Positions 1 through 43,341 of a DNA stretch of 43,341 bases are shown here, piece after piece. The translations under genes were made by a program, and so were the position numbers. The notes under the pieces are model-generated. The model was not told the DNA's origin, did no database searches, and saw only the letters and a list, made by a program, of their open reading frames with translations. The DNA comes from a virus. The DNA lies in the IMG/VR virus record IMGVR_UViG_3300031231_000005, positions 1 to 43,341 of that record. One strand, 5' to 3'. Position 1 is the first letter of the stretch. Every line of letters starts with the position of its first letter.

Positions 1-45
1 GCCCTTTCCATACTCAACCAGATGAGGACAGTCCTTGCTCACTGA
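1..45 (+). CDS. C-terminal end of an upstream gene, probably portal protein (partial)
   Basis: Frame 1 is open from base 1 and ends at TGA 43-45, giving the last 14 residues of a gene that begins before the window. The only clue to identity is position: in tailed phages the portal gene usually comes directly before a Mu gpF/SPP1 gp7-like minor head gene, which is what follows here. The next gene starts at TTG 35 inside this tail, an 11-base overlap that suggests translational coupling. The residues themselves are not diagnostic. Confidence 0.45.
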   Translation, partial: ALSILNQMRTVLAH

Positions 46-1006
46 CGAAGAGACGGAGAAGAGGGTCAACGAAGTCCTAGCGGGCCTCGTTGCAGCCTAC
101 TCCATCCTCCTCATGGGCAAGACGACGGCTCAGCTGAAGGACCTGAGCCGTAGAATAGTCAGCGACTCAAGACGAGACCACATACCCATACTCGACCAAG
201 CCTACATAGCAGGTAGAGTGGCCTCTATCCTAGGGCCGAACAAAGTGAAGACGATGTCAGCCGACGCTATTACGGACTGGCTGGCAACCTCTGATTTTGA
301 ACTAACGCCTACTGACGACACCCATCTGGACTCTCTCAAGAGAGACACCGGTAGGTGGATAGACGGAAGAACAGGCGTATGGACAGCCGCGGTGGGAAAG
401 ACCTTCAGCAAGGCTGACCGTGATTGGACCGCATACCTCTCATCGAACAGCTTTGATGACGCAGGAATCCACGCCGCGAAGAGAGCAGGTGCGGTCGAAG
501 AGCTGATGGGCTCCATGTTCGAATTAGCACCAACCTTTAAACACGAGGCCCAAAGACTGCTGCAAACGGAAGTGGTGAGCTACTTCCAGCAAGGTCAAGT
601 GGCCCATAGAAGTAAAGACGAATACGTATATAAAATACCTAGAGCGGCCGCATGCTCACAATGCATACGGCTACATATCGGACCGGATGGACGACCGAAA
701 GTTTATAGACTGGGGGACGTCCTAGGGAATTCCAACGTCGGAGCTCCCGCCTACGCATGGCGGTTCACGATTGGACCAGTTCACCCACACTGCTATTGTG
801 TGCTGTACCACAAAGATAGCAATGATCTAGACAAGGTACCCGGCTTTGACGCTGACGGCCTGTTTAAGTCTGTCAGTCACTGTGGGGATATCAAAGAATT
901 GACCCTTTACGACGACCAGCTATCCCTGTTGGATGAGATCCACGACTCACCAGCCCTTGCGGAGATGCACAAGATCATCACCGCCGTCCTAGACTCCACC
1001 CACTGA
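35..1006 (+). CDS. Mu gpF-like minor head / head morphogenesis protein
   Basis: 323 residues. The C-terminal third carries a cysteine/histidine pattern: ACSQC near residues 207-211, then GPVHPHCYC near 248-256. This pattern is characteristic of the Mu gpF/SPP1 gp7-like minor head proteins, which sit inside the capsid near the portal and act in head assembly or DNA ejection. The N-terminal half is mostly helical and without recognised motifs. The TTG start is supported by a GAGGA Shine-Dalgarno at 24-28, six bases upstream; the next in-frame ATG (113) would remove 26 residues. It lies between the presumed portal and the prohead protease, the usual place for this family. Confidence 0.8.
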   Translation: MLTDEETEKRVNEVLAGLVAAYSILLMGKTTAQLKDLSRRIVSDSRRDHIPILDQAYIAGRVASILGPNKVKTMSADAITDWLATSDFELTPTDDTHLDSLKRDTGRWIDGRTGVWTAAVGKTFSKADRDWTAYLSSNSFDDAGIHAAKRAGAVEELMGSMFELAPTFKHEAQRLLQTEVVSYFQQGQVAHRSKDEYVYKIPRAAACSQCIRLHIGPDGRPKVYRLGDVLGNSNVGAPAYAWRFTIGPVHPHCYCVLYHKDSNDLDKVPGFDADGLFKSVSHCGDIKELTLYDDQLSLLDEIHDSPALAEMHKIITAVLDSTH

Positions 1007-1020
1007 CCTAATAGAAATAG

Positions 1021-1089
1021 CTCCCGTTCTGTGCGGGAGGCGCTCGAGAGGTTCCGCGAAGCAAACGGAGCCTCGCGGGTCAACCTCTC
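1021..1089 (+). promoter_or_regulatory. Two consecutive stem-loops in the leader of the prohead protease gene
   Basis: A 6-bp hairpin (1021-1026 with 1034-1039) is followed by a long one. In the second, 1046-1053 pairs perfectly with 1082-1089 and 1054-1059 pairs with 1073-1078, separated by a three-base bulge. The ATG at 1090 comes directly after the 3' arm. The start has no Shine-Dalgarno at normal distance: a GAGG (1048-1051) lies in the 5' arm and a GGAG (1067-1070) in the loop. Folding could therefore control access to, or the effective spacing of, the ribosome site. The function is inferred. Confidence 0.55.
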
Positions 1090-1800
1090 ATGTCAAAAGA
1101 CTTCGAGCCGACCGACTTTCGCCAATCACTGGTCCACTTGGATCTGTTCAAGGCCACAGCAGTCGAAGGTTCTGACGGTGACTGGACCTTCCAAGGCGTA
1201 GCCTCGGACGAATCCGCCGACGTTGAAGGGGACGAACTACTCAAGAACATCATGGACCTTTCGTACGCCCAAACACGGGGCTACGTGAACTGGAACCACA
1301 GCCAAGAGCCCTCTGACCAGTTGGGCTTCTTGACCAAATGCCACATCATCGCCGGTGAGCAAGTGCTCTCGGACCTGTCGAAGTCGATGGGGCAAACCCT
1401 CAGCCCGACCGCCTCAGTGTACGTGGAAGGCCAGCTCTACAAGAACGTCAGTAAGGCCAAGGACGTTTACGACGTTCTTAGATCCGCCCCCGCCTTCTCC
1501 CCTGGAATGGGCATTTCGCTAGAGGGTGGACTCGCGAGAAACACAGCCACCGGGAAGTTGGTCAAAGCGGTAGTACGCGGCATCGCCATCACACCGAAAC
1601 CAGCCCATCCCCTCACGATGATGAAGCTCCGCAAGTCATTGGAGCAAGTCACGGGAGAGCTGGCTAAAACAGAACCGGGTCCCCAAGCCTACTCCTTTGA
1701 TGAGGCCGTTCTTTGGGTACTACGCCAGCGGCCGAACTGGAACTACGGATTGGCCACTAAGTTCGTCACGTACACTCAGCAAAAGACGCAAGGAGTCTAG
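1090..1800 (+). CDS. Prohead (head maturation) protease
   Basis: 236 residues. The first half has the layout of phage head maturation proteases: a GVASDESADVEGD strand region near residues 36-48, a WNHS motif with the candidate catalytic histidine at 70, and GMGISLEGG with the candidate serine at 143. The family has a herpesvirus-assemblin-like fold and cuts scaffold and capsid precursor during maturation. The gene precedes a scaffold-like protein and the major capsid protein, the classical order. ATG 1090 is the only standard start between the upstream in-frame TAG (1018) and the conserved region; its ribosome site is unusual (see the leader hairpins). The exact peptidase family (S78-like or other) cannot be settled by eye. 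Confidence 0.78.
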   Translation: MSKDFEPTDFRQSLVHLDLFKATAVEGSDGDWTFQGVASDESADVEGDELLKNIMDLSYAQTRGYVNWNHSQEPSDQLGFLTKCHIIAGEQVLSDLSKSMGQTLSPTASVYVEGQLYKNVSKAKDVYDVLRSAPAFSPGMGISLEGGLARNTATGKLVKAVVRGIAITPKPAHPLTMMKLRKSLEQVTGELAKTEPGPQAYSFDEAVLWVLRQRPNWNYGLATKFVTYTQQKTQGV

Positions 1801-1803
1801 GCA

Positions 1804-2454
1804 ATGACTGAACAATCGAAGACCGGTGACGCCTCGGCTCCTGCCGCCGCGATCACAGAGGAAGACCTGATCAAGTCCCTTCGGGAACTGGAAGGCAAGA
1901 AGGACGAGCCCGCCGCGGCGACTGCTCCGACTGAAGTCACCACCTCGACCTTGACCAAGACCGCCAAGGAAGTCGTCGCCGAACAAGGCTCGGAAGAGCT
2001 GAAGAAGGCGATCAACGTTTCCAGTGTTCTGGGTGAGGCTGTCTCGCTCATGGGCCTGCATGTCGACCAATCCTTGAAGGTGCTCGAGAAGTCCATCAAG
2101 GCCGGCGGCGAACGCGACCTCTCCTTCGCGTCCATCTTGACCTCGATGAACAAGACCATCGAGACCCTGGCCGAGAAGGTGGAAGCCTTCGGCAAGGAAC
2201 CGACAGCCTCGGCGACGCAACGTCCCGTCACAGCCAAGACTGGCGAAGTCCTGGCCAAGTCTGCGGACGGTGACAAGCCAGAACTGAAGCCGGAAGCTGT
2301 CCGCGCCCAAGTGCTAGCGGGCCTGCTGAACCTTCAGAAGACCGCACCGATGGGCTCGCAAGAGCAAGCTGGCTACGTCAACGCGACCGTCAAGTTCGAG
2401 TCGACGGGCTCTATCGACGACCTCACGCTCGCTAAGGCAATGAAGGCCGCCTGA
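1804..2454 (+). CDS. Probable capsid scaffolding protein
   Basis: 216 residues, rich in Ala, Glu, Lys and Thr, with no cysteine. The N-terminal 60 residues are acidic and low in complexity, and residues about 65-140 look helical or coiled-coil (for example QSLKVLEKSIKAGGERDL). Small, charged, helix-rich proteins between prohead protease and capsid are typically scaffolds that guide shell assembly and are then degraded. No sequence motif proves this; the call rests on composition and position. Codon use is clean (few AGA, ATA or CTA codons), like the capsid gene, suggesting high expression. It starts three bases after the protease stop. Confidence 0.6.
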   Translation: MTEQSKTGDASAPAAAITEEDLIKSLRELEGKKDEPAAATAPTEVTTSTLTKTAKEVVAEQGSEELKKAINVSSVLGEAVSLMGLHVDQSLKVLEKSIKAGGERDLSFASILTSMNKTIETLAEKVEAFGKEPTASATQRPVTAKTGEVLAKSADGDKPELKPEAVRAQVLAGLLNLQKTAPMGSQEQAGYVNATVKFESTGSIDDLTLAKAMKAA

Positions 2455-2518
2455 TAGGCATTGAGCCTAGCAGTACAGTGACAACCGAAGCCGCCGGACC
2501 TCCGGCACGGAGAAACAG

Positions 2519-3889
2519 ATGAAAACTGGCATCGAGGATGTGGACGGCTTCGGCGAGAGCACCGCGGCTGATCTTGGCGAACTGCGCAAGGCTCTTGAGA
2601 TCGGCTACCAGCAACCAACGACCGGCCAGGGCTTCGACGCTCTGCGGGTTGAGTCGCTGGACGCCACCCTCAAGAGCCTGACCTTCACAGCCCAACACGT
2701 GAAGCTCTGGAACTTGATTCCGAAGGACACCGCCTACTCCACCGTCGAGGAATATAACAAGCTCCTCGCCTACGGATCGCAAGGCGGCGGCTTCGTGAGT
2801 TCTGGCGCTCTGCCGGAAGAAGAAGACAGCACATACGAACGTGCGGACCAGAAGGTCAAGTATCTGGGGACGACCCGCGCGGTCCATCACCCAGCGACCT
2901 TGGTCCGTTCGGTCCCGCCGGACCTGATCGCCCAAGAGACCCAGAACGGGGCCCTCTGGCTGATGGGCAAGGCGAACACCGGCATGTACTACGGCGACGC
3001 CGCCTCGGTGCCGCTGGAATGGAACGGCCTGACCAAGCAGATCATCGACGGTTCTGGGATCGTGATCGACTGCCTGGGCCTGCCGCTCTCGTCCTCGCAC
3101 ATCGAAGACGCGACCCAGCAAGCCTACGAGAACTTCGGCGTTCCCACCAAGCTGCTCTCGAACAGCAAGGTTTTCGCCGACTTCTCCAAGCAATACCAAC
3201 AATACCAACGCTGGACCGCCCCAAGCGGTCAAGCCGGCGTCGCTGGTACTCCGCTGACAGGCTGGGCCACCCAAACGGGTGAAGTCGGCTTCGAGACGGA
3301 CATCTTCGTCAAGCAAGGCGGCCTCGCCCCGGCTACCGCGACTCACCTGAAAGCCCCTCCGGCACCGACCCTGGCCACCGCCAACCCAGGCGCTACAGTC
3401 GGTTCGCTCTGGCTCTCTTCGGACGCGGGTGCGTACAAGTACCAAATCACCGCCATCAACCAATACGGTGAATCGGCTCCTTGCACCATCTCGGGTGCGG
3501 TCACACTGGCGGCCGGCGAGTCGGTCAACCTGACCATCACGGACGGCGGCGGCGCTTACCCAGCCACAGCCTACCGCATCTACCGCACGGAAAAGGCCGG
3601 CGCGCTCACCTACTACACCCAGAAGCAAGAGCCGAGAGCCAAGACGAGTGGCCTCTACATTGCCACAACCGTCTCGGCGGACCTGAACGCCTGGCGTCCA
3701 CGGACTTTCTCGGCCCTGATGCTGGACCTCACGCCGCAGTCGCTGACTTTCAAGCAACTGGCACCCATGCTGAAGATGAACCTGGCGATCGTCTCGCCAG
3801 CCATCCGCTGGATGCAGCTGCTCTACGGCACCCCGATCGTCTTCGCTCCGAAGAAGAACGTTGTGCTGAAGAACATCGGCACCGCCTAA
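2519..3889 (+). CDS. Major capsid protein with an Ig/FN3-like insertion
   Basis: 456 residues. It follows protease and scaffold and is followed by a strong terminator, as expected for the most abundant virion protein. Residues 1-275 and about 385-456 appear to form the shell protein. Residues about 279-384 look like an inserted Ig or fibronectin-III-like domain: a proline-rich entry (PPAPTLATANPG), the FN3-like strand pattern YKYQITAINQYGESAP, and TAYRIYRTEKAGALTYYT. Such domains on capsids are usually surface-exposed and may bind host surface sugars weakly. GGAG at 2509-2512 places the ribosome six bases before ATG 2519. Codons are strongly biased, consistent with high expression. Confidence 0.8.
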   Translation: MKTGIEDVDGFGESTAADLGELRKALEIGYQQPTTGQGFDALRVESLDATLKSLTFTAQHVKLWNLIPKDTAYSTVEEYNKLLAYGSQGGGFVSSGALPEEEDSTYERADQKVKYLGTTRAVHHPATLVRSVPPDLIAQETQNGALWLMGKANTGMYYGDAASVPLEWNGLTKQIIDGSGIVIDCLGLPLSSSHIEDATQQAYENFGVPTKLLSNSKVFADFSKQYQQYQRWTAPSGQAGVAGTPLTGWATQTGEVGFETDIFVKQGGLAPATATHLKAPPAPTLATANPGATVGSLWLSSDAGAYKYQITAINQYGESAPCTISGAVTLAAGESVNLTITDGGGAYPATAYRIYRTEKAGALTYYTQKQEPRAKTSGLYIATTVSADLNAWRPRTFSALMLDLTPQSLTFKQLAPMLKMNLAIVSPAIRWMQLLYGTPIVFAPKKNVVLKNIGTA

Positions 3890-3915
3890 GACTAACTAGG
3901 CCAGTTAAGAGTATT

Positions 3916-3941
3916 AAGGGCGGGGTAACTCCCGCCCTTTT
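3916..3941 (+). terminator. Rho-independent terminator after the capsid gene
   Basis: A perfect 9-bp stem (3916-3924 with 3931-3939, GC-rich) closes a six-base loop and runs into a short T tract (3938-3941). It lies 27 bases after the capsid stop codon and 18 bases before the next start. It would separate abundant capsid transcription from the head completion genes, allowing partial readthrough. Confidence 0.85.
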
Positions 3942-3958
3942 CTCATAGAGGAAGCGCC

Positions 3959-4471
3959 ATGAAGGTCAGACACGAGTACCTCAAGGGTGAGACAGTCACC
4001 ACAAGTATGGGATTGTTGATACTCGACGACAAGGGTTTGGTCACGAACCTGAAGAAGTTGAAGATCGACGGCCAGCAACTCATCGACACCCTCCCAGGCT
4101 TTATCAACGGAGACCTTTATGGGGACCCTATCGAGTCTTCGGAAGACCCAGAATCCCAAGCGGAAGCCGCCGAGGAAGAACCCGAAAATCCGGCCCTTGC
4201 GGAAGGGGAAGAATCCGAGCTCGTCCCTGAGATCGAGAAGGTGGATCTAGACCCGAACCAGGATGGAGTAGAAGCGGCCGACAAGGCCATCTACGAGACC
4301 ATCACACGGTTGACCGAGGCCGGAGCTACGATGAACTCCGAAGGCTACATCGCCATGCCGGAGCTGAACGAAGAGCTCAAGAAGATTGGCATGGAAGCAA
4401 TCACCGGAGCCCGACGGAAGCAAGTCACAGACAAGTTCAGAGCCCTGGAAGCGAGCCAGCAACCTGAATGA
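3959..4471 (+). CDS. Unrecognised acidic head-region protein
   Basis: 170 residues, not recognised. The N-terminal 65 residues look globular. Residues about 60-100 are very acidic (runs of Glu, Asp, Ala and Pro), probably disordered. The C-terminal 65 residues return to a charged helical pattern. It sits between the capsid terminator and the head-tail connector genes, where decoration, head-completion or small connector proteins are often found. AGAGGAAG about 3950 is its ribosome site, and it shares an ATGA overlap with the next gene (4468-4471). No function is claimed. Confidence 0.7.
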   Translation: MKVRHEYLKGETVTTSMGLLILDDKGLVTNLKKLKIDGQQLIDTLPGFINGDLYGDPIESSEDPESQAEAAEEEPENPALAEGEESELVPEIEKVDLDPNQDGVEAADKAIYETITRLTEAGATMNSEGYIAMPELNEELKKIGMEAITGARRKQVTDKFRALEASQQPE

Positions 4472-4908
4472 AGGCCAACCACCTCCCAAAAGCGGAGGAG
4501 TTGGGCGGTGATAAGCCGCTAGAAGACAAAGAGCAGGCCCTGATCAAGGCGATCAGGGCCACTCACCTCCTCACAGGTAAATTCCTAGAAGTGGTGGACA
4601 AGGACGAGGCCGTTATGCTCTCGTCCACACCCTACGTATTGAGGTGGCCTGCAAACAGTGCGCCGACGGCCTACTCCAAAGATGGCCAGACTGCCACCTT
4701 AGACTATGATTACTACCACAACACCATCTACCCAGATTTGGACACAGAGGAATACATAGTCTCTTACCAAACTGGATACTCCCCAACGAACGTACCCGCT
4801 GTGGTGAAAGAACTCATACGCCTCCTGGGCAATTGGTTCCTGCTTAAGGAAGACGATCTGCGAGGGGAAATCCTGGCAGTAGCCGAAGCAGTGAAGAGGG
4901 TGAGATGA
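4468..4908 (+). CDS. Probable head-tail connector (adaptor-like) protein
   Basis: 146 residues. The pattern of an early helix ALIKAIRATHLLTGK, a middle beta region, then YQTGYSPTNVPAVVKELIRL near residues 100-122 resembles the gp6-like connector family, in which helices pack against the portal and a Y-x-T/S-G strand precedes the last helices. These proteins form a ring below the portal. It begins within the stop of the previous gene (ATGA) and overlaps the next by four bases, so the connector genes are likely translated together. The family call is by pattern only. Confidence 0.6.
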   Translation: MKANHLPKAEELGGDKPLEDKEQALIKAIRATHLLTGKFLEVVDKDEAVMLSSTPYVLRWPANSAPTAYSKDGQTATLDYDYYHNTIYPDLDTEEYIVSYQTGYSPTNVPAVVKELIRLLGNWFLLKEDDLRGEILAVAEAVKRVR

Positions 4909-5549
4909 CCAAGCTAGTCGAAAGAGCCCTCGTCAAAGACCTGCTGCAGATTGCTAGAGCTGACACCTTCGAGGATGCTCGCATCGACAGCATGATAGAA
5001 CTCCTCACAGAGGACGTGGAACACTACTGCAGACGTAAATTCACCAAGGCCGATCGGGTGGAATACTACCGTAGTTACGACCAAATGTTTAACGATCCTG
5101 ACCCTCAGTACGTCTGGTTGGACGGGCCCGTCGACACGGGAAGCCCCTTTGGAATCGTTTGGTCGCCGAACATGAGACACGCCACGGCAGGAGTCACACT
5201 GCAACCAGAAGACTATACCTTGGACGCAGAACAGGGACTTCTGATGATCTCAGGAGCATCGGGACTGGCGCAATCTCTTATCCCCATCGGATTTGGGGGG
5301 AGGCTGTACGGATATGCAGCACAGGGCTTTCAAGTCGCCTACACAGGCGGATATGCGGTTACGATCAACCCAGGAATTGACCCAGCCGATCCCATGGACG
5401 ACTTCGGAGTTACCCAAGTCCCTTCAGGCTTGAAGTACGTCCTAGCCTCCAAGATCTCAGAGGACTTCCAAGATAGAAAGAAACTTCTGCCTTTCACGGA
5501 CGACCAGAAATTACGCCTGAACCCATATAGGAAGAAGGACATCCTCTAA
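4905..5549 (+). CDS. Probable gp6-like head-tail connector protein
   Basis: 214 residues. The N-terminus (VKDLLQIARADTFEDARIDS, then helices ending in VEHYCRRKF near residue 43) matches the helical opening typical of HK97 gp6/SPP1 gp15-like connectors. A long beta-rich middle follows (residues 55-150), then VAYTGGYAV near 145-153 and a final helical segment with VPSGLKYVLASKISEDFQD. It is larger than most family members because of the middle region. This is the second connector-like gene in a row, so the two may form stacked or mixed rings. Confidence 0.68.
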   Translation: MTKLVERALVKDLLQIARADTFEDARIDSMIELLTEDVEHYCRRKFTKADRVEYYRSYDQMFNDPDPQYVWLDGPVDTGSPFGIVWSPNMRHATAGVTLQPEDYTLDAEQGLLMISGASGLAQSLIPIGFGGRLYGYAAQGFQVAYTGGYAVTINPGIDPADPMDDFGVTQVPSGLKYVLASKISEDFQDRKKLLPFTDDQKLRLNPYRKKDIL

Positions 5550-6088
5550 TGAGCTTGGTAGTCGAAACGGGCTCAGGTTCCGCCACAGCCAACTCATATA
5601 ACGACGCAGCCGGCGTTACTGTTCTGTTGGTGGGGACGCCGTACGCAGCGACTTGGGAAGCATTAGAAGATAAAGACAGCGCGGCTATAGCCGCCACTAT
5701 CTTCATGGACATCAAATTTAGGTACTACGGCCAGACCCTGTTTACCATACAAGCCTTACAATGGCCAAGGACCAAGAACTTGGACGGTCAGGGTAATCCG
5801 ATAGCTCCGGGGACCATGCCGCTGGAACTATTGAAAGCTCACGCCCTGGTGTCAGGAATGATGAGCCAAGACCCGGACCTATTTGGGGAATCCTTCGAAG
5901 GCCAGATCCCACTGAAGCAATTCACCTCAGACACCCTGTCTCTTCAATTCGGGGACCCCACCAAAGGCTCCATAGAGCAGGTGCTGGGAGCTCGTTTTAC
6001 CGGCGTGGAACTCCTGATAAGGCCGATAGGAACGAGGAAAGACGGCGAGTTCCTGGACACCTCCAAGCAATCTATAGTGCGGAGATAG
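5549..6088 (+). CDS. DnaT-like domain structural protein, probable head-tail adaptor
   Basis: 179 residues. The start (MSLVVETGSGSATANSY, then a helix and YAATWEALEDKDSAAI) and the ALQWPR motif near residues 70-75 match a family commonly annotated in phages as a putative DnaT-like ssDNA-binding protein. In phage genomes these genes sit in the neck region, so a structural adaptor role is more likely than replication. The gene starts at the last base of the previous stop and ends three bases before the next start. Confidence 0.65.
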   Translation: MSLVVETGSGSATANSYNDAAGVTVLLVGTPYAATWEALEDKDSAAIAATIFMDIKFRYYGQTLFTIQALQWPRTKNLDGQGNPIAPGTMPLELLKAHALVSGMMSQDPDLFGESFEGQIPLKQFTSDTLSLQFGDPTKGSIEQVLGARFTGVELLIRPIGTRKDGEFLDTSKQSIVRR

Positions 6089-6091
6089 TTC

Positions 6092-6463
6092 ATGAGCCTG
6101 CGCTACGCGATCAAAGCTGGTTTGAGAACCGCCTTTAGGGCGGTGGGAAACTCGAAAGAGATCATCAGCTACATGGTAAGGGGACCATCCGCCTATGACG
6201 AAGATACCATGGGCATCGGATATCCCCTACTGGTACAATACAACCAGATCCCCACCATACCTGTGGCCTTCTCGTCCGAAGAGATCGACGGGGACACAAT
6301 CCGACCCAAAGACACCAAGCTGCTTATCCAATCCTTCCGACTGCCCAAAAGACCAGAACAGAACGACGCCGTTATCCGACCCGATGGAACCACATGGGAA
6401 GTGATGGGCCTGGTGTCTGATCTAACTGACGCTGGATACCTGGTACACATCCGCGGAACCTAG
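6092..6463 (+). CDS. Probable head closure (stopper) protein
   Basis: 123 residues, mostly beta strand by pattern (PLLVQYNQIPTIPVAF, TKLLIQSFRLPKRP, TTWEVMGLVSDL). Its size, its place after the connectors and before a gp10-like neck protein, and its beta-barrel-like pattern agree with head-closure proteins of the HK97 gp7/SPP1 gp16 type, which plug the portal after DNA packaging. No diagnostic motif was seen, so this rests mainly on gene order. Confidence 0.55.
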   Translation: MSLRYAIKAGLRTAFRAVGNSKEIISYMVRGPSAYDEDTMGIGYPLLVQYNQIPTIPVAFSSEEIDGDTIRPKDTKLLIQSFRLPKRPEQNDAVIRPDGTTWEVMGLVSDLTDAGYLVHIRGT

Positions 6464-6473
6464 TAAGCTACCC

Positions 6474-6505
6474 CCTCGATGCGCAGGTAATGCGACACAT
6501 CGAGG
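6474..6505 (+). promoter_or_regulatory. Hairpin that buries the ribosome site of the following TTG-start gene
   Basis: An 8-bp perfect stem (6474-6481 with 6498-6505) is extended by three more pairs (6482-6484 with 6492-6494) across a three-base bulge. The 3' arm contains the GAGG (6502-6505) that serves as Shine-Dalgarno for TTG 6515. When folded, this would hide the ribosome site, and translation of the upstream gene ending at 6463 would not by itself open it. Function inferred. Confidence 0.55.
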
Positions 6506-6514
6506 CACTAAGAC

Positions 6515-6955
6515 TTGGGCGCTTTCAAAGACAGCCTTAAGAAGTTCAAGCTGAAGACGGAAACACGAATAAACCGTGTGACCACCAGCATCGTTGTGAA
6601 AGTCAGCGAATCTTTGGTGGATCTGTCGCCCGTAGGTGATCCGTCTTACTGGCAACACCCAGCGCCTCCAGGCTATAAGCCGGGTCATTTCAAGGCCAAT
6701 TGGCAGTACGGGTTCAACCACATACCGACCTCTGAAATAGCGGGTGTGGACCCGGACGGAGCTCAGACTAAAGCATACATAAAATCAGCTCTGCCAGCCG
6801 TTATGAATGGCACTCACTATTTGGCCAACAAAGTCCCCTACGCACTCCGAATAGAATACGGATGGAGTAGACAAGCCCCACAGGGTGTTGTGGCCCTGAC
6901 ATTGCTCAAGTTGGACAGGATAGTGAGGCAATCGGTGGCGGAAGCCCAAAAATGA
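6515..6955 (+). CDS. HK97 gp10-like neck / tail completion protein
   Basis: 146 residues. The motif VDLSPVGDPSYWQHPAPPGY followed by KPGHFKANWQ (residues about 31-66) and the later HYLANKVPYALRIEYGWS (about 101-118) are hallmarks of the gp10-like/minor tail family, in which SPVDTG..KANW and a Y-A..iE.G segment recur. These proteins join the head connector to the tail terminator. TTG 6515 follows GAGG by nine bases, and that site lies in a hairpin. No earlier in-frame ATG exists. It overlaps the next gene by four bases. Confidence 0.75.
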   Translation: MGAFKDSLKKFKLKTETRINRVTTSIVVKVSESLVDLSPVGDPSYWQHPAPPGYKPGHFKANWQYGFNHIPTSEIAGVDPDGAQTKAYIKSALPAVMNGTHYLANKVPYALRIEYGWSRQAPQGVVALTLLKLDRIVRQSVAEAQK

Positions 6956-7356
6956 GTCTAGACTACATCAGAAAAGCGCTGGTGAACAGACTCTTAACCA
7001 TGGATTCAGTTCCGTTTCCGACGCAACAAGAGAACGATAACCAACCCTCGGACCCGGGTCAGCCATACCAAATGGTGAACCTTATGCCGGGTGAACCAGA
7101 CAACCCGACGATGGGAGACGACTTCTATCGTGAACTGGGGTACTTGCAAATTACCCTAGTCTATCCGCTAGGAACGGGACCTGGCCTCGCTCTGGCGAGA
7201 GCTGTGTTGATACGATCAACCTTCTACCGAGGTCTTACACTGACTTCGGGTCCAGTGAGACTTCAAGTGGATAGAACGCCCGAAATAGCCCCAGCGTTTC
7301 GCGACGCGGACAGGTACAGATTGCCGGTTCGTATTCGCTACTTCGCCAACATCTGA
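6952..7356 (+). CDS. Tail terminator-like protein (DUF4128-like)
   Basis: 134 residues. Helix MSLDYIRKALVNRLLTM, then a VPFPTQQENDNQPSD segment, YLQITLVYPLGTGPG (about 64-78) and a closing RYRLPVRIRYF strand follow the usual layout of phage tail terminator/minor tail proteins of the DUF4128 type. These form the ring that stops tail tube growth and docks to the neck. Position directly before the tail tube gene agrees. ATGA overlap with the upstream gene. Confidence 0.7.
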   Translation: MSLDYIRKALVNRLLTMDSVPFPTQQENDNQPSDPGQPYQMVNLMPGEPDNPTMGDDFYRELGYLQITLVYPLGTGPGLALARAVLIRSTFYRGLTLTSGPVRLQVDRTPEIAPAFRDADRYRLPVRIRYFANI

Positions 7357-7368
7357 CCGGAGACAGTC

Positions 7369-8604
7369 ATGACACAAATTGCAACGGGCGTCTTCAAGAA
7401 GCTCTCCTTCAAGAAGCAAACGGCCCAAGGTACGATCGCTCCAGGTGGTGCTACTACGGAACAAACCATGCGCAGGGTCACGAGCACGATTGACCTCAAG
7501 AAGGCTCAGTACCGCTCGAACGAGATCAACGCCTCACAACAACGTCGTGACTCTCGTCATGGCGTGAAGAGCGTAGCCGGGACCATCTCGGGCGAACTCT
7601 CGAACGGCACCTACCAGGCCTTCTTTGAGAGCGTCCTGCGCCAACTAGTGCAGACGCAAGCGACCACAGGCGCGATTACCACTGTGACTGCCGCCCTCAC
7701 AGCCACACCGGCAGGCACCTTCACCCGCTCCGGTGGGAGCTATCTGACTGACGGCTTCAAGATCGGGGATCTGGTCAGTTGGACCGGTTGGGCCACCACG
7801 GGTGTGCCAAACAACTCCCACAATATGGTCATTACAGCCCTGACGGCGACCGTGATGACTTGCTACCCCCTCGACGCGGTGCCGATTGGTGCCAAGGCTT
7901 CTGGCGATAGCGTGACCTGCATCGTTCCGGGCAAGAAAACCTGGATGCCGCAGAGTGGTCACACACGTGACTACTACACGATCGAACACAACTTTTCGGA
8001 CATCGTGCAATCGGAACAGTTCATGGACTGCGTGATCAGCGCAGCGAACGTGAAACTGCCGCCAACCGGTATGGCGACCATCGACTTCCCCGTCATGGGG
8101 TTGAACATGCAGACCGGGACGACAGCCTACTTTACGTCTCCAACCGCGACCTCGACCGGTTCCATCATGGCTGCGGTGAACGGTGGCCTGTTCGTGAACG
8201 GCACGAAGTTCGCCACTATCACCGGCATCGAAATCAACATAAACGGCAACTACACCGCTCCAGGTGGGGTGGTCGGCACCAACATCGACCCGGACATCTT
8301 CCCGGGTGTGATGGACGTCTCTGGGACAGTCACAGCTCTATTCGACTCTGTGACCTTACGGGATGCGTTCATCAACGAGACCCAATCGACCATCATCGCG
8401 GCCCTGACGGCGGACAACACCCCCGGCTCGAACGCGATCGTCTTCGTGATGTCGAACGTGAAGTTCGGCGGCGCGGACAAAGACGACGGCGAGAAGGGTT
8501 TGACGCTCTCTATGCCATTCATCGCCTCGGAGAACGTGAATGGCGGTGTGGCGGCAGCCAACCTGCAGACCACCATCTCCATCCAAGACACGACCTTCGC
8601 TTAA
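7369..8604 (+). CDS. Major tail tube protein
   Basis: 411 residues. The opening ATGVFKKLSFKKQTAQGTIA, the TMRRVTSTIDLKKAQYRSNE segment and GVKSVAGTISGELSNGTYQ (about 65-83) are typical of phage tail tube proteins. So are the beta-rich body and the late GLTLSMPFIA and LQTTISIQDTTFA strands. Subunits stack as rings around the DNA channel. At 411 residues it is on the long side; the segment near residues 110-185 may be an extra domain. Codon use is strongly biased, like the capsid gene. A perfect hairpin follows the stop. Confidence 0.82.
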   Translation: MTQIATGVFKKLSFKKQTAQGTIAPGGATTEQTMRRVTSTIDLKKAQYRSNEINASQQRRDSRHGVKSVAGTISGELSNGTYQAFFESVLRQLVQTQATTGAITTVTAALTATPAGTFTRSGGSYLTDGFKIGDLVSWTGWATTGVPNNSHNMVITALTATVMTCYPLDAVPIGAKASGDSVTCIVPGKKTWMPQSGHTRDYYTIEHNFSDIVQSEQFMDCVISAANVKLPPTGMATIDFPVMGLNMQTGTTAYFTSPTATSTGSIMAAVNGGLFVNGTKFATITGIEININGNYTAPGGVVGTNIDPDIFPGVMDVSGTVTALFDSVTLRDAFINETQSTIIAALTADNTPGSNAIVFVMSNVKFGGADKDDGEKGLTLSMPFIASENVNGGVAAANLQTTISIQDTTFA

Positions 8605-8612
8605 GAAGAACA

Positions 8613-8638
8613 GTGACCCGCCAATCAAGGCGGGTCAC
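8613..8638 (+). terminator. Perfect 10-bp hairpin after the tail tube gene, without a T tract
   Basis: 8613-8622 pairs perfectly with 8629-8638 around a six-base loop. No run of T follows, so it is either a weak or factor-dependent terminator or a 3' stabiliser of the abundant tail tube mRNA. It ends 19 bases before the tail chaperone start. Confidence 0.6.
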
Positions 8639-8657
8639 ACCATCTAAGGGACAGAGA

Positions 8658-9104
8658 ATGACCAAGCCGACAGATAAACCCACTCCGGGTGTAATGGACT
8701 TGTCCGCCCTGGACATGACCAAATTCTGCAACAACCCTGTTCGAGTGGAGCTAAAGCACCCGATCACCAACGCGCCACTGGGGATCTTTATCAGCGTCCT
8801 GGGTAAGGACAGCGACACCTTCAGGGAACACCTGCGGACCACGGTGAACGAAAAGTCCCGGAAAGCGGCTATGGCCGCCCGTCGGGGCAAGGAAGTGGAA
8901 CCGGAAACCCTGGAGCAAGCGGAAGCTCAAGGCGTCGACCTACTCATCGTCTGCACGGTTGGTTGGGAGAACGTCACCTTCGAAGGTGAGGACCTCGAGT
9001 TCAACGTCCCGAACGCACGGAGAGTCTACAGCAAGCTACGCTGGATCCGCGGCCAAGTTGACAACGCCGTGGATGACCTCGAGCTTTTTATGAACAGGTC
9101 ATAG
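8658..9104 (+). CDS. Tail assembly chaperone, short form (G-like)
   Basis: 148 residues. It lies between tail tube and tape measure genes, the fixed place of the G/GT chaperone pair in lambda-like tails. ATG 8658 with AAGGGA at 8646-8651 is preferred over a GTG at 8613 inside the terminator-like hairpin. The C-terminus overlaps, one frame back, an open frame that continues to 9466. A run of five T and a stem-loop lie at the overlap, so a fraction of ribosomes should shift to make a longer product of about 269 residues. These chaperones coat the tape measure protein during tail assembly and are absent from the virion. Confidence 0.78.
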   Translation: MTKPTDKPTPGVMDLSALDMTKFCNNPVRVELKHPITNAPLGIFISVLGKDSDTFREHLRTTVNEKSRKAAMAARRGKEVEPETLEQAEAQGVDLLIVCTVGWENVTFEGEDLEFNVPNARRVYSKLRWIRGQVDNAVDDLELFMNRS

Positions 9105-9466
9105 ACGACCTGATCCTGTTCGGACAACACAGCTTTAAGCTGAACCAAAGGCAAGAGGACGGGTACACCCTCCGAACTCACCTAGAGGCAGCTTATGCAG
9201 CCACCGGCATACTGCCCGAGGAACTAGAAACGCCTGAATTTCCGGAAGAGGGGATTCAGGCGTGGTCCGCCTTCATGCAGATGTCGGGACGAAGAGGAAA
9301 CAACGGCTTCGGCCCCAACGACATCTCCTACTCAGCAATCAAAGCTTGGCAAGATGTCACCGGGGAGAAACTGGAACCGTGGGAGCTTAACGCAATACTC
9401 CGGTTAGACGACGCCTTCTTGCACGCTTACTACGAGCACGAGAACAGCAAGACGAAGGGGAAGTGA
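9077..9466 (+). CDS. Tail assembly chaperone, -1 frameshift extension (T-like)
   Basis: This frame is open from just after TGA 9074-9076 to the stop 9464-9466, and its 5' part has no ATG, GTG or TTG with a ribosome site before about 9275. It overlaps the end of the short chaperone by 28 bases in the -1 frame, the classic layout for the T part of a GT fusion. After the shift the protein would add about 125 residues, including HLEAAYAATGILPEELETP and a C-terminal half with SAIKAWQDVTGEKLEPWE. The tape measure gene starts at base 9467. Confidence 0.78.
   Translation, partial: PRAFYEQVIDDLILFGQHSFKLNQRQEDGYTLRTHLEAAYAATGILPEELETPEFPEEGIQAWSAFMQMSGRRGNNGFGPNDISYSAIKAWQDVTGEKLEPWELNAILRLDDAFLHAYYEHENSKTKGK
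9084..9112 (+). promoter_or_regulatory. Programmed -1 ribosomal frameshift signal
   Basis: The sequence C-TTTTT-A (9084-9090) allows the TTT codon at 9087-9089 to slip back to TTT at 9086-9088. After a five-base spacer comes a 6-bp stem (9095-9100 with 9107-9112) with a six-base loop. Slippery run, spacer and stem-loop in the short window where both frames are open are the expected elements. The heptamer is not the canonical X-XXY-YYZ form, so the exact slip codon is uncertain. Confidence 0.7.
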
Positions 9467-12400
9467 TTGTCCGGCTCGATCGACCTTTCAACGCTCGTCG
9501 TATCGGTCAAGAACGACGGTGTGGCCGAAAGCACCAAAGGTCTCCAGCAACTGGAGGACCAGGGCGGCAAGACCGAATCCGCCATGTTGAGCCTGTCGAA
9601 GGTGACAAGTGTCCTGGAAGGTGGCATGAAGTTACTGGGCCTGAGTGTGGCCGGGATAAAGCTAGGAGAGTTGATCAAAGACAGCGCCATGCTGGCTGCC
9701 CGTTACGAGACCTTGGGCGTTGTCATGATGGTAGTGGGCAACAACGCAGGCTACACCAAGTCCCAACTGGACATCTTCCAGAAGAAGCTCCAAGAGTCCG
9801 GCATCTCGATGAAGCAATCGAGAGACGCCCTCATACAACTGTCCTCGGCCCACATTGACCTGAGCAACGCCCAAAAACTAGGTAGGGTGGCCCAAGACGC
9901 GGCTGTGATCGGACAGGTCAACTCCTCAGAGGCGATGAACCGGATCATCTACGGCATCAAATCCCAACAGGTGGAAGTGCTGCGGGCGATGGGGATCAAC
10001 GTCTCCTTCGAGGACAGCTACAAGAGGTTAGCTACCACCCTACACACGACCACCGACAAGCTGACGGAGACTCAGAAGGCGGCGGCTCGGACTAACGCTG
10101 TCCTGGACGCGGGCAAGATCATCGCGGGCACCTACGAAGAGGCCATGGGAACGGCCGGTAAGCAAATAACCTCCCTGCAAAGGTACTGGGAGGATTTGAA
10201 AGTCAAGCTGGGAGACAACTTCCTGCCGGCCTTGACTGATGCTGTGTTCGCTTTCGCGGATGCGCTTAAGCAGGCCCAAGATATACTGGCTGAAATCTCC
10301 AGAAGCGAAGTGGCACAATTCCTTGGAGTTGTGCTGATGGGAGCCTTTAAAGCAGTAGAAGTCTCAGTGACTGCCGTAATATACGTGGTGGGGCAACTAA
10401 TAAGATTACTTGGAGCAGCCATTGCAGATGCTGCAGCTCTATCCAAAGGGATACTGACGGGGGACTTCTCCCACATAAGCGAAATCAACAAATCCTTTGT
10501 GAAGGATTACGACGCCGCCTCCGCCTCAGCTAGCAACCTCATGAGCAAGCAACTGGGACTAACCAAAGCTCAGAAGTCTGGCACAGAGCAAACGGAAGCT
10601 CAACGCATAGCCGCAGGTAAGCTACAACGTCAACAAGAAGAGGCTCAAGAAGCCCAACTGAAGATTCAAGCTGACGCTGACAAAGCGGCTAAGAAAGCTG
10701 CTCAGGAAGCTGCCGCCCAAGCGAAGAGAGACGCTGCGAAAGCCGCATCTCGAGCAAAAGACATAGCAACAATGCAGGCGGAATCCACCGCAGCATTCGA
10801 ACTAGCCAACGCTTACCTACAGAGCGGCGAGGCTGCTTTTAAAGCGGCCGCCGCAGGCCAAGCCTTGGCCGATGTGACCAAGAACGGTGGTTCTATAACA
10901 GAAGCTACCTCGAGATTCCTGAGGAAAGAAGCTGCCGCCAAAGCCTTAGACGGAGCGAAAGACTACGACACTCTGAATGCCCAAGCAGAGGCCCAAACTA
11001 AATACAACGACATGGTGGCTGCGGGAACTCTGACCCTTGCGCAAGCCAACGAAGCCATGGCGAAGGAAAGTCAACTCAGGACTTTCAACATGGCTCTGGC
11101 AGGAGTACAAGGCGAGGCCTATGCGGCCCTGAAGGCCGTCATCGACAAGTTGACTGGAGCGATAGACGCCAAGAACGAAGCGGACAAAGAACAGCAACTA
11201 TTGGCACAGGCAGTAGACCAACAAAACCAACTGGACATGCTGGCCAAGGAAGCCGAACTGATCGGTGTTGGCAACGCCCAAAGAGAAATAGAGTTAGCCC
11301 AACTGCAGGCTAGACAAGAGCTTGTGTCTAAGGGGCAAAACCCAAACTCGACTAGCGGCCAAAACGCCATACAAGGCGCTGGTAAGGTGGCTGCTGCGCA
11401 ATCCGACAAGACGGCGGACAACGACAACTACAACAAGAGCCTGAACAGAACCCTTACCATCCTGCAACAGATAGATGCCCGCACTAAGACAACAGGTAGC
11501 AACCTAGCAGACTCCTTTGGGAAGTTCGGAACGGCAATCTCTGGTGCGGCCACGTCTCTGACAGGTTATGCGGCTAAGCAAGAAGAGATCAACCGCAACC
11601 TGGAAGATCAAAAGAAAGCCGCAGCTGTAACAAACCAAGCGTCTGCCGAACAACAAGCTAGATCGGCAGCGACTATAGCAGCGGCGGAAACAGACGCGGC
11701 CACTCAATCTAAAGAAGCCCAATTGGACATGTACGGGAGCGTACTGACAGCGTCCAAGAGCTTCTTCAGCGAGAAGAGCACCGCATTCAAGGTACTACAG
11801 ACAGCAGAGCAAGCCTACCGCCTCTTCGAATTTGCCATGAGCATCCGCTCAATCGCCGTGAAGGCGACAGAGACTGCAGCTCACGTAGCGTTGAACGGCA
11901 CTAAAGCGGCTTCGGGTGTGGCGGCAGGCGCTGCCGAGATATTCGCCGCCCTAGGCCCATTCGGCTTCCCAGTGGTAGCCGCCATGATCGGTGTGATGGC
12001 TGCCCTAGGTTTTAAGGGAGGCGGCGGAAGCGGCGGCGGGCTGGGTTACAACGTTGAAGACGTACAGAAGAAGCAAGGCACTGGCTCAGTTCTCGGAGAC
12101 AGTGCGGCTAAATCAGACAGTATCGCGAAGTCACTGGAGCTGCTGACTCAAAACACCAATAAGGATCTGGAATACTCCAGCGGGATGCTGAAGTCGCTGA
12201 GGTCGATCGACACCAGCATATCGGCAGTGGCCGCGGCCCTCTCCAAAGCTTTGGGGGCTGGAGGCGCACTGAACACAGACAACCTAGGTCTGGGGACGTC
12301 AGGAAATCCAGCGACCCTGAAGAATCTGGGCTTTGGATCCACCACGACTAAAGCTCTGGCGGACCAAGGGTTGAACTTCAACCAACAATCCATCCAAGAC

Positions 12401-14260
12401 ATCCTGCAGAACGGAGTCAACGGCACCAGCTACCAATCGGTTACCTCCCAAACCAAGAAGAAAGCCCTTGGGATAACCTACTCCAATAAGACGAGCACCA
12501 ACACGTCTAACACAGGTTTGGACGATGAACTGTCGAACCAGATCTCACTACTGATCGGTTCCATGAAGGACGGCATAGTTTCGGCGGCTGGCGACCTGGG
12601 AATCACAGGTGCTGAGCAAGTGCTGGACTCCTTCCAAGTAGCCCTTGGGAAGGTTAGCCTGAAAGACATGACCGGCACGGAGATACAAGATACACTGAAC
12701 GCGATCTTCTCCAAGCTGGGAGACGATATGTCCGAAGCGGCAGTCGCGGGACTCGGCCAGTTCCAGAAGGTCGGCGAGGGTCTATTCCAAACCCTCATCC
12801 GCGTCGCCAAGGATTACAAGACGGTAGACGTCACCTTGCAGTCGATAGGGAAGACCTTCGGAGCAGTGGGCATATCGTCGATAGCCGCTAGAGAGAACCT
12901 CGTAGATCTGGCGGGAGGTCTGGACGAATTCACCAGCGCAGCGTCAGCCTACTCAGATGCCTTCCTGACGGTAGACGAACAAACTCTGCCTATAGTTCAC
13001 AACGTCTCCCAAGAAATGAGCCGTCTGGGTCTGACGAGCATCAAGACTAAAGACCAATTTAAGGCCTTGGTTAACAGCATAGACGTCTCGACGGCAGCCG
13101 GAGCTGACCTTTATACCTCACTTATGGCAGTGGCTCCGGCCTTCGCTAAAGCGGCCGATTATATCGATTCTGTCACCAACGCGGTGAACGACAACAAGAG
13201 CATGACGGATAAGATCTCCGACGCGAGGTCTGCCCTCACAGACGCTTACAAGAACGAAAGCGACGCCCTAGACGATACAATCAGCAGATTCCAAGACTTC
13301 ACAAAATCCCTGCTGGCCTTTAGGGATTCCCTGTCGACAGGACCAGCCGCTCAACTGTCTCCGGAAGATCAGTACAACGCGGCAAAAGCCCTGTTCTTGG
13401 ACACAAGCGCCAAGGCTTCCGAAGGGAATGAAGATGCCCTCGGCAAGATCCAAGAAGTCAGCCAAGCCTATCTGGATGCCTCCAAGGACTACTATGCAAC
13501 GAGCCAAGGCTACTTCGATGACTTGGGTCAGGTCAAGGTAGCCATTGACGCCGCGGCAGCAGCCTCGACCAACCAAGTCAGTGTAACCACCCAGCAACTG
13601 GACGTGCTGAAGCAGCAGGTCTCTGGTCTGATCACCATCAACCAAAGCGTGCTGACGGTGGCGCAAGCCGTGGCCCAATTGGGTGGCTATATCACCCAAC
13701 AGACGGCTGCTATCCAGGCAGCCCAAGCAATCGTGGCGGCCACCCAAACACCAGCCGAAGCGGCGGCACCCGCTCCGACTGCACCCCCAGCGGAACAACA
13801 CGCTCCAAACTTCTCCACTTACGTGGACCACTACGCCGACTTGGCCTCGCTGTACGCCTCAGGAACAGGCATGGCGAAGGGTCGCACGAAGGAAGAGTTC
13901 GGAGCCTACCACTGGAGCCGATACGGCCAATACGAAGGCCGAGTCCCGTACGCGATGGGCGGTGCTTTTACGAATGGGGTGGTGACAAAGCCGACCAGTT
14001 TCCACAACTCACAGATGGGAGAGAGCGGTCCAGAAGCCATTATGCCTCTGACTAACGTGAACGGCAAGCTGGGTGTGGCAGCCAACACAAACAACTCTAA
14101 CAGCAAGGAAATGATAGACAAGCTGGAAGAGCTAATCGAGCTGGGCAGACAAGCTGAAGTTCAAAGAGCCGCGATGGCGAAAGAGGCCGGACAAAAGAGT
14201 GATGGCCTGAAGTCGGACATCAACAAGATCTCCAAGACCATTAGGGCGACTGCTGCATGA
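9467..14260 (+). CDS. Tape measure protein
   Basis: 1597 residues, by far the longest gene. It is mostly helical and rich in Ala, Gln and Lys, with two hydrophobic stretches (about residues 285-325 and 820-850) that could insert in the host membrane at DNA entry. A Gly-rich hinge lies near 853-862. The C-terminus has a YVDHYADL...SRYGQYEGR repeat-like motif (about 1453-1490) and the GGAFTNGVVTKPTSF...GESGPEAIMPL segment (about 1497-1530), both common at tape measure ends. Its length sets tail length. TTG 9467 directly follows the chaperone stop, with AAGGGGA about seven bases upstream. No lysozyme-like motif was recognised. Confidence 0.9.
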   Translation: MSGSIDLSTLVVSVKNDGVAESTKGLQQLEDQGGKTESAMLSLSKVTSVLEGGMKLLGLSVAGIKLGELIKDSAMLAARYETLGVVMMVVGNNAGYTKSQLDIFQKKLQESGISMKQSRDALIQLSSAHIDLSNAQKLGRVAQDAAVIGQVNSSEAMNRIIYGIKSQQVEVLRAMGINVSFEDSYKRLATTLHTTTDKLTETQKAAARTNAVLDAGKIIAGTYEEAMGTAGKQITSLQRYWEDLKVKLGDNFLPALTDAVFAFADALKQAQDILAEISRSEVAQFLGVVLMGAFKAVEVSVTAVIYVVGQLIRLLGAAIADAAALSKGILTGDFSHISEINKSFVKDYDAASASASNLMSKQLGLTKAQKSGTEQTEAQRIAAGKLQRQQEEAQEAQLKIQADADKAAKKAAQEAAAQAKRDAAKAASRAKDIATMQAESTAAFELANAYLQSGEAAFKAAAAGQALADVTKNGGSITEATSRFLRKEAAAKALDGAKDYDTLNAQAEAQTKYNDMVAAGTLTLAQANEAMAKESQLRTFNMALAGVQGEAYAALKAVIDKLTGAIDAKNEADKEQQLLAQAVDQQNQLDMLAKEAELIGVGNAQREIELAQLQARQELVSKGQNPNSTSGQNAIQGAGKVAAAQSDKTADNDNYNKSLNRTLTILQQIDARTKTTGSNLADSFGKFGTAISGAATSLTGYAAKQEEINRNLEDQKKAAAVTNQASAEQQARSAATIAAAETDAATQSKEAQLDMYGSVLTASKSFFSEKSTAFKVLQTAEQAYRLFEFAMSIRSIAVKATETAAHVALNGTKAASGVAAGAAEIFAALGPFGFPVVAAMIGVMAALGFKGGGGSGGGLGYNVEDVQKKQGTGSVLGDSAAKSDSIAKSLELLTQNTNKDLEYSSGMLKSLRSIDTSISAVAAALSKALGAGGALNTDNLGLGTSGNPATLKNLGFGSTTTKALADQGLNFNQQSIQDILQNGVNGTSYQSVTSQTKKKALGITYSNKTSTNTSNTGLDDELSNQISLLIGSMKDGIVSAAGDLGITGAEQVLDSFQVALGKVSLKDMTGTEIQDTLNAIFSKLGDDMSEAAVAGLGQFQKVGEGLFQTLIRVAKDYKTVDVTLQSIGKTFGAVGISSIAARENLVDLAGGLDEFTSAASAYSDAFLTVDEQTLPIVHNVSQEMSRLGLTSIKTKDQFKALVNSIDVSTAAGADLYTSLMAVAPAFAKAADYIDSVTNAVNDNKSMTDKISDARSALTDAYKNESDALDDTISRFQDFTKSLLAFRDSLSTGPAAQLSPEDQYNAAKALFLDTSAKASEGNEDALGKIQEVSQAYLDASKDYYATSQGYFDDLGQVKVAIDAAAAASTNQVSVTTQQLDVLKQQVSGLITINQSVLTVAQAVAQLGGYITQQTAAIQAAQAIVAATQTPAEAAAPAPTAPPAEQHAPNFSTYVDHYADLASLYASGTGMAKGRTKEEFGAYHWSRYGQYEGRVPYAMGGAFTNGVVTKPTSFHNSQMGESGPEAIMPLTNVNGKLGVAANTNNSNSKEMIDKLEELIELGRQAEVQRAAMAKEAGQKSDGLKSDINKISKTIRATAA

Positions 14261-15102
14261 TTTTAGTGGAGCTCACAGCCGCAATCGACGCGCTGGGCAC
14301 CCTGAAGAACTTCTACGTGTCCGACGACAACTTTGTGACTGAGTTGGCTGACACCCCAAGACACACGGCCTTTATTGCAGGCCTGGAAGACCCGGGGACC
14401 CTAGGAATAGCGGCTTTCTCAGACGGTAGAACTGCGGGTGGGACTAAGCTAGAGACAGGCTCTATAATCCTGAAGAATGCAGACGGCACCTTCGACAGTT
14501 GGGTGAATTACTCCTTCGAAGGTAGACCCGTAACCATTAGAACTTCAACCCCGAAATCAGTAAGATACCCAGCAGACTTTCCAGTGATCTTAGTAGGCAC
14601 AGTCAGCGGGATAGAACTGTCCTGGCAGTCTCTAACGATACTTCTAAGAGACCAACAGTTCATTTTCACTAGAGCAGTACAGTTGACCAGGTACCTAGGC
14701 TCCAACATAGGTCCAGTGGGACTGGAAGGATTGCCTGGAGACCTGCAAGGAAAGACTAAACCACGACTATACGGAAGAGTTCTGAACGTACCGGCACCCT
14801 GCGTCAACACCTCTAAGTTGACCTACCAAGTCAACGATGGTCCAGTGGCTGACATCGACGCTGTGTTCGATAGAGCAGCTCCCCTCACAAAAGGGAGCGA
14901 CTACGCGACCAGCGCGTTATTGACAGCAGCCACGGTCTCACCAGCCACTTACGCCACCTGCTTCGCAGAAGGCTACTTTCGACTGGGTTCCGCTCCGGCG
15001 GGACAGATTACTGCGAACGTGAAGGAAGGGGCAACCCCAGCCGATAGAACCGCGGGTCAAATCTTGAAGAAGCTGGCGACCGCCGCAGGTCTAACCGTTT
15101 AA
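14257..15102 (+). CDS. Tail hub-like protein, N-terminal half of a split gene
   Basis: 281 residues. It reads as the front of a distal tail/hub protein common in proteobacterial phages and prophages: FEGRPVTIR, VLVGTVSGIELSW, TRYLGSNIGPVGLEG, LYGRVLNVPAPCVNT, LTYQVNDGPVADIDAVFDRA, YFRLGSAPAGQITANV, then a helix TAGQILKKLATAAGLTV. In that family the helix normally runs on into a segment ending QPA..GI..., but here a TAA stops it. The missing remainder lies at 16351-17034, fused behind a SPRY-like module. The gene overlaps the tape measure stop by four bases (ATGA). The two halves probably assemble together. Confidence 0.75.
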   Translation: MILVELTAAIDALGTLKNFYVSDDNFVTELADTPRHTAFIAGLEDPGTLGIAAFSDGRTAGGTKLETGSIILKNADGTFDSWVNYSFEGRPVTIRTSTPKSVRYPADFPVILVGTVSGIELSWQSLTILLRDQQFIFTRAVQLTRYLGSNIGPVGLEGLPGDLQGKTKPRLYGRVLNVPAPCVNTSKLTYQVNDGPVADIDAVFDRAAPLTKGSDYATSALLTAATVSPATYATCFAEGYFRLGSAPAGQITANVKEGATPADRTAGQILKKLATAAGLTV

Positions 15103-16350
15103 GAGGATCACATGCCGTCAGCCACCCCAGTCCTCTACCATACGTTCATAGACGAAATGTCGAAGGGAGGGCACAACCTACAGACAGCAGTCTTTAAGGT
15201 CGCCCTTACTAACACTGCTCCAACCCAAGCAACGGACACTGTCTGGAACACAACGGTCGCCCCCGCACCGGCCTCAGCGAACGGCTACACTTCGGGTGGT
15301 AACACCATAACGACCACGACCGCCGCTACCACCGCCTCAGTGTTTAAGCTGGTGTTGGCCGACACCACCTTCACAGCAACTTCCGGTGGGATAGGACCGT
15401 TCAGATACCCGATCCTTTACAACAGCTCCGCCTCCAACAAGTCGGTAGCCTACCTGGACTATGGAACCTCCTTGACGCTGGCGAGTACCGAGTCCTTGGC
15501 AGTGGACTTCGATGGTTCGCTGGGCGTCTTTACTATGTCATAGGACAGGTGAATGACTACCACCTGGAACCCCTCAGACGCCGACGTAGCCTGCGCCCTT
15601 TCTAACGCAAACTTGACAGCCACCTGTACTGGAGGCGGCAGCGGGTTCCGCGGTGTGAGAGCGACCATCTCAATCACAGGCCTGAAATACTGGGAAATAA
15701 CTCACGACCTAGTGAACGGTGGAGACACCCAAGTAGGGGTGGCGAACGGTACCGCGGGTATCTTCGACTTCGGCGGTGGGGTTGACAACGACTCCATATC
15801 ATACAATGCAGGAGGTACGGTAAACCTGAATGGCTCCTCACTGGGGAGCATCGGTAGCTACACAACCGGCGACGTAACGGGAATCGCCTACGACTCTGTC
15901 AACAGCAAGATCTGGTTCAGGAAGAACGGTGGTAATTGGGACAACAATGGGACCCATAATCCGGCTACTAATACGGGTGGCTACAGTATCTCGGCCATCA
16001 CCGGAGCCGACTTCCCTTACGTCAACGTAAACACCAACGGTTCAGCCTCTACCGTAAACTTCGGGGCAACGGCCTTTGTGACAGCCCCACCAAGTGGCTT
16101 CACAGGAATAGACGGCTCCTCGACATACACGCTGACTGTAGGAACGAAAGCTCTAAGCTTCAACGAGCAGACGGTTAACTTCGTCCGTCACCTAGTACTG
16201 TCGGTAGTCAAGAAACAGCTGAACTTCAACGAGCAGCCGGTAACGCTAACCTATGGAATGCCAGGGGCTCACACCCTGACGGTACTTCCAACTAGCTTAG
16301 GATTCTCGACTCAACCCGTTCAACTAACTCCTCACCTGCTGACTACTACT
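15100..16350 (+). other. In-frame 1251-base insertion that splits the hub gene
   Basis: Hub homology stops at Val 281 (15097-15099) and resumes at a Val codon (16351-16353), continuing TQRDILFMDLAQPAEMGI. The interval is exactly 417 codons, so both halves are in the same frame. The insert holds TAA 15100, a complete 143-residue tail protein gene, TAG 15541 and TGA 15550, and the SPRY-like front of the next gene. Removing it would restore a hub of about 508 residues. No terminal repeats or transposase are visible. Confidence 0.7.
15112..15543 (+). CDS. Small tail-associated protein of the GPFRY type
   Basis: 143 residues. LYHTFIDEMSKGGHNLQTAV, FKVALTNTAPTQATDTVW, NGYTSGG and GGIGPFRYPILYN (about 96-108), then AYLDYGTSLTLASTESLAVDF, match a small beta-rich protein often found among phage tail genes. 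Its role is not known to me; it is probably a virion component near the tail tip. It lies wholly within the insertion that splits the hub gene, in the same frame as both hub halves. GAGG (15103-15106) gives a good ribosome site five bases before ATG 15112, directly after the hub stop. Confidence 0.68.
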   Translation: MPSATPVLYHTFIDEMSKGGHNLQTAVFKVALTNTAPTQATDTVWNTTVAPAPASANGYTSGGNTITTTTAATTASVFKLVLADTTFTATSGGIGPFRYPILYNSSASNKSVAYLDYGTSLTLASTESLAVDFDGSLGVFTMS

Positions 16351-17034
16351 GTGACCCAGCGGGACATCCTGTTTATGGACCTAGCCCAACCAGCAGAGAT
16401 GGGCATATGGATAGATGACGACCAGACCTTTCAAGCTGCCATGGACGCAGTGGCTGGAAGCGTCGGGGCGTACTACTCGTTCGACTATAGTGGTCTATTG
16501 AGGTTGGGCATATTAAATGCTCCTGTTGCCATAGACTCAATTCTGACAATACGAGACTACGATTTGGTGGACATTCCGGAGCGGGTGCCTCCAAAGGACA
16601 ACGGAGTTCCAGCCTTTAACGTAACGGTCAACTACGCCAAGATTTGGACGATACAAGATTCAGACCTAGCGTCGGTAGTTACGCCAGCTGCAAGAATGCA
16701 ATTGGCCCAAGAATACCGTTCAGTGAAAGCTGAAGATCTGACGGTCAAGAACCAGTGGCTGATGGCCTTGGAAATCGACCAAGACACGCTTATGGCGGAT
16801 ATAGTCGCCGCAACCACGGAAGCCAACCGCCTACTCAGCTTATACAAGGTCCGCCGCGATATCTTCAACATATCAGTTCCCATGGATCTGCTGACCGACA
16901 ACCAGCTTAGAATCGGAAGCACCGTGAGAATGGTCCTGAACCGCTTCAACATGTCCGCAGGCAAGTACTTCCTTATAATAGGAACGAGAATAGAGCTCGA
17001 AACTCGCCAAGCCGGCCTGACGCTCTGGGGGTAA
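15553..17034 (+). CDS. SPRY-like module fused to the C-terminal half of the tail hub protein
   Basis: 493 residues in three parts. Residues 1-187 look like a SPRY/concanavalin-type beta sandwich: KYWEITHDLVNGGDTQVGVA, SISYNAGGTVNLNG, VNSKIWFRKNGGNWDNNGTH. Residues about 191-265 hold three related strand units (TLTVGTKALSFNEQTVNF, LVLSVVKKQLNFNEQPVTL, TLTVLPTSLGFSTQPVQL). From Val 267 the sequence is the missing back half of the hub family: DLAQPAEMGIWIDDDQTFQ, AVAGSVGAYYSFDYSG, then the strand-rich end. SPRY-like folds bind proteins or sugars, so the front may be a host-contact or virion-contact module. ATG 15553 follows a tandem TAG and TGA. Confidence 0.75.
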   Translation: MTTTWNPSDADVACALSNANLTATCTGGGSGFRGVRATISITGLKYWEITHDLVNGGDTQVGVANGTAGIFDFGGGVDNDSISYNAGGTVNLNGSSLGSIGSYTTGDVTGIAYDSVNSKIWFRKNGGNWDNNGTHNPATNTGGYSISAITGADFPYVNVNTNGSASTVNFGATAFVTAPPSGFTGIDGSSTYTLTVGTKALSFNEQTVNFVRHLVLSVVKKQLNFNEQPVTLTYGMPGAHTLTVLPTSLGFSTQPVQLTPHLLTTTVTQRDILFMDLAQPAEMGIWIDDDQTFQAAMDAVAGSVGAYYSFDYSGLLRLGILNAPVAIDSILTIRDYDLVDIPERVPPKDNGVPAFNVTVNYAKIWTIQDSDLASVVTPAARMQLAQEYRSVKAEDLTVKNQWLMALEIDQDTLMADIVAATTEANRLLSLYKVRRDIFNISVPMDLLTDNQLRIGSTVRMVLNRFNMSAGKYFLIIGTRIELETRQAGLTLWG

Positions 17035-17035
17035 A

Positions 17036-17893
17036 ATGGCGAACGCAATCATCGGTTACGCTAATTGCGTGGATGCGGCGACGATAGACGGAGGCTCGTG
17101 GGAAACCTCATTGCCCATTCGCAACCTACAGACGAGGAAGCTAGGACAAGTCGCGAGATCCACCTCGCTGAGCCTTTCCTCGACGCAATTTCGAGTGGAC
17201 GCTGGCCAAGACGCACTAATTAGAGTGATAGGTTTGGTGGGCCACTCACTGTCCGTGGATGCGCAATTCCGTGTTTACAGCAGCGACATCACGGACTTCT
17301 CCAACATTCTGAGCGACAGCGGTTGGACCGACGTATTCCCAGCCGTTTATTCAAGCGACGACCTGGAGTGGGAAGCTCCGAACTGGTTCACCGGAAGGTA
17401 CACACCAGCGGAACTGGAAGGCTTCACAAAGAACCTGATCTACGCTCTGCCTGCACCCACTCAGGTCCGTTACTGGAAGTTCGAATTCGACGACAGATCC
17501 AACGCGGCTCAATTTATCGACATCGGGCGGTTGTTTATGGGCCCAGGTTGGCAACCAAAAACTAACATAGCTTATGGCGCTAGCATAGCCTGGGAGACCT
17601 CGACGGACACCCAGAAGGCGCTATCAGGGGCTCGCTATTTCGACCGGCGTAACCCATATAGAGTGGCTAAATTCACCACCGATTGGATGACCGAAAGCGA
17701 AGGGAACGCCAATGCCTTCGAGATACAAAGACGTTCGGGTCTAGACGGTGAAGTCCTGTTCGTGTTCGACCCAGACGATACAGTTCATAGAATTAGACGA
17801 CAGTTCCTGGGTCACTTGAGGCAGCTGTCACCCGTGGAATACCCCACAGTAAACTCAACCAAAACCGGCTGGGAAATAGAGGAACTCATATAA
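17036..17893 (+). CDS. Distal tail protein, family unnamed
   Basis: 285 residues, beta-rich. MANAIIGYANCVDAATIDGG, SLPIRNLQTRKLGQVARS, then IRVIGLVGHSLS and VRYWKFEFDDRSN (about 142-154) suggest a jelly-roll or discoidin-like fold, followed by QFIDIGRLFMGPGWQP. The C-terminal part has FEIQRRSGLDGEVLFVFDP. I recognise this as a protein that regularly accompanies the hub family in phage tail clusters, but not its precise function; a baseplate or tail-tip component is most likely. It starts one base after the hub stop and overlaps the next gene by one base. Confidence 0.65.
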   Translation: MANAIIGYANCVDAATIDGGSWETSLPIRNLQTRKLGQVARSTSLSLSSTQFRVDAGQDALIRVIGLVGHSLSVDAQFRVYSSDITDFSNILSDSGWTDVFPAVYSSDDLEWEAPNWFTGRYTPAELEGFTKNLIYALPAPTQVRYWKFEFDDRSNAAQFIDIGRLFMGPGWQPKTNIAYGASIAWETSTDTQKALSGARYFDRRNPYRVAKFTTDWMTESEGNANAFEIQRRSGLDGEVLFVFDPDDTVHRIRRQFLGHLRQLSPVEYPTVNSTKTGWEIEELI

Positions 17894-18849
17894 TGGTGAA
17901 CTCTGTCACCTTCCTCTCCTCAGTGGGTGGAGACGGCTCTACCGTCACAGACGACAGCAACCCGACGACGGGACTAGGGAACGGTGGTCACCGCATCAGG
18001 CTAGTGCCGTCATTCTCCAATATAGTCAACATTGCCCAAAATGTGGTGAACAACGCGCTGTCTGCCGCGGCTTCGGCAGCAACGGCCCTGAATGCACCAG
18101 GAACTTCAGCTACTAGCACCACGTCGAACGACATAACCGGTGCGGTGGGTACAGATAAGACCTTTACGATACAAACGGGCAAGTCCCTTGTTCCCGGTAT
18201 GGCCGTTATTATGGCCAGGACCTCGGCACCCGCAACCCAAGCTCTAGTGGGCGTAGTCAAGACCTACAACTCCGGTACCGGCTCTATAGTGATCAGCGTG
18301 GGTTCCATAACAGGAACCGGCACGAGCATAACCGACTGGACTTTGAGTCTCACCGCCACTGTGGCAGGGAGTGTGGGAACCTCACGCACAATCTCAGCCG
18401 CAGGACTGGCGACAGGCGGTGGTACGCTCGCAGCAGACAGAACCATTACAGTTACAGCTGCAACGGGCGCTCAAAACGCGGCAGGATCATTAAGCAACGT
18501 AGCACTTACCCCGGCATCCTACGCAGCCTCACTCTCCCCGCAAACCTTGACGGACGGAGCTACCGTCAACTGGGACATGGGCCAATCGCTTGTGGCCAAG
18601 TTGACGCTAGCAGGGAACCGCACACTGGCCAAACCTACCAATTATAGGGTGGGAGAGACCTGGCAGCTATGGGTCGTACAAGACGGCACCGGCGGTAGGA
18701 CCCTAGCCTTTAACACTTGCTATAAGTGGGGAGCTAAAGGTACCCAATCGTTGTCCTCAGCCGCAGGCACATTGGATTTAATCAGTGTGACCTGCCTGGA
18801 TGCGGACGGAACCAACCCAATCTTTAGACTATCAATCGACAAGGGCTAA
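17893..18849 (+). CDS. Tail fibre-like structural protein
   Basis: 318 residues, very rich in Thr, Ala, Ser and Gly, of low complexity and beta-prone. The segment TNPTTGLGNGG is followed by NVVNNALSAAASAATALNAP, a short helical Ala/Ser stretch as found in trimeric fibre stalks. The repetitive beta region (about 80-200) includes GTSRTISAAGLATGGGTLAA, a motif family seen in phage tail fibres. The end, LVAKLTLAGNRTLAKP...GETWQLWVVQDGTGGRTLAF (about 236-276), is a head-like domain also common in fibres. A trimeric fibre or tip spike is likely. Receptor specificity cannot be read. Confidence 0.65.
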   Translation: MVNSVTFLSSVGGDGSTVTDDSNPTTGLGNGGHRIRLVPSFSNIVNIAQNVVNNALSAAASAATALNAPGTSATSTTSNDITGAVGTDKTFTIQTGKSLVPGMAVIMARTSAPATQALVGVVKTYNSGTGSIVISVGSITGTGTSITDWTLSLTATVAGSVGTSRTISAAGLATGGGTLAADRTITVTAATGAQNAAGSLSNVALTPASYAASLSPQTLTDGATVNWDMGQSLVAKLTLAGNRTLAKPTNYRVGETWQLWVVQDGTGGRTLAFNTCYKWGAKGTQSLSSAAGTLDLISVTCLDADGTNPIFRLSIDKG

Positions 18850-18850
18850 C

Positions 18851-19813
18851 ATGGCCAATAGGTCCCTCCTTACGACAAGAACACCCGTCCCGCGCCGCTT
18901 TGCTATCAGCCCCAGCTGGTTAGGGAAAACGGTGTGGGATCTGGATGTCGATGGCGTCTTGAGCATACCCATTGCTGGTCAATACACAATAACACCAGTA
19001 GCTACATTTACCGCACTAGTGAAGATGTGGGGAGGCGGAGGAAGCCCAGCTTACCTGGACGCTCACTACAGCGGTGGCGCGGGAGGTTACGCGCAGGGCA
19101 TAATCACCTTTACCGTCTCGACCCCATACGGGATAATCATAGGCGGGGTTGGTGACTACGCTGCCTACGGTAACGCCAATCCATATGGGGCAGGTGGCAG
19201 CACAGTCTCATATCCGACAGTGTCTTACCCAGGGGGCGCGGGTGGAGGATACTCGCAAATCTACATCTTCGGATCAGGCCCACCTGCAAATCCAGCTATA
19301 TTGCTGGCTGGAGGCGGAGGAGGTGCTGGCTGGGGCGCTTTGGGAGGTGCTGGCGGTGGAGCCATAGGCCTAGCAGGAACTACCTATGGCACCGCCGAAG
19401 GCGGGCAACCAGGAACCCAGGTGGGTCCAGGTAGAGGCGGAAACGGCGCTACTCCAGGTAACGGGGGATCCCCAGCACATGGAGCGGGCGGTGCGGGAGC
19501 AAGCGCGTCATTAGTGGCAACTGTGTCAAGTGGAGGCGGAGGCGGCGGATGGTTCGGCGGCGGTTCCGGCGGCATCGGAACTAACGATGTTTACGGAGGT
19601 TCGGCAGGCGGCGGCGGCGGTTCTGGCTACTTCGACCCAGCCTATGTGCAGTCGCCGTACTTAGAAGCAGGCTATGCCCCTACAACATGGCCGACCTTTA
19701 AGGGGAAGCCAGGAAACTTCGCCGACGTAATGAGAGGAAGCTCTGGTCAACCCGCGGGTTACGACAACGATGTTTACGCCCAAGCTGACGCTGGTCGAGT
19801 GATCTTGATCTAA
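18851..19813 (+). CDS. Glycine-rich tail tip protein, probable adhesin
   Basis: 320 residues from ATG 18851; a longer reading from 18800 overlaps the previous gene and is unlikely. After a short N-terminal region (residues 1-50), the body is dominated by glycine-rich motifs such as KMWGGGGSPAYL, SGGAGGYAQGIITF, LAGGGGGAGWGALGGAGGG, SSGGGGGGWFGGGSGGIG and SAGGGGGSGYF. This matches the Gly_rich family of phage and cell-surface proteins, where polyglycine-II helices can display receptor-binding loops. At the end of the tail cluster it is the best candidate for receptor binding in this window. The runs of Gly codons also make it a likely site of length change and recombination. Confidence 0.7.
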   Translation: MANRSLLTTRTPVPRRFAISPSWLGKTVWDLDVDGVLSIPIAGQYTITPVATFTALVKMWGGGGSPAYLDAHYSGGAGGYAQGIITFTVSTPYGIIIGGVGDYAAYGNANPYGAGGSTVSYPTVSYPGGAGGGYSQIYIFGSGPPANPAILLAGGGGGAGWGALGGAGGGAIGLAGTTYGTAEGGQPGTQVGPGRGGNGATPGNGGSPAHGAGGAGASASLVATVSSGGGGGGWFGGGSGGIGTNDVYGGSAGGGGGSGYFDPAYVQSPYLEAGYAPTTWPTFKGKPGNFADVMRGSSGQPAGYDNDVYAQADAGRVILI

Positions 19814-19822
19814 GGAAACGCT

Positions 19823-20539
19823 ATGACTGCTTATGCTCTCTATGATGGTGTTGCGGCTATAGAATTAGCGCCTAACGCACCCTTCGTGGGATTGACAGGA
19901 AACCTTTACCCAGCCTCTGTCTTTACCCTTTGGGATGATTCACAGAGAGCTGCGATTGGCGTTTACCCGATAGTGGAGCCTTCCCCACCAGACTATGACC
20001 AGATAATCACCAGTAACAACCTCGTTGTTACAGCGGGTCCAATAGTGACCAGAGAATACGTTACCACAGACATGACCATCTCAGACCTGAACGACCTGCA
20101 GGTGAATGAACTTCAAGTATTACACGGGTTCTACACTGACGACAAAGGATTCTACCACCCACCCTCAGAAAGAACATCTGGAGGTGGATTAGACACCAGA
20201 TACGCTTACCGGAACGCATCGGTGGCAGCTATCACCGTATTTGCAGACAAAGCCCAAGCTGCCATAGAAAACGGAGCTTCGCCGGGAGACTTCGACTGGC
20301 ACCCAGATTACCCAGGATTCACCTTTCCGGATGTGCAAGGCACCCCCCACACCTTCGACGCTTTCGACTTCGTAGCATTAGCAGACTCCATGGCCTTCTA
20401 CGCCAGAAGCATTCACTTCAACTGGCAGAACTGGACGGCGCTCTGCTTCTTCTACACAGACACTAACGATAGAGCAGGTCTCATGTCTTTAAGACCAGCT
20501 TACCAGACGGAAGACAACTGGTACACGCAACCTTACTAG
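19823..20539 (+). CDS. Tail-region protein, possibly fibre-associated
   Basis: 238 residues, not firmly recognised. The N-terminal piece with DSQRAAIGVYPIVEPSPPDY (about 48-67) resembles a motif seen in proteins encoded beside phage tail fibres. The C-terminal half (DTRYAYRNASVAAITVFADK, then a Trp/Phe-rich end with HFNWQNW) is compatible with a DUF4376-like fibre-associated domain. It follows the Gly-rich gene by nine bases and precedes the holin-like gene by nine. It may help attach or assemble the tip adhesin. It has no signal peptide and no coiled coil. Confidence 0.5.
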   Translation: MTAYALYDGVAAIELAPNAPFVGLTGNLYPASVFTLWDDSQRAAIGVYPIVEPSPPDYDQIITSNNLVVTAGPIVTREYVTTDMTISDLNDLQVNELQVLHGFYTDDKGFYHPPSERTSGGGLDTRYAYRNASVAAITVFADKAQAAIENGASPGDFDWHPDYPGFTFPDVQGTPHTFDAFDFVALADSMAFYARSIHFNWQNWTALCFFYTDTNDRAGLMSLRPAYQTEDNWYTQPY

Positions 20540-20548
20540 GAGCTAGAA

Positions 20549-20920
20549 ATGGCAGGTACAGCCAAAGATCACCCATTGAAGGCTCTACTACTAGCCCCCG
20601 TGGAGATCAGACTAGTGAGAGTTACGGTAATAGTTACCCTCGTCGCTAGCACAGCCTACGCAGGGTGGCTACTACTGAAGGTTCCAGTATTATCAGTGAA
20701 CAAGACAGAAATCGGCATGGTCTTGGGTTGGCTCGTAGCCAAATCAGGGACTGCCGTAGACTGGTTGTTCGGGAGTTCTGAGGGGGGCGCTCGGCGAGCA
20801 GATGCTACCGCCACAGGAGCATTGAACGCTCCGCCCCCAGAAGCTACAGTGATTACACCGGGGACCGGCGGAAGAGTCGAAGCCCAGGTTACTACACCTG
20901 CAGACCCAGTGGAGGGGTAA
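20549..20920 (+). CDS. Holin-like membrane protein
   Basis: 123 residues. One hydrophobic segment lies at about 22-48 (VRVTVIVTLVASTAYAGWLL). A second segment with IGMVLGWLVAKSGTAVDW ends in LFGSSEGG (about 55-78), very like the VLG...W.FGSS end of a well-known phage holin family. The polar C-terminal tail (80-123) is Ala/Pro/Thr-rich. Holins form holes in the inner membrane at a set time and release or activate the endolysin. The following Rz/Rz1-type genes support a lysis cassette. GGAG precedes ATG 20549 by eight bases. Confidence 0.72.
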   Translation: MAGTAKDHPLKALLLAPVEIRLVRVTVIVTLVASTAYAGWLLLKVPVLSVNKTEIGMVLGWLVAKSGTAVDWLFGSSEGGARRADATATGALNAPPPEATVITPGTGGRVEAQVTTPADPVEG

Positions 20921-21334
20921 ATGATCTACAAGCTCCTCTTCAAGGGCTTGAGTTTCTTCGCCGTCGGGGCGGCCGTTTACATACTTTACCTGCAAACCAC
21001 AGCATACTTGAAAGAGCACCAACGCTTAAAGACAGCGGAAGCAACGCTCACCCAAGAGCTGGATCGCAAGCAGTCAGAGTTAGACGACCTCAACAGAACA
21101 AATAAAATTAGAGAGGACCAGCAAACTCATGCGCGAAGCATCGGAGATGCCGCCGCCACTGCTCAAGTTGAGCGAGCCAGAGCCTACGCAGACGTCAGGC
21201 GACTCATTCTTCAAGCATCACCGTCTGAAGACGGGCCTGCTGCTCCTGTCCTGCGCAACACTATTGACCGGCTGTACGCACCCGATCAAACCAAAGTTGG
21301 AAATACGGACAGACTTTCTGATCCCGCAGGTTGA
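20921..21334 (+). CDS. Rz-like inner membrane spanin
   Basis: 137 residues. One N-terminal transmembrane segment (LLFKGLSFFAVGAAVYILYL, residues 4-23) is followed by a long charged helical or coiled-coil region (about 25-100). That is the standard form of an i-spanin: anchored in the inner membrane with its body in the periplasm. A lipoprotein gene overlaps its 3' half in another frame, as expected for Rz/Rz1 pairs. The two subunits bridge the envelope and disrupt the outer membrane at the end of lysis, so the host should be Gram-negative. Confidence 0.78.
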   Translation: MIYKLLFKGLSFFAVGAAVYILYLQTTAYLKEHQRLKTAEATLTQELDRKQSELDDLNRTNKIREDQQTHARSIGDAAATAQVERARAYADVRRLILQASPSEDGPAAPVLRNTIDRLYAPDQTKVGNTDRLSDPAG

Positions 21335-21545
21335 CCCCAGGATAGAGACCTGCCCACCCTGGCCAGAAAAGCCAAGCGACACATCAAAGCAGAGCGCCGC
21401 CGCAGGTCTCCTCAACGACGGCAAAGAGGCTTACGACACCTGTAACGCAAACCTCAACGCAGTCGTACAGACCTTGAAAGACGCCATCAGCCAGCTGATG
21501 GAAATCAAGGACGAGCTGACCAAAACACCTGACTCCACCCACTAA
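21129..21545 (+). CDS. Rz1-like outer membrane spanin lipoprotein
   Basis: 138 residues as read from ATG 21129. A signal peptide with lipobox LTGC (Cys about residue 49) follows the charged HHRLK and the hydrophobic LLLLSCATLL stretch. The 30 residues before the signal are unusually long, so the true start may lie further in; ATG 21147 or a non-ATG start are alternatives. The first 206 bases overlap the Rz-like gene in a different frame. The mature part is short, Pro-containing and without other motifs, as usual for o-spanins. Confidence 0.72.
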   Translation: MREASEMPPPLLKLSEPEPTQTSGDSFFKHHRLKTGLLLLSCATLLTGCTHPIKPKLEIRTDFLIPQVDPRIETCPPWPEKPSDTSKQSAAAGLLNDGKEAYDTCNANLNAVVQTLKDAISQLMEIKDELTKTPDSTH

Positions 21546-21598
21546 CTAGATACGACTGGTCCAGTAATCCGGTACTCTAGTCGAAGACGCGAGTGCTG

Positions 21599-21823
21599 AT
21601 GGAACAGATCCTCGATAAGGTATTAACTGATGGCAATATGGCCTCAGCTTTACTACTCGGGGCTCTAGTTTGGGTCACCCGTCAATGGCTAAAAGAACGA
21701 ACCGACCACATCACAGCTCTGCGGGGGCAGATAGAGCAACAAGCTGCCTACGTAAGATGGTCCGAGAACCTGAAGGGCGTATTGGACCGTGTCGTGGCAG
21801 CTCTAGATCAGAGAGCCCGATAA
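21599..21823 (+). CDS. Small single-span membrane protein, lysis-associated
   Basis: 74 residues from ATG 21599 (a GTG at 21593 would add two). One transmembrane segment (ASALLLGALVWVTRQWL, about 15-31) is followed by a charged helical tail with YVRWSENLKGVLDRVVAALD. It lies after the spanin genes, so it may be a second holin, an antiholin or another lysis regulator. It could equally be an unrelated membrane protein. No family recognised. Confidence 0.6.
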   Translation: MEQILDKVLTDGNMASALLLGALVWVTRQWLKERTDHITALRGQIEQQAAYVRWSENLKGVLDRVVAALDQRAR

Positions 21824-21827
21824 AGCT

Positions 21828-22028
21828 ATGAAACTGATCCCCGAGCTACGGATATTCAACACCCGCAATGACACACGTTACAGCGGTGGTGTACGAGACT
21901 TGAAATCCTTGAAAGAGGAAACATCACAACGAGCCAGTGAGTCTACGCGTCAGTTAGAGAAGGCTTTTGGTGAATTGGAAAAGTCTTTGAGTAGAGTGGG
22001 ACGCGCGAATGGACACGGTCGTACTTAA
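21828..22028 (+). CDS. Small unrecognised charged protein
   Basis: 66 residues, not recognised. The N-terminus (MKLIPELRIFNTRNDTRYSG) is followed by a strongly charged helical stretch with heptad-like spacing (SLKEETSQRASESTRQLEKA). It starts four bases after the previous stop and overlaps the next start by 20 bases. Its place suggests co-translation with the two membrane protein genes. Function unknown. Confidence 0.5.
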   Translation: MKLIPELRIFNTRNDTRYSGGVRDLKSLKEETSQRASESTRQLEKAFGELEKSLSRVGRANGHGRT

Positions 22029-22437
22029 CGCCCTAGTACTGGCAATGTACCCATATCTAATAGTCGGGGCCCTCGGGGCCTCGATTTATTATGGGTGGGC
22101 CGCCTGGAAACTACGCGAGACGAAGATCCAACTCTGGTGGCTGTCGATCGGCATCACCCTCTCTATGGGTTCCGCCTGCGCAGAGAACCTCTACTGGGCT
22201 GCATCCAGACTAGCTCCCAACTGGCCGAATGACAGAGCCCTTTCTTTTATAGCTATTCCGATAATGAAGGCTGTATTCGCATTAGGTGCATGGATGCACC
22301 TATACGTTGCAGTATCTCTGAACACGAACCCCAAACCGAGCGTTTGGTTCAAGAGATCAATGCTGTTGGGTTCGCTGGTGTTTCTCGTGACCTATCCCAT
22401 CTTAACCTACCAAATAGCGATACACCATCTAGCCTAG
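22009..22437 (+). CDS. Polytopic membrane protein of unknown function
   Basis: 142 residues with four probable transmembrane segments: about 8-28 (LVLAMYPYLIVGALGASIYY), 42-62, 82-102 (FIAIPIMKAVFALGAWMHLY) and 118-138 (MLLGSLVFLVTYPILTYQIA). Conserved-looking polar spots include CAENLYW between segments 2 and 3. It is not recognised. Roles in lysis control, superinfection exclusion or host membrane change are all possible; no evidence separates them. It ends the lysis/membrane cassette, and the next gene begins the replication block 28 bases later. Confidence 0.55.
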   Translation: MDTVVLNALVLAMYPYLIVGALGASIYYGWAAWKLRETKIQLWWLSIGITLSMGSACAENLYWAASRLAPNWPNDRALSFIAIPIMKAVFALGAWMHLYVAVSLNTNPKPSVWFKRSMLLGSLVFLVTYPILTYQIAIHHLA

Positions 22438-22465
22438 CGGGTGGTGAACGTCCGCCTTAAAAGGT

Positions 22466-24115
22466 ATGAGTCGAGGCATGGACGCGCAATATATTAAGAC
22501 GGCCGACAAACTGGCCCTGAAACCCAACGCATACTTCACCAAGATAAGTACACCGTACCGATACCAGGTACGGGGCGTCTTGATGATGTTGATGCGCCCA
22601 AGGATGATTCTTGGAGATGACGTCGGGATTGGGAAGACGATCCAAACCATCGTCGCATTCACTTACATAAAGGCCAAGAACCCCAACACGAAGGCAGTAG
22701 TCTTTACTGAAAAGAGCACCCTCCAACAATGGGTGGACGAGTTCGAGATGTTCTCGACCGGCATCAAGACGAAGATCGTCACGGCCGAGACTCACGTTGA
22801 TCCAGCGAATAGAATAGCCGCACTGAGGCTGGGCGAATACGACGTCATAATCACCACCTACAGCACAGCCTACGACTACAGCCAGTACCTACTAGAAGGA
22901 TTGGGAGACCGTTGGGTCTTCATAGGCGACGAGCCGAATTACTTCAAGAACCTAGACACCATGCTCCACCGGAACATGAACGGAATGGTCAACGGCGACA
23001 TCACCGGACACTGCTATCGTTCAGAGCGCTACAAGGATGAAGAAACAGGGAAGATGCGGGTACGGGAGATAATGATCCCTGGAACACCATGCATTCGAGC
23101 ATACGGGCTTACGGCTACCATTATCGAGAACAGACTGGAAGAAGCTTTCGGAGTGATGCGAGTCATTACACCAGGCACCTTCCCAGGGAAAGCTGACTTC
23201 GAGAAGAGGTACTGTGTCACCAAGAAGGTGCCAGGCATAAAAGCTAGAAAGGTCGTAGGCTACAAGAACCTTGATAAGTTCAGACAGGCCATAGAACCAG
23301 TCTTCTACGGTCGACTACAAGACGACCCTGAGGTGGAGCAGGACTTACCCGAAGTCATCTTCAAGGACCTGAACATTGAACTGGGAGATGCTCAAGGGCG
23401 GAAGCTCGTGGAAGCCACCGACCGACTCTTTGAGAACCCAGACGGGGTGATAAAGCAGGTGGACATCCTGCCGAGCTTGATACTGGCGCAGAAGATGGCT
23501 TCGGACCCAAGGATGGGAGGCTTCGATATAGTTGGAGCTAAGACCGAAGCCCTTATAGAAATGCTGCAGAACAGCCTAGCCGGAGAGCGGGTTGTTATAT
23601 TCTCCAAGTTCAGACAAGCTATTGACCTCATTGAGGCCGAGATCTTAAAGAGGAACATGGAGAAGCCGGTTAGAATTACCGGCCTTGAGACCTCCGAGCA
23701 GAGAGAAACCTCGAAGACTAGATTCATGAGCGACGACCCGATGAAACGGGCCAACATACTGCTTATGACCAGGGCGGGCCAGCGAGGCCTTAACCTTCAG
23801 AAAGGCGGAGTGCTCATCTTCTACGATATGCCGTGGTCCTACGGAGCCTACCGGCAAATCATCGGCCGGTTGAAGCGAACAGGATCCACCCAAACCCATA
23901 TCGCGGTTATCCACCTTCTGGGAAAGCTGAGTGCGAAGATGCAGGCGATGACAGGGGTGGATTTGACGATAGATCATCACACCTTGGCTACCGTGAGAAA
24001 GAAGTTCAGTCTTTGGCAAGCTATCACCGGAGACGTCAAGGAAATAGCTTCTATCGATGAGGCCCTGGTAGATGTATTCGAGGCCATCCGCAACTCGAAG
24101 AAATTGGCAGCATGA
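22466..24115 (+). CDS. SNF2-like superfamily 2 DNA helicase
   Basis: 549 residues. Helicase motifs in order: GDDVGIGKT (Walker A, residues 50-58), VVFTEKSTLQQW (motif Ia region), FIGDEPN (motif II, DEPN instead of the usual DEAH/DExH), YGLTATII (motif III), VVIFSKFRQAIDL (start of domain 2), RAGQRGLNLQKG (motif V) and QIIGRLKRTGSTQTH (motif VI, Q..GR..R.G). These place it with SNF2/DEAD-like phage helicases that move on duplex DNA in replication, recombination or repair. ATG 22466 has AAAAGG only one base upstream; ATG 22478 is an alternative start. ATGA overlap with the next gene. Confidence 0.85.
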   Translation: MSRGMDAQYIKTADKLALKPNAYFTKISTPYRYQVRGVLMMLMRPRMILGDDVGIGKTIQTIVAFTYIKAKNPNTKAVVFTEKSTLQQWVDEFEMFSTGIKTKIVTAETHVDPANRIAALRLGEYDVIITTYSTAYDYSQYLLEGLGDRWVFIGDEPNYFKNLDTMLHRNMNGMVNGDITGHCYRSERYKDEETGKMRVREIMIPGTPCIRAYGLTATIIENRLEEAFGVMRVITPGTFPGKADFEKRYCVTKKVPGIKARKVVGYKNLDKFRQAIEPVFYGRLQDDPEVEQDLPEVIFKDLNIELGDAQGRKLVEATDRLFENPDGVIKQVDILPSLILAQKMASDPRMGGFDIVGAKTEALIEMLQNSLAGERVVIFSKFRQAIDLIEAEILKRNMEKPVRITGLETSEQRETSKTRFMSDDPMKRANILLMTRAGQRGLNLQKGGVLIFYDMPWSYGAYRQIIGRLKRTGSTQTHIAVIHLLGKLSAKMQAMTGVDLTIDHHTLATVRKKFSLWQAITGDVKEIASIDEALVDVFEAIRNSKKLAA

Positions 24116-24669
24116 CGCCCCTCCGGGAACGATGCGAGTACAGTGCACGATGTGGTCAGACGGGCCACTACTTCGACAACGGGCAGGCCATCAGATGCGA
24201 CTGCTTGAACCTAGAAATGAACAAGCGGCGATTGGGTCCGATGTTCACCGAGAAGGTCAAAGAGAAGACGTCGTTGAGCCAAATGGAAAGCTCCGACGCA
24301 GTACTGACAGGGACACTGGAAGGAATTAGATCGCACGCGGGCCGAGTTCTGCTGGATAGAGCGGACAGACACGGCCAGTGGATAACGATCGACGCCTACA
24401 GACTGATAGACATCTTCCTGAAACAGGACACCGAGTTCGAGACCCAAGCGGCGATCGCCGACACCGAGCTACTCATCATATTACTGGGCTTCGGCGACCC
24501 AAGGAACAGGTACTTACCGGAGCTCATATGCCAAGTCTTGGCGAGGCGAGAGCTGATAAGAATGCCAACTTGGGTAGTGATGGGGATTCCACTAGAGATC
24601 GTACCGACCAAATACAATACAGAAGTCTTCGAGCGCTTGAGCCGGATGAAGAGAGTCTCAGTTAAATGA
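24112..24669 (+). CDS. Possible helicase loader-like protein (degenerate DnaC/AAA-type)
   Basis: 185 residues. Four cysteines near the N-terminus (residues 8, 14, 29 and 31) may bind zinc. The back half (TELLIILLGFGDPRN, then YLPELICQVLARRELIRMPT and WVVMGIPLEIV) follows the layout of the DnaC-type ATPase end: hydrophobic Walker B-like strand, helix with R, then a strand before a small lid. No Walker A is visible, so it would not hydrolyse ATP alone. It lies just before the DnaB-like helicase (ATGA overlap), the usual place for a loader. The call is an inference from weak pattern and context. Confidence 0.42.
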   Translation: MTPLRERCEYSARCGQTGHYFDNGQAIRCDCLNLEMNKRRLGPMFTEKVKEKTSLSQMESSDAVLTGTLEGIRSHAGRVLLDRADRHGQWITIDAYRLIDIFLKQDTEFETQAAIADTELLIILLGFGDPRNRYLPELICQVLARRELIRMPTWVVMGIPLEIVPTKYNTEVFERLSRMKRVSVK

Positions 24670-26114
24670 GAAAGATACTCCGGTCCATGATGTGGACAAA
24701 CTCGACTCAGAAGGATGACACGGCCAACAACTATAAAGTGATTCAGAGAGATCGACTCCTGAACACGTCGACTTCCGAAGGGAAGGCGATAGACTTCATC
24801 CTCGACTTCTACCAAAGAAACAGTGAGCCGCCACAAGCCCAAGCCCTGTTTGACTTCTTTGAGGCTGCCAACGACGCTGAAGGCCTCGTGCTGTACGAGG
24901 AATTAATACTAGAGACCCCGTACTTCGGCGGTACCTTCGTAGACCTCTTCGACATAGAGGTAGAGACACAAGCCTCCGAAGATTTCACCCGCAAGGCCAA
25001 ACTAGCAATCAAGATTGCGACCACAGGCGCGGAGATCACAAAAGGCAACACTGTCAAAGGGGTGAACGAAGCCGTAGCCTACGCATTCAGCGAGCTAAGG
25101 CCAGTGCCTTCGACAAACAAGAACGCAATCCCAGCGAGCATGAAGAAGGCTGGAGATCAACTAGGTGACCTCTACGAAGAACGGAAGAACGCGCCACACG
25201 AGAGCTACGGGGTAATGACGGGCTACGGTCTGTTCGACTCGGCTTGGCACGGGTTGAAAAGGAAGCAATTCACCCTGTTGGGAGGCTTCGGCGGCCACCT
25301 TAAGTCTACCTTGATGATGAACATCTGCCTGAACGGAGTGGTGGACGGCGGCTGGAACCACCACGTCTTCACCTCAGAAATGCCCGCCGACGACCTGAAG
25401 ATGATGATGATCGCCATCCACAGTGGTCACCCTCAATTCGGTGGCGTGGGACGACCACTATCGGCCTCAAGGCTACTGCTGGGAGCTTTGAACCAGCAAG
25501 AAGAGGACTTCTTCAAGTTGGTAAAGGACGACCTAACCAACAACCCAACCTACGGCAACCTAGTAATAGTGGACTCCGCGGACTTCTCAAACTCAGGCTC
25601 TATAATGCAGAGAGTGACGAGAGATGACGCTGACGAGGAAATCGACTCACTTTGGGTGGATTATATCACCAGATTGCCACTAGACGCTAAGTATCGAGGT
25701 ATGGAGATCACAGCCGCCCGGAACGAGACCATCGCTGACTGGAAGAGATTTGCGATGGGTTTCAAGGGCAGAGGATTGGCCGTAAGTAGCCCCTTCCAGA
25801 TCAACCGGGAAGGTTACAAGAAGGCCAAGGTCAACGAAGGGCGGATGGACAAGACTGCCTTTGGTCAGTACAACGCCGCGGAGAAGGAAGCCGACAACAT
25901 GGCCTACATCTTCTACGACCAAGACGAAGCCGCGACCTCAGAACCCAAAGTGGGTCTAGCCAAAGCCCGCTACGGAGCTATGAACTACGACCCAGTCAAT
26001 GTGTTCATCGAGCCGGATTGTCGACGCATCTACGACCTGACTGCAGGAATGAACGCAGGAACAGGCTACGCCCCAACTGGAGGTGGCGACGGGATTCAGG
26101 ATGTCACCCTGTGA
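24666..26114 (+). CDS. DnaB-like replicative helicase
   Basis: 482 residues. The RecA-like core starts near residue 185 with YGVMTGYGLFDSAWHGLKRK, followed by FTLLGGFGGHLKSTLMMNI (Walker A region, about 201-219), HHVFTSEMPADDLKMMMIAI (about 235-254), SLWVDYITRLPLD (Walker B) and GLAVSSPFQINREGYKKA. The end FGQYNAAEKEADNMAYIFYD is typical of DnaB-family helicases. The P-loop reads G-H-L-K-S-T, with Leu where the usual Gly precedes Lys. It unwinds DNA at the fork as a ring, and the surrounding loader-like, primase-like and polymerase genes fit a replisome operon. Confidence 0.8.
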   Translation: MRKILRSMMWTNSTQKDDTANNYKVIQRDRLLNTSTSEGKAIDFILDFYQRNSEPPQAQALFDFFEAANDAEGLVLYEELILETPYFGGTFVDLFDIEVETQASEDFTRKAKLAIKIATTGAEITKGNTVKGVNEAVAYAFSELRPVPSTNKNAIPASMKKAGDQLGDLYEERKNAPHESYGVMTGYGLFDSAWHGLKRKQFTLLGGFGGHLKSTLMMNICLNGVVDGGWNHHVFTSEMPADDLKMMMIAIHSGHPQFGGVGRPLSASRLLLGALNQQEEDFFKLVKDDLTNNPTYGNLVIVDSADFSNSGSIMQRVTRDDADEEIDSLWVDYITRLPLDAKYRGMEITAARNETIADWKRFAMGFKGRGLAVSSPFQINREGYKKAKVNEGRMDKTAFGQYNAAEKEADNMAYIFYDQDEAATSEPKVGLAKARYGAMNYDPVNVFIEPDCRRIYDLTAGMNAGTGYAPTGGGDGIQDVTL

Positions 26115-26704
26115 CACCTAGGCAGGTTCTAGACCTCCTTAAAATAGACTACATGGAGCGTCCGAACCGGCTTGCCTTCTGCTGCCCGTTCCACGACGAC
26201 ACTGAACCATCAACAGGATTCTACGAAGACACGGAACTATGTTACTGTTTCTCTTGCGACCACACACTCGACCCCATTAGCTTCTACGCCAAATACCAAG
26301 GCATAAAGTATGGGGAAGCACGACGCGACCTGGAAAAGCGCTTTGGTGAGCGAAAGTTCCGGGACGACAAAGGGAACAAGCTAAAGAACGACAAAGGTAG
26401 GTTGACAGTGGAGCGGGCCCTGAACATGGCTCGTCGAGCCTTGAGCATGCAGACCTTCGCCGAATTGGGTGAGTTAGCGGACCGCGTACTCCTGCTTCAT
26501 GAGAGAGGTAATCGACTAGACTCCGACCTTGACACGGACCTCGAAATGTGGTATAATAGTGTTGAGGAGGCGACCAATGCAGCCATCAACTTATCGTCTA
26601 TTGCCGACCGAACACCAACAGTTGGTTCTTATGACCGGCTCAAAGAAAGGTTGGCAGACCTATCTGGGCCTGGACGATCGGACGGCGAGATCGATCTGGA
26701 CTGA
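26111..26704 (+). CDS. CHC2-type zinc-finger primase-like protein without a catalytic domain
   Basis: 197 residues from GTG 26111, which overlaps the helicase stop (GTGA); a longer reading from 26018 would run inside the helicase gene. The front is a clear CHC2 primase zinc finger: CPFHDD with C25 and H28, then CYCFSC with C46 and C49, followed by DPISFYAKYQGIKYGEARRD. The rest is charged and helical with no TOPRIM or polymerase motif. DnaG-type primases have the catalytic TOPRIM domain after the finger, so this is either one part of a split primase or a DNA-binding accessory. Its last 128 bases overlap the next gene out of frame. Confidence 0.68.
   Translation: MTPRQVLDLLKIDYMERPNRLAFCCPFHDDTEPSTGFYEDTELCYCFSCDHTLDPISFYAKYQGIKYGEARRDLEKRFGERKFRDDKGNKLKNDKGRLTVERALNMARRALSMQTFAELGELADRVLLLHERGNRLDSDLDTDLEMWYNSVEEATNAAINLSSIADRTPTVGSYDRLKERLADLSGPGRSDGEIDLD
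26529..26557 (+). promoter_or_regulatory. Consensus extended -10 sigma70 promoter inside the primase-like gene
   Basis: TTGACA (26529-26534), a 17-base spacer and TATAAT (26552-26557) match the bacterial housekeeping consensus at all twelve positions. TG at 26549-26550 adds an extended -10. Transcription should begin near 26564, only about 13 bases before ATG 26577, so the strong ribosome site GAGGAGG (26564-26570) would lie at the very 5' end of the message. Confidence 0.9.
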
Positions 26705-27416
26705 ACTAAATCTCAAGGCACCAGCTGCGTACGTTCGAGACCTAGAGGTCGAGAGGCTGAGCGCGAAGGTGCTAGCCCTTGGCCACAAGAAGGCAGCCGA
26801 ACACTACGGACTGTCAGAGTCGGGCTTGAAGTCCATCCTGAAGGAACGCTACTTGACGGACCACCCAAAGAAGGATGGTTATGACAAGCAGACTTTGACC
26901 GATAGACTGGCTTATTATAAATCAGTCCGGTTCATGGCCCGAATGGAAAACACGACCGAGAGTTGGATCCGAGAGGAAGCCAAGCGCCTGGACGTGGACG
27001 CCAAGCTGCTGATAGACTACAGCCAGGGAAACAACTCCAACGCCAAAGGTCGACGAGCGGAGCAGGACTGGACCAAGATGCGAGGTGTAGCAACCTTAAA
27101 CGACCTTAACCTGTCAGAAGGGTCGCAAGCACCGTACGACTTCGACGACCAGCACCTAGGCAGGATCAACGTTAAGTCGTCACGGCAATACAAGTATAAG
27201 GCTTCGACGAGGAAGGCCTCGCCGCACTTCTGGAAAGCCAGCTTGAACGCGGCGGAGAAGTGCGATAACCTGGTTATACTCTGCTACGACGACAAGATGG
27301 AAATCCTGTTAGGAATCCACGTCCTGCCGTCAGCCGCAGCAATAGAACTGGGTACACGCACAGTGACCCTCTTGCACGAGCAACTGGAACCCCCGCACAA
27401 ATGGAATATTTCCTAG
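26577..27416 (+). CDS. HTH-containing protein with a PD-(D/E)XK nuclease-like C-terminus
   Basis: 279 residues from ATG 26577, chosen for the GAGGAGG six bases upstream. The N-terminal half carries helix-turn-helix-like segments: TGSKKGWQTYLGLDDRTARS (about 20-39) and LGHKKAAEHYGLSESGLKSI (about 68-87). The C-terminal half fits a PD-(D/E)XK restriction-like fold: GRRAEQ (E162), PYDFD (D188) and GRINVKSS (K200), then LVILCYDDKMEILLGIHVLP (232-251). It would be a DNA-binding nuclease, perhaps for junctions, recombination or host DNA. It has its own promoter and overlaps the upstream gene by 128 bases and the polymerase start by 16. It is not a family I can name. Confidence 0.62.
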   Translation: MQPSTYRLLPTEHQQLVLMTGSKKGWQTYLGLDDRTARSIWTELNLKAPAAYVRDLEVERLSAKVLALGHKKAAEHYGLSESGLKSILKERYLTDHPKKDGYDKQTLTDRLAYYKSVRFMARMENTTESWIREEAKRLDVDAKLLIDYSQGNNSNAKGRRAEQDWTKMRGVATLNDLNLSEGSQAPYDFDDQHLGRINVKSSRQYKYKASTRKASPHFWKASLNAAEKCDNLVILCYDDKMEILLGIHVLPSAAAIELGTRTVTLLHEQLEPPHKWNIS

Positions 27417-29605
27417 CGCAGACCCTGGAGGACCTGACATACTACCTCCAGACTTACAAGGATTCCATACCACAGAAGGTCTTCGCCCACGACACGGAAA
27501 CTAACTCGCTGAACACGAGGAAGGCCCAATTGGTGGGCTTCTCGGTGAGCCTGAAACCGGGCACAGCGATCTACGTACCAACAGCCCATAAGCTAGGTAC
27601 CAACGTACCGGCCAACGCGGCTATGAAGATACTGCACGATTTTGCAGTGGCCGAAGGGCTGCAAGCCCTCTACTACAACGCCAAATACGACCGGAACGTG
27701 ATACAGGGCAACACCAAGCTCGTATTCAACAGCTTCCTGGATGTGATGGAGCTGGTCTACTTAGACAACCCGGACCGGAAGGTCAAAGGCTTGAAGACGG
27801 TAGCCTTGCAGGACTGCGCCTTCGAAATGACCAAGTTCGAGGACCTATTCACCGAGGAAGAGAAAAAGAAGAAGATCCTCGACATCAGCACTAAATCACC
27901 GCAACGCTGCACAGAATACGGCTGCGCTGACGCCGACGGTACGCTGAGAGTCTATCTGAGCAAGCTAGACGTCCTTGAGGACCAAGCCTTCGCGATCAAG
28001 GTGGACACTCCCCTAGTGGACGTGATCAGGAAGATCGAACACAATGGAGGCTCAGAACTAAACGAGGAATACTTAGACGAGCAGATCCACTTGCTGGAAA
28101 TACGAGCGGAAGCCCTGCGAGAGCAGATATTCCGCATGGTTGGCAGCCGGTTCGAATTGAACAGCCCAAAGCAACTGGGTGAGGCCCTGTTTAACCGAAT
28201 GGGCATCCCCAGCCCAGGCATGACGAAGGGGAAGAATCCCATCCACTCGACGAAAGAAGAGGTGCTGGAGAGGCTGAGCCCCAGCTACCCCATCGTCGAG
28301 TACATCATCGCTTACAGGAAGTTGACCAAAGCCAAAAGCTCCTACTTCGAGAAGCTCAAAAGAGTCAAGGAACTGGGCATACCCATCCGGTTCCAGTTCA
28401 ACATCTACTCAGCGCCAACATTCAGATTCGCGGCCCCCGGCGGATCACCAGAAAAGGATGGTGGGACCGGCGTCAATATCCAAGCAGTCTCGAACGGCGA
28501 GGCGCGGAACATGATGGCCGTCGACCTAACACTAAAGGACGACGCCGACGGTTACCTTAAAGGCCTGGACGACGAGCTACTGGTCGACCTGGAAATGGAT
28601 GACCTGAAAGACGGTCAATTCGACTATGACTTGAAATCACTTCCTTGGGTGTTCTCGCACGAAGACGACCCAGACAGACTACTATGCGTAAGGGAAACCT
28701 GCAAAGGATGCCCAGCGGACTGTAAGACGAATGGGATTGACCTCACGAGGCGAGTACACAAGGGTATCCAAACAGTCCCCTCAGTGAGGCAAGCCTTTAG
28801 AGCCCCGGAAGGCTACACCATCTTGTCCTTCGACTATGACAGGCAAGAACTAGTTATCGGAGCCAACCTTTCCGGAGAGCCGAAGTGGTTGACTGCACTG
28901 AAAAACAACGTCGACTTGCACGTCGTTTCAGCCTCAGGAGCCTTTGGGCAATCCTTTGAGCAGCTGAAGGCCATGGAGACTACGAACAAATCGGAATACA
29001 CCCGACGCCGCGGTATCGGCAAGACCCTTAACTTCGCGGTCTTCTATGGAGCGACGGGCTACACCCTAGCCAACAAGGCTAACATTCCCATAGCTCAGGG
29101 CGAACGGATCTACGAAGACTTCAAGAATGCCCACCCAACACTGTTTACGTGGATCAACAAATGCCACGTGTTCAGTAGGAAGAGCGGCTACACGACGACC
29201 TACTTCGGCCGGAAGCGTTGGCTGAAGGAATTTTACGAGATGAACGGTGGCAACGACCGGAAATGGCGTGCCTTTGCGGACCGATCAGCAGTTAACACAG
29301 CCATTCAAGGCACAGCCGCCGAGGTCACGCGGATCGCCATGATCAAGACCGACGCACGCTTGAAGAAAGAAGGTGTGCCTCCCTCAGACTGTAAATTCTT
29401 CATCCAGCTCCACGACGACCTGAGCTTCATCGTCCGGAACGAGGTCCTCCACACAGTGGCCCCCATGATCAAAGAGAGTATGGAGTTTCACGTGAAAAAC
29501 TGGCAAGTTCAACTATCAGTCGGATGTAAGGTCGGACGCGTGTGGGGTCTCCAAAAGGAAATCAAAGACCTTGCCACCCTGGAAGGCTTTAAGGCAGCAG
29601 CATGA
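27401..29605 (+). CDS. DNA polymerase, family A (PolA-like) with 3'-5' exonuclease
   Basis: 734 residues. Exonuclease: DTET (D31, E33), YNAKYDRNVI (about 91-100) and an EYGCADADGTLRVY segment carrying the last acid. Polymerase motif A is SFDYDRQEL (D478), motif B is RRRGIGKTLNFAVFYG (K541, F545, Y549), and motif C is QLHDDLSF (H671, D672). The motif B Phe is as in E. coli Pol I rather than the Tyr of T7. Between thumb and motif A lies an unusual cysteine cluster C429, C434, C437, C441 that may bind zinc or an iron-sulfur centre. There is no 5'-3' nuclease domain, as in T7-type replicative polymerases. This is the likely genome replicase. Confidence 0.92.
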   Translation: MEYFLAQTLEDLTYYLQTYKDSIPQKVFAHDTETNSLNTRKAQLVGFSVSLKPGTAIYVPTAHKLGTNVPANAAMKILHDFAVAEGLQALYYNAKYDRNVIQGNTKLVFNSFLDVMELVYLDNPDRKVKGLKTVALQDCAFEMTKFEDLFTEEEKKKKILDISTKSPQRCTEYGCADADGTLRVYLSKLDVLEDQAFAIKVDTPLVDVIRKIEHNGGSELNEEYLDEQIHLLEIRAEALREQIFRMVGSRFELNSPKQLGEALFNRMGIPSPGMTKGKNPIHSTKEEVLERLSPSYPIVEYIIAYRKLTKAKSSYFEKLKRVKELGIPIRFQFNIYSAPTFRFAAPGGSPEKDGGTGVNIQAVSNGEARNMMAVDLTLKDDADGYLKGLDDELLVDLEMDDLKDGQFDYDLKSLPWVFSHEDDPDRLLCVRETCKGCPADCKTNGIDLTRRVHKGIQTVPSVRQAFRAPEGYTILSFDYDRQELVIGANLSGEPKWLTALKNNVDLHVVSASGAFGQSFEQLKAMETTNKSEYTRRRGIGKTLNFAVFYGATGYTLANKANIPIAQGERIYEDFKNAHPTLFTWINKCHVFSRKSGYTTTYFGRKRWLKEFYEMNGGNDRKWRAFADRSAVNTAIQGTAAEVTRIAMIKTDARLKKEGVPPSDCKFFIQLHDDLSFIVRNEVLHTVAPMIKESMEFHVKNWQVQLSVGCKVGRVWGLQKEIKDLATLEGFKAAA

Positions 29606-30474
29606 CAGTTCAACTGGGTGGCCACATCAAGATAGTCGATAGCCTGCGCCACCTGGTAATGGCCGGCCGTTCACTGGATTACACCGTCCTGCAAACCATG
29701 ATTGGTGATTCCCACGGCTACGACCCAATGGAAATCAGCGGCGCAGACGCAGCCGAACTGAAGAAGATGCTGTACGGAATGGAGCTCTACGTCCACTTAC
29801 CCTACACCATCAACCCTTGCGAAGGAGCAGCCCAACGAAGAGGCTTCTATGGTCGAAGCTACAAAAACTTCTGCCAAGCAGCCTCCCAGCTAGGGGCTAA
29901 GGGAGTGGTTATTCACCCGGGCTTCAAGAAGGAGCTGTCACGGACTGCAGCCCGAGATAACCTGATCAAATTCTTCGACAAGAACCACGAGGATGACTGG
30001 CACCTACAAGTTCTATTAGAGACCGACGCAGGCTCGAAGAATGGATCCAAGATTGGAGACACCGAGTTTATCGCAGAAGCGTTAGAGCTCCTAGATAACC
30101 ACGCTCACGCAATGTGCATAGACACAGTTCACCTGTACGCAAGGGGTTTGGACCTTTGGGACCCGACCCTGAGGAAGAATTATCTAGCGAAGTACAGCCA
30201 TCTGATCAAGCTGGTCCATCTGAACAGTCCAGACCCGGAAGTGACCTTGGGTTCCTTCTTGGATCGGCACAACACCTGCTTCGAAGACCGCCCGGATTGG
30301 GACCACGCCTCGCTGTTCGAAGACCTACAGCAATTTCCCATGATCTTGGAGCGCCGCTCTCTGGCTGTTCAAGAGAAGGACGCAAAGTTCATCCGGACCA
30401 TACTGGGAGACGAAGGCGCAATTAGAGGGCGCTACGCTAGAACCGACGCCCGGCTGGTTGAACGCAAAAAGTAA
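29602..30474 (+). CDS. nfo: Endonuclease IV-like AP endonuclease
   Basis: 290 residues, close to the usual length for endonuclease IV. All nine metal-binding positions of the family can be placed: H65 (VHLPY), H105 (VVIHPG), E140 (LLETDAG), D174 and H177 (CIDTVH), H206 (KLVHLNSP), D221 and H223 (LDRH) and E250 (MILERRS). The TIM-barrel enzyme cuts DNA at abasic sites with three zinc ions. It overlaps the polymerase stop (ATGA), so repair and synthesis are coupled. It may protect phage DNA or process modified or damaged bases. Confidence 0.88.
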   Translation: MTVQLGGHIKIVDSLRHLVMAGRSLDYTVLQTMIGDSHGYDPMEISGADAAELKKMLYGMELYVHLPYTINPCEGAAQRRGFYGRSYKNFCQAASQLGAKGVVIHPGFKKELSRTAARDNLIKFFDKNHEDDWHLQVLLETDAGSKNGSKIGDTEFIAEALELLDNHAHAMCIDTVHLYARGLDLWDPTLRKNYLAKYSHLIKLVHLNSPDPEVTLGSFLDRHNTCFEDRPDWDHASLFEDLQQFPMILERRSLAVQEKDAKFIRTILGDEGAIRGRYARTDARLVERKK

Positions 30475-30543
30475 GAGGTTCATCACCCGCCGTACTGCGT
30501 GTATGGAACGTCGAACCAACCCAACCGCTCACGGACAGCAAAG

Positions 30544-31692
30544 ATGGTAATGACGGTAGACGACTTTCGCACGCAACTTCGCGAGAGCACTGTAAAGTGC
30601 CAGATCTGCGGAGCTCGAGCACACGCCCTCACTAAGCACCTGAGGGAGAAGCACAACATGACCCCAGGAGCTTACCAGAGGAAGTACGACCGGGAGACTT
30701 ACCCGGAATCGAGACTCTTCAGCCCGGTCATGTCCGAACTCTTGAAGAATTTGGGACGTTCGCCAAGGGAAAGCGCTGAGTTTGAAGACCAACTCCCCAT
30801 GTACACTGACGTGGGTGGTCTGGCTGCCTCTATCAAGGAGATGGCGAAAGGCATGAAGCGCGGCCCTGCAACCGCAGGCGTTTACATCCCTTCCATCGAC
30901 AGCGAGTTCCACTTCCCAGATAAGGAAGCTGTCGCCCTGACTGCAGCCATGCGAGCCGGCATGAACGCGTATCTGCGCGGCCCGACTGGTTGCGGCAAGA
31001 CCGAACTGGTCAAGCAACTTCACGCCCAACTGGGCAAAACCATGCTGCGCGCGAACATGAACGGCGATGCGACCAGAGCCGCCATCGTTGGGGAAATGCA
31101 AGCCTCGCCCTCAAAAGGAACCTACTTCCACGAGGGAGCCCTGCCCATCGCGATGAGAGCGGGAGCCACCTTGCTGGTCGACGAAGTGGACTACGCCCCA
31201 CCTCACATTCTGGCTGTTTTTAACAGCGTGCTGGAAGGCAGCCGCCAACTCTTCGTGGAAGAGACCGCGGAAACCATCGTGGCCGCCCCGGGCTTTATGA
31301 TCATGACCACCGGAAACACAGCTGGTAAGGGCGACACCAACGGTAACTATACCGGGACCGAAGTCCTCAACACAGCCTTCTTGGACCGATTCCCGGTCTG
31401 CGTGGCCATGGACTATCTGGCCGCAGACATTGAACTGACCATGCTGAAGGACAGGAACCCGACGGCCGACGTCACGAAGGTGAAGCAACTGGTCAGTTTC
31501 GCGAACGAAGTGCGCGACTCCTTTAAGAAGGGGAACGTGTCGATCACCCTGTCTACCCGCAAGCTCATCGACATCTTGAACCTCTCAGTTATGCTGGGTA
31601 TGGACAGGAGCGTTGAGTTGGGCATCACCAACTGGCTCGATGAAGACGACTTCCAACTGGTGCACGGCTTGAAGACCCGAGTGGGGCTGTAA
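30544..31692 (+). CDS. CobS-like AAA+ ATPase with N-terminal Ros/MucR-type zinc finger
   Basis: 382 residues from ATG 30544 (GTG 30499 or ATG 30550 are alternatives; no strong ribosome site decides). N-terminal zinc finger: C19, C22, H32, H37, then NMTPGAYQRKYDRETYP, closely like the Ros/MucR finger of alphaproteobacteria. AAA+ core: GPTGCGKTE (Walker A), ATLLVDEVDY (Walker B), MIMTTGNTAGKGD (sensor 1) and AFLDRFPV (arginine finger region). This resembles the MoxR/CobS family. With the vWA gene next door it forms an AAA+/vWA pair as found in many phages. A role in remodelling a DNA-bound target is more likely than cobalamin synthesis. Confidence 0.8.
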   Translation: MVMTVDDFRTQLRESTVKCQICGARAHALTKHLREKHNMTPGAYQRKYDRETYPESRLFSPVMSELLKNLGRSPRESAEFEDQLPMYTDVGGLAASIKEMAKGMKRGPATAGVYIPSIDSEFHFPDKEAVALTAAMRAGMNAYLRGPTGCGKTELVKQLHAQLGKTMLRANMNGDATRAAIVGEMQASPSKGTYFHEGALPIAMRAGATLLVDEVDYAPPHILAVFNSVLEGSRQLFVEETAETIVAAPGFMIMTTGNTAGKGDTNGNYTGTEVLNTAFLDRFPVCVAMDYLAADIELTMLKDRNPTADVTKVKQLVSFANEVRDSFKKGNVSITLSTRKLIDILNLSVMLGMDRSVELGITNWLDEDDFQLVHGLKTRVGL

Positions 31693-31693
31693 C

Positions 31694-33334
31694 TTGAAAC
31701 ACGACACCTTCATCTCCTTCGCGAAGAAGCTGGCCGAGACGGCCGGCCGGGGAAGTGGTGTTCACATCACCTTCGACGGGAAGATAGCATACACCAACGG
31801 GAAAAGGATCAACCTGCCGGCTATGCCAGCAGGGACGGTCCTGACACCATTCCAAGTGCGCGTCTTGACGGGTTACGTTGACCACGAAGCCTGCCACCTG
31901 AGGCACACAGACTTCTCGATCTTCAAGAAACACGAGAAGGACGCAACCTTCAAGCAAATCAAGCCACTATGGAACCAGCTAGAAGACGTCTGGATCGAGA
32001 ACAAGCAGATTGACACATACCCAGGAGTCAGACCCTACCTGGACGACCTAGCACGCCACGTGGACGAAGAAGCTAGGGAGCAGATCGCGGTCATGGCTCT
32101 ACTAGGCAAACCGCCGCCGGTAGGGACTCTGATCTACTACCACATCTACAAGAACCATCGAGGAATTGACACCTTCTTGACTCCGAAAGAGCTGAAGGAT
32201 TACCCGGAATGGGCGGAAGTAGCCCAACTCATCGACACCAAGCTCCCGACCGCAAAGACCTCGCACGACTGCTGGGCCTTAGCGGAAGAGATCTTCGCCC
32301 TCTTGCCACCTGAAGACCAAGACAGTCTGAAGGATATGTTCGACGGCCATGAAGTAAGAGATGGTACGGCCGATCAGATCTTGGGCGTCGTGGCGGACGC
32401 CAACGCCCAATTGGAGGCAACTTCACCACAAAAGCCAAATAGACTTATTCAACAGACAGGAAGCAACTGGTTTAACCCAGAGACACTGTCATACGACAAA
32501 GTCTTCGAGCCGAGTGACCAGGACATCGCGTCCTACCACCTAGCAAGAGACTCTGTGTCGGCCGAGATTAGAGCAGCTAAGAAGATGCTGAACCTCTACC
32601 TGCGTGCCCAAGAGAGGCGAGCTTGGTCGAGAGGCTTGGAGAAAGGACGATTGGACTCAGGTCGCCTGACCCAACTGTTAGTGACCCAAGACCGGCGGGT
32701 GATGAAAGAGCGTCGAAACACGATGCGAACCAAAGCCGCCATCGAGGTCGTGGTCGACCTTTCGGGCAGCATGGACGCTAGAACCACCCGAATGGCGGCC
32801 ATCATTACAGCGGAAGCCCTGGATGGGATTGCTGGCGTGGAGATGGAGATCGTTGGCTTCACCACCAACCACGACTCATCCACAGGTCACGATCCTTGGG
32901 GAAACAACCAACGCAACAAGCCTGGAGTCGGCAGAACCCAAGGAATGGACCTGCTGATCTACAAGGGTTTCGGCCAACGGTACCGAGATGCCCGCGCTCA
33001 CCTTGGGGCTATGAAGACATCAGGCTCAACCCCTCTGGGCGAGGCCTATGGTTACGGGTTGGAGCGTTTAGTAACCCGACCAGAAGAGAAGAAGCTGCTT
33101 TGGATCATCTCCGATGGGGACCCATACTTCTCAATGGGCGACTCAAGCCATTCGGACTACGTGCTGATGGCTCGGCTTAAAGCTAAGGCACGCAGGCTCG
33201 GAGTGGAGACTGTGGGTATGTACATCGGAGCCGAGAAGAGCCGACTGGAATCCTTTGTTCACAAATACGTGAGCGTGAGGAATTCAGCTGAACTTCCAGC
33301 AGCTCTTATGGATATGGTCAGGGGGCAACTATGA
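31694..33334 (+). CDS. CobT-like protein with HExxH motif and vWA domain
   Basis: 546 residues from TTG 31694, one base after the CobS-like stop. N-terminal HEACH (H64, E65, H68) with a later LEDVWIEN segment fits a zinc metallopeptidase-like site. The C-terminal half is a von Willebrand A domain with a full MIDAS: DLSGSM (about 355-360), TSGSTPLGEA and IISDGDPYF. MoxR/CobS ATPases and vWA partners act together to insert metals or remodel complexes; here the HExxH suggests proteolysis or metal handling too. The last four bases overlap the next gene. A cobaltochelatase role in phage is unproven. Confidence 0.78.
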   Translation: MKHDTFISFAKKLAETAGRGSGVHITFDGKIAYTNGKRINLPAMPAGTVLTPFQVRVLTGYVDHEACHLRHTDFSIFKKHEKDATFKQIKPLWNQLEDVWIENKQIDTYPGVRPYLDDLARHVDEEAREQIAVMALLGKPPPVGTLIYYHIYKNHRGIDTFLTPKELKDYPEWAEVAQLIDTKLPTAKTSHDCWALAEEIFALLPPEDQDSLKDMFDGHEVRDGTADQILGVVADANAQLEATSPQKPNRLIQQTGSNWFNPETLSYDKVFEPSDQDIASYHLARDSVSAEIRAAKKMLNLYLRAQERRAWSRGLEKGRLDSGRLTQLLVTQDRRVMKERRNTMRTKAAIEVVVDLSGSMDARTTRMAAIITAEALDGIAGVEMEIVGFTTNHDSSTGHDPWGNNQRNKPGVGRTQGMDLLIYKGFGQRYRDARAHLGAMKTSGSTPLGEAYGYGLERLVTRPEEKKLLWIISDGDPYFSMGDSSHSDYVLMARLKAKARRLGVETVGMYIGAEKSRLESFVHKYVSVRNSAELPAALMDMVRGQL

Positions 33335-33633
33335 GCATGAACTACAGCTGCTTCGGCTTCTACAACAACTCGCCGGACTGCAACCGCTGCCCGGCAAACA
33401 AACGTTGCCGGGCTATTTTCGCCTCCGATGGCATGGACGTGCTGGAAGAACTGCTGGAAGAGCTCGTGGAGCGGGAAGCTGATTCCGGAGTGCCGTTTAT
33501 CCAACAAGGTACCGTGGCTGAGATGGTGGGTCAGATCTTGAACAGGACCGCACGCCAAGCAGCCCTGAACAACAACTCTGTCATCGACGAACTCTTCAAC
33601 GATACGACAGACATTCTAGAGACCTTAGATTGA
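33331..33633 (+). CDS. Small cysteine-rich protein
   Basis: 100 residues. Four cysteines near the N-terminus (residues 7, 17, 20 and 26 in CFGFYNNSPDCNRCPANKRC) are spaced to bind a zinc ion, followed by an acidic helical body (LEELLEELVEREA). It overlaps the vWA gene by four bases (ATGA) and the clamp loader-like gene by four (TTGA), so it belongs to this operon. No family recognised; a small zinc-dependent adaptor is possible. Confidence 0.6.
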   Translation: MSMNYSCFGFYNNSPDCNRCPANKRCRAIFASDGMDVLEELLEELVEREADSGVPFIQQGTVAEMVGQILNRTARQAALNNNSVIDELFNDTTDILETLD

Positions 33634-34370
33634 ACATAAGGGATTTCTTGAGGGTGGTGGCCCAGCCGGGCCGGACGAACTTCTTCGTCGTCTGCTCGGA
33701 CGACTTAGGCATCAGCATCCTACTGCAAGGAGCTATGGCTCCAATTGCGGTACCGGACGACATCTACTTCTACGACGCCGAGAGCATCTCGAAAGAGAAA
33801 GCCCGCCAGATAGAAGCTGAAGCTCGTTACGCCCCAAGGGGTGGAAGCTCCTTGAGTCACTTCTACATATTCAGCCTGCAGAAGCTACCAGCAGAGAGCG
33901 TGGGCCCCCTGCTGAAAGCGACGGAAGAAGCCAAATACTCGCGATTCATCTTCCAATCGCAGGCATGCCCACACAAGATACACACGCTCATGTCACGGTC
34001 AAGCGTACTGAGGCTCCCGTTCCTGTCTAAGAAAAGTGTTCTGGCCAACATGAAGGCCATGAATCACGACGCCAAGACAGCTGACCAAATGGACCTTTAT
34101 GACGGGACCCTCGGAGGGACAATCCGAGCACTCGGCATGAAAGACTCCATGATGGAAATCAAGAGAGAAACAACCCGCGGCTTGAGGGGTTTGACTGGCC
34201 TTTACAACCCAGAAATCCTGGGATCTCTGGCCTTCGAACCAGCAACCGACCAGCTCTTTACAGCGCAAGAGAAGGCTTTCACCCGCCGTGCTGCAGGTGC
34301 AGCTGACGGACACATTGCCCAAGCACGGAAGAAGATCGCCCTACATAGAGCCTTGGGCAGACAAGAATGA
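33630..34370 (+). CDS. Clamp loader delta'-like protein (HolB-like)
   Basis: 246 residues from TTG 33630, whose last bases form the upstream stop (TTGA). The middle reads like a clamp loader subunit: HFYIFSLQKLPAESVGPLLK, then ATEEAKYSRFIFQSQACPHK and TLMSRSSVLRLPFL. This corresponds to the strand I-x-x-a-x-x-L, the N-x-LLK-x-x-EE helix, the sensor strand and the T-I-x-SR motif of delta' and DnaX-type proteins. No Walker A is present, as in delta'. The HolA-like neighbour supports the call. The clamp itself is not in the window. Confidence 0.6.
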   Translation: MNIRDFLRVVAQPGRTNFFVVCSDDLGISILLQGAMAPIAVPDDIYFYDAESISKEKARQIEAEARYAPRGGSSLSHFYIFSLQKLPAESVGPLLKATEEAKYSRFIFQSQACPHKIHTLMSRSSVLRLPFLSKKSVLANMKAMNHDAKTADQMDLYDGTLGGTIRALGMKDSMMEIKRETTRGLRGLTGLYNPEILGSLAFEPATDQLFTAQEKAFTRRAAGAADGHIAQARKKIALHRALGRQE

Positions 34371-35266
34371 GTACGGAACAACAGTCGATACTGGAATGGC
34401 TAGAAGAGAACAGCGGCACGCCGGAAATACTTACAACCGAGCGGACGACGAACTCTAAGTATCTGTTCTACCTCTTGGTCAGGCACTACCGGAAACGATT
34501 ACGCCCGGGCCCAAGGTTCTACACCTTCGCCAAAGCCGACCAAATGGCAGTGAAGTCAATCATCGAAGAGCACTCATTCCTTGACCAGGATGGTACCTTC
34601 TATGTCCTAGAAGGATTTAGCCAGAGGTTCATAGACACCCTCAACCCGGCACCCAAAACCTGGATCTTGGCGGAGACGGACGGCGGGCTGCTGAAAGCCC
34701 CAAGCTACACAACCAACCACACCACCACACGATCAATCCTTAAGACCCTCATCGACCAGCTCAATCTAAAATCCCAGCTGACACTGCGAGGCCTCCTGAA
34801 AATGGATTGGACCGCACTGAGGAGTTACGAGGAATATGAACCCATATTGCGGCGAGCCAAGATACTAGGAACGACAGAAGACGAACTGGAGAAAGAACTA
34901 GAACCGAGGGAATGGGAACAATCACTAGTTCTGACAAAGCGGGGTAGAGACAAAGAACTACTACAACATATCGACATGCTTTCACCAGTAGGCGCACATC
35001 GACACCTACTGCACCTACTAGCCGACGTTCTACACTACCGAGCTCTGAGAACCTTAGGCTACGAAGAAAAGAAGTCCGGTGAGACAGTAGGAGCGGGATG
35101 GCGGAGAACCAAAGAACTGGAAGAAACTAACAACACCCTGTCGGCCCAAGACCTGCAACTGTTGGCGGATAGAGTGGTCTCCATGGACTCGTTGATGTTG
35201 AGACGCCCAGACCTGGGTGTGGTTCTATTTTACCTCAATAACCCAGTGTCAGTTCGAAAAAGATAG
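34367..35266 (+). CDS. Clamp loader delta-like protein (HolA-like)
   Basis: 299 residues. The N-terminal region (TTERTTNSKYLFYLLVRHYR, then FYTFAKADQMAVKSIIEEHS and LAETDGGLLKAP) and the helical C-terminal end (SAQDLQLLADRVVSMDSLML, then RRPDLGVVLFYLNN) follow the overall plan of DNA polymerase III delta subunits, which open the sliding clamp. The likeness is remote; the adjacent delta'-like gene (ATGA overlap) is the stronger argument. The stop codon TAG directly precedes the -35 box of the next promoter. Confidence 0.48.
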   Translation: MSTEQQSILEWLEENSGTPEILTTERTTNSKYLFYLLVRHYRKRLRPGPRFYTFAKADQMAVKSIIEEHSFLDQDGTFYVLEGFSQRFIDTLNPAPKTWILAETDGGLLKAPSYTTNHTTTRSILKTLIDQLNLKSQLTLRGLLKMDWTALRSYEEYEPILRRAKILGTTEDELEKELEPREWEQSLVLTKRGRDKELLQHIDMLSPVGAHRHLLHLLADVLHYRALRTLGYEEKKSGETVGAGWRRTKELEETNNTLSAQDLQLLADRVVSMDSLMLRRPDLGVVLFYLNNPVSVRKR

Positions 35267-35295
35267 TTGACAAACTGTGCGGGGTGTGTTACAAT
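35267..35295 (+). promoter_or_regulatory. Extended -10 sigma70 promoter before the sigma-like gene
   Basis: TTGACA (35267-35272), a 17-base spacer and TACAAT (35290-35295), with TG at 35287-35288 as an extended -10. Eleven of twelve consensus positions match. The -35 box begins at the base after the stop of the previous gene. The start point should be near 35302, giving a leader of about 25 bases with GAGG at 35316-35319. Confidence 0.85.
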
Positions 35296-35327
35296 AAGGA
35301 ACCAACCCACGCTAAGAGGCAGACGCC

Positions 35328-35981
35328 ATGTCACGGAAATCGGACACCAAGAACAACTACGTCCCCACCGATTACGACGACCTTTATCGATACTACATCC
35401 AAGGCGAGCGAAGCCTTTGCTCCTCGCTGGTACGGACCATGATGCCGTACGCCACTCCCGACGAACTCGAGACACTGCCGGAAGACGTCTTCCTTCGGAT
35501 CCAAGAGAAGGATATGATCAAGGTCTTCGATCCGTCTAAGGCCAACTTCGGGGGAGTGATCTTCTTCGTCACCCGCACGATCGTCGGGAACTACCTCGCT
35601 AAGAAGAGCCGGAACCCTCTGACCGGACTGTGCGGCGGCAGTCTGAGCTCAACTGAACCGGAAGATGGTCTGTTCGAGCCGGGAGCCTACAGCCTGACCC
35701 GACTGTTTGGAGCACCCACGCCTCGGTACGAGGCTCAACTTGACGCCCGCCGCATCCTTTCGGAACTGTTCGATTGGGCCAAGGCCCTGCACGATGCCCC
35801 TCGCCACAAGCGTGACCAAAGCCTCTATCCGCTGCTCGAGATGGTCGCCGAGGAAACCGACCCGAAGGAAGCCGCGGTTCGTCTGGGCGTGACGCCGTCG
35901 ACTATCTCAAACTGGCTGGTCCACATCAAGGACAAGGCCCGCGAACTGCAAGCTCAGATCGAAGGTACGGCCACGGCTTGA
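35328..35981 (+). CDS. Sigma-factor-like transcription regulator
   Basis: 217 residues. The front half resembles sigma70-family region 2: LYRYYIQGERSLCSSLVR, ETLPEDVFLRIQEKDMIKVF, then FGGVIFFVTRTIVGNYLAKK (about 75-94). The end is a region-4-like helix-turn-helix, DPKEAAVRLGVTPSTISNWL (about 178-197), followed by a basic helix. Size and layout fit an ECF-like factor. It may redirect host RNA polymerase to late phage promoters, or be a stand-alone regulator. It has its own consensus promoter, a good ribosome site eight bases before ATG, and strongly biased codons, so it is probably made early and in quantity. Confidence 0.66.
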   Translation: MSRKSDTKNNYVPTDYDDLYRYYIQGERSLCSSLVRTMMPYATPDELETLPEDVFLRIQEKDMIKVFDPSKANFGGVIFFVTRTIVGNYLAKKSRNPLTGLCGGSLSSTEPEDGLFEPGAYSLTRLFGAPTPRYEAQLDARRILSELFDWAKALHDAPRHKRDQSLYPLLEMVAEETDPKEAAVRLGVTPSTISNWLVHIKDKARELQAQIEGTATA

Positions 35982-35990
35982 ACTAAGCAC

Positions 35991-36018
35991 TTGACACCAT
36001 CTGGGGTTCTGGTATAAT
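35991..36018 (+). promoter_or_regulatory. Extended -10 sigma70 promoter before the ligase gene
   Basis: TTGACA (35991-35996), a 16-base spacer and TATAAT (36013-36018), with TG at 36010-36011 as an extended -10. All twelve hexamer positions match. Transcription should start near 36025, inside the 5' arm of a stem-loop that begins at 36022. Confidence 0.9.
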
Positions 36019-36021
36019 AGA

Positions 36022-36045
36022 GGGGCCGGAGATCATTCCGGTCCC
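36022..36045 (+). promoter_or_regulatory. 5'-terminal stem-loop of the ligase mRNA
   Basis: 36022-36030 pairs with 36037-36045 (nine pairs including one G-T) around a six-base loop. It covers or directly follows the expected transcription start. Hairpins at the 5' end often protect phage messages from RNase E-type decay. The ribosome site AGGA (36053-36056) lies outside it and is free. If transcription really starts at 36025 the first pairs would be missing. Confidence 0.5.
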
Positions 36046-36062
36046 AGGAACCAGGATCTCAG

Positions 36063-37286
36063 ATGGGTTTGCCGAACCTCGCCGACCTCGCTAAGAAATG
36101 CGACCAACTCGGCCTTCAACTTCCTCCCATCGTCAAGAAGCCAGGCAAGGACGATTACGTCCAACTGCTCAAGGCCCACTTTATGCCCGAGGGTGGCCTA
36201 CCCTACGAAGAAATCACTCCGATGCTTTGCTTCGCCGAGTGGAACCTTAAGCCAGCGGAACTGGACCTTTGCCATCGCAGCCCGAACTGGGCTGCTCAGG
36301 TAAAGCTGAACGGCTTCCGACTGGTCATGCACTTCGTCAAAGACGTTGGCATCTTCGCCCACACCCGGACCGTCAGTGTCAAGACCTACCGCTACGAAGA
36401 GATGTCGGACAAATTCCTCATCAAGGGTCACATCCCAGACTTCGATGCGACGATCGACCTCGAGGCCATCATCGACAAACCCGTCGACACCTCAAAATAC
36501 ACGATGGGCAAGGGTGAGAAGGGAACCGTCACCAAGACCAGCCTCCACTCGGCTGTGGCAGTCGCCCACCTGAACTCGGAAGGTGCCATCCGGCTCCAAC
36601 AGGAACTGAACGCTCCCTTCATCTTCCACGTGTTCGACGTGATCAAGCACCAAGGCTCCGACCTGCGGAAGCTGCCACTGTCGGACCGGGAACTGCATCG
36701 TACCGACCTGCAGCGCCGGATCAGCTTGATCTCGGAACTGTCACCATACTTCACCTTCCCGGAACTGGTCTACACCGACCGGGTGGCCTTCGCCACTAAG
36801 GTGAAAGCGGACGGCGGCGAGGGTGTGATCTGGAAAAACCTCAAGTCGCCCTACATCGACAGTTCTAGCCGTCCCAGGACCGGTTGGGTGAAACACAAAA
36901 AGCGGATCGAGTTCGACGCTTTCGTCTCGGGGTTCAAACCGGGCGAGCCGGAGAAAGGGTTCGCTGACCTCGTGGGTGCCCTGGAATTCTCGGTTAACCT
37001 CAAGGAAGGTGGAACCCACGTGCTGGGTTGGACCAGCAACCTGACCCTGGAGAACCGGAAGAAGATCTCCGTAATCGGGGCCAATGAGAACTTGACCCTC
37101 CACCCATCCATGTACGGTCGTGTCGCAGAAATCTCTGGCCAAGACGTGTCGGCCAGAGAATTTCGATTGAGCCACTGCACCCTGGACCGCTGGCGACACC
37201 ACCCAGGGTCGCCGGACCACAAGACCGCAGACGATTGCGTCGTCTCGATGGCTGACCTGAAGGAAGCAGCGGAGTGGGTCTCTTGA
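36063..37286 (+). CDS. ATP-dependent DNA ligase
   Basis: 407 residues. Nucleotidyltransferase motifs: motif I KLNGFR (K81; the usual K-x-D-G-x-R has Asn here in place of Asp), motif III region FHVFDVI, motif IV GGEGVIWKN and motif V GWVKHKKR. An N-terminal helical segment (PNLADLAKKCDQLGLQLPP, about 4-22) looks SAP-like and may bind DNA. The C-terminal part fits an OB-fold. It seals nicks, joining Okazaki fragments and repair products. It has its own promoter and 5' stem-loop, AGGA six bases before ATG, and biased codons. Confidence 0.85.
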   Translation: MGLPNLADLAKKCDQLGLQLPPIVKKPGKDDYVQLLKAHFMPEGGLPYEEITPMLCFAEWNLKPAELDLCHRSPNWAAQVKLNGFRLVMHFVKDVGIFAHTRTVSVKTYRYEEMSDKFLIKGHIPDFDATIDLEAIIDKPVDTSKYTMGKGEKGTVTKTSLHSAVAVAHLNSEGAIRLQQELNAPFIFHVFDVIKHQGSDLRKLPLSDRELHRTDLQRRISLISELSPYFTFPELVYTDRVAFATKVKADGGEGVIWKNLKSPYIDSSSRPRTGWVKHKKRIEFDAFVSGFKPGEPEKGFADLVGALEFSVNLKEGGTHVLGWTSNLTLENRKKISVIGANENLTLHPSMYGRVAEISGQDVSAREFRLSHCTLDRWRHHPGSPDHKTADDCVVSMADLKEAAEWVS

Positions 37287-37609
37287 AGCCCAAGATCTTA
37301 TCGCCAACCTCCATCTGGATCCAAAGCGAGGTCAAGTTCTTCACCCTGAACAGGGGGAGCGACGATCCTGGCACAACCGACGGCTCAGCTGTCTCAATAA
37401 CGTTCGAAGTGGCGGAAGGCACTTCGATGCACGACCTGCGGGTCGCGATGTTTGACGAGAAGCGCCGACTGGATCTGGCTGTTCTCAGCATGGAGAGGAT
37501 GAAGGGGGTAGTGCCGAACAACGTGTATAACCTCCGAGCCGAAGCCATCAAGAAGAACTACGATAACGCGATGGCGAACCTCAAACCAGCAGAGGCCAGC
37601 GACTCTTGA
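37283..37609 (+). CDS. Small unrecognised protein after ligase
   Basis: 108 residues from TTG 37283, overlapping the ligase stop in a TTGA; GTG 37274 is an alternative. The front (about 1-45) looks beta-rich (TSIWIQSEVKFFTLNRGSDD, then VSITFEVAEG). The back half is a charged helix (HDLRVAMFDEKRRLDLAVLS). It also ends in a TTGA overlap with the next gene. Function unknown; cotranscribed with ligase. Confidence 0.6.
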   Translation: MKPKILSPTSIWIQSEVKFFTLNRGSDDPGTTDGSAVSITFEVAEGTSMHDLRVAMFDEKRRLDLAVLSMERMKGVVPNNVYNLRAEAIKKNYDNAMANLKPAEASDS

Positions 37610-38133
37610 ATACACCAGCAGAGATCGAGGAAACCATCCTCGGCTACCTAGAGCATGCAATCGAGATGCGACTGGAACTGTCGGAAGACGACTCCGACTA
37701 CGACCTGCACTTCATCACCAAGAAGGTCGCTCAAGTCTCGGCCTACACAGAGCGGCTCAGCGATATGATGCTGCAGTTGACGAAGATTGGGATACAATGC
37801 ACCCGTTGTGCAGGGGATATGGCGGCCAGCATGCGACTGAAGACCGAGTCGCTGAAGGCTAGTGAGGAGTATGGAGATACACCTCGTTCCGCCAGAGCTG
37901 AATGGTTGTCAAACCAATTGGAAGGGCCTCGAGAAGAGGCTGAACGTTGGAAGCAGATTGCAGCCGCTGTATCGTCAATCAAGGAAGCAGTCGCAGAGCG
38001 GGCTAGCACCATGAAACGATTGGATTCCGACCTTAGGTTGCAATCGAAGCTTCTCGAAGCAAAGATCGCAGCCGGCGCTACCTCGTCCAATTCTTTCCTG
38101 GGCGCGGGCACGTCGAGTATCGACATAGACTGA
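37606..38133 (+). CDS. Unrecognised helical protein of the replication block
   Basis: 175 residues from TTG 37606, again in a TTGA overlap. It is helical and charged throughout, with acidic (LELSEDDSDYD, about 23-33), Cys-containing (IQCTRCAGD) and coiled-coil-like (WKQIAAAVSSIKEAVAERAS) parts, and it ends in a Ser/Gly-rich tail. It lies between the ligase and HU-like genes. A structural or DNA-replication accessory role is possible but not shown. Confidence 0.6.
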   Translation: MNTPAEIEETILGYLEHAIEMRLELSEDDSDYDLHFITKKVAQVSAYTERLSDMMLQLTKIGIQCTRCAGDMAASMRLKTESLKASEEYGDTPRSARAEWLSNQLEGPREEAERWKQIAAAVSSIKEAVAERASTMKRLDSDLRLQSKLLEAKIAAGATSSNSFLGAGTSSIDID

Positions 38134-38167
38134 ACGAACCAAGAAACGACCAGAATAGGAGAATCAA

Positions 38168-38677
38168 ATGGTCGAAGCTACAACCGCTCCCGCCGCTGAC
38201 GTGGCGGAAGAACCAACCTCGAAGGAAGCGATCTATCTCGTCATCGCCGAGTGGGTCCTCAACAAGACCGGGAAGAAGATCGGCAAGACCGGCGGCCGCG
38301 ACCTGTTCGACCGGGTTGTCGAAGAAATCCTGGCTGCGGCCACACGTGACAACACCTTCCGCTTCAACGGCGGCTTCGGCTCCATGCACGTCAAGAACTA
38401 TCAAGCCGGCACTCGCCGTCTGCCCTCCGGTGCCGAAACCACCTTCGGTGAACGCAAGAAGCTCCGCTACGAACAAGGCGTGGTCACCACAGCCCTGATC
38501 GAAAACGGCGGCGATCTGGTCGAAGCCCTCAAGGTTCGTGGCTCCCGTGCCGCGGCACCCGCTGCAGAGGCCCCGCCGGTCGAGAAGACCCCGAAGGCCC
38601 CGAAGGCGACCAAGCCGGCCGCGGCTCCCGCGGAAGCTCTGGCTGACGACGCTGGCGGCGATCTCGAACTGGACTAG
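38168..38677 (+). CDS. HU/IHF-like DNA-binding protein with low-complexity tail
   Basis: 169 residues. Residues about 45-105 match the HU/IHF fold: a helix (DLFDRVVEEILAAATRD), then FRFNGGFGSMHVKNYQAGTR (the G-F-G-x-F/M-x-V core and the arm start), RLPSGAETTF and a C-terminal KLRYEQGVVTTAL. The end (about 120-169) is an Ala/Pro/Lys-rich tail with a short acidic tip, DLELD. It may bend or compact phage DNA. AGGAG stands seven bases before ATG. Strong codon bias and a strong terminator just after the stop suggest an abundant product. Confidence 0.7.
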   Translation: MVEATTAPAADVAEEPTSKEAIYLVIAEWVLNKTGKKIGKTGGRDLFDRVVEEILAAATRDNTFRFNGGFGSMHVKNYQAGTRRLPSGAETTFGERKKLRYEQGVVTTALIENGGDLVEALKVRGSRAAAPAAEAPPVEKTPKAPKATKPAAAPAEALADDAGGDLELD

Positions 38678-38701
38678 GGTTCAACGACAGTACAAGCGTG
38701 G

Positions 38702-38729
38702 AAAGGGAGGGTTTAACCCCTCCCTTTTT
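38702..38729 (+). terminator. Rho-independent terminator after the HU-like gene
   Basis: A 10-bp stem (38702-38711 with 38718-38727; its GC-rich core is 38705-38711 with 38718-38724) and a six-base loop lead into a T tract (38725-38729). It lies 25 bases after the stop codon. The following genes therefore need readthrough or a further promoter, which I could not identify by eye. Confidence 0.87.
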
Positions 38730-38746
38730 ACATGTATTAACGCAGA

Positions 38747-38766
38747 CCCAGATAGTCTGGGCCCAG
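38747..38766 (+). repeat. Overlapping small inverted repeats before the SSB-like gene
   Basis: A 6-bp stem (38747-38752 with 38756-38761, three-base loop) overlaps a perfect 10-base palindrome (38757-38766). The palindrome touches the AGGA at 38765-38768, the only nearby ribosome site for ATG 38780. It could be an operator or a translational control site for the SSB-like protein; function is not shown. Confidence 0.4.
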
Positions 38767-38779
38767 GAACCCCAAAGAC

Positions 38780-39463
38780 ATGTCAACCGAAACCCTCGAA
38801 CCATCCACAGAAGTCATCACACTCGGCCAAGCCGGCATCGAAACCTCGAACTTCGACCGATACACAGGTCGAAAGAACGTGACAGACCGGATCGCCCTCC
38901 TCGGTCCACTCATCCGAGGCTTTTCGTACTATCACAACTCCAAGAAATTCCTCGCACCCGCGGACCCGGCCCTACTCAAGATGGTCAAGGACCAGCTGGG
39001 GGACCCGACCCAATACTTCGCCACCGTCGTCTTCCACTACGCGGCGGACGAAGAAGGCGAACTGTCCGACATCGCCAAGTGTTCGGGCAAGATCAAGCTT
39101 TGGCGCTGGTCGGAGTCGAAGTACGAGGAATATTCCGCTCTGCAGAAGAAGTGGCCCATCATGGACATGGGCTTCGGTGTTGAACAGAAAGATCTGATCA
39201 TCAAGTGCACCGAAGAGAAGTACCAGCGGATGACGACCCTTCCGGCACCCAACGCCCACTGGAAGACGAAGCAAGCTTGGTACGACGCCCTGAAGGCCAA
39301 GGCGGCCAAGGCTGCCCCGAAACTATCGAGCACCATCGGGTTCAAGATGACCAACCAGGAAATCATGGACCTGCTGGGTGCCTCGTCATCCAACCCCACG
39401 ACCGGCGGTAAGAGTGACACCGCGGGTGACGTGGACCTGAGCGACGTCATCGAAGAAGCGTGA
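38780..39463 (+). CDS. Probable single-stranded DNA-binding protein
   Basis: 227 residues. The core (about 30-150) is mixed beta with aromatic residues: FSYYHNSKKFLAPAD, QYFATVVFHYAADEEGELSD, KIKLWRWSESKYEEY. The tail is low-complexity (SSSNPTTGGKSDTAGD) and ends acidic, DVDLSDVIEEA. That is the general plan of phage SSBs, in which the acidic end contacts replication partners. Neighbours are HU-like, RuvC-like and RecA genes. Codon bias is strong, as for an abundant protein. No exact family was recognised. Confidence 0.58.
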   Translation: MSTETLEPSTEVITLGQAGIETSNFDRYTGRKNVTDRIALLGPLIRGFSYYHNSKKFLAPADPALLKMVKDQLGDPTQYFATVVFHYAADEEGELSDIAKCSGKIKLWRWSESKYEEYSALQKKWPIMDMGFGVEQKDLIIKCTEEKYQRMTTLPAPNAHWKTKQAWYDALKAKAAKAAPKLSSTIGFKMTNQEIMDLLGASSSNPTTGGKSDTAGDVDLSDVIEEA

Positions 39464-40044
39464 TGCAGCAACTGGGTCCGTTCTTAGGGATAGACCCAGC
39501 CATGCGCCACACCGGGCTCTGTCTCTACCAAGAGACAGGGCCCAAATTCTCTCAGATTGACACAGAAACCAGTCGAGACTTTCTTTCTTCTGCTCGCCAC
39601 CTCAAGGCTGAATTCAGGAAGAAACTCACACCCCTCGCAGGCAAGGTCCATGACGTGGTCATGGAAAGACAGCTCTCCGTAGGAGGTTCAAGTTCCTCGC
39701 TTCAATTCCACACACAGATGATACTGCTCGACTTGATCGATGAGATCCTCAAGCCAGAGCGCATCTACCTCCCGCTACCTACCCAGCTGATCTCTTACAT
39801 GAGAAAGCGACACAAGGTAGACACCTCGAACGCATCCAGCATAGTAAGGTGCTTCCGAGAACAGACGAACTGGCCAAAGAGGATCTCGCAACACTGCGTA
39901 GACGGGTATTACCTCACTAGATTGGGTAGGGACGTCGCAGCCGGCAACTGGCAATACGCTATGCCCTCCAAAGAGACAGACCTCATTCCCGGGAAGATTA
40001 GCAATGGCCAGACAGCCGGCACCAACAACTCCAGTACTAGTTAG
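39463..40044 (+). CDS. RuvC-like Holliday junction resolvase
   Basis: 193 residues from ATG 39463, which shares one base with the upstream TGA. RNase H-like active-site acids can be placed: D11 in FLGIDPAMRHTG, E68 in VVMERQ, and the C-terminal H144/D147 pair in SQHCVDGYY, matching the H-x-x-D of RuvC. It cuts four-way junctions formed during recombination or replication, clearing DNA for packaging. The Ser-rich GGSSSSLQF loop (about 74-82) lies where RuvC has GSA..l. It overlaps the RecA gene by 41 bases. Confidence 0.8.
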   Translation: MQQLGPFLGIDPAMRHTGLCLYQETGPKFSQIDTETSRDFLSSARHLKAEFRKKLTPLAGKVHDVVMERQLSVGGSSSSLQFHTQMILLDLIDEILKPERIYLPLPTQLISYMRKRHKVDTSNASSIVRCFREQTNWPKRISQHCVDGYYLTRLGRDVAAGNWQYAMPSKETDLIPGKISNGQTAGTNNSSTS

Positions 40045-41242
40045 CTCCCAAGACCAAGCCGGCATCATCCAGAGAGTGCGAGACGCCCTGGAGAAGAAAT
40101 ACAAGGCCAGCACCGAACTCTTTCCAGACTTCACCACGATCAAACAGATCGCGGTCATCCCCTCCCCAGCGGCAATCATCAACGCAGTTACCGGCATCGG
40201 TGGAATGCCACGGGGTAGAGTGCTAGAAATCCACGGACCCTACTCCTCAGGCAAGACCACCATTGCGACGGAGATCTGCGCCAGCGCTCAACAAGCAGAC
40301 CCTCAGGCAGTGGCACTATACCTGGACTACGAGCATGCGTTCGACGCCACTTACGCACATAAACTGGGCGTAGACCTGAATCCGGGCCGTTTCATCTTCG
40401 CACAACCTGATTACTTTGAGCAAGGAGCGGAGATTATCGACGCTTACGTCACCGCAGGGGTGGTGGACGTCATCGTCATCGACTCAGCTGCGGCTATGAC
40501 ACCGAAGTCGATCCTTGACGGATCCTTCGACGAGGAAGGCGGCTCACAAAAGGGGACCCAGGCGGCTCTGATGAGCCAATTCCTGGAGAAGATCACCAAG
40601 AAGATCAACAAAGGCAAGAAGCCGGCGCTGATCCTCATCAACCAAACCCGAGCCGTGATCAACATCGGCGGGAGACCACAAAAGAACGCACCAAAGGAGC
40701 AAGCAGCCGGCGGTAACGGCATCAAATTCTACTCTAGCATACGTCTGGGCCTCGAAATCGTCCACAACGAAGGAGATGAACTGCGAGGCACAAAGGGGAC
40801 AGACCAAGTCTACACGCAGAACCGCGTGAGGGTGACTTGCACTAAGAACAAACTCGCACCCCCGTTCATGCGAGGTACCCTTGTTATCGAGTACGGCAAG
40901 GGCATCAACAACATCGTGTCCATCGCCGAACTGGCGGAAGCACGCCTTGGGATTATGTCCGGCGCAGGCTTCTTCAAGTACGACGGGGACACCCCTGCAA
41001 CGACCTTCTCTTGTCGGGGTCGAGAGGCGTTTCAGGCGGAACTCATCAGCAACCCTGCACTGCAAAAAGAAATCGAACATAAGGTGCTTGAAAGCATCAA
41101 AGCGGAACACGCCGCTTCCCTGGGGATCGACTCCATCAAAGTATCAGGCTATGCCAAGGAAATAGACTCGGGATCAGGTACACTGGTGCTGACGGACGAC
41201 GACGAAACGGGTCCCGGACTTGAGTTCGAGGACGTAGACTAG
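40004..41242 (+). CDS. recA: RecA-like recombinase
   Basis: 412 residues, longer than E. coli RecA (about 350). Walker A is GPYSSGKT (78-85). The DYEHAFDATYAHKLGVD segment has the catalytic Glu, Walker B is VDVIVIDSAAAMTPK, and the L2 region holds NQTRAVINIGG with APKEQAAGGNGIKFYSS. Layout follows bacterial RecA closely. The first 50 residues are extended, and the C-terminal tail is acidic (DDDETGPGLEFEDVD), as in RecA. It forms filaments on ssDNA for strand exchange and repair. ATG 40004 lies 41 bases before the RuvC stop. Confidence 0.9.
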   Translation: MARQPAPTTPVLVSSQDQAGIIQRVRDALEKKYKASTELFPDFTTIKQIAVIPSPAAIINAVTGIGGMPRGRVLEIHGPYSSGKTTIATEICASAQQADPQAVALYLDYEHAFDATYAHKLGVDLNPGRFIFAQPDYFEQGAEIIDAYVTAGVVDVIVIDSAAAMTPKSILDGSFDEEGGSQKGTQAALMSQFLEKITKKINKGKKPALILINQTRAVINIGGRPQKNAPKEQAAGGNGIKFYSSIRLGLEIVHNEGDELRGTKGTDQVYTQNRVRVTCTKNKLAPPFMRGTLVIEYGKGINNIVSIAELAEARLGIMSGAGFFKYDGDTPATTFSCRGREAFQAELISNPALQKEIEHKVLESIKAEHAASLGIDSIKVSGYAKEIDSGSGTLVLTDDDETGPGLEFEDVD

Positions 41243-41251
41243 GAACCAGGA
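41241..41251 (+). repeat. Leader motif AGGAACCAGGA, second copy
   Basis: Eleven bases identical to 36046-36056 in the ligase leader. Related shorter forms lie at 35297-35303 (AGGAACC) and 38765-38771 (AGGAACC), all just before a gene start. It contains AGGA ribosome-like cores and may be a shared translation-initiation or processing element. Confidence 0.45.
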
Positions 41252-41262
41252 CACTAATAGCC

Positions 41263-41964
41263 ATGAACATCTTGTTGACCTCCGCCGAGGGCCCAGACTC
41301 CCAAGGCCTCGCCATCATGAAGGACTGCATCCAGCAGGTTATGAAGGGATGGCGAGCATTCACCCTGACCCCGTCCTTGTCCCAAACCCAATGGCAAGGG
41401 GCCGAGACCTCACAACACCTACTCACGAACGACCGACTGAGGAGCAGGGGCGGAGACGACTGGACCTACGACGGGACACTCACGGACTGCATCGACTTCG
41501 GCCACCTCCACCAGGACCAGCTCCTTCCACAAGAGCAGCCCTGGGACCTCGTCATGATCGGCGTGGAGCTGGGTCGAGTGTACGGAGCACCCGACGCCCT
41601 GAGGTCGACTGCAACCGCGGCTGCCCTGCTGGCGTCCGCAGCGTACGGGAGCCCGGCCCACGTCGTACTCCAAGCGAAGGCACCGGACGAGAAGGAGCAG
41701 TACACCCTCACGCACCAGATGCTGTTCGAGACCCTGCGGGCCATACGAGTGGCCCCCGCAGAGACCTTCATCACCAACCTCCCCTACGTGCGCCCAGCGG
41801 GCACCGCCCTCCTACCCCTAGCCCACTACTCCACCCTCCGCCTGCCACCGACCACGATCGTTCCCCGAGCCAACCTGGAGAACACCGCGGCCACAGCAGC
41901 GCAAAAGGGCTGGGTCACGCACTCCAGAGCGACCCTGCGCCTGAACCCCGAGCTGAGGTATTAA
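41263..41964 (+). CDS. SurE-like protein with altered active site
   Basis: 233 residues. It aligns with SurE nucleotidase: MNILLTSAEGPDSQG (1-15) against the family M-x-ILLxNDDGxxAPG, GTLTDCIDFGH against GTPTDC, WDLVMIGVELGRVYG against PD-VVSGIN-G-N-G, and FITNLPYVRP against NxNxP. The metal-binding Asp pair (positions 8 and 9) reads Ala-Glu, and the Asn of SGIN is replaced by Glu, so normal phosphatase activity is doubtful. GC content rises here compared with the tail genes. Product may be a nucleotide-binding or decoy protein. Preceded by the AGGAACCAGGA leader motif. Confidence 0.6.
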   Translation: MNILLTSAEGPDSQGLAIMKDCIQQVMKGWRAFTLTPSLSQTQWQGAETSQHLLTNDRLRSRGGDDWTYDGTLTDCIDFGHLHQDQLLPQEQPWDLVMIGVELGRVYGAPDALRSTATAAALLASAAYGSPAHVVLQAKAPDEKEQYTLTHQMLFETLRAIRVAPAETFITNLPYVRPAGTALLPLAHYSTLRLPPTTIVPRANLENTAATAAQKGWVTHSRATLRLNPELRY

Positions 41965-41972
41965 TCCACACC

Positions 41973-42209
41973 ATGAAGACACCCAAAGTCTCGTACGAGG
42001 ACCACGGCCGGGAACAGTCGATCATCATCGGCGCGTTCTCAGCCAAGGCCAAAGACAACGAGGACATCCACATATTCGGTCCACAAGGGGAGATAGTCCC
42101 ACCCTCCATCATGCCGATGCCCTCCAGCCTACTCGGTCTGACGGAGCTGCTGATCCTCCTGGACAACACCTACAAGTCGGGCTACACGCAGGCGATCGTC
42201 GACGGATGA
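41973..42209 (+). CDS. Small unrecognised protein
   Basis: 78 residues from ATG 41973. The frame is open far upstream but overlaps the SurE-like gene there, so this ATG is the sensible start. The sequence looks globular: a strand (REQSIIIGAFSAKAKD), then IHIFGPQGEIVPP, and a helix (SSLLGLTELLILLDNTYKSG). It overlaps the next gene by four bases (ATGA). Function unknown. Confidence 0.55.
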   Translation: MKTPKVSYEDHGREQSIIIGAFSAKAKDNEDIHIFGPQGEIVPPSIMPMPSSLLGLTELLILLDNTYKSGYTQAIVDG

Positions 42210-43105
42210 ACCACAAGGTCCGGCCACCCTCCAGGATAATGCAACAGCTGAGCGGGATGAGGCTGGAGGTTGGCTTAGAGGACCCAGTGGAGGGAACCCC
42301 TTACACAATCACCAGCGTCAAACCGACCCGGCGGGAACATGTGGAAGCCTTGAAGAGGGAGATCAAGCGGGGATACCCAACCACTCCACCGTACCCGCCG
42401 TTAAACCGAGAACTGGACCAGGCACTAGAAGCCTTGAGTGAGCTCATGAACCAAAACAACACCTCCAAGACAATCACAATCGAGCCACTCCTAGGAGGGA
42501 ACGAACCGCCGCTGGTAATCACCCTAGGCCTGTCACGTCCGCACCGAGTCTATGCGAAAGGCGCGCACACCGTCTGGGTGGCCTCACACCTGAAGGACTA
42601 CACCCCGCACGAGCTGAAGACCGCCACCTTCCTGTACGAGGACGCAACCCAAGCAAGGCCGGACCAAGCAAACCACCAAAGATCCCTGCTCTCGGCCCTG
42701 AACAGGGCCACCGGCCGAAAGCTGCCGCCAAACAGGACCATTCAAATCGCGGGCTTCCACCCGGAAGAGGACAACCTGAAGGTGCTCAGCGTCGAATATC
42801 GACACACCGAGGGCCTGCCAACCACCACAATCCCAGCCACAATGGTGGTGGACGCAACCCACCTCATGGACAACAGCCAGCTGATCCTGACGGCCAAACG
42901 GACCAAGATGGACCTGCCCCTGGGCGCGGTCCTCGAAGTCACGAGGGAGAACGCGGGCAAGAAGACTACAACCACCTACCGGGTGACAAAGCTGATCCTG
43001 TACCGGTGGACCCTCGACGCAGCGTGGTACGGCCTGCTCCCAGAAGAGGCGCTGGACGACGAGGAAGTGGACCTACTGCAGGACCTGAACACAGACCCTT
43101 ACTAA
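42206..43105 (+). CDS. Unrecognised protein of the late right-hand module
   Basis: 299 residues, not recognised. The front has a helical segment with ELDQALEALSELMNQ (about 69-83). The middle has beta strands and HELKTATFLYEDATQARP. The C-terminal part alternates strands (TIPATMVVDATHL, KTTTTYRVTKLILYRW) and ends acidic (LDDEEVDLLQDLN). High Thr and Pro content and high GC match the two genes before it, so 41263-43105 looks like one transcription unit of shared origin. No catalytic motif is seen. Confidence 0.6.
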   Translation: MNHKVRPPSRIMQQLSGMRLEVGLEDPVEGTPYTITSVKPTRREHVEALKREIKRGYPTTPPYPPLNRELDQALEALSELMNQNNTSKTITIEPLLGGNEPPLVITLGLSRPHRVYAKGAHTVWVASHLKDYTPHELKTATFLYEDATQARPDQANHQRSLLSALNRATGRKLPPNRTIQIAGFHPEEDNLKVLSVEYRHTEGLPTTTIPATMVVDATHLMDNSQLILTAKRTKMDLPLGAVLEVTRENAGKKTTTTYRVTKLILYRWTLDAAWYGLLPEEALDDEEVDLLQDLNTDPY

Positions 43106-43138
43106 GTGTCAATCTCGACTAAACTCCTTGGAACGAAG

Positions 43139-43341
43139 ATGAACTCGCCCAACGCCTTCAACGAGAAGTTCGGAGCTACCGGCAAGGAAGGTTGGACCCG
43201 TCGCAGAGCTTACCCGGACGCAGTCAACTGGGGAACAATGCAAATCGGAACCCCAATGAGCTTCTGCGAGACCAAGCTCACTTACGACCAATACGTAGGG
43301 ATTCACACCGGCGAGCGGGTGATCCAGACCAGAGCCTTCAC
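43139..43341 (+). CDS. Partial gene running off the window end, unrecognised
   Basis: The frame is open from ATG 43139 to the last base (67 codons) without a stop. A GTG at 43106, directly after the previous stop, is an alternative start. Neither has a strong ribosome site; GGAA at 43130-43133 is the best. The visible part includes KFGATGKEGWTRRRAYPDA and a TYDQYVGIHTGE segment. Too little is visible for a family call. Confidence 0.5.
   Translation, partial: MNSPNAFNEKFGATGKEGWTRRRAYPDAVNWGTMQIGTPMSFCETKLTYDQYVGIHTGERVIQTRAF

Follow-up and report, generated by a model that had tools for sequence, protein, structure and literature searches.

A tail hub gene split by an inserted two-gene cassette in a virus of bacteria

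Introduction

A core component of the siphophage tail is the hub, by which the tail tube is closed and opened. In T5 and most other siphophages it consists of one chain, and in lambda and the gene transfer agent of two or more.

Lambda and the gene transfer agent provide established examples of hubs with two and three chains (PMC10721106, PMC13243795). Lambda and RcGTA have two-chain hubs with other genes lying between those of the two chains (PMC10721106), and lambda gpJ carries extra N-terminal domains that point down from the hub (PMC10721106, PMC13243795). Among phage enzymes, chains that were split by insertion do reassemble (PMC2988022).

Here we analyze a virus of bacteria represented by positions 1 to 43,341 of the IMG/VR virus record IMGVR_UViG_3300031231_000005, a stretch of 43,341 nucleotides that we call the window. 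As in the lambda and gene transfer agent type, its hub is encoded as two chains by neighboring genes. A preliminary description, made from the sequence alone, had interpreted these genes as one tail hub gene divided by an exactly in-frame cassette, and had offered either a split hub that reassembles or a means of adding a host-contact module to the tail tip.

Results

The front and the back of one protein

The features of the locus are listed in Table 1; the coordinates proposed beforehand for the three ORFs and for the insert of 417 codons all hold. The front of the hub (hubN) and the back (hubC) gave two adjacent matches to the phrog_8917 profile, at positions 104-362 (E 8e-53) and 377-609 (E 2e-31) of 613, which together span most of the profile. 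In BLASTP comparisons with intact relatives (designated by L numbers), hubN aligned over residues 1-279, and hubC aligned from residues 262-283 to the end, with 47% identity to L002 and 35-47% identity to five relatives. The joined halves measure 508 aa, exactly as the intact hub of L001, with which they align over the full length, the junction being crossed without loss; the nearest relatives among viral contigs have one hub chain of about 508 aa. When the window was read through, with stops treated as residues, and aligned with 23 intact hubs, a single clean gap was observed, at the insert. GLTV are the last residues of the front and VTQRD the first of the back, and the relatives read GLPAGEINAADL and similar at this junction, so that nothing conserved was lost at the break. 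The split is thus confirmed: hubN and hubC are the two halves of one conserved protein, as first described. A single intact homolog does align with both halves once they are joined, and no relatives naturally ending at the GLTV helix were found. The 43 kb window contained no second copy of the hub.

Table 1. Positions of the split hub gene, its insert and the adjoining genes in the window.
Feature	Position	Strand	Basis and remarks
Tape measure protein	9467..14260	+	phrog_7740, E 3.5e-51; directly upstream of the hub
hubN, front of the hub	14257..15102	+	281 aa; TAA at 15100; phrog_8917 match; 57% identity to L001
GLTV, last four codons before the break	15088..15099	+	Alignment and AF2 secondary structure of the L001 hub
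Insert	15100..16350	+	1251 nt comprising TAA, orf143, SPRY and repeats; gap against 23 intact hubs
orf143, complete small structural-module gene	15112..15543	+	phrog_644; TAG at 15541
SPRY-hubC ORF	15553-17034	+	493 aa; in-frame TGA at 15550 just before the ATG
SPRY module, N-terminus of the back chain	15553..16122	+	Residues 1-190; Pfam SPRY at 46-171
Three imperfect strand repeats of 21-27 residues, linker from SPRY to hubC	16126..16335	+	Read from the translation; YTLTVGTKALSFNEQTVNF / LVLSVVKKQLNFNEQPVTL / TLTVLPTSLGFSTQPVQL
hubC, back of the hub	16351..17034	+	Codons 267-493 of the 493 aa ORF; 227 aa
Conserved gene directly downstream of the hub	17036..17893	+	phrog_8610; same position in L001, L003, L005 and L006

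hubN starts within the last bases of the tape measure gene (overlap ATGA), and the order of tape measure then hub is the same in L001-L006, as in most relatives. Further downstream, two ORFs that overlap in different frames (20921-21545), the second with a lipoprotein-like LLTGC, look like an Rz/Rz1 lysis pair, and a glycine-rich protein (18800-19813; Pfam ALK_LTK_GRD, E 7.5e-15) adjoins a probable tail fiber gene.

Both halves look functional. They keep 40 of the 43 near-invariant positions, and the root-to-tip distance of the window hub (1.14, the mean being 1.19) indicates that they evolve at a normal rate.

Composition of the insert

Judging from its sequence, the cassette is one whole gene followed by the front of a second gene, the latter fused in frame to the back half of the hub. 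The whole gene, orf143, matches phrog_644 over residues 7-136 (E 2e-12), that is, over most of the protein, and is preceded by AAGAGG, which resembles a ribosome-binding sequence. Its relatives were found in 31 viral contigs, some of them 60-76% identical. Genes of phrog_644 are present in many unrelated phages, often adjoining portal or tail genes, and in EBPR siphovirus 2 the orf143 homolog, gp76, has the tape measure gene on one side and an intact hub gene on the other.

The second ORF begins with a module that scored 27.8 bits against SPRY (PF00622), above the Pfam cut-off of 26.3, and that also matched phrog_10080 (E 2e-16). It has the MTTTWNPSD-type beginning of stand-alone SPRY genes in unrelated phages, so that its start is a true gene start. 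SPRY stretches occur elsewhere in the tail fiber protein of phage AH2 and in a tail-module gene of MMDA13, beside tail genes. The proposal that a SPRY module had been fused to the back half is borne out, and the module is of a kind carried in phage tail fibers. Only phrog_644, phrog_10080 and SPRY were matched in the insert by PHROG and Pfam profiles, and no endonuclease gene was found there; its two edges share no direct repeats of 6 nt or more. Entry of the insert is most simply explained by non-homologous recombination.

All three ORFs start in one frame, and between them lie the stops TAA at 15100, TAG at 15541 and TGA at 15550. This shared frame and the length of 417 codons had been described correctly. 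As evidence, however, the exact frame agreement carries little weight, because only the fusion of SPRY to hubC must be in frame, and agreement of the other two ORFs would arise by chance in 1 case out of 9. The shared frame needs no special mechanism, and we rejected the idea that it implies read-through.

Hubs of the relatives

The family was surveyed with patterns for the front half, the back half and the whole hub, plus 754 genomes of two classes; hubC used as a single-sequence query gave no relatives, whereas an alignment-based search did. Both halves were encoded by one ORF in 132 distinct relatives (about 95% clustering), the exceptions being contig ends, frame breaks, L201 and degraded partial copies. 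No hub split by inserted genes was present among the relatives read, and the window is the only case, known from one genome. The division by insertion that had been proposed is thus real in this lineage and found in it only. The trees of the front half and of the back half placed the window in the same broad group, at weak resolution.

Several other candidates were rejected as further splits. In L177, L298 and L295 the frame is broken but the site holds no inserted gene, and the copies in L297 and L299 are partial and degraded. In L201 (4001-8297), the front of the hub (1-185) is joined abruptly to the 3' portion of an apparent downstream fiber gene, owing to a deletion or to chimeric assembly. 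In L295, which belongs to the class of genomes surveyed around the Tardiphaga MAG (alphaproteobacterial), a phrog_644-like gene and then SPRY lie upstream of the hub in the same order as in the window, with SPRY sharing an ORF with the hub front. The region 2244-7550 of this genome has SPRY, Ala-rich repeats and the hub front in one ORF, and the frame changes in a glycine-rich stretch before the back half of the hub, owing either to a sequence error or to a natural change.

In-frame insertions of about 150-270 residues were observed at profile positions 254-289 in L296/L289, L278, L279, L294, L300 and L288/L301, so that insertion near the break of the window is recurrent. L199 has a 93-residue insertion at profile 212-222, and L236 a propeller-like stretch at profile 393. 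A Kelch beta-propeller (PF24681, E 4e-28) lies in frame within the back half of the L239 hub (3878-6400; also in L108 and L109); here a tail hub has clearly incorporated a propeller of the binding type. By eye only, and with no Pfam match, the insert of L296 resembles a laminin G type lectin and that of L300/L301 a jelly-roll carbohydrate-binding module. What is new in the window is the splitting of the chain, insertion near the break being already recurrent in the family.

Fold of the hub and site of the break

The fold comparison was made on L001, an intact relative with 51% identity to the window hub. Its AF2 model (pLDDT 90.9, pTM 0.88) had T5 pb3 as its best Foldseek match over its length (E 6e-19, TM 0.68), followed by DT57C, Mu gp44, the GTA megatron and lambda gpJ. 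The T5 pb3-like fold of this intact relative justifies the name hub, in agreement with the identity first assigned, and the gene lies where a hub gene is expected, just downstream of the tape measure gene. Searching the PDB by sequence with the hub alignment gave no match, and hhalign produced no alignment of the hub profile with the single sequences of lambda gpJ and gpL; the comparison with lambda thus rests on the fold and on the literature.

The read-through model of the window reached about 93 pLDDT in both halves, the cassette itself being of low confidence. It matched T5 pb3 across both halves (TMt 0.42, compared with 0.50 for the intact hub) and also matched the two GTA chains, hub and megatron. 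This fold indicates consistency and is not proof of reassembly, because its alignment contains intact hubs and the result is partly built in.

In the L001 model, the break corresponds to the loop between helices 265-275 and 285-294. A sub-threshold Pfam match of L104 to a Gp44-like second domain (E 0.049) spans the break, so that the chain is probably divided within hub domain II and not between domains.

Discussion

We consider it likely that the window encodes a functional two-chain hub that reassembles non-covalently and gives the tail tip a SPRY module. The two options offered by the preliminary description, the reassembling split hub and the host-contact module, are best merged into one. 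An ancestral single-chain hub gene would have been interrupted by a two-gene cassette, consisting of a phrog_644 gene and a SPRY-repeat gene, which supplied its own start and stop codons and whose SPRY-repeat module became fused in frame to hubC. The chains hubN and SPRY-hubC, made from adjacent genes, would come together non-covalently, by analogy with lambda gpL/gpJ and the GTA hub/megatron, to form the usual trimeric hub, placed at the tail tip under the distal tail ring. Three SPRY modules on beta-repeat linkers would then project sideways from the tail tip, where they could contact the host surface; such a position at the side of the tail tip would follow from a break in a surface loop, probably of the second hub domain. 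We infer the reassembly, the stoichiometry and the role of SPRY as a host-contact module. For the full scenario, in which a two-chain hub arose in a single-chain family by insertion of structural genes into a domain loop, is functional and mounts a host-contact module, we think that the balance tips slightly in favor.

The split hub could also work with SPRY serving only as a spacer or an assembly aid. Binding targets are not readable from sequence, and phrog_10080 and phrog_644 have no known function, but the annotated tail genes with SPRY stretches in AH2 and MMDA13, together with the other beta-rich binding-type domains inserted in sister hubs, make this unlikely. More radically, the insertion may have broken the hub, the contig then deriving from a defective phage or a prophage remnant. 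We regard this as quite improbable since both halves are open over every conserved block, with clean starts and stops, near-invariant residues are kept as in intact hubs with no increase in rate, and the tape measure gene is also open, as is the conserved gene downstream; nevertheless, the split is known from one genome only, and the frame breaks of L177, L298 and L295 and the partial copies of L297 and L299 testify that broken hubs occur in the family.

An assembly artifact joining fragments of different phages deserves attention in a metagenomic viral contig, all the more as the related contig L201 has an abrupt hub-to-fiber junction and as an exact search of viral_contigs with the front junction returned no match. 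Such a join would nonetheless have had to lose no residue between the halves and to create an in-frame fusion with an insert whose codon usage matches that of the neighboring genes, while the gene pair of the insert recurs in the same order beside the hub of an unrelated genome (L295); this explanation is very improbable. The three ORFs in one frame and an insert whose length is a multiple of three might finally suggest that the hub is still produced at full length, the insert being an intron, an intein, a bypassed sequence or a stretch whose stops are read through. An intein is excluded by the stops inside the insert, read-through would need to pass all three of them, and a search of positions 14000-17300 for introns, with E values as high as 1 allowed, matched no Rfam family; moreover, both inserted ORFs have their own starts and ribosome-binding-like sequences. 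Continued production of a full-length hub is thus the least credible of these explanations.

The functional two-chain hub would have broader implications. The split has been caught within a single-chain family, and the donor gene pair is identifiable elsewhere; if our reading is true, the locus gives a momentary view of the way in which multi-chain hubs of the lambda kind originate, and it reveals how the hub itself can serve to mount an entire host-contact module on the tail tip. The locus further points to loops of the hub in which insertions are tolerated, a matter of relevance to changes of host contact by phages.

The known systems share different aspects of this organization. With lambda gpL, gpI and gpJ, the window shares a hub made from more than one chain, encoded by neighboring genes with others between them (PMC10721106, PMC11101478), and a back chain that bears extra N-terminal domains. 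The lambda break, however, follows hub domain I and falls within the insertion of domain II, whereas that of the window is later, between helices, at residue 281; gpL has a 4Fe-4S domain, whereas hubN has only two cysteines instead of four; and the inserted genes are unrelated. The hub and megatron of RcGTA and R4C also form a two-chain hub (PMC10721106, PMC10276861), but with a different break point and in a whole GTA lineage, whereas the window has no 4Fe-4S ligands and represents one genome. The best reading is that the resemblance to lambda gpL/gpJ and to the GTA hub/megatron arose independently. T5 pb3 (PMC10038345) gives the best match to the fold of the intact relative over its whole length, and the window-family gene adjoins the tape measure gene; pb3 is one chain and has no SPRY (PMC10038345).

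In Aeh1 nrdA and the T4 topoisomerase (PMC2988022), an essential gene was likewise cut by an insertion, and there the chains reassemble; in those cases an endonuclease gene was inserted and no new domain is fused to the halves, whereas the window carries structural genes and no endonuclease. Finally, the hubs of L239, L236, L296, L300 and L301 have, like the window hub, a beta-rich binding-type module added to a hub loop, although they remain one ORF. The split in the window is real and unusual and most likely functional, a variant of the known multi-chain, decorated hubs.
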